64,000 bases of DNA from Mariannaea sp. PMI_226 (taxonomy: Eukaryota; Ascomycota; Sordariomycetes; Hypocreales; Nectriaceae), in the NCBI GenBank assembly GCA_024336345.1, contig JANFOG010000010.1:1116001-1180000 (forward strand), read 5' to 3'. Shown here in pieces: positions 1 through 64,000 of this stretch. The number at the start of each line of letters is the position of its first letter. Positions within the stretch are counted from its first letter, which is position 1. The position numbers and the translations under genes were made by a program. The notes under the pieces are model-generated. The model saw nothing but the letters and a program-made list of their open reading frames with translations. It ran no database searches and was not told where the DNA came from.

Positions 1-582
1 CGACAGAACAAGGGGACATACATAGCTTCAAGCATTGTACCTACCCGGTTCCTAAGATAGACAAGGGGAAAATTGCTAGCTATGAGGAAGTTCGCGAAGC
101 AATTATGGACCATAACAAGGAGGGTAGAGAGGGCATACAGGTTCTGGATTCGCGATCTAGCGACGAATTCAGTGGAAGGTATCCGGGACCACGGCCGGAC
201 TCTCCGTCGGGGCACATGCCCGGCTCCATAAATATCCCATACGACATGATGCTGGATCCGGAAACGAAGGCATTCTTGCCATCTGATCAACTGATGGAAC
301 TGTTCAAAACGAAAAGTGTGGATCCTCTAAAGCCAATTATCTCGAGTGGAACAAGCATCACGGCGTATGTGGTTGAAACAGCACTGAATGAGGCCCAATG
401 CGGTTCTTCCGATTCACGTAAGGTTTACGATGGAAGCTGGAGGTCAGTTTCTAGCCTCTCCCACCCCGCACCTCCTACATTGTTTTTTTCTACAAGATCC
501 AAACCAAACCTGACTATCTCATAGTGAATGGACGGAAAGAGTACGGGCATCGGACTATTTGATTCGGAAGGCAGAGCCTTGA
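1..582 (+). CDS. Thiosulfate/3-mercaptopyruvate sulfurtransferase-like rhodanese protein, 3' part, catalytic Cys missing
   Basis: The reading frame is open from base 3, so the 5' end lies outside the window. Exon 1 runs to 442, an intron spans 443-524 (GTCAGT...ATAG), and exon 2 covers 525-582, ending RKAEP-stop. The protein shows the C-terminal rhodanese domain: VLDSRSSDEF, then GHMPGSINIPY, then VYDGSW joined across the intron to SEWTERV. Rhodaneses move sulfane sulfur through a Cys at the start of the active-site loop (CGTGVTA-like). Here the loop reads PIISS-GTSITA, one residue short, with no Cys, so sulfurtransferase activity is doubtful. It may be an inactive paralogue or an early pseudogene; no stop or frameshift is visible. 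Family assignment is firm; loss of activity is inferred. Confidence 0.85.
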
Positions 583-1904
583 GTATAGCGCTTGATGTGG
601 AGTATGGAGAGCTCATTTATCTAATAGACTGAGACATGAGTTTGAGGGCTTGATTGGAAGGGAGGTGACAGCTTCGTTGCTTCTGCAAAGGAGGTGGGAT
701 AATACTATTGTACCCACAACTCGCTTGTTGACAGTCCTTCGCATCCGGTCTTGGCTCTCGGGATCATACAATTTTTTCTTAGTGCCAAGAGAATATACTC
801 GAGTGCCTTTGAACTCCATCATTAATTATTATTTTAATTGCAAATCATCATTCGAAATTCTTGCAGAACTCGGAAGCTGTAAACCCGTAAGTCCATCCAG
901 GCAACCATACCTCATTCTCGATCCACTTATCGACGTTGCAAGTCATTGCAGCTGTCATGCCTTGTCAACTGGGCCTTCATCTGGCTAATTGCCCTAATGA
1001 ACTCTTATGTCCTATCTGAAGGCTCGGATGCTGTCTCTCTAGCTCAACCCTGGTATTGTCTGTCATTGACCCACTCCATCCTGTTCTGTCGATTCTGTCG
1101 ATACTTGAACGCCTGTTGACTTGTTTTTCTCCAAGAATTCTTTCGCTTTATTTCCTCCATAAGCTCGTCGCCCTATCCCCTCTTGAAGGTAGTCTTGCTG
1201 CCCTTAAGACTTGCTAGGCGTGCGGCCCTAGTGATCCATATATGGCCACAGATTTAGAGGTGATTTTGACCCATTTATAATATCACAGAGCCTGTCATGC
1301 TGTTGGTTCCCAAGACTATTAGCTGAAGCAAGGGACTAACCGTCGCAATGAAATCAATGATCAGGTGAGGGAGGCGGAAGTCCGGATGGCGGGGATTGGT
1401 TACTCGACTTGCAAAAACAGATGTATGCGTTACTATAGGCCTGAATAGTCGTTCCAAGTCTCTGGAATTGGAGTTTTTCGGCAATATCACGATTCGGCTG
1501 GCCATTGACTTACTCACGTACATTTCTGTTGAATATGTTGAATCAATTTTTGGGGAATTTATTGATAGCATTCTTTCCCCGTGTACCCTATCTTCCAAAG
1601 TGCCCTTAGTTCTATACGAGGGGGCGTTCTCAGGACTACATGATTATAGGACAACGTCATCTGCCGTGTCTAGTTCTGAGGCCTAGACCTGACTTAGTAC
1701 CTCACTCCATGGCTGAAGCCTCTATAGACAATCCCATCCAGTGAGGTAAATAGAATCTATCGTAAGATCCTTCCTATAGCTAAAATGCAAGCCCTTCTAT
1801 GCCTCTGAGGTTGACCTATCCTATGTGACACTATGGATACGGATACTGGGAATGGTCCATTCTTCCGCCAAGGGAGAGTTGTAGATGGCCGAAACTGTCT
1901 CGGT
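583..1904. other. Intergenic, no gene recognised
   Basis: Only short overlapping ORFs without recognisable motifs occur here. The right part carries one copy of a dispersed repeat (separate entry). Confidence 0.5.
1722..1835 (+). repeat. Dispersed repeat, copy A
   Basis: About 110 bp resembling 8962-9073 in the same orientation. Shared blocks include CCTTCCTATAGCTAAAA, CTCTATGCCTC-like sequence and CCTATCCTATGTGACAC. Identity looks like roughly 80 percent by eye. No coding potential is seen. It could be a fragment of an unidentified transposon end or a MITE. Confidence 0.6.
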
Positions 1905-2999
1905 TTATGAGGTCAGGCACTGGGATCCCAAAACCATATGATAGTAGTCAAACGCCTTCACCATACCATAAAAATGCGTTGGCACAGCGAGCAGGACACA
2001 TATATGGAAGATCTGATGGGAGCTGCCCAAGATATCGAATGCTCCGGGGAAACTTCTCTCCGGTCATCGAGCCTGCATTCCCAGTTAGTCAGCCAGTCAC
2101 CGCCACTACAGGCGACGATTGAGACATGTGTGCCTTACTGCGTAAAGAACTGCACCGAAGATATATATGGCGCCATGAATGATGATCCAGGTAACGCTCA
2201 TCCTGTCCTCAAGCCCCTTGAAGCCGTAGATAGTGACGCCGTGGATAATAGGGATGAAGCCAGATAAACCGAGGCCCATGAATATCATGGCTCGGTATAG
2301 CCGCCACTTTGGGGTGCGGAACTGCTCTACCCATGAGATAGTGGCACATCCAGTGCCAAGAAGAAAGATCTGGGTCTTATTAGTGACCGCCACTTTTACA
2401 TCACCTCCTCTCAATGTTGAACTCACTAAACACAAGTACGCCTTCAGTAGGGTTGGCTTGCAAAAGAAACCATAATCTAGTGCCAGCACAAAGCTTCCCA
2501 CAATCAAGGCAACAATTCCCGTGTAATCCAGCTTATTCCCCCAACGCACCACCTCCTAACTGTGATCTAGCACAGCGTGGAATGTCGCGCTCATGCCAAG
2601 GCACAGCACTGCGCCACCAATAAAGCACGAAAAGACTAGTACGTCAGATGGCGTGGCAGAGTCGTGGCGCGGGCGGATGATGTAGTACAAGTAGAGCGAG
2701 CAAGCGATGGCTACAATGGCGCCGACGAGGTGCGACCAGATGTTAACCAATTCATTGTGGAGATAGAAGAGGGATCGCAGCGAGTGCAGGTAGGAAGGGC
2801 GGGTTTGGCGATAGCCAGAATGAAGGAAGGTATTGTCGCGGCGCCAGGCCGGGAGTTCGTCCCAGAGGAGGAGCAATGATTTCTCTGTTGCAGTCTTAAT
2901 GGCCTTGGCTGCGTTGATGGATTCCAATGACAGGCATACCGCCAAGGGACGGCGTTGGCGCCATGTCATTTCCTTTTGCGCAGACTGCGAGCTGCGCAT
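1905..2999 (-). pseudogene. PAQR (adiponectin receptor/haemolysin III, Izh-type) membrane protein pseudogene
   Basis: Three exons join in phase: 2999-2427, 2375-2139 and 2072-1905, with introns of 51 and 66 nt. Together they encode a near full-length (325-codon) seven-helix PAQR protein. Family signatures are LHNELVNIWSHL, MSATFHAVLDHS, GNKLDYTGIV, PKWRLYRAMIF and GSSHQIFHI. Two in-frame stops break it. A TAG at 2558-2556 lies between LDHS and EVVRWG, and a TGA at 2066-2064 lies in AR-stop-PER. Both fit single C-to-T changes (CAG to TAG, CGA to TGA), as expected for RIP or CpG decay near a repeat-rich island. The rest of the frame is intact, so inactivation seems recent. Yeast relatives (Izh) act in zinc and sterol homeostasis. 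A sequencing error at both sites is less likely. Confidence 0.85.
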
Positions 3000-3380
3000 G
3001 GCGCTTGGAAAAGATATTGTAGATAGAGGGTAATAAAAAAGATACAAGCCCTAAGCATCAGTACAATTCGAAATTGAGTATTACAAGCGAGATTTCTCAT
3101 AATACGTAATGGTCTCGATGAATCACTATCCAGTCAGGTTAGCACCCATAGATCGAATACGCCGAAAAACCTTAGAGAGAAGACTCTGTATTTTCAGAGA
3201 ATAACCGTTTCTGAGTGGGCTGAGTCAGAATTTCAGACGCGATCACTGCGAAGGTTATTAGTTTCTATCTGAAGGGGGGTTAAAATTGAGGATTTCTGTG
3301 CTATCCGCTTCGTCGAGCCTATCCCGTATAAATTTAGTAAAGTGAGAATCTCTAATCTGGCCCCTAGCACAGACAGGCAG
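3000..3380. other. Intergenic spacer
   Basis: Lies between the PAQR pseudogene 5' end and the hydrolase 3' end. No ORF or RNA signature is recognised. Confidence 0.5.
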
Positions 3381-5048
3381 TTATCCTTCAACACACAACT
3401 TCCTAACAATATTCACCAACCTCCTTTGCCTACTTCTCGTATCAAAGACTTGTCCGTGGTCTAAACCTTCCAACCATACTACATCCAGTCTGTTACCCTT
3501 CCATATTCCGTCTTCCCAGTGACTAGTTTCTAATATCCAATCATCTGCGCCCGTCAAGTACGCTCCAATTGCTTCAGCGTCAATTACTATGTCGCTGCCA
3601 GCTAGCACAACAGCCACGCGATGTCCCTGAATGTCTTCCTTCCACAAAACGTTATCAGCCCAGAAGAAGCGGCGGAATAGTGTATGCGAGACGCCCATAT
3701 CCTTGGAGCCGAAGTAAGAGAGCAGGTGTTCATTAGCTTGGGTCGGTGTCCGACAAATCTTAGGGTCGGGGCGGTTAGTTGGGATTGAGAATAAGGATGA
3801 AGGGAAAACTTACAAAATTATATGCTACATCGGGGAGATGCAGCAGGAACGACACCGGATCAATAAATACAATCGGTCCAATCTTCTGCGCAATTCGTGG
3901 AGTGTGGAGGAGATGCGCAGCAACCACGCTTCCGTACCTGCAACGAGTCGAAATTAGTACAGGAGAATGTTCCGACATTAATCGACCAAGGAGAAAGGGG
4001 TACCCACGAGTGTGATACGAGTACAATCCTGCTCCACCCATGTGCCTCTAATATACTCTTGATCTCCTCGCACATCTCATCTTTCAACAGCGCCTCACCT
4101 GTAATCCTAGAGCTTATAGGCATGATCTCTATGGCAATGATCCCCACCTGTCCATCCGACGGATCCTTAGAATCCGCGGCCTTGAGATCGCCCAAGAAAT
4201 TGATATATGGGTAGAGTCCAATGCCGATGCCGTGGAAGAAAAGAATGGGGAGTCTCGTTGTAGACGTGTGCGGCCGGTACCAATAAGTGAGTGTTTTCGC
4301 AGGGGAGCGATACGTGGCTAACAGTGTAAGAGGGCGTAAGGGGAAAACAGCGAAGAAAGATGTACGATAGAAGGTGAAGGAGTGATAATGCATATAGGCG
4401 GACGCTACCGTATCGACGATAAACACGCACTACAATATAAAGTTAGGACCTTAAATGTTACTATGAGGATAAGCACAAGCGTATCTTGCTATGGAAACTC
4501 ACCAAATACCATGTCAAGCTGCGGTGCAACATCTCGACCTTATCAAGCGTCAATCTAAGGCACTGAGCGTTGCCGTGCCCAGGTTCTAACTTCCTCCCCA
4601 GCAGCCTCTCTATCTCTCCAACGTACTCTTCCAGCTCCTCATCGTGGGCTGGGTCAGAATCCGCAGTGTTCAAGAACGCCCATCGAAAGAAGTCCTTGAC
4701 GTTTTCACGCTTGATTTCCGCAGGTGGCGCGTTTCGGAACCAATTCCGTAAGTACCGATCAGGATCTGGGATGTTTCTGTGGCAGCGCCAAAACAGCTTC
4801 TGGCGGTCTTCACGAGATGCAGTCGTGGGGTGAGTCGCGCCCTTTTGGAGGTAGGCCTTGCGAGGGAGATAGAAAGCGCAGTAGAACGTCGCCTCAAGAA
4901 CGAACCATAACTCGAATATACGGGGAATTCGGATCGGAAGATCGACTAACAAGCCAACTACCGAATAGAAGATGCTAAAGGGTGCCACTAGGTGCAGAAA
5001 GAATATGGATGTGCGTATGAAAGCGTACTTCCAGACAGGTGATGCCAT
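3381..5048 (-). CDS. Membrane-anchored alpha/beta hydrolase (fungal lipase/esterase-like)
   Basis: Four exons: 5048-4503, 4429-4008, 3937-3814 and 3758-3381 (introns 73, 70 and 55 nt), giving 489 aa. Residues 8-60 hold hydrophobic segments that probably anchor the protein in a membrane. The hydrolase core shows the oxyanion strand LPILFFHGIGIGLYPY. The nucleophile elbow HSYGS has Ser323; the intron between exons 2 and 3 splits this Ser codon, and the join restores the motif. The acid is in LAGSDIVID (Asp420 or Asp424), and His465 lies in LDHGQVFD. The triad is complete, so the enzyme is probably active. The substrate is unknown. The architecture matches a conserved fungal family of uncharacterised hydrolases. 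The start is the first ATG before the hydrophobic N-terminus. Confidence 0.88.
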
Positions 5049-7344
5049 GCTGAAGTAAGCATAGTAGCACCAGCTAAGAGCTTATCCTTTACTACTGGTA
5101 GTGTTGCTTAGACGATGGACGAGGAATTTATCTCAGCTATTCTCAAGTGCAGTTCTGTTGAATATGCCAACCCAATTTGTTGGGGTTCTTGACGGCCCAA
5201 CTTGCCCAGCGTCGTGCCGAAATACTGTGGATTCCGTCAAGACTTGACATGTGAACAACTGATATCAACAAGAGTAATGTTACTGAATTCGTACTGTGTC
5301 GAAGCAGGTGGGCACGAGAATGCAACTGCCTGCACACGTAGCGCCTCGCGCTGTTGTGGCTGACCGCGATGCCGTCTGAGGCTGAGGAATATGAGCCGCC
5401 TCGGGTGGTCAGTTAGGATGATCAGGAGCTCCCAGATTCCGACAGTGATAACTAAATGACTGTACACAACACCCCATGTGCGACTGATAGGTGGGCGGGC
5501 GCACATATCCTTTTGGGCGCCTGGGCGGGGAGCCAGTATGTTTGGGCTGTGCCCATGTATCAGTCGCCGACGAGTGACCATAAGTTTAGTATAAACATAC
5601 TTGATAAATTTATAAACCAAGTCTCCGATTTCATAAGGGAATTTTAGTCCTAGTCTTTGTTCGAATCTATGTATCCTACGTTACTGGCTTTTTTCATCGA
5701 ATTAGATGTTTATATAGATGGGTTTCATTATGTTGAGGGAAGACCGGTGATGCCGACGATGCGGGAAGCCTGACCGACATATGTACAACTCATAATCTTA
5801 GTGGGGCTCGTGCAGCCAACTACGAGGTTATACGGCTTAGCCCCAAGTGTGAATGTACCTCTGATTTGCTACAGTATTTGGCCATTAGGTTGATAGGTTT
5901 GTAGACGTAACTCATCTCCACCAGACCAGTCATGTTGGGCCAGGTGTTGTCTGAAGTGTAGAAAGTGCAACTCCTGGCTTGGTAAGCAGCAATGAAATTA
6001 TTTAACCTGGGCCCATTGTGATAACTACAAATACTGTTTTTGTTTTCGCTGGCTTCATCGTTTCAGGCAGCTCGGGCCCTGCAGCTGCTGCGATAGTATG
6101 GATCACTATATTTCAAGTCTGATGGTAGGGACATTAAGCAGCATCAAAGCTACGAAATTGGCAGCGAGTATTATTCGCGGTGCTCCCTTCTGCTGGATAC
6201 AATTATTTAAGGCTAAGATAGGGCGTCTTGCAGTAGATAGCTTCAGATGCTTGCCGAGATTCTGGCCGATGTAAGCCTAGTCTGACTTCCCTCGCGCTGG
6301 TCAACAGTGATTGCCAGCGGGTTGCCCGTTGCTGCCATACAGCCATCTCGCATAGCAACTTCTGTTGGGGCTTGCAAATGAAGCTTATTATAGCACTCAA
6401 CAGCATGGTATCAGCGCATGCGTGTGTAGAGTCACTTTCGTGTCTCCTCTCAGATGCATGCATAGTTCCACAATAAGGTGTGGCAAACCAAAATTGAGCC
6501 AATCCATGTTGGACGGAATGCAGTCCCGAACGAGCCAAATATGTATGACGTCATATTAGGACTTGAAGTGTGGGCCGAGATCTTCAGCTGATGGGAGATC
6601 GATAGCAATTCAAGGTTGCACGGGTGTGAAAACAACGGGAAAATTTGGGTTAGCTCGAGACTTGTTGACCATGAGGAAAGGAGTGACTGAGATTAGACTA
6701 ACGGAGCTTCTAGGATTTTTATCTGCCACCCGACGCTCAAGATTGGAGTGACTGGGTTTCCGTGGCATGTTGTTGAGTGAGAAGAAGACATGGAGAAATC
6801 CCCCTCAAGCTCTTGAATTTAGTTCCTAATGAATGACCTTTTTACGGAATCCAGCGTCCCTTCTTAGCCAGCCTTATGGAGATTATCTGTGCCCGTGCTA
6901 TCGAGGCCACCCCTACGTCTGGGATTCTGGGCGGCCTTGTTGTGGCAACCAGGAGAAGCGACCATGGCTGGACGGACGGTAGATTAAAACAACCTCGTCA
7001 ACAGTCAGTTCAAGACTATATGCGCTGCATCTACGATTCGATCAAGGAGCTGCGAGACGAGGGAAATGTTATCGAGGTCATGTGGCTACCCACTAGTGAT
7101 AACAAGCTCTTGAAGCTTGCTAAGGTTGAGGCTCGGAAGGTGGAAAGTGGACCGTTCGGTTGTCTGGACCGTTCGCTTATCAATTACGTTAATATGACGA
7201 TCACCATACTCAACCACAACGTATCTATGTGGAGTGAGAGCATGAATGACCTGGCACGTCTTCTATTCCTTTGAAAATTTGACGCCAAGTCAACGGATTC
7301 ATTCTATTCCTCAACGCCTGCGATTGATCTTTCCGTTTTATAAA
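5049..7344. other. Gene-poor spacer
   Basis: Short ORFs on both strands (for example 5237-5620 minus and 6203-6538 minus) show no recognisable domain. The right end contains a possible RNase H-like transposon remnant (separate entry). Confidence 0.5.
6876..7274 (+). mobile_element. Possible RNase H-like remnant of a retroelement
   Basis: A 132-codon frame contains RQQSVQDYMRCIYDSI, LRDEGNVIEVMWLP and KLAKVEARK. This resembles the last part of RNase H domains in fungal non-LTR elements, where a helix and the strand-turn WLP or WVP precede an Ala/Lys-rich helix. No reverse transcriptase is visible upstream, so it would be a fragment. It sits directly before the Reg1-like gene and may have displaced that gene's 5' end. 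The family call is tentative, from memory of sequence character only. Confidence 0.3.
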
Positions 7345-8664
7345 ATGATGGTTGTGCCGTCAGAAACTATTTCGTCTTTCTATTTCCGCAAGACGGTTGC
7401 TTTGTTGCCCCCAGAGGCTCACCTGGAAACCACGCCAAATCCCAAGACACCCGAACTGTATCCTGCTTCGCCTGCCGACTATCGCATTCTGGCAAAGACG
7501 CTGGGATCCAAGAAGTCAGAGCTACCAGTACTCCTTGAGCACGCCAAAGATGACAGCGATATAAATTCCGGAGAGTGGAGGCATGTCGACTACCTTTCTC
7601 ACGACTGGAAGGAGGATGATATCCGGCTATCATGGAAATACATCATGACTCGTCGTAGAGAGTATCCAAATCGGTCTCGTTTAGAGAATACGTCCTGGAG
7701 AATATGGACGAAATGCAAATACAAACTGAAGACAATCTGTCCGGAGAGCCTTAACTGGTAAGAGCATGGTAGAAGTTGCGCAAATATCAAGCTAACTCAC
7801 AGTAGGTTCAAGGATTATGACTTAACTTGGCTCTACGGGCCGTTTCAGCAAGATCCAGGCCAGATTTATTGTGCAGATACTAAACTTTCTGGTAACTCAT
7901 CATCCAAGTCTAATTCACATGTCAGCGTCAGCAATAAGCCTATTCTAAAGAGAACGAGTCCGGGTATCATGCTGCAGAGGCCGTTATCGCATTTTTTCTT
8001 GCTCAAGCAGACCATGCCACCCTTGGCCCGAGGACAGGAAACTGAATCCCGGAGATCAACAAGGTTAAGTCTTGGTTCTGCCTCTAGTGGCATATCACTA
8101 GGCGTCGAGCGTAAACACATTCGATTTAATGACAAAGTCGAGCAATTTATTGCCGTCGAGGGGAAGAGTGATGTCGACGATGGCGCCAACTATGATTCTT
8201 ATAGCGAGAGGGATTCCGGTGATGGATGCACGATGAGGCGGCGGCGACCACCAAAGAGGGCTTCATCGATCAGAAGGAAATTAACGAATGACAATAAATC
8301 ATTCCCCTCTGACGAAAGGACAATTGCCATGCTTCCTTCTACAAGGCTAAACCACGGAGGTCCTGTTCAAGACCCCTCGCAGGATGCAATGAAGCATATA
8401 ATCAGCATCCGCAATCCTATACCCACACCATCCTTGTCACAAGAGACGTGTCCGAAGCATTTGGGTAGATTCCTCGAGGAAGAAGAGAACTATGATATGA
8501 CGGATGTCGATATCGATGAAGACTCAGTGAGAGGCTGCGCTAAGGGATTTGGAGAATTACCATCGAAGGATATGATATTTGGCTGCTATTTTAACACTGT
8601 TGACACTGCCAGGGACATGGCATATTTTTTGTGGAATATGGGCCGGAGAAAGCGAGTGTCTTGA
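7345..8664 (+). CDS. reg1: Reg1-like protein phosphatase 1 regulatory subunit (DUF1752), short form
   Basis: Two exons, 7345-7757 and 7806-8664 (48-nt intron splitting the Trp codon of SLNW), encode 423 aa. The fungal Reg1/DUF1752 core begins near residue 73: EWRHVDYLSHDWKEDDI, then ICPESLNW-FKDYDLTWLYGPF. The sequence KHIRFN (residues 241-246) before DKVEQFIAVE is the RVxF-like PP1-docking motif. An acidic stretch and the conserved C-terminal pattern NTVDTARDMAYFLWNMG follow. In yeast, Reg1 directs Glc7 to Snf1 and mediates glucose repression. Family members are usually clearly longer; this one has a short N-terminus and middle and lies between repeats, so it may be a divergent or decaying second copy. 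The start is the ATG of MMVVPSE; an upstream exon cannot be excluded. Confidence 0.8.
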
Positions 8665-9400
8665 TAACAGACATATTTCATGGAGATTGCTGATTCGATT
8701 ATATCCTTCACAGCCTTAATTTTATTAGTGGGGTGTGTTTCCTTAGGTTTCTGCTGTCAATTCGTCACCACGCAGAGAATGGATTATCTAGTATAAGCAA
8801 CATCAGTCATTTGTCAACGCAGCATAAGTCAAGCCTGCTAGCACAAGCCTGCAAGAGGTAGAGTTATCGGAGCCTGCGGGGAGCCTCCGCAAACATTGTC
8901 AACTATGATCTATATAGGAGAACATCGCCTATGCCACAGGGACGATATAAGGCTCATGCCCCTAGAGACTATCCGACCCAGTGAGTTATATAGACTATGG
9001 TATGACCCTTCCTATAGCTAAAAGACAAGACCCTCTATGCCTCCAAGTTGAGCCTATCCTATGTGACACCATAATTCGACCCTGAGTGGCGCTGGTCTCT
9101 GATATACAATACAATACAATACAATTTATTACGCCCGGTGGCACTAGGACCGAAAGGGCACTAATTGCTGATCAATACATACATTCTCAAATTGTGTCCT
9201 GGTCTCCTCAAGCCCATATACGTTATAAATTGCTCAAATTGTATCTGCATTTCCTCAAGCCCAAACTGCATCTCGTCTCGCAGGGTCCAAATTTGTCATC
9301 TTCTTCTGAGGCCCATGCTAAATCTGCTCTTCAATTCCCTATTTAGTCTGTCTCTGTAGAATTCCCGTAGTTTAGTTATATTATTAGCAAACTAGTTTGA
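8665..9400. other. Spacer at the edge of the AT-rich island
   Basis: Contains repeat copy B and a short (ATACA)n tract at about 9104-9125. No gene is recognised. Confidence 0.5.
8962..9073 (+). repeat. Dispersed repeat, copy B
   Basis: Direct-orientation relative of 1722-1835, sharing CCTTCCTATAGCTAAAA, CTCTATGCCTCC-like and CCTATCCTATGTGACACC blocks. The two copies flank the PAQR pseudogene, the hydrolase and the Reg1-like gene. Confidence 0.6.
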
Positions 9401-11714
9401 AGCCTATTCTTCAAGTGTTCAGTGTCCTATCTACGGCGGCTAAAGCGGTATCTGCTATTATTAACATGGGACAAAAGTTAAAGTATGTCGGAAATAAGGG
9501 GTTGATGGGGAGAGAATATTTATTAATAATTGTTTTTTTAATTAATTTGTATTAAGGCGGCCAGTGGCTAAAGCAAATTAGATTATTACTTAAATAGTTT
9601 TTAAGTTTAATATCTATTTTATATTATTAGAGAGTGATTTTCCTTTAAGATAAAATAAAATATTCTTTCTTTAGGTATTAATATATTAAAATATTTCTAT
9701 ATAATATACTATTTATTTTTAATATTAAAAGAGAAAGTATTTAATTATCTTTTTTATATAATTATAATTATATTTATTTAATAATATTATATTAATATAA
9801 AAGAAATAAATATTTAATTTTATTATTTTTATTTTTAATTAAATAAATATATATATATATATATTTTATAATATTTATTTATTTATTTAATAATACTCTA
9901 TAGACCTATATAGATAGATAGTGCTTCTATACTATATAGATAGTAGAAAAACCATACTAACTAAAGCTAGAGGAAAACCTCTATCCTTCCTAGGCAGGCC
10001 CGGTGCGGGCCCCATATGCTGGCTCTACAGGTTCAAGTTTTGCTCTATAACCAGAGCTAGAATTACATACTATTTTATAGCCAGTAGGCTAATGAGGGTT
10101 CACTACTCCCTCTATATAGCAGCGCCATACACTCACCACACATTTGTGTTGGGTTCGGTGCTTCCTATATTATTTCTTCATCCCCTTATTTACTCCATAT
10201 TCTCCTAATTTCCCATAAGTGGGCCTAATGCGGGTTCTGTTCGTTTGACGGTCGTGCCCAGCAATATATAGGTCAATAGCTAGCATTACTAGCTACACTG
10301 GTTTATTATTATCTAGAATATTAATTAATATTTTTTTATTTTTCCTTTTTTTCTCTTCTTTTCTTTTTTCTTTATTGGGTTTTATATATTGATTGTCTTA
10401 CCTTTTGTTCAAATTTATTACACTAATTTGGCTACTTTATAGAACATCTTTTCAAATAAATCTCCATACTTTATATCTCCTTACTATTACTAACTCACTA
10501 TAGCTAATCGATCTTTAACTATATATACCTTATTCCCAGGGCGGGCCCGACTTGCTTACACATCTATAGCCCAACCAACCGATTTTCCGCCACTAATAGC
10601 AATAAAGAGAGCGATAGCCCAGCTTAACCTCTAGTAGCAGTATATTTTCGCTATACTTCCACCACGGGTTTGTTATTATGCCTTTGACCTTACTTACTAG
10701 CTCCCCCCTCCCACTGATCTAATTCTGTCTACCGGAATGATGATAAGGATAGTAGTAATAATAATAATAATGATGATAAATATATATCTTATCTTTTCCT
10801 ATTCACCATAAGCCCGCTAACATTCTAAGATAACCCCTATTATAAGCCCAATTCCATCCCCTTGGATAATAATAAGGGCCATAATGCTAGAGATTCCTTA
10901 TGTATGTGGTTCTCTTCCCTTAGTTAATATATTATTAATCTATTTATAGAAAAGGAGAAGAGTAGATACTAAGGGCATCATCCCTGCAGAGGACTCGCCC
11001 GCCGCCTATGTAGATTAAATGCGGGCCCTCCCTTATTCTGCATATATTACGCGGATATGCCATAATAGGGCAGCTAGTCTCTATTAGGACTAATTTAATA
11101 AATTTCTATTTTAATATTATATTAAATTTATATTATTAATAAATTAGAGATATGGCAATTAATAGGTATACTATTTATACTAAATAATATAAGATCTACA
11201 TACCCTTGCCATTTGCTATAAGGGCCTTAGTATAGGCATTAGTGGCTGCCCTTTAGCAAAAAGGGATAGATATAAATCCAATCCTATTCCATAATGGGTT
11301 CTTAGTGCTAATTGTGGTTTTTAGAAGGATAAACTCTAGGGGCTTAAGAATATAGCTACTAATGCCAAAAGTCAGGCGCCTAAAGCATATGCCACCCCTA
11401 TAATTATTATTATAGGGACTATATCTAATTAACTCACTAAGTTAATTAATAAGATAAATTATCTAGCGAATATTTAAAAGCATTCTTATATTATTCTTAA
11501 GTAGCTTATAGTTATAGCGGGCCTGGCTCTAGCCCAACTAGCTGGGTCTAAGGAATTGCAAAAGGCAGTAATAAAGGAGCAAGCTTAGGGGGAGGAGGTA
11601 CCTTAGAAGAGGCTTAAGGCCAATAATATTGGTCCTAATTATATAGAGGAATAGGAATAGGTAGGGGCGGGCGGCGCGGCAGCATCGGGCCTAAGGTGGG
11701 ATTATATATATAGG
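9400..11714. other. AT-rich degraded sequence, elements not identified
   Basis: No intact frame is present. A region at about 11200-11690 on the plus strand looks like a decayed transposase-type C-terminus (frames with Lys/Arg-rich helices and stops), but I could not assign a family. Confidence 0.4.
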
Positions 11715-14700
11715 CTGGTTTTTTCCCCCCCTTATGGGGGTCTTTTTGGGTACATTAGCTTCTCTTTCTTATGGAGGGAGTTAAAGTATTTATAATTCTA
11801 TTTATATATTATTTAATTCCCTTTTGGTTTAGGCTTATTGCATCCCTATTGCATTCTTGCTGAAATTATAATATTAATGTGAAATAGGGGATGATTCCTA
11901 ACTATAAGAACCACCTAACTATAGTATATATACTCTCAGGTTTTAATAACTGGTTTCCTAATTTATATTGATTTTATAATAAATATATAATTTAAATATA
12001 CTATTCTTTATATCTTGGGCAGAAGATAATAATATAATCTATTATTTCCTTAGCTCCACACTAACATTATGGCAATTCTACACTAAACATATGCCATTAA
12101 AATAGGAAGCTCTTAAGTCCTAATCATTTAATATATAATTAAATTAATAAAGAGCTCTTATGCTTTAGCAGTCCTTTGTGGAGCTTTATGACTTTCTTAT
12201 TAAAGAATAAGGGATAACTTTTTACTAATTTAACCTTATTTTATGACCACCTCACCCTTAACTTAAAGAAATATTAATCCTAGCGAGCTTCCCATTCCTC
12301 CCTTACTCATTTCTTAATAGTCTTCTTATCTACTATAATTATACTATTAAATAGCCATTAGGCTAGCCATTTCTTTTACTCCTATATTAATTGTCTCTAA
12401 AGGCCTATTTATCTCCTTCTATAAACCCACTTTATTATTATTATAGATACTTTATATATTAATATTTCTATTCTTTAGTTCTTAAGGCAATTATAAAAGC
12501 TTATTATATATTAGTTTAGATATATATCTAGTGGCATTATGCTAAACTTGCTTTCTAATAGTTATACTAATATTATCTTATATACCCCTCCTATTATATA
12601 AAGGGCCTAACTCTGCTCCATTATAAGCATTCTTATAAACCCTACTGGCTTTCCTTTAGGCGTGGTGGGTTTATAATATATATTGGTGCTATATGCTATG
12701 GTCGACCTAATGACCTATATGTAGATTGTTCTAGTGGCTTTAAATTGGATTCCTTATATATTTATTGCAATAATAGTGAGGGCCTGGCGTTAGCACTTGA
12801 GTTTCCTTATTAATTCTTTATAATATAGTCCTTATAGCAATTTATAGTGTATATATAAACTTAAGAAATAGTAGAACTTAATTAATTCTATTATATTAGT
12901 TTTAAGTTAGGTGTATATTGGGTCTACTATTTATCTTCTTATAAAATAGAGAAGTTTAGCCTTATTATATTTAAATACTATTTTATTTTTCTCTACTTAA
13001 TTATTATATATTTTCTAGACAGCCTTAAGTTAGGTATAAATCTTCTATATATTTTATTTAAATGCTAGGATATTTATATTATTTATAAAGCTAACTACTA
13101 TAGTCCCTAGGGCTGCTTCTAGTGCTTTATATAGGGTGTTAATAAATAAAATAAAGAGTATAGGGGATAATAATAATCCTTAGGGTACCCCTACTTTAAT
13201 GTTAAATAGTGCTAATAACTTATTATTAAATTGGATCTATATTATATATATAGTGAGGTAATTAGTAAGTTAGTTTAATATTTAAATTAGATATTCTAAT
13301 TTATATAGCATTATAATCAATCTGGTGTAATCTATTAAATCAAATATGCTGGCAAAATCAAGCTATAATAGTAATACTAATCCGCCTCAGCTTTATATTA
13401 CTTATATAGCTTCAACGATTATAATTAATACTAATTCTATAGATCTTTTCTTTCTATTGCCCATTTGGCTTTTTAGAAGGAACCCTTTTGCCTCCACCTT
13501 GGCTATAATATATTTTATTATTATTATCTTAATAACCTTTTTTAATATATTAAATAATAATATTAATCTTTAGCTAGCTACTATATATTATACTTTTGGG
13601 GTTTTATTTAACTTTAGGATAATTAATATATTTACATTATAAAAATAATTTAGAAAATAGCCTATAATAATATTAGCATTTACTAATTTTATAAAAAAGA
13701 TTATAAGAAATTCTCTATAGATTTTTAGAAAACCAATTAGGATACTATCTTCTCCTATAGCTTTTTATAATTGGATGTTCTTTAGTATATCTATTGTTTC
13801 TTAAATATCAATTCAGGCCTATATTGGGCCCTCCTTTGGGGCAGATTGTAAGGGGAGGTCTAATTCTTTAGGGTCTAGAGGGTCAGCGCCCAATTAGGGT
13901 TATAAGAAGAATCGCTATACAAAGGTTTCTACTTTCTCCTTATAGATTGTGGTAGATTATAGATTAGGTCTATTTAGAGGTGGGATTTGCGGTGGTTTTG
14001 GCGCAATGTTGCTATGGAGTTAGGCCCAATATTTGAGTTTCCAAAACCTAAATAGGCCGGGTTTTAATATATCTATTAGGGTTTCCCTCCAGGCTATGCG
14101 GCACATATTGGCCATATATTAATCCTAATATATGCTAATTTTAAGAAGGGATTGCCAGTCTATTGGGCTTTTAGTATATTAAAATTATCTTTATACTTAC
14201 TTAAGTTGCCTTATTATTATTATTATCTTCCTTATTTACTATAGGTTCTGGCTAGGTCTGTTGTGCTTTTGCCATAAGGTTGTAAAGGCTGCTATTTAGT
14301 AGAGGCATTCTATAAGCCAGTCTGTTGCCCTATTAATCTATTCCTCTATAATAATCTTACCTTAGGTCCACTATAGTTATATTATTACTTCTTTAAGTAT
14401 AGCTTCTATATTTATTATCTTTTAATTAAATTATTCATTTAGGTCTTATGGTAGTATAATATTAGCCCTAAATTAGATTACCTATAAGAAATGGTCCAAT
14501 CTATTAAGGTTATAGTCTGTTCTTTAATATCTTATATATAATCCTTTACTTAACTATATAAGATCTAATATGCTATTTCGGTCACTATAGGCAGCCTAGG
14601 TGGCTATATTATATAATATAATAAGTTCAACTTAAAGCTATAGTACTTCCTCTAAGAGGTTATTACTACCCTTTGTGTGCCTATTATATATATCTTATAA

Positions 14701-16600
14701 GGGGTAATAATAATTAAAATCCCTAATTATAATAATATTATCATTAGGTTTAATAAAGTATAATGCCTATATTACTAGTAATATACCCCCACTTTTGGGG
14801 GGGTTATATAATATTATAATTCTTTTTACTAAATTAAGAAAATTAACTTCTGCCCAATCCTCACCTAATTAATAAATCCACAACTCAGGCCTATAATACT
14901 TATAAATATAGAATATAGCTTATCTATTGGTATATATTATATAATAATTTGCTCTTCTTAGGCATATTAGGGCACCTATTGATTATAAGGTCGCTAGTTT
15001 AAATAGCGCAATTATATTATATTTACTATAGGCCTATAGTGCTAGATATATAAGCGCTGGTTTCCATTATATATTCCAATATAGTATCTATATTTTAGTT
15101 TTATAATAAGAAGGATATAGTGGATAGAGGAGAGGACGATCTTATTTTGCCTAGGGATCGGCCCCGGCTTAGGGGAATAGCAATTGAGGTACATTAACTT
15201 TTATTTACCAATCCTATTGGGCATTTAGGTCCCAGCCTTTTAGAAGGTTATAAACTACTTATGCTAAATATAGCAAAAGTCTATATTAATTTAGTATTAT
15301 TATTTCATTCTTAATATTTTAGGGGTTGGTTTAAATAATCTTACTTTACTCAATCTTAATATACTTTTGTTATAAAGTAATCTCAACTTTATATTGGGTA
15401 ATCTCCTTTATATAAAGGGCAACAATATAGGATTTCTTTTTACTATATTGGGCAGTTTTTATATACTACTTCTCTACAATAACTATATATTGGGGGCACC
15501 TTATAATTCCTAATAATATATCTAAATTTAAAATAATTATAATATTATATTAAATAAAGGTTTTTATTAAATAGTTTATAATTAAAAAATTTAGTATTTA
15601 AAAGTAGGCTATTATTATATAATTAGTTTACTTTATAAATTAAGGCTATATAGAGGATTAGATTTATTCTTAGGGTGGCCCCAAATCGGCCCCTAGTTTT
15701 CTTTACTAAAATAATCTTTAAATTATTTAATTTATTAATTTTCTTAATAAAAATATTAATATTATTAAAAATAAATATAATTTAGACCCCTTTTGCAATC
15801 ATAATAAAGGTAGGGGGGCAAATATTATATTAATTCTAAAGGCTTTTTTAATCCAATTGGGGATATTATAATTCTTAGCCTTATCTAATATTATAAATAT
15901 AAAGACTATATCTTTACTAAATAGGCATTATATTATAAGTATATTAATATTGCCTTAGGCTATATTCACCGCCTAAATTATATCTATTAGTATTCTATTA
16001 CTTATATCTAGTGGTATATCTCTTATTTATATAATGACTTCTTTCTTAATATGGCTTTATATTAATTGCTCGCTATTTTTACTAATAGGGGGGTTTATGC
16101 TATAGAAGGCTATAGAGGCGTAGGAGGGCCTGGAATTATTACTACTAATTGTCATTTGGGGGTTTCCTAGGGCTATTGCAATTACTATATTAATAACTAC
16201 AGTAATGGTTATAGCGATTCTATCTTCCATTAACCAAATCATCTCCACATCGGGCAAGGCTTAGGCACACATCTTGCATTAATCGGCATATTTCTGCACA
16301 ACAGTCTAGACTTAGTCCATAAGGTTTGGGGGGATGATTTTAGCAATGGTGTTATACACTTCTTTTTCTTCATCTTCAATTAGATTTATATTCGCTACCG
16401 CCATGGGTCCATTGCTGACCCGGTTGTTAAACTGGCTTTTGTTAAATAGGGGGTTATATACGCTTTGGCTTAGGCCACGACGGCCAGAATCAATCACCAT
16501 TGGTAATGCCGCCATGTCTTCGCCGCAGCCCTAATGCGCCATCGGTTCTGGGCCCTTTAGGACCTGTAGATTTCAATTCTCTTATTAGAGAGGGTTTTTG
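11715..16600 (-). mobile_element. Tad-type non-LTR retrotransposon (LINE), RIP-inactivated
   Basis: Read on the minus strand, the reverse transcriptase core is clear. Bases 13195-13161 give GVP-stop-GLLLSPILF followed by an LFINTLYKALEA-like stretch, where the stop replaces the Gln of GVPQG. Bases about 13095-13060 give VVSFINNINILAFK, the [Y/F]VDD box with Asp changed to Asn. A cysteine-containing tail follows near 12060-12000. ORF1 remnants lie upstream at 16515-16057 and show two open stretches with little decay. A hairpin CCCCCCCTTATGGGGG at about 11725-11740 marks the probable 3' UTR. Frames are broken throughout by TAA and TAG, so the element is dead. The ends are approximate. Confidence 0.75.
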
Positions 16601-16639
16601 GGGCAGATTGGGGTTGCAGTAATAAGAACTAGTCTTATT

Positions 16640-19600
16640 AGGCAAAAAGATTATGATTAAAAATAATTATATTATATAAGGGAAGCTTATAATTTAATTT
16701 ATTTTATTAAAAATATTAAAATATTGATTATAATATGCTTAAAATATAATATAGTATATAGTAATATATATATATTTAAATATAAGTTTTATATTAAGAA
16801 ATATAAATCTAAAGAGAAGATATTAATATAAATAGGATATATAGGAATTATAAATAAAGAAGGAATTATATAGATATTTATTTTATTATTAGAAAAATAT
16901 TAAAACCTAGGAGTTAAGATCTAGAATAGTAAAATACTTATTATATTATAATAATAACCCCTAAAATCTAAAGAGTTTATTAAATATATATTATAATATT
17001 TACTTTATAAAATAATAAGGGCTAAAATATAATAGTATTTTAAAATAATAATTATTAAATATTATTAATAACTATTTTATTTAGTTATAGATATTAATAA
17101 AAATAGGTTATAATATAGATTTGGATATATTGAACTATAGATAATTATAGTAAATATATAAATGATATGAGAGTATAAGCTATTATTTAGAAGAGAAGAT
17201 ATCTTATTAAATATATAAATTAATAATATCTTAATATAATTTTAGAAAATAGAATTTTAGGAATATAGAGAAATTAAAATAGAATAAAAGTTTGATTATA
17301 ATTAGATTTTTATATATAGAGTTAGATATAAATAAGTATAGAAGTTTATAGAATAAATCTATATATTGTTACTAGGAGATTTTATATTATTTTTATTAAA
17401 GAGTTAATATTATAAAGGAATTTTATAAATATTATATTATAATATAAATTGCTATTATTATAAGGGATAGAAGGTTGAGAATAATTTGTATTTTATATAA
17501 TTATATAGAGAATTTATATAAAATATTTTTTATTATAATAAAATAGCTTTTAAGAAAGTTATTATTTAGAATAAGAAAATTTAAGTAATTATATTAGAAG
17601 ATAGAGTATAATATTTTCCCCTAGAATATATAAAAGAAGGAGTTATAATATAAGAATGTTTTTATAAAGAATATATTAAATATTAAAGGGAGAAAATATA
17701 AGGATAGTAAGATATATATATATTAATATATAAATAATAAATATAATGAAGACTATTATTAAAAGAGATCTAATTTTAAAAAATTAAAAAGGAATTTATA
17801 AATATATTTGGAATATATATAATTGAGTATATAGGAAGAGATGAATATATACCCTTATGGGATAGAAGAACCTTAGGAAATATAAGGAAGTTTAATAATA
17901 ATTAGTGATTAAATATTAAATTATAAATATAAGTTAAGGGAGAATGGTTAATTATATTAATAGATAGTGGAGTATATATAAATATTATTATATTATAAAT
18001 AATTAATAACTTTATACTATTATAAAAGAAGAAGGAATATTTATATAAAGTTTTAAATATTAAAGGAAATACTCTATTTTATAAATAAGGATAAATTAAT
18101 TACTAGATTGATTAATTGAAGATTATTGTTAAAGGAACCTAATAGAATGAAGAATTTGATATAATTGATCTTAAAGGATATAATATACTCTTTAGCTATT
18201 TATAGCTATATCGATTTAACCTACTAATTGATTGGCATATTGGCTAGATGTAAGTCTTTTGAGGTAATATAGTTAGTAATTAGAAATAATTAATTGAAGA
18301 TAATATAAGATCTTAAGGCCCTATTAATAAGAATGGAGGCAATTGAGCTAAGGAAATAATAAATTTATTTATGCCTAAAGGAATAAAATATAAATGGATT
18401 AAAGGAATTAAGAATTATATAAGAAAGATAATTGTATTCCTTAAATAGATATTTATATAAATGAATAAAGACCTTAAGGAAATGATTAAGATATTAAATA
18501 AAGAAGATAGACTTAAGAATATTCCACTATAATATTGGATTTATAAATAGCTTTTTATAGAAGAACTTAAGATAGGATTATTAAAATATAATTAATAAGA
18601 TTATAAAATATAGCTAAAGAATAGGATAATATTTATATTTTATGAAATTTATAATTTTAATAAAGTATAGTTTTAGATGCTTAAGGAATATTTTAAAAAA
18701 ATATTAAAAAAAAAATATATTAAAATATTAAAGTTAATAATTAAATATTTAATTATATTTATTTTTAAAAAGAATGGTAAGCTTTAATTAGTTATAGATT
18801 ATTGTAGGCTTAATAATATAATAGTTAAAGATAGAATATTATTATCTTTAATTAAGAAATGAAAAGATTAATTATAAGGCAAAAGGTATTTTATTATATT
18901 TAATTTTAAAGAAATTTATAATTTAATTTATATTACTGAAGGATATGAATGAAAAACTATATTTAGAATAAAGTTTAGACTATATAAATATTTTATTACG
19001 CTTTTTAGATTTATTAATATACTAATTATATTTTAGTAAATGATTAATAATATATTATATAAGTATTTTAATATATTTATAGTATATTATCTAGATGATA
19101 TTTTAATTTTTTTAAATAATAAAGAAGAATATATAGAATATATTTATAAAATATTATAAATATTATAAAATATAAAGCTTTTAGTTAAACTAAAGAAAAG
19201 CTACTTTTATATTATAGAAGTAGACTTTTTAGAATATTATATTTTTTATAATAAAATAAAAATAGACTTTAAGAAAGTATTGGTAATTAAGGATTGGCTA
19301 GAATTAATATTAGTTAAGGAAGTATAAGCCTTTTTAGGATTTATAAATTATTATTAAAAATTCTTTAGGAATTTTGGGAAAATAGTAATACCCTTTATTG
19401 AGTTAATAAAGAAAGATATTAAGTTTAAATTTATTACTAAGGCTTAAGCTATTTTTAAAGAAATTAAATAATTAATATTTAGTAAATTAGTTCTTAAAAT
19501 ATTTAACCTATAATAATTAATTAAATTAGAAATTGATATAATGTATATAATAAGCGAGCTGGTTAGACAAGCGAGCTGGTCAAAAATCCCTTATATACAT

Positions 19601-22600
19601 CACAAACCATTTAATTAAATGCTTCTCAACTATTAAATATATTATAGCAAAATAATGAAGTAAAGATTCTTCTTGCCCTTTGTGTTTATCAAAATGACCC
19701 AAAATTAAGTCTCCGTCGCGCCGCAAGGGTCTACTAGGTCTCTTATAGTACCCTCCTCAATAGAGAGAATGGTATCTCTGCACGATGTAATACCATTCCC
19801 AATTCACAAAAGCTATCTAATCTAGAGGAAGATATTATTATTTAGTTTATCCTGGATCTAAATTCGCGAGGATTTCCCCCACGATTGTGTGGTGTTGAAG
19901 AAATGGCTGATTAATTATTTGCTGATCGAAATGCATTACCTGTTAGTAAGTACTGGGCTTTAAACTTTATTAAATGCCACCTAGAGCTTAAAATACGATT
20001 CTTTTGTAAATATAATTATAAAAGAGCTAAATATAAAGATCTAAAGATAATTAATAATTGGTTTAGGCTTATGATAAATATAATAGGTAAGTTTGGCATT
20101 TGATTAGATAATATATATAACTTTGATAAGATTGGCTTTATGATGGGTGTTATTATAAGTAGAATGGTTATAATAGATATAGAAAGGCATTTAAACCCAA
20201 AATTGGTCCAGCCTGGAAATCGAGAATGGATTATAGCTATTCAAGCTATTAATACAAAAGGCTGGGCGATCTCGCTATTTTTTATTACCATAGGCTAATA
20301 TTATCTTACTAATTAATATTAAGAAAGCAACCTCCTAGGCAATTGGGCTATTACTATTACCCAAAATGGCTAGACCGATAATGCGATAGGTCTTAAGTGG
20401 CTAAAGCACTTTAATCATTATATAAATAATCGATCAATTGGTTGTTATTATCTTCTTATTTTTGATGGGTATAGAAGTCATTATTTAGTTCAATTTAAAG
20501 AATATTGTAAAGACAATAAAATTGTCACACTTTGTATGCTATCTAATTCATCTTATCTACTTCAGCCTCTCGACCTTTCATACTTTGGGCCGCTCAAAAT
20601 GGCATATGGAAAAGAAATAGAGTATTTGATTAGATGCTCTATTACCTATATTTTAAAGTCTGACTTCTTCCCAGCCTTTTATAATATACATAATATTGCT
20701 ATTATAGAAAATAATATTAAGGCAGGTTTTAAAGGAGTCGGGCTTGATCCTCTAGATCTAGAAAATGTCATATCAAAGCTTGATGTGTGGCTACAGACTC
20801 CAACACCATTCAATCAAGAGCTTGAGCCTACTAGCCCTTAGGCCTCAAAGACTCCAAAGACTATTACTGAGACTAGCTCCCAATCTGAGTACCTTGAAAG
20901 ACAAATTAGAAGGCTTTAAAGCACCTCTCCAAAGTCTATTATTAAAGCATTATAATCACTTTCTAAAGGAATAAAGGCTATTATATATAAGATAGTATTA
21001 ATGAAGGCTGAGATCCGGGATCTTCGATAAGCAAATGAGATATTTAGCAAACGGCGCAGATTAAAAAGGACTAGGCTATAAGATGGAGGGATAATGATAG
21101 TAGAGGTAGGAAGGGAAGCAATTGATTAAATGGAAGCCGATGTGTAGATATAGGCGGAAATATTGTAAAGTGGTGGTTGAGGGAAGTCGGCGCGATTGGG
21201 CGGAAGGCGCTGTGGGACTTGCGGCAAGACTGATCATAACGCAAGGATATGTTAGGTAGTTATTGAGACCTTTGAGGAAGAGGATAGCGATTAGGATCAT
21301 TTGATTAAATGCTTTGTAGTATTTTTATTTTGGTTTTAAAATAAGATATAGTGAAAAGTGACTAGCTCGCTTGTCTGACTAGCTCGCTTATTATGTACAT
21401 TATTAGACTTTACTTTAGGAGTATAATTAAAATAATAAGATAATAATGGCAAATTATACCTAATAGCATTCTATTTATATAAATTATATAGAGTAGAATT
21501 TAATTATCCTATTTATAATAAAGAATTCTTTATAATAATTAATATTTTTAAGGAATTTAAATATTATTTATTAAAAAGCTATTATTAAGTTAAAGTTTTT
21601 ATAGACTATAAGAATATTTTATATTTTATAATAATATAAGAACTTAATAAATAATAATTATAATATATAGAAATCCTAATAGAATTCGATTATATTATTA
21701 TTTATATTAAAGAAATGGAAAATAATAAAGTAAATACTATTAGCTAGTAAATTGATCTTAATATAGGATAATCTGAAATTAATAAATAACTTATAATTTA
21801 TATAGAAGAAGGATATTTAAGATAGAAGTATATTATAATTATTTGGAAAAAGATAATTAAATAGTTAAATGTGATTATTTGGAAAGAAGTATTTAAAGAA
21901 GGAGTTATTATTTATAAGGTAGAATAGGGAAATCTATTATTATAATGGATTTAGGAGTATAATAATTAACTATTTAAAGAAGAAAAAATTAATAAATAAT
22001 AGATATTAGAAGATTTAAGAGAATTGCTTATTAAAAAAATATATAAATATTTACTTTATAAATATTAAGGAATTATAAAAACCCTAGAATAAATTAAGAT
22101 AATATATATATTTTCTAAATTTAAGAAAATCATTTAGAAAATTATATAAATATATATTGTTTATAATAAAATGAAAGTACATAGATATAAACTATATAGA
22201 GAATTATAATTATTATTAATTATTATATAATTATAGGATATAATTATAATGGATTTTATTATAAAATTATCTTTATTATTAAATTTAATAATAAAGGTTA
22301 TTTATAATAATATTTTAATTATTATTAATAGATTTATTAAGTTTTTTTATTTTATATTATATTAAGAAAAAATAAATATAAAGTAATTTTTATATATTTT
22401 TATAAGAAATATTGTTAATATATATAGATTATTTATTAAGATTGTTTTAAATAGAAAATTATTATTTTTTTTAAACTTTTGGTAATGCTTAATGGATAGA
22501 ATTAGCTTAAATTATAAGTTTATTATTACTTATAGACTATAGATTAATAAATAAATAGAAAGGATAAATTAAATATTAAAAATATATTTTTGATATTATA

Positions 22601-24145
22601 TTAATTATAAATAAGATAATTAGGTTAAGAAGTTATTAATTATATAATTTATTTAGAATATTACTTATAATAAGAATATAAAGTTAATATTAGTTTATAT
22701 TAATTTTTGATTTACCCTAGATACTTATAGAATATTAATAGAAAAAGGACCTATTATATTAATAGCTATATTTAAAATAGATGAACTTAAGAATCTATAT
22801 GAAGAATTATATATAGAATTTTCTTTTATATAAAAATAATATAAAAAGTATTATAATAAAAAAAGGTTAAAGGGATTAATCTTTTTGGAAGGAAATATGG
22901 TTTTATTTATTATAAAAAATATTAAAATGAAATAATTAAATTAAAAACTTAATTATAAATATATTAAATTATATTTAATTAAGAAGAAAATTTTGGATTA
23001 TAATTATAAGATTAATTTATTAGATAAAGTTAAAATCTATCTAATCTTTTATGTTTTATTACTTAAAATTATTAATAAAGATATGATTATTATTAGGAAT
23101 TAGATATTTAAAGTAGAGGTTGATAGACTAGAAGAATGGGAAGTAGAGAAAATCCTCAATATAAGAGAAAAAGATAATAAAATTAAATATTTTATTAAAT
23201 AGAAAAATTACCCCAAAAGTGATAATTTATAAAAACTATTTAAATACCTTATATATACTTAATATTTATTAAAGGATTTTTATTAATAAAAATAAAGAAA
23301 TTGTTTAGTTTAATAATATTTTAGTTAATAATATTAATAATATTAAAAGATTAAATCTTTATAATAGCCTTAGATTTTATATACTTTAAATCTTTTAATT
23401 TATTTAAAGATTATAAATTATAATATACTATTTTTATACCCTTAGTTTTTAATTAACGCTTTTGATAATGAAGATAAGTTAGTTTTACTAGAATTTTGTT
23501 TATATAGGCTTGTGCCTTTTGGACTGCTTATTATAAATGAAGAAAGTCTTCCTTAATTCATTTTTCTTTTTGCTTTAGTTAATTAGACTTATTATTAATA
23601 TATATTATTATGAAAGTTAGTAAAGAAAGGGAAGAGAAATATAAGGAACTGATGAGCACTAATTGCTATAGAAGAAATATTATAAGAATGACCTCAATAG
23701 GCGCATTTAGTACACCGGGTCGATTTCTTAGGAAAAACCCAATAATAAAAATTATAAGCTATACAAAATGAATAAAATATAATATTAAAGTCTAGATAAT
23801 GAATTATATTATCTAGTTTAAATATAGCTAAATGTTCTTTTGAATTGTTAATATATTTGGATATAATGTTAGTTAAAGAATATGAAGAAAAGAAGTTAGA
23901 GAACTAATTAAGAATAGAAACTAAAATAATTATAAACCAATGGCCTTAAGGATAAGACCTTCGGAGGGGAGATATTATATTATGACCTAAATTATAATCT
24001 ATATTTATTTTACATATGACCCACTTTTTCACACCAATTAAACTAGATTATTAATAATTATGGCCAGGACATTATAATCGCCTCTTAATCTTTATAATGA
24101 TTATTTACTATAGATTATAGGCAAGCTATAATCGCCTTATATTAT
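16640..24145 (+). mobile_element. Chromodomain Ty3/gypsy retrotransposon (chromovirus), RIP-inactivated and interrupted
   Basis: Domain order on the plus strand is as follows. A gag-like region is at about 16660-17900. The protease motif ILIDSGVYINII is near 17955. Reverse transcriptase shows KKNGKL-stop-LVIDYCRLN near 18770 and YYLDDILIF near 19085. RNase H is split at 19540 and resumes at 21403 (LDFTLGV, then HYQVKVF-like). Integrase spans about 22050-22700 with MDFIIKLSLL and ITYRL-stop-INK. A C-terminal chromodomain lies near 23125-23280 (WEVEKILNIREKDNK, FIK-stop-KNYPKSDN). A purine tract GGAGGGGAGATA at 23963-23974 is the likely polypurine tract, followed by a putative 3' LTR that seems interrupted at 24146 by the miniature element. 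Many Gln and Trp codons are stops. I could not identify the 5' LTR, so the left end is approximate. Confidence 0.85.
19541..21400 (+). mobile_element. Fot1/pogo-family DNA transposon, 1860 bp, nested in the gypsy element
   Basis: Terminal inverted repeats of 42 bp (19541-19582 and 21359-21400) match at 38 positions. Each contains an internal direct repeat of AGCGAGCTGGT. A TA duplication sits at 19539-19540 and 21401-21402. Removing the element plus one TA restores the gypsy RNase H frame (EIDI-LDFTLGV). The transposase on the plus strand shows a CENP-B-like N-terminal part and then the catalytic DDE_1 core: Asp at 20124 (NFDKIGFMMG, where family members have NFDE), Asp at 20464 (LIFDGYRSH) and Asp at 20572 (LLQPLDLSYFGPLK). 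The last two are in frame with 35 residues between them (DD35D). A CCHC-like knuckle (CGTCGKTDHNARIC) lies near 21215-21256. Stops break the frame, so it is defective, but it is visibly less decayed than its host. Confidence 0.9.
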
Positions 24146-24265
24146 TGTCACGGCTTGGTTCACCGTGGGCTTATAATAGTAGTTGCGTGCTTGCATAATT
24201 GCTCACATAGCGATTATTAACCAATCTTTTGCCCTTTGGTGCAACGGTCTAGCACAACCGTAACA
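24146..24265 (+). repeat. 5' LTR of the miniature element
   Basis: TG...CA-ended 120-bp terminal repeat and the less mutated of the two copies. Near its 3' end, TTTGGTGCAACGGTCTAGC resembles a tRNA A box. Confidence 0.85.
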
Positions 24266-24480
24266 CAATAATCGCTATAAGCGGGTAGTCTTAGGTTCGA
24301 TTCTATAGTTGGTTCCCTTAGAAGCCCGTTCCGGACTGCTCACAGGGTTGCCTAGTTTTCTCGCGCACTTGGGCAATGCGGGGTAACCTTGGGGGTTGGC
24401 AGCTACGAACACCGGATAAATGTAACCTTCTGGCCCGGATTCCAAAGGCTTGAGGGCAAGCCTTGTGGAGGGGAGCATCG

Positions 24481-24600
24481 TGTCATGGCTTGGTTCACCG
24501 TGGGCTTATAATAGTAGTTGTGTGCTTGCATAATTGCTCACATAGCGATTATTAATCAATCTTTTGCCCTTTGGTGCAACGGTCTAGCACAACCGTAATA
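24481..24600 (+). repeat. 3' LTR of the miniature element
   Basis: Second 120-bp copy. Its differences from the 5' copy, as compared by eye, are C-to-T, including the terminal CA to TA. Confidence 0.85.
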
Positions 24601-24605
24601 ATTAT

Positions 24606-26460
24606 AGTTAGTATATAAATTATAATTATTATTATTAGATAGCCTATTTAGCTATTTAGTTTTTAATATAATTTGGTTATTATAATTTATTTATATATTA
24701 CTAGATGTAATACCTAAAATGTGATATTTTTGCTATTGCTTAGAATAATGTTTTAATCGTTTTGTTAATATAAACCTATTGTGATTTAGTTTATCCCTTG
24801 GGAATTGAGTAAATTGTTATATCTTCTGTCTTCTTAATTACTCTTTTGCTTTAAAGATCTATAAATATAATCTATATTAGGGTTCAAATTATTTTATATT
24901 ATATCTTTTTGTTTTAGTATTAAATATCTACTAGATATAAGAATTTATATTTTAAACCCTTCTGGGGAGACGCCCGCTTCTTTCAGGCTAGGCCTAAATA
25001 GCCTAAATTAGGCCGGCTATGTTTCTTATCTTATTTATTTATAGGTTCCTAGCCCGAGACTAAATTAGCATTAGAAGTAAATAATTAAAAACCTTAGTTT
25101 TTATTAGGCTGAGGGAATATATATATATTTTCTTTATTTATTAAATATTATTAGGGCTAATTATAATTTAGAATTTAAAAGAGATATTATATATTTAGAA
25201 TATTAAAATAAATTGCATTATGCTATTGGTTTTATTCTACTATATATTGTTTATATCTTTAGAGGAGGTTGGTGATATAATTGTCTTTAGTTACTACTAT
25301 CTCTAGAGTTTTTTAATAAATCTCATTAGATAGAATAGGGGTGTGGGAAGTGGTGGATACTAACTATAGTGGCTAACTTTTATATAAAAGCTCTCCGCTT
25401 AAAATATTACTTCCTAGGGCTATATTAGGTAATTCTCTTAAATTAGCTATTTATAATAGCTAGCAGTAGACTTGCTTTTAAGTAGAAATATTAATAATTA
25501 AGTTTAGTTAAATAAAGATAAATTCTATTTAAATTAATAATATATAAATAGAAAATATAGAATAGTAAGTTAAAATAAAGTTATAAATATATAGAGAATA
25601 TTAAGGATTATATAAATAAAAGTTATTCCCTAAAATATACTTTACTTTATTTCTAAAATCTATAATAATCTATAAATAGCTATCTTTATTTTTTTATAAT
25701 CTTTCTAATTCTATCTATTTGCAATCTGCCTTGCCCCTATTTCCCTATATTAGTTCCAATATCTAACATAATTACCTAAAACCCTCATCCACTTGGATCT
25801 TTTCTAGCTTATATATTAGGCTAATTGTAAAAGTCTAGGCCTTAATTATAAAGATAATTAAAATGGATTATAGAACTTTGTGGAGTTAATAGTAAGCACT
25901 GGATATAAATAGAGGCATAGAGCCAGCCAGTTTTAAGAGCTAGAATTATATAATTCCAATTACTATTATAATATCCAAAATAAGACTATTTAGTTAATTA
26001 AATATATAATAATCCTCTAACCCCTTATAACTAAGAAAGGACCTTTAGCTTGCCATATTAACTATCTAGCTCTTTTATTATTATTAAAATAGCTATAAAT
26101 TAGGTTATAGGTTAGAGGGCTAATATTGAAGAGACTTTCATCAGGAGTTAGGCGCTTAAATAAGACATAATTGGGGCTTGGCGATTCCCATTCTGGCTGG
26201 TCTATTATAAGGCAGAGAAGTGCATAAAACGCTAAGGGAGCCAAGATAATGATTTAGCCTCAACACCTACTCCTTATACTAAAAAGATCTATTTAAGTTC
26301 AATATATGCTTATTGCTCAGCGAGAAATAGAAAATACTATAGACCAACCTCGATTAATATTTAATAATAGTACCTATTTTTAGGAAATAAAATAAAAAAG
26401 GGAATAAATAGATTGATATTAGAAGATAACTTATTTATTGAGATGGGCGCAAAATGAAAC
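24606..26460. other. AT-rich degraded sequence right of the miniature element
   Basis: No intact gene is seen. A 60-codon frame at 26244-26062 (minus) has decayed flanks and no recognisable family; it probably belongs to a transposon remnant. Confidence 0.5.
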
Positions 26461-26839
26461 TGTAGACCCTAGGCTCAATAAGGGATCTAGATTGGGGGCA
26501 CTGGGGACATAAAGCAAACCCGTTGGCTTAGCTGTGGACTCTTATTGCTAAAGGAGTGCAAAAGAAGGAAAGGGGGAGGAAAGGGGGAGGAAAGGGAAGA
26601 GGAGGTTCTTATACAATTGTCAAAAGCGGCGGGAGGTTAGAGGTTGGGCGCTATACCTAAAACGATCTAAAGAGGCAGGCGGTGAGAGGCGGCGGGGAAG
26701 TTGCAAGCAACAACTTTACATCCTTATTGTCCTTTAGAAGATAAAGGTATGAGTAAATAGACAATCACATATATCAATTTCAAAATAGTGGCTCTATTCT
26801 TTTTCGACTTCAAGTTTGGTTGTTGTTCATGGCCTAATT
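26461..26839. other. Transition zone with purine tract, downstream of the P450 gene
   Basis: Composition returns to normal here. A purine-only tract of AAAGGGGGAGG units occurs at about 26561-26606. No gene is seen. Confidence 0.6.
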
Positions 26840-28485
26840 CTATCGCACACCCAGATCTCTCTTCCACACTTTTACCGGCATCTCACCCAGAATATGGTTC
26901 ATAGTCTCCTCGCGTTGCAGCTCAAACCCCTCTGCAATAGCGAATTCATAGCGATGGACAACGGAGGCAATCACCACGGCCTGTTCAAGATACGAAATAT
27001 TGCGACCAATGCATCCTCTGGCACCGGCAGAGAATGTTACAAAGTACGATTGAATCTCCTTACCCTTGTCACCCAAGAAGCGTTCCGGAATGTACTTTTC
27101 GGCATCTGGGAACACAGATTCATCGCGGTGAGCGACAAGCGAAGAGACACTGACTGTGGTATTGCCGGGTACAAACTGTCCCATGATGTTTAAACCCTCC
27201 TCAGGAGTCTTTCGTGCAAGCCCCTGGGGCGTAGGAGGCCACAGGCGCAACGACTCGTCAAGACAGGCTCGCAAGTAAGGGAGATGTTTAATCTTGTCAT
27301 ATGGAGCAACATACTCCTCCGGATCAAGAACCCCGTCAAGCTCAGCACGGAGCTTTGCAAGGATTTCGGGATGGAGGATTAACTGATACATGATATTGGC
27401 AAGGGCGATGGCGGTGGTAACACTACCGGCGTTCATCATGATGTTGATTTCCGCGACAACCTCGCCCCATTCGAGGTTGTGAGGGTCACCGTACTTATCC
27501 TCCATCAAGGCTTGGAAAAAGTCGTCGAGCTTTTCGCCTGAACGGTAACGCTCGAGACGAATGTTGGCGCGACGGAGGACAATGGCATCCCAGCCTCGGC
27601 TTGATTCCGTCATCTTCCGGTAATAGGGGATAACATTGGAGAGTTTGTCGATGAGTTTGTAATTATCGTAACTCCACAGCAAATGTGCCTGCTTGCGAGC
27701 AGTAGGGTATAGGCACTGGCGGAGGTTTGTTTCGAAGAGAGAGCCATCCTTTTCCTGAGCCATAACTCGGTCATGACCTTGGTCAAGGAGCCCGAGGCGC
27801 TCCGAGAGACCAATATCGGCAATGGCATCGAGAGAGAAGAAGTTTGTCCACGCACGAAAGTCAACGGTAAGATCCTTAGGATCGGCGTATTTGGCTCCCT
27901 GGGCAAGGGGACCAGTGCATCGCCTATCAAACTGGGCCATCATCGTATTAGTCTTGTCGGCCACCTTGTATTCCCATCGTTCAAGATTCTTGAGAGCATA
28001 TGCAGAAGACAGGACCTTGCGCTTTCGAGCATGTTCGGGCTTGTCAACAACATCAGCCAGATGAAAGTGGGAACCAGCAGTCAGAACGTATGACTCGTCC
28101 TTGGTGCAAGGAGTGCCATGGCCATAGATGTCCTTGATTGCCTTGACGCTACCGAAGGACAGGGAATTAGTTCCAGTACGGAGAATAGGTTCTGTCTTGT
28201 GGAGTTTGGCTAGATGTGAAGATCGAGCTCCCTTTTGGGCTAAGAGCATGAAGGGGATATTTGACGTTCCCGAGAATGTGGACATGTTGGGAAATCGGCG
28301 AAGACCTGATTGAGCATGATGTAAGCATATAGATGTATAGGAGAACGGTGAGATGGTAACAAAGCAGACTTACCCTTTGGGTCCTTGATGTAGATCACAC
28401 ATGGATAAATGATGAAGTAGACAAAGAGAGCCACGCCCACAGCGGTAGCATATGGAGCATTGCTCAAGGGTGCGAGTGACTCCAT
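26840..28485 (-). CDS. Cytochrome P450 monooxygenase
   Basis: Two exons, 28485-28374 and 28305-26840 (68-nt intron), give 525 aa, normal for a fungal microsomal P450. The N-terminus has a membrane anchor (about residues 12-33) and then the KDPKG-LRRFP hinge. Motifs: I-helix AGSVTT (330-335), ExxR ESLR (388-391), PERF, and the haem loop FSAGARGCIGRN with Cys469 as the iron ligand. The I-helix lacks the usual Asp/Glu before the Thr pair (Val333 instead), which may alter proton delivery. The substrate is unknown; general character suggests a class E group I enzyme such as benzoate-hydroxylase-like P450s, which is only a guess. It is divergently oriented to the zinc-cluster regulator, with about 600 bp between them, a common arrangement in metabolic clusters. 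Confidence 0.93.
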
Positions 28486-29093
28486 GGTGATAGTAGGCAC
28501 AATTTTAGCCCAAGTGGAATTAAGGGAAAGACAACGATGAAACAATACACTCATGCAACAAGAGAAAAATGACACGGCTGATGGGAATTAAAAAGATCCT
28601 AGAATGTGCCTGTCAGATGAGCTAAAGTGAAAGCAACCTCTGGGATTCAATTGTAGTTCTTATATCTTCATCTCTCTTTTCGTCCCCTCCATCACTATTT
28701 ACTCTTTTCGTTCACCTCTTTCAGCTCGTAGTATCTCCGCAGCTTCGAAACATATCATCGACATTAACTGAACACTCCAGATTTGGCAAAAATTGAGCGA
28801 CGCTAACGTCTTCCCCGCATACCACTATTAGACACGAACCGGACGCACGAGACCAGATGAAGTAAGGGTGGCATCACTAGGCCTTCTCTCCGCACAGTGA
28901 TCAGTAGAACCCCGCCCAGCTCAGCGTGGCAATGGAGTGAAGAGTTTCCTTGCTGGTCAAAAGGGGAATATAAACCGCGAAAGTCTCCCCCGCAGTCATG
29001 AATGCGAATGTGTGAACGCATCATTTTCATATCCTCCCAGGCTTCAGTTACCGCTTTCAGGGCTGCAACAAACAAACAACATCGGATTGTGAA
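28486..29093. promoter_or_regulatory. Shared divergent promoter region, P450 and zinc-cluster regulator
   Basis: 608 bp lie between the two start codons. It contains CT-rich stretches around 28660-28730, typical of fungal promoters. No specific operator could be assigned. Confidence 0.4.
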
Positions 29094-31432
29094 ATGCCGT
29101 CAACTGGCCCAAGACGACCTGGATGCGAGGTAAGTATCCATAACTCCATTTGCTCCATGCTCTGAATCCCTCCACACATCATGACGCTGACTTTGGACTC
29201 AAAAGAACTGCCGTGCAAGGCAAGTATCCCGGAACTATCTGTACTTCTGTGCATATCAGAGGCGATGGATCGCATGACGAAATCGTGCTCACACAATGCT
29301 TGTCGTGATTTAGACATCTCAAATGTATGTCACATTGGATTTGGTTAGCGACGAATCGTGTCAGGCCTTGTCGGATGAGCTTGTTCGTTATGCTGATTTA
29401 ATACAGGTGACGGCAATAAACCCTGCGCTCAGTGCTTGAAGAAGCAAATACAGTGCAATAGAAATCTCCGAGTGAGATTTCGCCATCGGTGAGGCCATCC
29501 TCTCCGCCCGCCGATCCCTCATAAACTAAAGCACTAACACTTTTATTCACTCAGCGGATCGCAGCCCGAGTTCTCAGAAAGTCAGGTCTGGTGTAAGACT
29601 TGGGGTAAAAAGCTGAAGTTCTTGGACCAGAATCTCGAAATCGCGAGACTTTTCGAAGATGGCTCAGGGTCTGAAGACGATGATCAGCAAGACAGTAGTG
29701 AGTCGTGTCCGGCGCAGGCCAGCGATGCCTTGGAGCTTGGAGATGGCTCCCATGATTTCTACATGAGAGATGCCGACGATGGTGATTTATCAACTACATC
29801 CACTGGCTTACCGGACCCTTTCCCTCTCCCAACTGAAGGCCCAGGCTATGAATTTGACTTGACCCATCATCAATCAGCCCATCCTCCAATCTTCACTCCG
29901 GGCACTTCTGCACACTATGACTTTATGCAGAACAGCCACAAAATCTCTTCGCTGGAATCGCATAGTACGCTAAGCCCATATTCAATCTTATACCCCGGCA
30001 CCTCACCCCATCTGGACATTGATAATGGCCCCTTGAACGAGCAGGGCAAAGCTGAACTATTCCGCTACTTCGTAACCAATATCGGTCCTGCACTAGACGC
30101 TTACGATCCTAACAAATACTTTACGGAAATAATACCATCCCAAGCCACATTGAGCCTGCCACTACTCGAAGTTATCCTCACAGTGTCTGCGTGGCATTCT
30201 CGTGCCACCAAGAGAGGGCCATGGAAGTCAACAAAGTTCGATATGAGTTTGCACCCAGTTGTGTTGAGTAGTTTAGACGGAGACGCTCTTGATGTGGGAC
30301 TTATATTGCACCAATTTCTCCTGAACATGGATGGTACGTCGAGCTGTTTTATCAACTCCAACCCAATCCCAACCTACAATTTCAAGTCCCCCATAATCTC
30401 AGTGCATTTTTTGGTGCAATCCCTTTTTTCCAATAATATCCCTGACCGCCTTAACAGGCACTCAATCTGAGTATAGCGCTGCTTTCAGTTCAACTCCTGA
30501 TACGGTGGGGTCATCTCTCGCCTCTCGTTCTCTCGAGACCTTTCATGACAATATTTTATGGGCAAGACTACGGCAGGAGATATTCATGAGTATATCAAAT
30601 CAAGAACCCCTAACATTGAGTAGCGACCAGTCTGGACTTGAACATATGGCTCGAACCAGAGATGACCGCGCCCGAGCAAACCAGATGCTCATCGGACTTA
30701 TGGATATAGTCCAATACTGCTTCGGATCTGATAAGAACACTTATTCGTACGATAAGCTAGTTGAGTCGTCATCGACCTGGATGATGACCAACCCATCATC
30801 GTTTAGTCCTGTCATGATTCGTCGTCGACAGGCTGGAGACGTTTTCCCTGAGATCTGGTTCTTGAATGACTGTGTCGCTGCTGGATTGCAGTACTTTCAT
30901 CTTGCGAGGATATTGCTTGTCGTTTATGATCCCAGAGTCCCTCAGCTTTGTCGAGCCCGCAAACAGGCCTCTCAATGGATCGAAGTGAGTAGCCTAGCCC
31001 CTGCTCGTACCCAAAACTGGCCTTGAGTGAGATATTGATCCTGCGCAGGCACAAACGAAAAATGACTTAGAAATTATCTGTGGTATCGCGGATTCTATCA
31101 GTAGCATCAATCCGATGCACATGTATGTATGGGTCCCCGTTTTAAGCCAACAATGTCTAACACATATTTTAGAACTGCGTGTATGGCAATCTCCATGGTT
31201 GGAGATCGGTTCACCAACTCAGACCAGCAACACGCCCTATATGACATATTGGTTAAAACCACAAAAACGTACGGCTTACCAACTGAATCTGTGTAAGTTG
31301 AAAATTCCCATTTCTGAGCGACTCCTCTATCCGGAGTTATCATGATTTTTGTATCTGGCTAATTGAGAGAATACTACCAGGCAAAAACATTTATTGGAAG
31401 CATGGCACTGGCCAACTGCGGAGGGGCAGTGA
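29094..31432 (+). CDS. Zn(II)2Cys6 transcription factor, nine exons
   Basis: Exons: 29094-29129, 29206-29219, 29314-29324, 29407-29488, 29555-30333, 30458-30984, 31049-31122, 31173-31292 and 31381-31432. They give 564 aa and all phases close. The N-terminal zinc cluster is assembled across four exons: Cys11, 14, 21, 27, 30 and 37 in the exact C-x2-C-x6-C-x5-C-x2-C-x6-C spacing (CENCRARHLKC, CDGNKPCAQC, LKKQIQC). Intron 2 uses a GC donor (AG/GCAAGT), and exon 3 is only 11 nt; both are needed to build the finger. The rest resembles the fungal regulator domain 2 family, ending TACMAISMVGDRFT...EAWHWPTAEGQ. It probably controls neighbouring genes, the divergent P450 being the first candidate. Confidence 0.9.
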
Positions 31433-32036
31433 CAATCGGCTGGGCTATTAAGCTCCTTTCCTTCGAATAACGTACAGCTCTATGAAACTCGCCTTTTAAT
31501 TAGATAATTATTCAATTTCCCCCTCATGGAGACTCTTAAAAGCTGCTTTTGATACTATACGCAAATTGCCGCTAGTACAAAACTTGTTGAATGACATGGT
31601 TGTCTATTATGCCATCCGCCTCAAGCGCCAATAGGAGAGCTATATGGTCACAAACAACAGAAAACAATGCCTGCCAGGATTAAGTACAAGTATGAACCTC
31701 GAAGGCTATGTATTTTAGTGGTTTCCATTACCAAAGAAAGCTGGGCTTACTAGCGTGCAGCCAGTGCGAGGAGCCATGTTCGGCAAAATATTCCTGCTTG
31801 GTCAATACGGCAACGAATCCCGCAACTCTCCGCACTATCGCTTATTGGAGACGTGTGGAGGAGGCGAAAACACCCTGGTTCACAGCTACTATTTGCATGT
31901 GCAAAGGGGCAATCCTTGCCACCATCTCTTCCATGGAAGGTTTCTTCTTATTCTATCGTCATCCTGGTCCATTTAGGGGGAACGGCCAATAGTGTACTCT
32001 AGATATATCAGAATACGGAGAGACATTCCGGAACTA
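31433..32036. other. Convergent spacer between two regulators
   Basis: Small ORFs only; holds the 3' UTRs of both genes. Nothing recognised. Confidence 0.5.
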
Positions 32037-33711
32037 TTACCCGCTCGGTTCTGTTGTCTTCCGCCTCCCCTGCTGCCATTGATTTCGCAGCTTCTCCGCC
32101 AATACCTGGGTTGGCCATCCCATAGTTGCCGTCATGTCTCGTAGGAACTCTAATACCTCCTGATGTTCCCGTGCGTCTCTCAAAAATCCGCCGCCTTGAT
32201 GAGTTGAGGTTAGCTAAGCAGTCAAGATGAAACGCCGATATTGATGCGGAGGGTATAGACTCACAAGCATGCAGAGTGTGATGTGCCGTGAATTTAATCG
32301 TTGCATCACCTTGGTTACTAATAGCGAGTCCTAATAGCATGCGAAGAGACTCGCGGCCTTTGTCCTGTTCCTCGTGTCAGCAAACATTGTTACTTGGGAC
32401 ACCATTCGAACTGGCTACATATTTTGACACACCTGAGCGATTGTTCGAAGACCAAACGCCTCAAAGCTTGGCTTCCAGAGCTTCGGGTGAAATATATCGA
32501 GAATCATTCTCGCGAGAAAGTAATGCTGCAAACCAAGAACTTTTGTCTGAGTGAGATCGTGTCCACAGGCATTAAACACAAGAAGTGATGAAAACATACC
32601 TTGTACTTTTCTGGGCATCCAGAGGGTTGGGAATGCTGAGGAGTCGGATTGATTCCCTGTGGCTGCTGATTCAGAAGAGAGAAACCTCCAGGGGCATAGC
32701 TTGTGCCATCTTTTCGTCTCCTGATCCAGTTCTTCCCAAACGTCTGGATCAAGTCTCAAACTTTGATTCATCGCATAAGCTATCACTCGGCCACAGATAA
32801 AGACAGCTCGATTCGCAAGTGAATGGTCGGTTGAATCGATGAACGCTTGGGAATTCTCGTAGCTGTCCAAGTTGATACGAAGTGGCAGTGACTTGGTCAG
32901 GCACACATATTGGTCCTGTCGAAGCACAACCCAACTCGCCGCTTCACCAAGACCACCTTGAGCCACGAACCGTGACTCTGAATTCAACAATTTGGAGCTC
33001 CCAGTCAAATGTGTGTTGACATCACCCTCTTTCCCTACGTCAGCATACGACGGAAATCAATCATCGACCATGTTCGGTACATACCAAACATCTCCTCGTA
33101 TGAACGAAGTATCACAATTGCCGCCAACACGTTCTCGTTGAATGCCTCACTGGGATTGTCGAAAATAGGAATGAGTATCCGGAGTGCGTGGCTGTAGTAC
33201 GAACTATGGCTCTCCTTGTCGACACCCGTCATTAGGCTTACTTGACGGGAAGAATATGCCAGAATCGAATAGGCTAATAGGGGAAGATGATGAGCTCGTT
33301 TTGGAACCTCGATACTGAAGTGGCGTGCAGGGTCACAAGTGTCGAACTAGCCGCGGTCAGAAACGTTTGTCGACAGAGGCCATACAAAAAAAGTGGGAAG
33401 ACAATACCCATGATCCTAGGTTCTGAATGTAGTGCATAAAGTACTTTGCTTCTTTACGCGTGTTTAATGGTGCACCAAATCCAAACTGAACAACAGGTGG
33501 AGGCGGCGAGGGTGGCCCAGCTGCTGGTCCCCGAGAGCTGTCATGACTGCCAAGATTAGACCACAATATACTAGAGTGGGGACAAGAATAAAACGATATA
33601 TCACTCAGAGTTCACATACTTCTTTTCATCATCCTCAATATCTACATCGCTCGCGACGCTCAGAAGGGAGGGTAGGGGCCCAGCCCAGCTCAGGCTGAAC
33701 GAGCCAGCCAT
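32037..33711 (-). CDS. Fungal transcription-factor-domain protein without zinc cluster
   Basis: Seven exons: 33711-33620, 33546-33408, 33346-33085, 33034-32600, 32539-32433, 32364-32265 and 32194-32037. They give 430 aa with every junction in phase. The protein matches the regulatory half of Zn2Cys6 factors of the same family as its convergent neighbour. It shows YFMHYIQNLGSWFDTCDPAR, VPKRAHHLPLLAYSILAYSSR, AAIVILRSYEEM, and a C-terminus CGGFLRDAREHQEVLEFLRD. I searched about 600 bp upstream on this strand and found no C-x2-C-x6-C pattern, so the DNA-binding finger is absent, decayed or further away. A frame at 33947-33753 (TLSDVSNTSSPQSES) may be leftover linker, which would favour N-terminal loss. 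It may act as a partner or decoy, or be a decaying gene. Confidence 0.82.
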
Positions 33712-34382
33712 TGGCCAGTGGTGTGCAAGTGCAAGCGCTTCAACCCTCTGCTTTAATTTATGACTGAATATGATTTGAGAAAGCTCTGTCTTTCCGGAGC
33801 AAATTGTTGTAAACGAGCACGTCTAGATTCAGACTGAGGCGATGATGTATTAGAGACGTCTGACAAGGTTGTATGCGTTTGGCTGAGAGTGGCCCTTCTA
33901 GCCAACCACTGACTTGCAATTATAAAGGCAAGATGGTATTGCGTCACACAGAGACAATATTGAGCGGATTTGCCTTCCTATTGAACCCCAAGAAGTAATA
34001 TTCAGCGCAGAGACTCGACCCCGTTCGACCCTTACCCCGCAGCGCCAACCCCGGATTCATTCCCCACCACCCCCATGAGCCGAACCCCGTCCCATCTCCC
34101 GGTAGCGTTTCCCCAGACCAACCAGACCTAGCTTGCTAGTCATGAAGCGCTGGGAGAGAGAGGTAGACTGACAAGAGGCAAAGTTTTGGGGCTGAAACCA
34201 TCCAGTCAGAGTCATCCGTCTGAGTCTTTACCCGTTGTCATGGCATTTCACGGAAAATAGATATATAATGGGCTTCGCCTATCCTCGAACTCGAATGTTT
34301 GAATCAAACCAACGACTCCTCTCCTATTTAGAGATTCTTTTTCAAATCTCGGTTAACCTACTTTCATATTATACGATCCAAG
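33712..34382. other. Divergent intergenic region
   Basis: Lies between the zinc-cluster-less regulator and the sugar transporter. It holds the possible remnant linker frame 33947-33753 (minus) and the transporter promoter. Confidence 0.5.
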
Positions 34383-36247
34383 ATGGCTCACGTCGTAGCG
34401 GACGAACATCAGGATTCCCGAACCTCTAAGGAGAAGGGTATCATTGAGAAGTCGTCTGAGAGTTGCGAATATGTTGAAGAACTTCCCGGGACTGGCGGCG
34501 GCGACTTTGATGACTCTATTGAGGAGACCAAGCCTTCTTGGGCCGTTTGGCTCATCACCTTCACAGTCGCCATGGGCGGCTTCTTGTTTGGTGAGTCTCC
34601 CTTTCGCGCCATCTAACCCAATTGTCTAGTTCTGACTCCGTTTCTAAAGGCTATGATACGGGTGTTATTTCTGCCGTCTTGGTCACTATCGGAAATGATC
34701 TCGGTCATGAACTTGACTCCAAGGAGCAGGAATTGGTTACCTCTCTGACCTCCGGCGGTGCTCTTATCGGCGCTTTGATCGCTGGTCTTCCTGCCGATCG
34801 ATTTGGTAGAAAACTCGGCATTTACATTGGCTGCGTTCTGTTCCTTATCGGATCGGTCATTCAGGCTTCTTCCTTCTCTCTTGTTCAGATGGCTATTGGG
34901 CGCTTTGTTGTCGGCCTCGGAGTTGGTTCCGCCGCGATGATTGTCGTAAGTTTTGTTGCCGCTTTGACGAGATGAGATAACTACTCCTAACACGATATCC
35001 AGCCCCTGTATATTGGAGAACTTGCCCCAGCCAAGTACCGCGGCCGTATGATTGCTTTCGATAACCTCAGTGTTACATTTGGACAACTTGTTTCGTATGC
35101 CCTTGGAGCCGCCTTGACCGATGTGAACAACGGGTGGCGTTGGATGGTTGCCATTGGCGGCGTTCCTCCTATCATACTTGCTTGCCTGCTGCCAATGTGC
35201 CCAGAATCCCCTCGACAACTCATTTCACACGGAAAGACAGAGGAGGCCAGGAAAGCCATCGCCAAAGTCTACAGCAATGCCACGCAGGACCAACTCAAGT
35301 CGAAAATGGACAGGCTGACTTGGTCCCTCGAGATCGAGTCTCAGGTCGCCGGCAAGTCACTCTGGTGGCAGTTCAAGCAGCTGCACTGCGTTGGATCCAA
35401 TCTTCGAGCCCTTACAGTCGCCTGCGCGGTCATGGCTAGTATGTGAACCATTTGTTGCGCAATATCAGTCGAAAATCATATGCTAACCATGTGATTCAAC
35501 AGTCTCTCAGCTCGGTGGTTTCAATACTTTGATGTACTACTCAGCAACCCTGTTCTCCCTCGTCGGCTTCAATAGGCCTACTGTTGTCGCCATTGTTGTT
35601 GGAGCAACCAACTTCGTATTCAGTTTTGTGAACCTCTTCCTAGTTGATAAGCTTGGACGACGTATAATTCTTCTTGTCACTGTTCTTGGCATGGTAAGCA
35701 CATCTAAACATCTTTGTTGGTCAGTAGAGGGTTCTAAATTGTTCTTCAGGCCATCACTCTGGTTATCGCTGCGGTTGCTTTCCACTACATCCCAATTTCC
35801 AAGGATCTCACTCTTGAGGCCAGCTCCGTCAACTGGGCTGGTATTCTCGTACTTGTTACCATCATCTTTTACGTTGCCTTCTTCTCTTCCGGAGTCGCCA
35901 CCATCGCATGGATTGGAACCGAGCTGCTTCCACTTGAAGTTCGCGCCCTCGGCACGATGATCAACACTGTGACTTGCTGGTCTTCAAACGTGTTGATCGC
36001 TTCGACTTTCTTATCTATGATGAAGTCGATGACTCCCAGCGGTGCTTTTGCTTTCTATGCCTGCATTTGCTTTTCCGGCTGGCTCTTTGTTCTCTTCCTC
36101 TTCCCCGAGGTCAAGGGACTTCCTCTCGAGGACATCCGGGTCGTTTTCGAGGGTGGATTCAACGTCAAGCTCTCTAAGAAAATGCAAAAGGAATTGAAAA
36201 TGAAGGCGGCGGAGAAGGACTCTAGTCATCAGCAGAGCAAGGTTTGA
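34383..36247 (+). CDS. Myo-inositol/sugar transporter (MFS, sugar porter family)
   Basis: Five exons: 34383-34590, 34650-34945, 35003-35438, 35503-35693 and 35750-36247, giving 542 aa. Twelve membrane helices are expected. Sugar-porter motifs: FGYDTGVISAVLV, ADRFGRKLG, VGSAAMIVPLYIGELAPAKYRGR, PESPRQL, DKLGRR and FPEVKGLPLEDI at the end of the last helix. GYDTGVISAVLV and LYI-ELAPAK-RGRM are the variants seen in fungal Itr-type myo-inositol permeases, so inositol is the favoured substrate; another polyol or hexose is possible. The N-terminus is an acidic cytosolic tail of about 60 residues; the C-terminus is Lys-rich. Regulation is not evident from sequence. Confidence 0.92.
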
Positions 36248-36517
36248 GATACTTAATTACACATAAACATAGATATCTATCTAGTTGTGCTTAAGATACC
36301 TTTCATAAATTTCATAGCCAAATGACTTGTTCATTGCGTGTTTATTCGCTTCAATACAAGATGGCGCTGGTGAGTAACACTATCGCGGGAGCATCATCGA
36401 GAGAATTGCGAATGACACTTCGTGAAAATTATTGAATTAAAGAAGTGAATTTGTTCAAATACCTCTTCTACCCTTCTCTTTGAGCCTGAAATTTGTTCCC
36501 GAATAAATGTCATAACC

Positions 36518-38003
36518 CTAGCATGCAAAAAGGAGCTTTCGACCACTCTGCAGTATACGGCCGACAAAATAAACGACAAAGGCTGCAAAATAAGCAACTC
36601 CTGCAAAAATAATAAGATTTCTGTAGGATCCATCTTCACCACCAATAAGAGCCCCAGCGAGAGGAATCCCAATAAGTGTTCCAAAGCTGGCAAGCGTATA
36701 GGCCGTGCCACTCCGTTTGCCATAGTCTTCCGTCTTGCAGACTTTCCCGATGCACACAGGAGCCAGGCTGATAGATGCCCCAGACCAAAACCCGTACAAA
36801 ACGGCAAACGACGTGGTCATGGCCCTATTTCCGTCGGCTGTGAGCCAAATACTGAATATTAGAGCCATACAAGTGAATGCCGTAATACACATTGTGTTCA
36901 CGACTCCAATGCGATCTGCCACATACCCTGGCAATGCTCGTCCTGGCACAGCACCAGCGTTCATGAGGGCGTTGAGCATGTATGCATCCTTAGGGGCAAA
37001 CCCCGAATGCAGAGCATACGCACAGATGTAGGTGATTGGTACAAAGATCGAGAACTCAATTAGGACCACCCCAAGAGTTAGAACGCCGTAGTTGATCTCC
37101 GCCAATGCCTTGAAGTCAATGGAAGAACCGGCCTTTTTGTTGTGAGGCAATCTTTTCCGCAATAGGATGCAAGCTAGGAGTCCATGAACCGCGAAGATGA
37201 GAGCAATTACTCGCATGGACCAGTCGAAGCCAATACGTGGGGCCAGGTACAGAATCACAAGAGGAATCCATACGCCTCCGATACCACCTGCGGTGCATGC
37301 AACTCCAGTAGCCAAACCTCGTCTTTTGTCAAACCAATGGCTGATCGTAGAAATGCTGGGGTTGAAAAGAAGAGACGCTGATATGCCTCCAAGAACGCTG
37401 AATGAGAGGAAAAACTGATAAAAGTCTGCGATAGGTTGGTCCAATGGTGTCCAGACACTTAGGCGTGGATAGGAACTCACGTTGAGAGAAGCTTAGGCAA
37501 ATCGTGGAAGCTACCATGCCGATCGAGCCAGGAATTATCAATACTCGGATATCGTAGGAGTCGAAGATCGGCCCTAGAAACTTGTACGTGAGTTCGTGTC
37601 ATAGTCAAACACCAACTCAAGTGGATGGACGTACCAACTTGAGCGCCGCAAAAGAACAAAAAAAAGGCATATGCGCTGAAAATCCAACCCAATGTCGACT
37701 CTGGCATACCGCGAAGTTGATGTTCGCTCAACCATGCCTCAATCACTGCCAGGGAATTGAGAAGACCCATTGACGGAATCATAGCGCACCAAGCACCCAA
37801 GACAACCAGCCAGGCCTGCATTCCACCTTCAGGAGTGTCGGAATCATCTTCTGTATTGTGTATCGCTTCTTCGATTCCTAAAATTGGTGAGATGTGAGAT
37901 TGTAATTATCAAAAAGAATGATTGGGGACTTGGATTGCGTACTATCAGGGTTCCCTTCCCTGGTCTCCTCGAGAGGTATCGGTCTTTCTTGAGTTATAGC
38001 CAT
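36518..38003 (-). CDS. MFS permease, monocarboxylate transporter-like
   Basis: Four exons: 38003-37943, 37877-37635, 37573-37481 and 37425-36518, giving 434 aa. After a short acidic N-terminus, helix 1 reads GMQAWLVVLGAWCAM, typical of fungal MCT-like (MCH-type) permeases, followed by NSLAVIEAWL and STLGWIFSAYAFFLFFCGAQVGPIFD. Later signatures are STISHWFDKRRGLATG, GGIGGVWIP, ALPGYVADRIGVVN and YGKRSGTAYTLASFGTLIGIP. It probably carries a carboxylate or aromatic acid across the plasma membrane. The last residues (LQSGRKLLFAC) differ from the usual family ending, so a missed 3' intron with further coding sequence to about 36400 is possible. Confidence 0.88.
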
Positions 38004-39317
38004 CTCATCCAGCAACAGTCTAGATAATTGCAATAAAAATTGTTACATGCTTTGATCAGGCGGCCAAGAGAATGGATTTATATCACTTGTAACCCAACAA
38101 GCCGAACGAATTCGGATGTCGGGGTCCCCTAGTGCGTACGACGTATTCGTATGTCCGAGCACTCCACTCAGGGTGTAATACTAGCCCTCAAGCTAGTAAT
38201 AATCTATATACTTCTCATGACTAATTGAGAGAGTTCCTTTTTTAAGTAAACGCAAGCTATACTTGATGTAATTTGGATTACAAGCGATGGTGCTGTTGAA
38301 GGTTGAGCTTGACTCTAGAATGAGAGAGAGGTACTGCTCTGGGTGCTTTAGTCTTGTGAAAGACCAAGCCGACTAGAATCAAACCTTTGGCTGAAAGAAA
38401 TACAACAGCTCTACCGAGGGTTTTAGCAGACTAGTGAACCTGAAAGCTTGGTTCAGCTGTTCAAGATCGTATTCGAGATGGCCACCGCTAAAGCATTTAG
38501 CATCACTATTGATTGGCCCTAGTCTGCAATGCATATCTTCCAGACATGGGTATAAGGGGCACAGACAGAAGAACGGGTAAGGTAGACTGGCCTTGTTTCT
38601 CCATCTCCTCGCATTTTAGTGATGCTCATCTTGATCATAAACCAATAACTCTTCCGGGACCCAGATTCCATTGTCAATTATACAGAGCAGATACCAGACT
38701 GGTAAACTGCGAGAAGATTGAAGCAGGTAATCCGCCTTGCAGACTTGAAATATCCACAAAAAAAATTCTGTTTGTATGCAACCATGGAAGAGCTTGAGTT
38801 ATCCGGAGCAGCCCTATCACAGCAAGATCCAGACAAGGGTAGTAGTCTAAGCACTGCGCCTAAGTGGCCGCCGGCCCAGTTTGGTGGCCGTCGGGATCCG
38901 GGAACCCCGCAACGACTCATCGTACGACGATCTGCGATGACCGGAGACCCACCAAAATGGCCGTCGCTGATGAAAGCACAGCTGGAAATGATATCAATGA
39001 TCAATCCGGCCGTGTCCATTTGTCATTCAGGGACCAAACTAAATCATACAGGCTGGTGTGTGATGTAAGAGGTGAGACCTGGCATCTCTTGTGATGTTGC
39101 CGGCCTGAACCGGAGAACCTCTTTGCCGCCGCCGGAAATTGTACGGAGAGTGCATCTGGTGCACCCAGTGCAAATAGGGTCGCCCAGTCCAGATTGGCCT
39201 ATGACAGCGCGGGGGTCTGAGCCAGCCATGCATCGTTCATCTCAAAAGACATCGTCCGTCACGTTGTCCAACTTCTTTCTAACTTTACCCGTCACATAAT
39301 TTTATCGCCTGTTCGTC
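38004..39317. other. Intergenic, no gene recognised
   Basis: 1.3 kb with short overlapping ORFs. The last 200 bp precede the PaiB-like gene and would hold its promoter. Confidence 0.5.
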
Positions 39318-40085
39318 ATGTATCTCAGGGCTGCCCATGTCGAGACGGACCTTCGTGTCCTTCGACGTCTCATCCACGACAATCCCCTCGGCCTGCTCAC
39401 CACGGGTATCCCTTCTCAAAAGTACTCATTTCTCCAAACAAGCCATATTCCGTTCGCGTTGGATGTGGAGGATGAGTCAAGCGAAACAGAACTTGGACGT
39501 CTCCGAGGGCACCTAGCGAAAATGAACCCTCACAGCAAGTCCATGATGGACAGCCTGAGTGAGAAACCACATTTAAACAGTTGCCTTGAACAGGAGGTTA
39601 TGGTGCTTTTCAATGCTCCAGAGCATCACTACATCACACCAAAGTTCTACACACAGACCAAACCCGACACCGGCAAAGTCGTGCCGACCTGGAATTATGC
39701 CGCAGCGCAGGTCTACGGGAAAGCAAAAATCTACTTCGATTCTCAGTCAGAGGAAACAGGGAATTTCCTCAGCAAGCAAATTCGGGATATTAGCCACCAC
39801 AGCGAGACCACGATAATGCGCCACACGGGAGGGGACCGGCCAAAGGAGTGGTTAGTCTCGGATGCTCCAGACCAATTTATCAATCTCCTGAAAAAGAATA
39901 TCATTGGCATCGAAATCACCATCGACCGTCTCGAAGGAAAATTCAAAATGAGCCAGGAAATGGGCAAAGGGGATAGGGAGGGAGTTATCGCAGGGCTGGG
40001 AAACATAGGGTCAGATATGGGTCAGGGTGTTTCTGAGCTTGTGCAGAAACGAGGAGAAATCAAGGACCAGGCGTCAAAGAAGTGA
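39318..40085 (+). CDS. PaiB-like FMN-binding domain protein
   Basis: A single-exon gene of 255 aa, normal for fungal members of the FMN-binding-2 (PaiB) family. Hallmarks in order: MYLRAAHVETDL, HDNPLGLLTTG, SHIPFALD, RGHLAKMNPHSK, VMVLFNAPEHHYITPKFYTQ, VPTWNYAAAQVYGKAK, and IIGIEITIDRLEGKFKMSQ before a Lys-rich end. Structurally this is a split-barrel flavin-binding fold. In Bacillus subtilis, PaiB is encoded next to the polyamine acetyltransferase PaiA and affects sporulation and degradative enzyme genes. In fungi the role is not established. The adjacent convergent gene is a PaiA-like acetyltransferase, which strengthens a functional link. Confidence 0.93.
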   Translation: MYLRAAHVETDLRVLRRLIHDNPLGLLTTGIPSQKYSFLQTSHIPFALDVEDESSETELGRLRGHLAKMNPHSKSMMDSLSEKPHLNSCLEQEVMVLFNAPEHHYITPKFYTQTKPDTGKVVPTWNYAAAQVYGKAKIYFDSQSEETGNFLSKQIRDISHHSETTIMRHTGGDRPKEWLVSDAPDQFINLLKKNIIGIEITIDRLEGKFKMSQEMGKGDREGVIAGLGNIGSDMGQGVSELVQKRGEIKDQASKK

Positions 40086-40293
40086 ACACCGATTGTCTCA
40101 TAATTTATCTTCCTATTCTCAACACTGTCTTCTAATCGCCTTCTTCTACTATTTTCCCTGGCGTCGCCCTGTCGTTGACCAAGCTGTTATTGATATGGCG
40201 TTGTTGCGAACGCTGTAATGAAATAGAGAAAGAGCCCCATATAATGAACCAAATAAACTCCGCAATACCGTTTCCAAAATCTTCCAATCTTCA

Positions 40294-40845
40294 TTATAGA
40301 CTCTTCAACATAATTTCATCTCTCTGGATCACAGATCCAAGCGCGAAATCGTGGTCACCAACCTGGCGATATCCCCATTTCTGGTACGCTCTGATCGCCT
40401 TCTTGTTTTCTTCCCAAACTCCTAGCCAGATATTTTTGAATCCTTGTTCCCGGGCCATTTGGTCAATTGTTGAAGACAGCAAGCTGCCAACACCCTGACT
40501 GTGCGTAGAAAGGTCTACGTAGATCCGCTGCAATTCGACCGTCTTTTCGACTCCAACAAGACAGGGTTCGGTAGTTCCACGTGTGAGATAGGCAAATCCC
40601 ACGATTCTATTTTCAGAGTTTGTGGCGACTATTACGTCTTTGGTAGTGTCGTAAATATCCTTGGTGATTGCCTCTACGGTATATGTCTCTTCAAGATAGG
40701 CCGCCAGCTCGTGGGGCGCTACCGAATGACCAAACGTGGCTGTGAAGACTCTGAGGCCCATTTCAGAAATTCCGGCGACATCTGACAGCTTGGCTATACG
40801 AATTTGGATTGGTGGTGAGTCTCTGGCGGCCGTTGAGGGTGACAT
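40294..40845 (-). CDS. PaiA-like GNAT N-acetyltransferase
   Basis: An intronless frame of 183 aa from the ATG at 40845; no ATG occurs in the upstream part of the frame. It carries the GNAT fold: RIAKLSDVAGISEMGLRVF (strand 1/helix 1), GFAYLTRG, LQRIYVDLSTHSQGVGSLLL-like acetyl-CoA loop (QGVGS), and the stretch KNIWLGVWEENKKAIRAYQK. That stretch closely resembles PaiA, the Bacillus spermidine/spermine acetyltransferase. Polyamine acetylation is therefore a reasonable prediction, but not proven. Its 3' end faces the PaiB-like gene 208 bp away. The pair recalls the bacterial pai operon, rearranged to convergent orientation. Confidence 0.9.
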   Translation of the reverse strand: MSPSTAARDSPPIQIRIAKLSDVAGISEMGLRVFTATFGHSVAPHELAAYLEETYTVEAITKDIYDTTKDVIVATNSENRIVGFAYLTRGTTEPCLVGVEKTVELQRIYVDLSTHSQGVGSLLSSTIDQMAREQGFKNIWLGVWEENKKAIRAYQKWGYRQVGDHDFALGSVIQRDEIMLKSL

Positions 40846-42544
40846 TGCTGAGAGGGCGAAGACTTCTGAAGTGTTTAAAGCGTACTTTGTTGGCAGAGCG
40901 GGGGAAAAGAACAAGATACCAAAAGACTGCTTTCTTTTGATGGGAGTATATGTCTCAATTTTTGAAGTGAAGTGAAGTGGTTGAAGAAAAGAACAGAGAT
41001 CCAGCGGTGATTGTCCAGAATATATTGAGTGGGAGCAAGAAGTTGAAGTGTAAGGTAGGTACGTATCATTTATACCGCTGTTTCAAAAACGGTTCTGCGA
41101 TTTGAGGAAAACTCGAAATCTTGAGGATGTAGTTCTAGGGGCTTCTAGTGGCGGCGCATTTCGCCCTGGTCCAATAAATTAGTTAATTAACCTAATTGGC
41201 CATACAAAGTGAACATCGATTATCATTCTTTAATCGCGGCCTTCTGCCGGACTCTGACTCAGTCGCGTTTGACTGATATAGTCATCGATTCCTCTCCAGA
41301 TGGTTGAATACTAAACAAGATACATTTTTATTTAAAAGAAGGAAAAAAAACCCATAATGAAAGGCCCTACAAGCACCAATCCACAAATTCCGTGACCAAT
41401 CTTTTACTGTGTTTGTATATCCATCACCATAGGCTATTCCATTAAAGGCAAGTAGAAGCACACCTCGTCAAACGAGTGGCCGGCAATCGAATTTGCACTT
41501 GACGGCGATATGCGCCGGCCCGCCGGCAGCGATTGGAGAGAGACATCAAGTCAATCGAAGGGCGCGCATCCAAGAGTTCAAAGTTCCACATGTTCTCAAC
41601 AAGGCGTGCATAGGTAGTGCATATTGAGTAGATGACAGAAGACGACGGAAATCTTTTTGCCAACCAGACAAGGCCAGTCCAGTGAAGAGCCAAAATATTC
41701 TTTCTTCTCTGGCGTTCCTATCGTTTCGTCCGGTCAACTTCTCTTCCGGGCTAACAGTGAATGATTCCAGTTCCCACTGTATCGGAGTTTTCTCCTTGGA
41801 CTGAAAAATCTTGGCAAAACAATTCTCCGATATCTTCTTTCTCTACTCAATCTCACTCACACCCTTGAATCAACAAATATTCAGCATCCCTACAAAGAGG
41901 CACGATCAAACCACATTCAAAATTATGTCTTCATGTACGCTTGAGTGCAATTGGGAGGCAATTTGAACAGAAAACGAATTTGATTTGCATACCCAACGGT
42001 GGCAAAAGAGCCGCGATTCAGGCCATTTCCTGAGGTATGTCCTACCATGAAGCAGAGACTGCAATCGCGAAGATGAGACTTCAAAAAAAAGAAAAGGCTC
42101 AAGTGAAGAATGATAGTTTCCTCGTAGCGTCAAGTGATGTCAACAATTTATCGGTCAGGTTGTGACTGACAAACAAATTATGTGCACGTAAATGGCTACT
42201 AGCGAGAACAATCATCGCCAACCCGATCAATTTCCAATCGCAGGCATATGACGAAATACATTTATTTCATCATATCGAACAATGCACAACTGACCAGGAT
42301 AGATGCACTTGCAGCCAAACCCAAGCAGATGGTGACCTCACCGGAAGATCCGGCGGGCCGAGACACCACCGTTTCAATACGCGCGATGACCCGTATTATT
42401 TGGCTAGTGGCAACGATCCCTTCAAGGTTACTTTTTGACTCCCTTGAGTTTAGAGGCGCGACCGTTGAATCGAAAACATCCCATTGAGAATCCATCGGTG
42501 TATCGAAATTGAGTCTCTTCTTTGGCTTCTGGGCCTCTTAATTC
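40846..42544. other. Intergenic, no gene recognised
   Basis: 1.7 kb with short ORFs lacking motifs (for example 41442-41693 minus and 42262-42495 minus). Confidence 0.5.
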
Positions 42545-42968
42545 ATGTTCAGAGCCAAAGGAGCCGAGACAGCCCTGCCGGTCGCCTCTCACTGGCCTCC
42601 TCGGACACCTGGTAAGCACATCACCATGACTCTTATATCGCCGGACGCGAGCCTCGCTGACACTTCGAGGGACACAAGATGATGAAAATCGCCCCAGTTT
42701 CTTCAACGATGCCATCTCAGCAGTTGATCCCGTTGGAGAATTGTCTATAGCTCAGGACAAGAAACAATGGGTTCGGTGGCCTCTCGCCGTCTTCGTCACC
42801 TTGATATATCGGCCTATCACGGCGATCCACTCTGTTCTCTTTTCACATTCTGGCCTTCCAGGTCCCAAATTATTTGTCTTCTTCCTAGGAGTTTTCCTCT
42901 TTTTCATTATTCCAGCATTAATTTTGTCTGATTTTTGGTCCAGAACTTTCTCTCCCAGGTCCATTTAG
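42545..42968 (+). CDS. Possible small membrane protein (two exons)
   Basis: ATG at 42545, exon 1 to 42611, intron 42612-42669 (GTAAGC, branch-like GCTGAC, acceptor GAG), exon 2 42670-42968, giving 121 aa in phase. The predicted protein has a polar N-half (TQDDENRPSFFNDAISAVD), then WPLAVFVTLIYRP and a strongly hydrophobic segment KLFVFFLGVFLFFIIPALIL, suggesting one or two membrane helices. I do not recognise a family. Support is the clean splice site, phase closure and membrane character; without homology it may still be spurious. Confidence 0.35.
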
Positions 42969-44221
42969 GACTGGGCACGTTGGATTGAATTTGGTAGGCT
43001 ATTTTCGTGATGGCTTCTCAGTGCACCAAAAAGTAAGGATGCGACGGATTATCACCTATCACGTTTCATCTCATTTTTACACAGCATTTGACGATTTGCT
43101 ATTTTAGTTACCTCCTTTCATGCGCCCTAGCCCGAGCACCCAGTTTGTCAATTGCTAAAGCGTCCTTTGAGGTCACCTTCAACGTGCTAAGCCAACACAT
43201 GATCGACCAAGCACTATATAAAGACCTTAGGTCTTTTTTTTGTTAATTCTCTTATTGGAGTATACAGTTATTGAATTGTAATCATTTTTCTATGCGAGGC
43301 TCTGTCAATATTAAAGCTAAGCTGAATCAGTCCCGAGCTATAATGTGCAATACCAAATTCAAAATTACAACGTAGATATATATATGCTTCTGAGAATAGT
43401 CCTACGGTTAAGTAAATTGTTTGTGATTTATTGAACATAAATATGCCAATACGTAGTTAGAGTGCTTCAGAATTCTCATGCTTCTGGCTTAATTGAGAAA
43501 ACAGGCTGATCCTCCTGCCGGATGATGAAGCTCTCGCGCCGGAGACTCGACGCAAGAATTACTTCAATATGGTATGACCATTTGGTTTGTTCTAGCCATA
43601 CTTGGGACTTCCATAAATCAGAACTGCATATTCCCTACGCAATCTTAGTATGTCGACATCCAGTCCGTACCGGATGCAGTCGTCACATTATAGAGTTCTT
43701 GGCGAGTCAGTGTTCTTTTACTTCTCTAGCCAAATGAAATTGGCATGTAAAATTGGTTCCCCATTCCATTGGAGCCATTTAAATTGGCTAATACACTCCG
43801 TCTGCGAGGCAACTAATACTGATGCGCCTTCTACGGCAGCTTACCAGTGCGTCTCGTTCTTGAGACTCGCTGTGGGAACGCCATTGTGCATGCTTAGCCA
43901 TATTGATTGAAGACTTTCGAAAAGGAAAACGCCCATGAAACTGTTTGCAATACCGCCGCGCACCTCAAATGGATCACCAATTGCTTGAGAACATGAGATA
44001 GCGTTCGGGCACAAAAGTGCCCAACTCCATGTCACCACCTCTCGAACTAGCTCCGCTTGCCATTTTTCAGCCACGAGGATGAATTTGACTGACAAGAGAA
44101 CCAAGCAAATAATCAGGACAATTGATAGCTTTTCACCGCAATATAGCCATTTTGTAAAGCTAGAGTTGTGTCGCGTCGTGCTGTGGATGACGTCCTTGTA
44201 AACCTTGCTTTTTGTCAGACC
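42969..44221. other. Intergenic, no gene recognised
   Basis: AT-leaning spacer with short ORFs only. Confidence 0.5.
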
Positions 44222-44785
44222 TCAATTCATCGGATTACATTTGCTCACAGATGAGGAACAGGGATTCACCTCGATTTTTTGTACTGGATCAAGCGCCGCG
44301 AAATTACGTCCATTTGCTCCATATCTTTGACAAGCCAGTTTATCGGTCAGCTTCTCGACATCAGCCATTGTACGTTTGTGCTGGACTGCTATCTTTAACC
44401 CAAAAGGAGATGTCTTCAAACGAACAGCTTGCGCAAGCTCATTTCGTTCACGGCATGCTCTTTCTGCACACTTCTTGGCTAATAATAGCTCTGTCTTGGT
44501 TGTTGGTCTCCCCTTACGCATGCGACGCATCTTGAGATTGTGCTTAGTTGACTGCTTGTTAACTCTTTTCAGGTTCTTCTCCGCTATCACATTCACGTCT
44601 CTCGCGTACTCGCGACGCAACCGGGCATCATTGATGATCCATATACAGAAAGTTGCCGCTCCCTTTGCTGTTGTGTGCAGGTACCTGTTGTCGGATTTCG
44701 TGACAAAGATTCCATCAGGTCTTGTTTGCACCCACAAGATGACACTACAAAGCAGGAACACCACGGTTAGAAATTGGCGGGTCAT
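44222..44785 (-). CDS. Candidate small secreted basic protein
   Basis: 187 codons from the ATG at 44785. The N-terminus MTRQFLTVVFLLCSVILWV looks like a signal peptide. The rest is Lys/Arg-rich (for example RLRREYARDVNV, KMRRMRKGRPTTK), with several scattered Cys. No family is recognised. A plus-strand ORF overlaps it at 44376-44843, so one of the two is a shadow; the signal-like start favours this strand. A secreted effector or an anchored protein would fit, but it could be non-coding. Confidence 0.3.
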   Translation of the reverse strand: MTRQFLTVVFLLCSVILWVQTRPDGIFVTKSDNRYLHTTAKGAATFCIWIINDARLRREYARDVNVIAEKNLKRVNKQSTKHNLKMRRMRKGRPTTKTELLLAKKCAERACRERNELAQAVRLKTSPFGLKIAVQHKRTMADVEKLTDKLACQRYGANGRNFAALDPVQKIEVNPCSSSVSKCNPMN

Positions 44786-45901
44786 TTCTGGGAACAGATG
44801 CGGCGTATTCGAATTGGACAAAAGTGAAGAACCTTCTGCGTAACATAGCGGAACACGACACCCGGAGAATTAGCCGTTTATTAAGCGAGCCTGTTAGAAG
44901 ATGACAACTGAAGTTGGACTAGCCGGTCGGAACAGAGAGAAATGTGGGTGCGAGGTTCGAAGTACCAATTGAACCAAGTCGTCAAACAGATCCAAGTCAA
45001 GGATTGGTCTAAGTGGTAGTGTAGTCAACTCAAGTCCTGTACAATGGTCGTGAAGCGATCTGTCCTAAATTAACAAGTCCCGTCTGAAAAGTATAAAGAT
45101 CTAACCAAAAAGGTTTAGTTGCCGGCCTAACAAGATAGGAGATCCGGCTATAGTCCCAGGGGCATTCGAAAGGATATCATACATGGAGTGCAATCCTGTC
45201 ACGACATTATATGGTCATGTGTAGCTCTCAGTTTGCTCAGAGCTGAACATCGGATTCTTTTTTTAAGTTTATTACTTATATTGGCGAGGATCAGTTTAAT
45301 TTTAAGCGAAAAGGTCTTGCTTAGACATGAAGAAGGTTACATCTGAAGAATATACTAGGAAACCCTGACTCTCGTTTGTCTACTACCTCAAGATCCCACA
45401 TAATTCAATTGTATCTTCATTCACCCAATATGTTTGTAAATTCCTGCTTTCTGTACTTCCATTCTTTCCTCGCTGAGTAGATTTCATATACCGTATTTCT
45501 CACCCCAACTATGGCTGATCATGGAGAGCACAAATGTATACTTTTTGAGCAGTCGCTGCCCTACAACACCATATTTTTCCGGTATATCATTACCATTTCA
45601 GTTCTTACAAACGCTACCCAATGGTGTAATTGTAGGCCGCGTGACCATAACTGCTACCATAACTTCGAGCCTCCTGACCCGCTGACAGCATGAGGTATCC
45701 AAACATATTATATACAGCACTAGACACACTCTCAGGAGCATAAAATTCTTACCTAAAAACGATTTCAAATATGCAGAGAGCGAGATCGAAAATTTACTTT
45801 GATATTGCACGTAAAATAGTATTTGCCTTTCACAGTTCGAGAAAAACCAAACGTATAGCTCGTTCTTGTTTCACTCCTTCGGCCCATTCATGGCTATCTA
45901 A
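44786..45901. other. Intergenic, no gene recognised
   Basis: No motif-bearing frame is seen. Confidence 0.5.
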
Positions 45902-46303
45902 TCAGGTTTCCTGCCCCGACCCTCCCGTGGTCGAGTCATCGACGTTGAGAGAAGCAACAGCCTCGGATAGGGGTTCATCCTCATCCCTATCTGGGGCCGG
46001 GGGCCTCCATTGAAAGCAAACAATCACCCCCCCAAGCGTTATGCTATCCGTAAGCCGAGTTGCACCCCATAGTTTTGTTCCAACGTGTAGCCATTGAGTA
46101 ATGAGGAACTGCCTTAGATTTGGAAATCCTGCGCTCGTTGGCATAATCATGTGGCTTTGTTGACCTACGGCTTTAGCCCACAGGGAAATGTGTGCTCCCT
46201 GTTGTATCATTTTCCAATCGGGGTAAATATAGAGGTGATGTCTCTCAACTCGTGATGCAATGGCCTGAACATCTTCCAACTCTTGTGCGGAGGAACATGA
46301 CAT
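45902..46303 (-). CDS. Hypothetical protein, 133 aa
   Basis: A continuous frame from an ATG at 46303. A TATA-like TATAAATATA sits at 46430-46421, about 120 bp upstream on the coding strand, and the context before the ATG is A-rich. The sequence is a mix of charged and hydrophobic residues (HHLYIYPDWKMIQQGAH, LITQWLHVGTKLWGA) with an acidic, Gly/Ser-ending C-terminus (DRDEDEPLSE, STTGGSGQET). No family is recognised. It lies near the gasdermin-like gene on the same strand, but no functional tie can be claimed. Confidence 0.45.
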   Translation of the reverse strand: MSCSSAQELEDVQAIASRVERHHLYIYPDWKMIQQGAHISLWAKAVGQQSHMIMPTSAGFPNLRQFLITQWLHVGTKLWGATRLTDSITLGGVIVCFQWRPPAPDRDEDEPLSEAVASLNVDDSTTGGSGQET

Positions 46304-46442
46304 TTTTTCTCGGTTGACTCGATGGTTTATAATGATAAATTGGTTTCAATCAAATGTGGCGGTTTGCGCCCAGCTACAATGACGGTTGCAATATTCCAAT
46401 AATGGACGGAGAGAGTCTCTTATATTTATATTCGACAGCTTT

Positions 46443-46727
46443 TCATGATTCGCTATTCGTCTCCCGCACATTGACTCTCATCATTGCCGTTGTTTCCAAG
46501 TGAATGTAGGGGTCGATGCAGCGAGCCACATAACCAGGACGTACGTGGACGGCGAACGATGCTTTCACTGATTCTCTGATTAGTCTATACTGGTTCCTAG
46601 TATAGTACCCCAATCCCCCAATACTCGACATATTCGACGCCATCATAGCACGGTTGCTTGATATGTGATTGAACCTTGGTATATCGCTGGTGGAAACGAG
46701 GTTAGTAACATAAACAGCCATATTCAT
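46443..46727 (-). CDS. Hypothetical small ORF, 94 aa
   Basis: ATG-initiated frame without a recognised domain (MNMAVYVTNLVSTSD, GYYTRNQYRLIRESV). It could be a real small gene, an exon of something larger, or chance. Listed because it is among the few ATG-led frames in this gap. Confidence 0.2.
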   Translation of the reverse strand: MNMAVYVTNLVSTSDIPRFNHISSNRAMMASNMSSIGGLGYYTRNQYRLIRESVKASFAVHVRPGYVARCIDPYIHLETTAMMRVNVRETNSES

Positions 46728-47134
46728 AAATTTCCTTGTACAGTCAAATAAGATGGTAGCAAATGATAAACTTGTTAGTTACCTCGCCGCTATATTGCAA
46801 TAATACTTGAAAGGACTCGCAAACGAGAGCGACACAACATAGACTACCCTTCGAAATTTGGCGCCCGGTATGATGGAACTATTTGTAAGGAGTACCCATC
46901 GTCATTTATGCTAACAGGCAGTGAGATGAAAAAGATTCGTATTATTATGACGCTTTATGATAGTTCTCACAAATCCGGCACACAATTGTATTTAGTTAGG
47001 CCGTACTCCGTAATGAATTAGCATTGTACTCTAACGAGACGTAGGCGACTGAAGTAGAATATCTTGCTTAAATCTTCCTTTCTATGAGTTGAAAATCGCT
47101 TGTGTAAGAGGAAAATATGGTTTTGGTCTATTTC
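46728..47134. other. Intergenic spacer
   Basis: Holds the 3' flank of the gasdermin-like gene. No other feature is recognised. Confidence 0.5.
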
Positions 47135-48131
47135 TCAGCTCGCATCGTCATCTTCAAAGTACTCAAATTGTGGGACAGGCTTGAACTCCTCGTCAATATC
47201 CTCTTCGTCCGAACTGTCACCGTCATCATATTCACCCCCAAACATGGCTCCTTTTGTATTTTCTTCTTTCAATTTTGCGATACCCTTGCGTCGAGAGTAT
47301 ACAAACTCGCGAACTCGGTAGGCAAAGTCAGAATCTCCTGTTACTTCCAGGCTTGCTGTGAGGGAGCCTGTCTTATCGTGAGACACCTCGCCTTTCAGCG
47401 CAGTATCCGTCACAGGCAGAGTGGCCTCAGCCGACAGAGTTGCCCCGCTTGCACTGCCCTTTGTCTCGGTGAATTCCAATTTGCTGCTCGTGGCTACCCC
47501 GACGATCATGTAGAGCGACTTGGAAAAGACACATTTTCGAGCAAAATCCTTGACACTCTGGTTGAGAAGGGCTAGTTCCATGTACTCCTTGCTAGGTCTG
47601 AACCACTTTGTGCGGACGTTGAGGGCATCAAGTGTTGCATTCATCGTGTGGTTGACATGCCCTTCAACACCACCTTGGAGACCTGGGATGAGGCTCGAGG
47701 GCACAACTTTCAGCAGCGCGTTGGTGTTTTTCATAAGCTCTGCCTCCACCACTCGCCGTTCCAACGCTGAGTCGTGAAACAAACTTTCTTTTGGGACTGG
47801 AATAATTCCATCGTCCAAGTTTAGCGAGGAGTCTGGTTCTCGTGGATCGGATAAGATGCTTCCGAGGATGAGTAGCTTGTCAGGTTCTTGGGGATATCGA
47901 TAGACATGCCATTTCTTAGCACCTGCAGGCTCTCCGTCTACCATGGCTCTGAAAGTCGATAACGAAAGGGGATATAGGTTCTCGTCAAATGAATTTAGAT
48001 GCAAAACTAGAAATATGAATTGAATTAGTTGTTCATCCTCAAAGGGACATGAGCATCTATCTCACAACTACTGTTCCATCATAAGAAGAACCTGGCTGAC
48101 GAGGAGTTTGCACAGCCGCCCTGCAGCTCAT
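47135..48131 (-). CDS. Gasdermin-like pore-forming cell-death protein (HET-Q1/RCD-1 type)
   Basis: The main exon runs 47980-47135. A likely first exon is 48131-48066 (MSCRAAVQTP...GTVV), joined by an 85-nt intron, giving 303 aa. The first junction is the least certain: an alternative acceptor would retain SFDENLYP coding. The N-terminal part has KLLILGSILSDPREPDSS and DDGIIPVP. The later pattern LYMIVGVATSSKLEFTE, then small-residue-rich strands, then SDFAYRVREFVYSRR follows gasdermin pore-forming domains (strand LYVVTE..., ending LAFRVRQL). A 50-residue very acidic tail follows. In Podospora HET-Q1, proteolytic removal of a C-terminal fragment of about 5 kDa frees the pore-former. The divergent neighbour encodes a subtilisin-type protease, as in het-Q loci. 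Family call by pattern, not by alignment. Confidence 0.75.
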
Positions 48132-48655
48132 TTGTTTTGGTCAAGATCGACGTAAGCGCTGATGGCCGTTTCAGCCGATACTCCAAACCACCATGCCATC
48201 GATCCCTGCTTGGCGCTTAATTATCAAATCATCAGCCAACAGACAAATCATAATCCAATGGCAAAATTGCCTCAGTGGAGTGCATCCTCAGCCGCTCGGC
48301 TCTGCATTGGAACTCGCGTATCAGAGCGAATCTGACCAGTTCGCAGCCATAGAGTGGTTAGCACCACTTCTCTTCTATATCCATTCGCTCCAAAGCTGCA
48401 TCCACAATATTCTAGTCCCCTCAGCACGTCTGAGCTTTAGACAGAGAGGTGTACAAGTACACGCGTACCGTTTTGGGCTTAATCTAACAAGGTCTCGTGC
48501 AAAATTTCCGTCTTTTTCCCGGCTCGTTGACTGGTGGTTTCCAGTTGGTATTGGTACACTTCAACCGGTCGCCAAGCAACGAGCTCGAGACCTGAAGCAG
48601 CCGGCATCCAACTGAACACACTGCTGTGGTCAATTTCAATTAGTACTGATCCGCG
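48132..48655. promoter_or_regulatory. Divergent promoter between gasdermin-like and TPR-protease genes
   Basis: 524 bp separate the two start codons, which face away from each other, so shared regulation is plausible. An ORF at 48193-48615 lies entirely inside and shows no domain; I regard it as non-coding. Confidence 0.5.
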
Positions 48656-51507
48656 ATGGCCTCGTTTCTATCAGAGGATTCGGCAAGTCAACGAGCGGCA
48701 GGGATAAAGTATTTCGAGAGACAAGAATATGTCAAAGCTGAGTCTCATTTCCGAGCATCGCTACGAGAAGGAAAATCGGACAATCACCAAGATACCCTGC
48801 TTACCAAGTATTGGTTAGCATTGACCTTGTTCGAACTCAAAGCGTTCAAGAAAGCACAGAGTCTGCTCGAAAAGGTACTAGATGGGCAACAAGAAAAGCT
48901 GGGTGAGGATCACCATGACACTCTCAATACCATGCGCAAGCTAGGATGGACTCTCTATCAGCGAAAACACTACAAGAAAGCGGAAGCAAGGTTCAGAGAG
49001 ATTGTTGAAATCCGCGAGAGGAAGCTTGGAAGCCAGCCTCACAAACTCCTTCAAGGCGATTATTGGCTGGCATGGACACCTAAAAGACGAGAGAAGCTCA
49101 AGGTCGAACAGGAAGGGAAAGTCACAGAGGATTATGCCGAATATTTCCAAGATAAGCGTGGACTAGGCATGTCTCTCTTCCAACGGCAAAAATACGACGA
49201 AGCTATCAAGGTCTTACTGCAGACGATTGAAGGACAGGAGGAAAGGATTTCTCAGCCAGACATTGATACTCTCTCCAGCAAACATTCTCTGGCTCTGATC
49301 TTATATAAACAAGGGCTGTATGAAGAAGCCGAAAAGATATTCCAAAGAACCGTCGACGAGCGTGAAACTAAGCTTGGGAAGACGCATCCTGATACTCTTG
49401 AGAGCAAACGTTTCTTAGCATTCACGTCATACCATGTAAGCAACTACAAGGCAACCGAAGATATACTGAAGCAAGTGTTAAAACAACAAGAGAAAATTCT
49501 TGACAAGAAAGAGGCGAATGTGTGTAGTCTCGATCCAAACGGTGGTAATCTAGCCAAAATCCGGCTGCACAAGCCAGGATTTGACCAAGGGTTGGAGAGT
49601 TACCACTTCACAATCAACGCACAAAATCTTCTTCGAGAGGCCCACATCAGGACTCTGACCAGCAAATATTGGTTAGGTAAAACAATGTTCCAGCAGAATA
49701 GATTCAAGGAAGCCGAGAAAATGTTCCGCCTAGCATTCGATGGACAGAAGAAGAATCTTGGTATTCTGGACGACTGGAAGTTATGTCATCGAGAGGATGA
49801 CAATTCTGAGACGATGGAGAAGCGCAAGAAGGGCGAGAATGACTTTTTTTGGACCATGAGCTGGCTTGCACGCTCGCTCGTTAAAATGCGTCAATATGGC
49901 GATGCCGCGGAACTACTCGAGCTCCTGCATGATAAGCAGGTGCCAGAACTCGGAGACCTTCATGAAGACACCCAAATGGCGCGGGAATTGCTAATGTCAC
50001 TGAAAAATTTACAAGATAAGGTCAATGAGGCCAAGAGAGCTAGTCTGGAAGCAGCTGACCAGACTCCAAACGACGACCAACAGCTCGTTTCGAATGAGGT
50101 CGTTTCTCTAGAAGAGACTAAGAGTAGCACCAGAACGCAGCTCAATCAGGTTTCGTCGAGTAAGTTGTGCGCCAAAGTGCAAGACTTGGAAGTAGGCGGT
50201 ACGACTGGCGACGAGAATATAGGTTCTGATCATGAAGATGATGGTGTGTACTCTCCTAACGATTTTGATATCCCTTGTTTGTTCCTTGGTACTGATGGTG
50301 GCAGTCTCAGATGGTGAACCTGGGACCTTCGACAGTGTCATTCGTCCTGCCTCGCATATAACGTAAGTGCTACGTTGTCCGTTGAAGCAAATCTACGACA
50401 TATCTAACAGGAAAAAACAGTGATAGTCCAGCGGAGAAAACATTTTCGGAGTTGCAGCGCATTATTCGCCACCATTTCTGTTACAAGGAGAAGGACAAAC
50501 GAGTCAAGATTGCTATCCTAGATACGGGCATTGACGGAGACCATCCTGACTTCCAGCGGCCGAGAGCCAAAAGACTAACCTTTGTGGACGACGTTATCGA
50601 ACATGCTGATGCCAAAGGCGAGATACCTCAGTGCCAGCGTATCACAGCGTTCAAGGACTTTTGCAGTGACTCGGAAGGCGAGAAGCTTGTAGATGTGGAC
50701 GGACATGGTACATACATCGCTGGAATAATCTTGCGGCTGGCTCCTTGGGCCGACCTTGTTGTTGCAAGGGTATGCTTTGGAGATGTCAATCGAGGGGTTC
50801 CGAGCACTCAACGACGGCAAACATCCAGAAAGAATCGTGACGAAACTCGCCCAGATCCAACTGTCGTAGCACGGGCAATTGAATGGGCAACTGAACAAGG
50901 AGCTGACTTGATTAACGCCTCGTTTGGCTACAACGAGTATCAGCCCGTTATTGAGGCCGCCCTCATGAAAGCAGAAAAACACGGAATTCTCACATTCGCC
51001 GCGACGTCGAATGAGGGTAACCACCAAGACGTTGCGTATCCAGCACGAAGCAACTTCACCATCGGCGTCCATTCTTGCAACGACATGGGCACCAGATCAT
51101 CGGAGTTCACTCCCAGTGCCCAACCAAGGGATCACAATTTCATGGCTATCGGCGAGAATATTATCTCGCAGTGGTCGAGCAGCAAAGGTGGCAGCTATCG
51201 TATAGGCAGCGGGACATCTTTTGCAACTCCGGTTGTGACCGCCATGGCAGCTCTCATCTTGGCATTTGCAAACCAGACCATGTCCAGTCAAAGCAGAGCT
51301 CAGTTCCTCAGCGAAGAAGACATTCGCCGCCTCAAGGAGAGGAACGGCATGGCAGCGGTGCTCGCAGCTCTGAGCAAAGGTGTACATGAAAATAAGTATC
51401 TCTGGATTAGACCGACACTATTGTGGTGCAACTTTGATCGCACAGGACCTGATTCAAGTGATGAACATGCATGGCGAGTTCTGAAAGACGCACTGCGCCA
51501 CCGGTAG
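48656..51507 (+). CDS. TPR-subtilisin (S8) serine protease, HET-Q2-like
   Basis: Three exons, 48656-50243, 50305-50362 and 50421-51507, give 910 aa. Residues 1 to about 440 are kinesin-light-chain-like TPRs (ALTLFELKAFKKAQSLLEKV, LGWTLYQRKHYKKAEARFRE, LALILYKQGLYEEAEKIFQR). A charged linker follows to about 550, and the C-terminal peptidase S8 domain comes last. The catalytic triad is complete: Asp583 (ILDTGID), His644 (DGHGTYIAG) and Ser815 (GTSFATPV), with the oxyanion Asn in ATSNEGN. No signal peptide or classical propeptide is seen, so it acts in the cytosol. In Podospora the subtilisin-like HET-Q2 cleaves the gasdermin HET-Q1. Here the TPR array probably serves as the sensor or recruitment module. 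Divergent pairing with a gasdermin-like gene supports this role. Confidence 0.9.
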
Positions 51508-51915
51508 ATTGATAATTGGACATTTTTCTATTGAAAGGCAGACTGCCGTGGGCATAGAGGTGGGCGAAGTTCCTCGAAACAATTCAAAAGCTGACAGGCA
51601 TGCACATGGCCATCGAGTTGGGGATGGAATAAATAAGGCCAAAATATGCCGGATACCGCGAAAAAGAGGAGCAATTATTCATATTTCACGTCATCTGTTA
51701 TTTAGGGAACATTCAGGACCACAGCTCGGAAGTCATTTGACGTCGAATTAGCCACATTGGAATTCACTTTTGGACAAGTAGTTACATGTTTAGCTTCCCA
51801 CTTAGATGGAGTAAGCATACGCGGACAGGAATAGATAGCGTCTGATATTAAAAAAGACTGTATATGCTCGAATCGAAATCTCAATGAAATAAGGATATTT
51901 AGGCTGGTCATCTCT
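51508..51915. other. Convergent spacer
   Basis: Lies between the protease and F-box gene 3' ends. No feature is recognised. Confidence 0.5.
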
Positions 51916-54253
51916 TTAATGGGTGCTTGGAAGCGTCTCCGAGATTGCTCCTAACGATGTCAACATACTATCGTTCTTTGACATTCCATAGTTAGCCTAG
52001 CTTGTCTTCTTCTTACTGCAGATACTCTACACTCACCTGGTTCCAATAAAATCCTGTGATCGTAGTGTCTGGAGAGGTTTTAATGCGCTTTTGTATAAGG
52101 GTATCTGGGTCCGCTGGCCGTATATGTCTGAACTGGTAAGATCTCCCGCGATTGGTGAAAATCTAGCAACATATTGGTCAGGCCAGGACAACGTCATATT
52201 ACGAAGTCGTGGGGAAGAAATGGGTAGCCTTCAGGAAGCAAGGTCGTTACTTACCTTGATCGATTCCAATATCCCTTCTGGGAAATACCACGAAACATCA
52301 AGGCCAGGACAATTCTGGAGATACACCTCAACGTCCTCAATGACTTCCCCTCGCGGGCCGTCAATAGGGAAGTACATAACCTTCATATTAGAAGGGTTAA
52401 TCTTGCCCACTCTACAATATTCAACTGGGACATCATTGATGTTGTAATGAAACTCAATAGCGCGCGGTACGACCCAGCTGGTAACAGACACGCCGACCAA
52501 ATTACGGAGGTACTTTCCGCCAGGTCCTCCAAACATTGTCCAGCAAAGTGGCTCATACCTGATTGCCGAGGAGTCTCTCGATGTGAAACCGTCGTCGTTG
52601 AGGCACAATTCAGCCCTTGGAATTTGGGGGTACCAAACTGCGGAATCCCAAAGTGATATGGATGAAGCCTTCTCACCCAGTTGTATGTCAGACTTTACAA
52701 CTCCGAGACTAACCATTTTGTATCCCTACCAGACTGCGTCAGTAATGCAAGTAACATGTTGGTAAGATAAGCACCATGTTGAAATACATACATCAAATCC
52801 AGCTTTGACAGCCACTACTGGGCCAGAACCCACAAGACGCCTGGTTTTTGGAGTTTGTTGGTGTGATCCAAGCCAATCCGATGTGCACCCATTTTCGAGG
52901 ACACACTGGATGCCTTGCACACCCCTTGACCCGACGGCGAGGATGAAGCCCTCTACTTGGCTCTCGGGGTCCAATGCGAGCTCTTTCTCTCCTAAATGAT
53001 ATCCTAGCCGCAGTACCTCGCCTTGTTCTAGTGTAAAGCTCATCCCAGATATATACTCAGCATCCCCGACTTGAACAAAAGAGCACGCTATTCGTGAGAG
53101 ATGACTGGTGATAGATACTTGCTGCTCATAGAAGATACGGCAGCCTTCACCGAAGCCATGATATGGTCCAACGGACGATTCAGGTCGCAAATTGCCAGAT
53201 GCTTCAAGCCACTTCCAATTGGCAGAGTTAGAGCTGGAATGACGAGTTGGAGTAGACTCAGAGAGCATTGGGCATGCACTTTTTCGTACAGCTACCGTTC
53301 TCTGCATCCTCTGTAACAACTTCCATACTCGTTCCCGATTACGCATTCCCGCAGTGAAATGAGCTTTGTTTGTTACGCGATAAAGCCACCTCCAGTCGAT
53401 TGCCTTGCTCCACTCTTTCGACTCAAAGAGCCATGGGCGTTCGCCAAAGGGCCTGAATCTGGAGGCCCAGAATTGTTGGCTGTGTAAAATGGCCAAGAAC
53501 TTCCGTGAAACCTGGCGGAAATTTAGTGCATCTACCGTAGACAAATAAGATGCAATGCAAATGCAGATCTCCAAGGGAAGTGCTTGAAGAGCATTGGTTG
53601 ACTTTGTCACCGCTTTAGAGAGCGATAGGGCTGGAGGGGTTTCAGGAGTCTGGCTGGGGAGTTGGTGGAGCTCTGGGACGCAGTAAGGGTCTACTCTGGC
53701 ATCGTGGAAGCGGTTGCTGAAGGTGGTAGAGTGATTTTCCCATGGATAGCGATCCACATCCTTATTGAGCAGCAAGCCATCGAAATCGCAGCCCCAGCTG
53801 AGACCATTGCCCCCAGGAGGAAAGGGAAGTGACCGACAAACTTCGAAGAGAGCTTTGTGAGGGACATGCTGAGGAGAATAGGCCTTTTCAAGCAAGCTCC
53901 AGCAGGACTCGTGAAAAGGAAACCCATATCTATCATTGCGAGGAAATTGGCCAAGGACCCCAATTTGGTCTCCATCTGGGAAATCATAGCCTTCGTCGTT
54001 CCAACGAGCGGTCGATTTCGAAGGCGCTATCCAATTTCTGGAATTAGGATCATTGCGAACTCCTACTCCTGAGATTGAAACGCCGCCGGGACTAGAATAG
54101 ACTAAAAGGGCTAAGTAAAATGGCATTAGGTAGCAATGGAAGCATCAAGCACTCACGAATACGGAACTGCTCCAACCAAGAGTGTGAGCCTGGATTTTTA
54201 TCATCGAAAATGAAGTAGCCACAAATGACGCAGGAACAGACACGAGGATTCAT
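51916..54253 (-). CDS. F-box protein, fungal type
   Basis: Five exons: 54253-54157, 54110-52792, 52725-52255, 52162-52037 and 51975-51916, giving 690 aa with all phases closing. The N-terminus MNPRVCSCVICGYFIFDD has paired Cys (CSCVIC) that could bind a metal. The F-box spans about residues 208-250 (LPLEICICIASYLSTVDALNFRQVSRKFLA). The C-terminal half (VGDAEYISGMSF, LAVGSRGVQGIQ, KTRRLVGS, FDGYKMVSLGV, GFYWNQNDSM) is a beta-rich module common in fungal F-box proteins, probably for substrate binding. It should act as an SCF ubiquitin-ligase adaptor; the target is unknown. Divergent from the TRAPPC12-like gene. Confidence 0.9.
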
Positions 54254-54846
54254 GGCCCGGACGCTCTCGCTGTCTTAGATGCTCTATGTTTGGAAGAGGA
54301 ATTAAAAGAGTGTTGGAGATTGAACACAGATGGCGTTGGAGAGATCTCAGCTCAAACTGGTCATGTGGCACAGGGTGGTTGGCACCCAACATGATTGGTC
54401 GCCTCGATACACGTTGCATTGTGATGGAAAAAGCAATTCAAACCTGACGGGGCAACATGGTTTTTATCTACCTTTTGCAGTGTGTTTGCTGAGAGAGTGC
54501 AAAGCATCCATCGTGTGAGATTCTCAAACTCGAGTGTTTGTTCAAGGCGTCCCCACGGAGGAGGCATCTGCCCAGATTCAATGACACCTGAAGCTTCGCA
54601 AATATGTATCAATACTGAAATTAATATTTCTTCACATGCAAGTTCAACCATTCACTGGCGAGTAAAAACATGCCTCTAAATATGCACGTTGGACATCTTT
54701 CAGCTCTGAGACTGTTACATCAAACTTTGGGGAACAAACTGGTGAAGGAGTTTGCCGACGATTATCCGCCATTGATCACTGTGCTAACAGCCCGCTCACC
54801 ATCAGCTCTGTCACGACCACAACATCCCAACTTTAGAGCAAACACC
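54254..54846. promoter_or_regulatory. Divergent promoter region, F-box and TRAPPC12-like genes
   Basis: 593 bp between the two start codons. No specific sites could be assigned. Confidence 0.4.
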
Positions 54847-56431
54847 ATGAGCGATCATAATATAACGCCCAGTCATGAACACTCAAGAAATAAGTCGGTG
54901 ACAAAGTGTACGTTAGCCGCTTCCCCAAAAATCTTTCAGGTCGCCTACAGAGCTTGGGAGACCGCCCCCCGTTACGACGTCATAACCAAAAGCGCCGCAT
55001 CCCATCGCAAGGCAGATGCGGTAGCAACCGTGCTCTATGGAACTGGTTTTGCTGACTAGCCCTAGCTAGACCGAGATCCTCTACGAAGGGGCCTCTGGAT
55101 GCAGACGAGTGAGCTCCCATCAGTCTTCATCCTTTTCAATACATCTCCAGCTAACGCCTCATAGCGACCCACTGACATCTCGCCAACCGGCTCCTTCAGC
55201 CACAGCACAGTCTTCCCCAAGGACACCCTCGCGATACAGGCCCAGGATCTCTTCACCATCAGTCCGCTCATCAGTAGCGTCTCCCATCTCACAAGTTGGT
55301 GAGGCCCGCGCCAAAGATTTCTCTTTCCTTCTTCGCCCAGAGATTTACCATCCCCTCAATCTGCTGAATGTCCCAGTTGCCTTCCGGAACTCTGCAAAGC
55401 AGCCAAATCCCGAGGCTCCTCTTGAGGACCTGCTCACACATGGCCATTTCCGTGCGGCAGCAATAGCTGCGGTCCAAGAGTTGACCGGTACAGGCGCTCA
55501 TGGGAGCATTGATCCAACAGACTCTAAGCGAATCTTCAAACTGCTCTTCACTCGCTTAGTGTGTCTCACCCTTATTGACGCCACACCGCTAGCAGCGCAG
55601 GAAGTCAAGGCCTTAGAGGATCTCAATGATATCCGTACTTATGTAGACGAAACAACGGGTGAGCATCTGGTTCCGTGGGAACTCCGGGTCCTAAACATCC
55701 GACTCCAATCCCTTGGCTTCGGTGACCCGCGACGAGCCGTAATGAGCTACCACGACCTTGCTCGTGAGGCTCGTGACAACATCAGCAAATCATCAGCTCG
55801 ACACGATAACTCAGCAAGAGAACTATGGAAAGCCCGTCTTCACGAGTTGGGAATTCAAGTGGCTGGTGCTCTCATCGAAATGGATGACATGTCCGGAGCG
55901 GTGCACCATCTCAAGACGCTGAGGGATCGTGGCGATGGAAAAATGGCTCTATCAAGGGCGCTCTTGTATTTACAACTGGGCGACTCGGAGAGTGCCAGGG
56001 AATGCGCACGCGAAAGCGCAGGTAACGCGGAGGACGTCGAGCAGATCATTCTAGCGCTTTGCGACATGGCTGATGCCGATTACAGCTCAGCATTAGAGAA
56101 GTGGAAGGGATTAAAGGAGACCGTTGACTGCGAGATGGTGGGTGTCAACATGGCGGTGTGCCTACTCTACCTAGCGAGGATTCATGAGGTATGTCCGACG
56201 CCATCATCCAATCGCTCATTCGCGTACTAATTAGTTCAGGGCCGAGAAATCCTTGAGGAGCTTGTTGACGCAGGGCTATCGTCTCATACGCTTTTATTCA
56301 ATCTGTCGACTATGTACGAGTTATGTACGGAGAAGAATCGCAACCTGAAGGTCAAATTGACAGAACGGATTGCAAACACAGAGCCATCAGCAGCGGGATG
56401 GGAAAGAACAAATGCCGATTTCAAGTTGTAA
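54847..56431 (+). CDS. TRAPPC12-like TPR protein (TRAPP complex)
   Basis: Four exons: 54847-54907, 55060-55108, 55165-56188 and 56240-56431, giving 441 aa. The first two are short; the joins restore SLARPRSSTKGPLDADDDPLTSRQP, of which the KGPLD-DDPLTS core is typical of the fungal family. The start is the ATG of MSDHNITPS; the frame upstream of 55165 contains no other ATG. A Ser/Pro-rich N-terminus is followed by helical TPR-like repeats (PLEDLLTHGHFRAAAIAAVQ, VAGALIEMDDMSGAVHHLKT, ALLYLQLGDSESARECARE). The protein ends AAGWERTNADFKL, also conserved. TRAPPC12 homologues act in the TRAPP vesicle-tethering complex of ER-Golgi traffic. Confidence 0.88.
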
Positions 56432-56848
56432 TATGCCCAGGATGTTAGTCGCAATACAAAGGACGGGTAGTTCTCCATCATAATTCACTTGACACATCTA
56501 GGTCGATGATGGAGCTCTATATTTGGGTTGAGGAATCAGCAATAGATGAGCAATGCCATCACCACGTACGTAAAGAATAAATGAAGCGGCAGTACTCTGC
56601 TTTTGTTGCAATCTGATTCCTGGGCGTCGTGATGTAACCCGGCACGTCACCGTCTCTACCCCACATAGCACCGGCGCAGTAATCGGGAGGACCGCGGGGT
56701 ACCTCGGCACATTGACGGGCCTGCATCCGTCATCTCTATATATCCCGAGACTGATTCATACCTTGTACAAGCATTACTTTGTCCACATAATCCTGCTGTG
56801 GTTTGTATGCCTTGCGTTGAATGAGTATTCCACAGTCAGTCAGTCGCC
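56432..56848. other. Intergenic spacer, promoter of the SDR gene
   Basis: Contains the SDR upstream region with a TATA-like TATATATCC at about 56738. No other feature. Confidence 0.4.
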
Positions 56849-57770
56849 ATGTCATCGGATCGCGTAAGCCAAATCACCGGCCATCTCAACTACCCCAAGG
56901 GCATGTTGGCTGGTCAGGTCGCCATCATTACTGGTAGCGGTCAAGGTATCGGCGCTGAAGCTGCACAATTGTTTGCCAATGAAGGCGCCAAGGTTATCGT
57001 TGCAGATATCGATCAAGGTAGGCATTCTCTTTGGGAGTTAACCACAATGTTGTCTAACACGAAACGTAGAGAAGGCATCTTCTGTTGCTGAAAGCATCAA
57101 GAAAAACGGCGGCCAAGCTCTCGCGGTAGCCGGTGATATTCTGAAAGCCGAATATATTGAGACCCTGGTCAAGAAAGCCGCCGAGTTTGGCAATGGCAAA
57201 ATCAACATCATCGTCAATAATGCCGGCTACACGTGGGATGGTGTTATCCACAAAATGACTGACAAGCAATGGGAAAACATCATCGCTCTTCACTGTACCG
57301 CACCCTTCCAGCTTGTCCGCGCCGCGGCTCCTTACTTTAGGGTGAAGGATGGTGAGCCACGATGCATCGTCAACATCTCCTCTACATCAGGTGTGCATGG
57401 CAACGCGGGGCAAATCAACTACGCCCTAGCCAAAGCAGGCGTCACTGGCTTTACCAAGACGATTGCGAAAGAATGGGGTCCTGCGTTCGGGGTTCGCGCA
57501 AACACTGTCGCCTTCGGACATATTCTCACACGTCTGACGGCGGCGAAGGAGGACGGCGCGTTTGTCATGGGACCTGATGGGCAAAAGATTGCCTTGGGGA
57601 TTCCACAGAAGCAGAAGCAGGCAGCCGGAGGTGCGGCCCATGCCGACATTCCGCTGCGCAGACCAGGAACCCCTCAGGAGGCAGCCCGTAGTATTTTGGC
57701 GGTGGCTAGCCCACTATTCTCATATGTGACTGGACAGACTATTATGGTGACAGGTGGCCGGAACATGTGA
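56849..57770 (+). CDS. Short-chain dehydrogenase/reductase (3-oxoacyl-ACP reductase-like)
   Basis: Two exons, 56849-57017 and 57070-57770 (52-nt intron), give 289 aa. Rossmann motif TGSGQGIG, then VIVADID after the second strand (acidic end, suggesting NAD preference), then NNAG. The catalytic set is Ser161 (NISSTSG), Tyr174 and Lys178 (NYALAKAG). The cofactor loop and C-terminus (LRRPGTPQEAARSILAVASP, YVTGQTIMVTGG) are FabG-like. An insertion (DGAFVMGPDGQK...PQKQKQ) enlarges the substrate loop. It is a single-domain soluble enzyme; fungal relatives are often annotated as mitochondrial or peroxisomal 3-oxoacyl reductases. The substrate is not determined by sequence alone. Confidence 0.93.
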
Positions 57771-57980
57771 GACTGAGTCCTAGATTTGACGATAGGGCGT
57801 GTGAAATACCATAGCAGTCAAATGTAAGACACATGCAACAGACTCCAGATGTAGTCTTAGGGACCGTAGAAACGTGGTATTAGATTAAAACGGTACTATT
57901 CTTCCCGAAACGTCCCAGCCTAACAAAAAAAAATTGTCGCTTTTTCATACATCTCCTTCGTCTCATTCTTTCTTGTAATC

Positions 57981-60377
<2,397 letters not shown>

Positions 60378-61272
60378 ATGTCGGACGGAATCGCTCCTGC
60401 CATCGACAAAGGTATTCAACATCCCCCCAGCCATCAATTCCATCGATTTACCACCCAATTCAGCCCAATTGGTCTGTCTTTGGTGCATATAGACCACCTT
60501 CAGATGTCAAGCTCCATGTGCAACATGAATGAGACGAACGCTAACATGATTCCTACCTTCAGTCGGGGAGCCTGAACCAAAGGCTCCCGAAGCCGAGGCG
60601 AACGCCCCGACCATGCAGACCGCGGCGCATACCACGGAGGACTCTAAGTCTGACGAAAAGAAGTCCGAGGATCAGAAACCTGAGGAACAGAAGCCAGTGG
60701 AGAAGACGACTGAGGAGAAGGAACTTGGCATCGGTGCCAAGATTGGACATATCCTACCCAAGCCAGTTGAGGTCACTTCAGTGCCACAGACACCCCTAAA
60801 TGACCGAACTCCAGCAGGCGGCACCCCAAGACCCGAGTTAAGAATCGATGAGGAGGACAAGGAGAACACCAAGGAGGAGGCCCAAGTCATCCTCGGGAAA
60901 ATGGAAGATGACTCTACAGCCAAGGATGAGGAGTCGAGCGGCAAGCCCGCCGAGCCAGAGACCAATGGTGCCGATGAAAATATTGAAATGGAGGATGCGC
61001 CAGCCCCTGAGGTGTCTGGTGAAACCGCAAAGCGCAAGCTTGACGAAGAGCCCGCAGCAAACGGCAATGCCTCCAAGGAGGAAGACAATGGCTCTGACGA
61101 GCGATCTGAGAAAAAGGCAAAGGTTGAAAATGACCCTGCCCCTACCTCAGCCGAATCTGCAACCAACGGTAAGGTCGGACGACCGAAGAAGGACAAGAAG
61201 GCTGCACCCACCGTGGGCAGAACCGCGCGAAAGACGCGAAGCCAAGGACCTGTCGAAGCTTTGGGAGTCTGA
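60378..61272 (+). CDS. Acidic Lys/Glu-rich nuclear protein with AT-hook-like motif
   Basis: Two exons, 60378-60411 and 60563-61272, with a long first intron of 151 nt after MSDGIAPAIDK; 247 aa. The chain is low-complexity and almost certainly disordered: Glu/Lys repeats (SKSDEKKSEDQKPEEQKP), a central Pro-rich stretch (TPLNDRTPAGGTPRPELR), and nuclear-localisation-like KRKLDEE and KKAKVE. The C-terminal GRPKKDKK is an AT-hook-like core that can bind the minor groove. Similar small acidic proteins are conserved in filamentous fungi without known function. A DNA- or chromatin-associated role is inferred only from the motif and composition. Confidence 0.8.
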
Positions 61273-62008
61273 GCGCCAATTAGGATTTAGGAAGCAGTCG
61301 CTAGCACAGCTATCTCTCTTCAGTACCCAACAAGCTCCTCGTCGTGAAATTGATGATAACATCCGGTTCAATTGGGATCGACCAGGTGGGGGAGTAGGCG
61401 AACATCGCAGGCCAAAATCAAGGGAGTAAGGGCCGATATTTTTATTCTGTTCCAATTTCAAGGTTGTATATAAGCAAAGGTCTGGAATAGTTGAATTCAA
61501 GTCTTTTTTTTTTTCGTTCTTCTTCATGATAGTAACCAGTAGTATGGTACCTCGTTGTGAAATCGTTGACTCGTGCCATCCTATATATAACATTGACCAA
61601 GGTAACGTCAACGTCAACTCAAAAGTTACCACAGCAAGTCAAATGGCGTTCAAATTTGCGAGAGCCATTCCGGTTGAGTTCTACAGAAGGCTTCTTCTTC
61701 GAATAAGAAGAAATTGGTCAAACTAGGAGAAAGACCCAGTTAAGTATCCAATGAAAGAAGTGATTGCTGTAAACATGACCTTTCTTTAACAAGTCTCAGT
61801 TACCAAGAAAAGTTTTTTAAACGAGCTCTCGGATAACAAACAATTCAGTTCTGACTCTCTGCAAACCCAGCACAAAAGTAAGAAAGGGAAACAATAAAAA
61901 AAAGCAATTTCTTACGCTTTGCCTACCAAACCACAGTTAGGCGAAGCATGTACATTGCCCGAACTCGAGCAGTGACAGTCTATGCAAGAAAAAAAGGAAC
62001 CAACAAGA
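61273..62008. other. Intergenic, 3' flank of the AT-hook-like gene
   Basis: No gene. A run of seven A (seven T on the minus strand) at 61989-61995 acts as the RNA polymerase III stop for the tRNA. Confidence 0.6.
61989..61995 (-). terminator. Pol III terminator of tRNA-Met
   Basis: Seven T in the transcript strand, about 13 nt beyond the tRNA 3' end. Confidence 0.75.
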
Positions 62009-62080
62009 TAGCAATTACACGTTTCGATCGTGTGACCTCCGGGTTATGAGCCCGGCGCGCTTCCACTGCGCCAAATTGCT
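62009..62080 (-). tRNA. tRNA-Met (anticodon CAU), no intron
   Basis: 72 nt fold into a complete cloverleaf: acceptor stem AGCAATT/AATTGCT, D stem GCGC/GCGC, anticodon stem CCGGG/CCCGG with loop CTCATAA (anticodon CAT), T stem ACACG/CGTGT with loop ATCGAAA, and discriminator A. The anticodon stem CCGGG rather than a GGG/CCC initiator type, and the A-T start pair in a GCAAUU stem, favour the elongator tRNA over the initiator, but this is not decisive. CAU could also be a modified Ile tRNA in bacteria; in a nuclear fungal genome Met is expected. Confidence 0.95.
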
Positions 62081-64000
62081 TTAGTACTTGCTTGACTGGA
62101 CATGTCGGCGTTGGCCTAGTAAGTTGCACTATAAATTTTAGTGCTAGAGGGAGAATGTGTTGGACTAGCTCCCATATTGCTTATTTTGAGTCACTTTCGA
62201 ATCACTCCGCTTCATGTTGGTCTTGCAAAACATCAGCTGGTATACTTGGCTTATCGGCTTGATCAGCAACTAGGGAATATCCATTGTCTTCTTTCATCTA
62301 TATCTGATGGACCAGCTTACAATGTCGGTACCATATATGCTTTCCCAATGATTCTAGTCTAATATGGACTCTCAGATATACAGCTGGGGCCTCCTGGATG
62401 CGATCAAAGGTCATGGTAATGGTCTTTTCAACTTTACAGTCCATATCTTCTGTTTGATGCATATTCAGTCCCGCGTATATAGTCGAATTACGGCTGCTTC
62501 ATAAGACTCTTCTCACCAAAACGCTGTTACATCATATTCGCTCTGGTGAAACTTCGATATGTCGAGGTATGATCGATCAGTAGGAGCCGGCCTACTTAAG
62601 CCATCTCCAATGAACAAGAGACCATTTTCTATGCCTACATCAAGAAATAGGTTCGTAGAATATGGAGTTAAAAATATAGCAAATTTGAAGCTATTTGAGG
62701 GGTAATTACTGGTCGGAAGACAGTGAAGTAGGGAATTTCTCTGCATGAGGCAGAGTTGGTGAGGAGCCAAGAGAACTCAATGAGATTAACCACTGAATAC
62801 AAATGAACATTTACTCTTACAATAGATACATGTGTATTTAATATAATAGAATGATATGTTCGTAAGATTAGCGCTTAGGGTCTATGAGAATACTTGAATG
62901 ACCTCCCGATAGTAGTTCCCAAGCTGGCTGAGATTCATGTGGTGAGAGCTATAGGGTATTTTACCACGGAGTTCATCTGGGCATTTCGACTGAAAGCCTC
63001 ACAATTCATTTATGAAGAGCAACTTTACTACGACTCATCGATTGTATCAAAAGCTTGAGTGGGAATTGGTATAGAGTACAATGGTAAGTATGCTAACAGA
63101 TCTCTTTCTTCAGGCAGCACTTCAGATAAGTGCTATTAGCTTCTAATTCGGCCGTATACCACCCCCCCCCCAGTATCTTTATCTCCGACGGCTCAATGAA
63201 TACAATGATACATCTAGATTTAAAGGCGCCGTGAATTACTACTCTTCTACAAAATTAGACTTGCAAGGGGTTTGAAGCCAGAGGCAAAATTAGGGAGGTG
63301 CTAGATAGATCTTAGGGAGTCAAATGCAAGTTTTCCATCTCCGCAACCACCACGATGAGACCAAGATTAGGTCATCAAAATTATCAAATGTAATATCTGA
63401 TATTATTGACACTACACCAAATACTAAGACTGGCTTCTAGTTTAGCTTATCAAGTAAGGTAGGTGGTCGCGTGCAATACCGTGTCGACACGGGGGACTAG
63501 AAAACTCGGCGCGACAGTACATCGCTACCACGAGATGGCCACGATACTTGAGGAATCGTTGTCGAGCTGGTTTCGTAAGTACGAAGGCTAGGCAGCAATT
63601 TTAAGCGGTCTAAAGGGGCGTATTTTCTCTGTTTTTTTTTACCCAAAAAATAGAAGCGAAAACACGAAGTAACATGGTATTGCCAATTCATCACCGCCTG
63701 GCTGCGACGCAATAATTAATTGACATGATAGGTTGACGTTCACCAAAGGGGTTCATGAATAGTTTGAAACTCCGATCTAAAGAGGAGACCGTGTTCCAAT
63801 CTCTCCCGCATATGGATGGCATTTCGCACCACGTTGGGCTGTCAGTTGGGATGAACATGTGATACCCTCGTCAGCGTCCTCGGCCGTAACCAATTCACGC
63901 CAGGGATATACGTGTGCACCAACCACGCCCGCGGATGGGGCGCCATCGTCCGAGAGCAGAAGCTTTTCTTTATTAAGGGATCCTTTGCGTTCGGCTTACC
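62081..64000. other. Right end, no gene recognised
   Basis: Short ORFs without motifs (62513-62770 minus, 63497-63712 minus). A C-homopolymer (about 10 C) occurs near 63162-63172. A gene could begin just outside the window. Confidence 0.5.

What the first reader, a model, noticed from the sequence alone, without database searches (positions are those of the whole stretch)
47135..51507. Gasdermin-like pore-former divergently paired with a TPR-subtilisin protease (HET-Q-type cell-death locus)
The minus-strand protein shows the strand pattern LYMIVGV...FAYRVREFVY of gasdermin pore domains and a 50-residue acidic tail. The neighbour 524 bp away, in the opposite direction, encodes TPRs plus an S8 protease with an intact Asp583/His644/Ser815 triad. 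In Podospora, HET-Q2 (subtilisin-like) cleaves HET-Q1 (gasdermin-like) to trigger cell death, and fungal gasdermin genes often cluster with protease genes. A sensor-like TPR array fused ahead of the protease suggests a self-contained detection-and-execution module for non-self recognition or immunity.
Basis: partly seen in the sequence, partly recalled or inferred. Interest (0 to 1): 0.88.

Follow-up and report, generated by a model that had tools for sequence, protein, structure and literature searches.

The report
Fungal gasdermin paired with sensor protease
A fungal genome carries, side by side, a gene for a pore-forming cell-suicide protein and a gene for a protease, fused to a repeat-built sensor, that most likely switches it on; the arrangement is real but of an already described kind.

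Summary
The finding holds. The minus-strand gene (47135-47944, 269 aa) is a fungal gasdermin: it matches the solved HET-Q1 pore at E 3.6e-32, its predicted fold matches RCD-1, and 48 homologues were found. Phe235 aligns with the last residue of the HET-Q1 pore chain, the likely cleavage position; it is Phe in 48 of 49 sequences. S8 relatives appear to share a contig with a gasdermin in four fungi; two more carry a gasdermin in the same predicted protein. Reviews describe this class: about 80% of fungal gasdermin genes lie near a protease gene, often with TPR, ANK or WD40 repeats. It is a new member of a known kind. New details are a TPR half related to TPR-kinases joined to an S8 half related to ANK-proteases, and a conserved GxFD block in the sensor-protease linker. 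Cleavage, pore formation and a role in allorecognition are inferred, not shown.

The parts
47135..47944 (-). Fungal gasdermin CDS, 269 aa, single exon, stop included
   Evidence: translation; one search match to HET-Q1 pore 9uv9 E 3.6e-32; (48 homologues); fold; start supported
47240..47242 (-). Codon of Phe235, predicted P1 residue of the activating cut (motif KGAMF|GG)
   Evidence: aligns with the last residue (Phe) of chain 9uv9_A; Phe in 48 of 49 sequences, Gly232 in 49 of 49; HET-Q1 P1 F238 from PMC10989679 and PMC12881547; that the chain end is F238, and the cleavage here, are inferred
47138..47239 (-). Acidic C-terminal tail (residues 236-269, 16 of 34 D/E) with conserved VPxFEYFExxD motif, predicted inhibitory piece
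   Evidence: charge; Pro258 in 48, Phe260 in 44, Asp267 in 47 of 49; inhibitory role inferred from HET-Q1
47945..48655 (.). 711-bp divergent intergenic region between the two ATGs
48656..50243 (+). Exon 1 of TPR-S8 gene: start codon and TPR array (residues 1-529), sensor half
   Evidence: TPR_12 1e-36, TPR_10 1.2e-33; no NB-ARC/NACHT match at E<=1; one search match of residues 16-449 to TPR-kinase P0104
50244..50304 (+). Intron 1 (GTGTGT...CAG, 61 nt), inferred
   Evidence: among the sites tried only two-intron models (8) join the frames; exon 2 alignment to homologues
50305..50362 (+). Exon 2, linker between sensor and protease; carries GTFD (50322-50333) of the conserved GxFD block
50363..50420 (+). 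Intron 2 (GTAAGT...CTAACAGGAAAAAACAG, 58 nt), inferred
50421..51507 (+). Exon 3: S8 subtilase domain (Pfam match 50497-51294) and C-terminal extension, stop included
   Evidence: Peptidase_S8 1.8e-32; subtilisin structures; no Met before the catalytic Asp or His, so this exon cannot encode a complete protease alone
50521..50523 (+). Catalytic Asp583 codon
   Evidence: Asp in 31 of 31 aligned relatives
50704..50706 (+). Catalytic His644 codon
   Evidence: 31 of 31
51217..51219 (+). Catalytic Ser815 codon
   Evidence: 31 of 31

Best explanation
A two-gene regulated cell-death module of the fungal gasdermin/HET-Q2-like (Q2L) class. Shown here: a gasdermin pore domain followed by a short acidic tail that carries the conserved scissile motif; a divergent neighbour coding for a TPR array joined to an S8 protease with an intact triad; recurrence of gasdermin plus this S8 family in other fungi. 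Inferred: at rest the acidic tail keeps the gasdermin inactive and the TPR half keeps the protease in check. When the TPR array senses its (unknown) cue, the S8 domain cuts the gasdermin after Phe235, 34 residues are lost, and the pore domain oligomerises in the plasma membrane and kills that cell compartment, as a defence or non-self response.
Against: No direct evidence of expression, splicing, cleavage, pore formation or killing. Pfam has no match for the gasdermin at E<=1, and the Pfam Gasdermin model found nothing in this genome, although it rang in no control genome either. The gasdermin model has only moderate confidence (mean pLDDT 69.8; residues 174-189 under 50; tail blocks 47-63), so tail docking is not shown; the HET-Q1 entry 9uv9 is not among the 50 rows shown. 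44 of 48 gasdermin homologues have no contig match in the S8 list; that search was limited. No polymorphism data.
Confidence: 0.87

Rival explanations
1. The gasdermin is activated without cleavage, RCD-1 style, by meeting an allelic variant after cell fusion; the neighbouring protease has another job.
For: RCD-1 is the nearest fold match shown and is cleavage-independent (PMC12881547).
Against: Sequence similarity is much stronger to HET-Q1 (E 1.9e-57) than to RCD-1 (5.8e-06). The scissile motif and the end motif of the tail are conserved, and the protease pairing recurs.
Confidence: 0.05
2. The adjacency is accidental: the S8 protein is an ordinary intracellular subtilase and the gasdermin is controlled elsewhere.
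For: The genome holds 20 S8 matching stretches (lower bound), so proteases are not rare.
Against: The closest S8 relatives are sensor-S8 proteins, and four appear to share a contig with a gasdermin homologue; two are joined to one.
Confidence: 0.04
3. The pair is a decaying or unexpressed relic.
For: No transcript data; the linker block is only partly kept in this protein (GTFD kept, the following G-x-[LM]-F-S not).
Against: Both frames are open, the triad is intact, the splice sites are GT-AG, and conserved tail residues are kept.
Confidence: 0.04

Closest known systems
HET-Q1 / HET-Q2 of Podospora anserina
   Same: Gasdermin with pore domain, short tail and Phe at the cleavage position; S8 subtilase partner.
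   Different: HET-Q2 is described as a 388-aa S8 protease (PMC10989679); here the S8 domain is fused behind a TPR array (910 aa). Allelic incompatibility is not shown here.
fGSDM / Q2L two-gene clusters (Clave et al. 2022, seen only through reviews)
   Same: Adjacent gasdermin and multidomain S8 protease with TPR repeats: the described class (PMC12881547, PMC10197012, PMC10989679).
   Different: Nothing that sets it outside the class; this TPR subfamily was not seen with an S8 domain among the 39 TPR hits listed (precomputed Pfam lists; only the 7991 candidates sharing most words were scored).
RCD-1 of Neurospora crassa
   Same: Gasdermin fold.
   Different: RCD-1 is cleavage-independent (PMC12881547); here a conserved scissile motif and tail are present.
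ANK-S8, DUF7580-S8 and TPR-S8 proteins of ascomycetes (P0050-P0070)
   Same: S8 domain near the C-terminus behind a sensor half in the five of this set that were scanned; linker with GxFD block in 14 of 21.
   Different: Sensor half differs. Even the TPR-S8 P0062 (Hypoxylon rubiginosum) aligns well only over the S8 half (41% over 398 alignment columns; TPR pieces E 2e-04 and 4e-04).
TPR-kinase P0104 of Lepraria finkii
   Same: N-terminal TPR array, 31% identity over residues 16-449.
   Different: C-terminal protein kinase instead of S8.

Membership tests
Fungal gasdermin (fGSDM, HET-Q1-like) | Sequence homology over the pore domain to a characterised fungal gasdermin | tested here: met
   9uv9 HET-Q1 pore, E 3.6e-32, residues 7-230
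Fungal gasdermin (fGSDM, HET-Q1-like) | Gasdermin fold | tested here: met
Fungal gasdermin (fGSDM, HET-Q1-like) | Short C-terminal tail with Phe at the cleavage position | tested here: met
   Phe235 aligned to last residue of 9uv9_A, Phe in 48 of 49
Fungal gasdermin (fGSDM, HET-Q1-like) | Tail removal unleashes membrane pores and cell death | not testable with these tools
   needs expression experiments
Q2L (HET-Q2-like) gasdermin-controlling protease | S8 or CHAT protease domain with intact catalytic residues | tested here: met
   Peptidase_S8 1.8e-32; D583/H644/S815; each conserved in 31 of 31
Q2L (HET-Q2-like) gasdermin-controlling protease | Gene within 10 kb of a gasdermin gene | tested here: met
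   711 bp between ATGs
Q2L (HET-Q2-like) gasdermin-controlling protease | Cleaves the adjacent gasdermin | not testable with these tools
   needs co-expression
het-Q allorecognition locus | Partner is a short S8 protease (HET-Q2, 388 aa) | tested here: not met
   910-aa TPR-S8 model
het-Q allorecognition locus | Incompatible alternative alleles among strains | not testable with these tools
   single genome, no isolates held
NLR (NB-ARC/NACHT receptor) | Nucleotide-binding domain | tested here: not met
   no NB-ARC or NACHT at E<=1 in the TPR or S8 frame; the 19-residue exon 2 was not scanned
RCD-1 type, cleavage-independent gasdermin | Activation by pairing of two allelic variants without proteolysis | not testable with these tools
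   needs alleles and expression; the conserved scissile motif argues against

The most novel reading that the evidence does not exclude
In sensor-S8 gasdermin proteases the linker before the protease carries a conserved block (G-x-F-D-G-x-[LM]-F-S) that imitates the gasdermin cleavage site (e.g. GTMFS in both the Nemania abortiva protease P0052 and its gasdermin P0012). It may work as a built-in pseudosubstrate latch or self-cleavage point, so that sensing releases the linker and frees the S8 domain: a licensing step for fungal pyroptosis comparable to the LIPY/F pro-peptide of bacterial intracellular subtilisins. In the window protein only GTFD of the block is kept.
Probability: 0.12. Interest if true: 0.6.

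Novelty: new member of a known kind. Interest (0 to 1): 0.36.

Why it matters
It adds a well-defined example of pyroptosis-like machinery in fungi in which sensor, protease and executioner fit in two neighbouring genes. What activates the sensors of this class is described as a major open question (PMC12881547). The comparison here shows the S8 half kept while the front half is exchanged (ANK, DUF7580, TPR), which points to where cue recognition may lie, and it marks a conserved linker block to test as the lock between sensor and protease.

Tried and rejected
Pfam Gasdermin (PF04598) in the own genome gave nothing, but it rang in no control either, so it says nothing. The single-ORF reading of the protease was rejected: exon 3 has no Met before its catalytic Asp or His. 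A one-intron model was rejected: none joined the frames among the sites tried (donors GT[AG]NG between 50150 and 50420, introns of 45-120 nt).

Tandem expansion of the TPR array, as in some fast-evolving fungal sensors (recalled), was not seen: Tandem Repeats Finder on 48600-50350 gave one row, score 30.

The site-mimic idea was tested with a profile of the gasdermin site. The best hit lay in the linker in 8 of 32 proteases (31 relatives and the window); column-permuted profiles reached 8 or more in 132 of 1500, and profiles from unrelated gasdermin blocks reached 7, so this is not significant. The window's own linker scored -6.3, rank 25. AlphaFold of the relative P0052 put residues 402-421 below pLDDT 50 and the ten-residue blocks over 421-440 at 64 and 58, with no strand of three residues there: no support for a docked latch.

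An RCD-1-type and an NLR assignment were considered and set aside (see membership rows). The HET-Q1 entry 9uv9 does not appear in the rows shown; I do not know why.

The primary paper (Clave et al. 2022, PMC8851545) is not held; I know it only through reviews. Whether the tail end motif or the linker block is already in print could not be settled: in the listings (titles and starts of abstracts) I saw no paper reporting them, but of papers on gasdermins I opened only passages of three reviews and one section of one of them.

Full report
Setting. The window is a 64-kb piece of a 42.2-Mb genome in 25 contigs. The protease gene needs introns, and the nearest named relatives of the gasdermin and of the S8 half are ascomycete fungi (taxonomy recalled), so I treat it as an ascomycete; the species was not identified.

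Gasdermin gene. The minus-strand frame 47135-48061 is open; the ATG that fits the homologues is at 47944, giving 269 aa. The closest homologue, Xylaria telfairii P0002 (50% identity over 96%), has the same 11 residues before the conserved Trp, and 39 of 49 sequences have 11-14. Pfam has no match at E<=1, yet phmmer against solved structures gives one hit, the HET-Q1 pore 9uv9, E 3.6e-32. A profile of the 49 sequences gives HET-Q1 1.9e-57, RCD-1-2 5.8e-06 and bacterial gasdermins 0.0065 and 0.0087. PADLOC's bGSDM model is matched weakly, E 0.0017.

Scissile motif. In the profile alignment chain 9uv9_A ends at a Phe that lies opposite Phe235. Reviews give HET-Q1 F238 as the P1 residue cut by HET-Q2, with loss of about 40 residues or 5 kDa (passages, PMC10989679; PMC12881547). 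That the last chain residue is F238 is my inference. Across 49 sequences Gly232 is invariant, Phe235 is Phe in 48 (the exception, P0027, has an unrelated tail end), and the tail ends in a second conserved motif, VPxFEYFExxD: Pro258 in 48, Phe260 in 44, Asp267 in 47. The predicted released piece is 34 residues, 16 acidic and 1 basic. Conservation at both ends of an otherwise variable tail fits one end being the cut and the other a contact that holds the tail, but docking is not shown.

Protease gene. ORF 48656-50317 holds TPRs; ORF 50386-51507 holds an S8 domain. A scan of splice sites found no one-intron model and eight two-intron models. Exon 3 has no Met before the catalytic Asp and His, and exon 2 aligns with a conserved block in relatives, which supports the fusion. 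Transcripts are lacking. The three catalytic residues are conserved in 31 of 31 aligned relatives, P0050-P0080. The remaining 23 of the 54 hits (E 1.1e-9 or weaker; the two with an organism name are bacterial) were not aligned.

Partnership. That the genes are neighbours is indicated only for Bathelium, by the consecutive tags. The other 44 of 48 gasdermin homologues had no match in the S8 list; the S8 search was limited by length and by word sharing, so this is a lower bound. A gasdermin profile run over P0050-P0142 (93 proteins) finds a gasdermin within two S8 proteins: P0063 of Cudoniella acicularis (DUF7580-S8-gasdermin) and P0077 of Ophiocordyceps camponoti-rufipedis. These may be real fusions or merged gene models of neighbouring genes; either way they show adjacency. 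In the own genome the gasdermin search finds only this copy, and the S8 half finds only weak paralogues (best 2.5e-13, 32%).

Mosaic origin. The S8 half is closest to ANK-S8 proteins (44%), then DUF7580-S8 proteins and one TPR-S8 protein, P0062 (architectures of six relatives scanned). P0062 aligns well only over the S8 half. The TPR half, searched alone, gives 39 hits at E<=1e-25, only the 7991 candidates sharing most words having been scored. By the precomputed Pfam lists 19 of 39 carry a protein kinase (PF00069), 8 an NB-ARC (PF00931), 3 PF12770 (CHAT, name recalled) and none the S8 family PF00082 (counted by eye). The best is a Lepraria finkii TPR-kinase, 31% over residues 16-449, with the kinase at the C-terminus. 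Among these, then, sensor first and effector last is a recurring layout in which either half can differ; NB-ARC proteins such as P0106 have their TPRs last.

Linker block. In the 21 closest S8 relatives the linker shows one block that stands out in the alignment consensus, eGxFDGxLFS, about 40-50 residues before the catalytic Asp. G-x-F-D occurs there in 14 of 21 proteins (15 matches in 861 positions) against 2 matches in 17,713 other positions; seven lack it, and the sequences are related, so this is not a probability. The window has GTFD at residues 536-539 but then SVIR. In seven of the 21 the block reads DGxLFS or DGTMFS, like the gasdermin cleavage site; in N. abortiva protease and gasdermin share GTMFS. 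A profile test was not significant (8 of 32 best hits in the linker; 132 of 1500 permuted profiles reached this), and the P0052 model shows no ordered strand there. Bacterial intracellular subtilisins have a pro-peptide with a LIPY/F motif that binds across the active site (passages, PMC6220982), so a linker latch has a precedent. I hold this as a speculation.

What is known. Passages of PMC12881547, PMC10989679 and PMC10197012 (its section 15 read in full) state that about 80% of fungal gasdermin genes are clustered with protease genes, about 60-63% with S8 proteases, that many of these proteases carry TPR, ANK or WD40 repeats, and that the pairs are thought to be sensor-executioner units. 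The window pair fits this description in the features tested. It is not strictly het-Q (no short HET-Q2; no allelic data), nor an NLR (no NB-ARC or NACHT found).

Verdict. A real, intact, ordinary-for-its-class but well-defined fungal gasdermin/Q2L cell-death module. The finding's interest lies in the detail (sensor exchange, linker block, tail motif), not in the existence of the pair.

Noticed in passing
window 12000-24000: AT-rich island (GC 0.22-0.27) with TpA/ApT 1.08-1.24 and (CpA+TpG)/(ApC+GpT) 0.85-1.02, against 0.63-0.81 and 1.19-1.38 in the GC-normal blocks (1-8000, 28001-64000): looks like RIP-mutated repeat DNA; thresholds recalled.
   Followed up: partly
P0063 (residues 1182-1451) and P0077 (residues 394-629): Predicted proteins of Cudoniella acicularis and Ophiocordyceps camponoti-rufipedis that carry a gasdermin C-terminal to an S8 protease: natural fusions or merged gene models.
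   Followed up: partly
window 50322-50333; P0050-P0070 linkers: Conserved G-x-F-D(-G-x-[LM]-F-S) block about 40-50 residues before the catalytic Asp of sensor-S8 proteases, in part resembling the gasdermin cleavage site.
   Followed up: partly
window 48656-50243: TPR half is closest to fungal TPR-kinase proteins (Lepraria P0104); no S8 protein is among its 39 listed hits.
   Followed up: partly
window 52726-54126 (-): Neighbour downstream of the protease: F-box plus DUF7600 protein, a common fungal gene type (recalled); no link to the module found.
   Followed up: no
window 26840-28285 (-), 36518-37480 (-), 39318-40085 (+), 62009-62080 (-): Cytochrome P450, MFS transporter and FMN_bind_2 genes and a tRNA-Met.
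   Followed up: no
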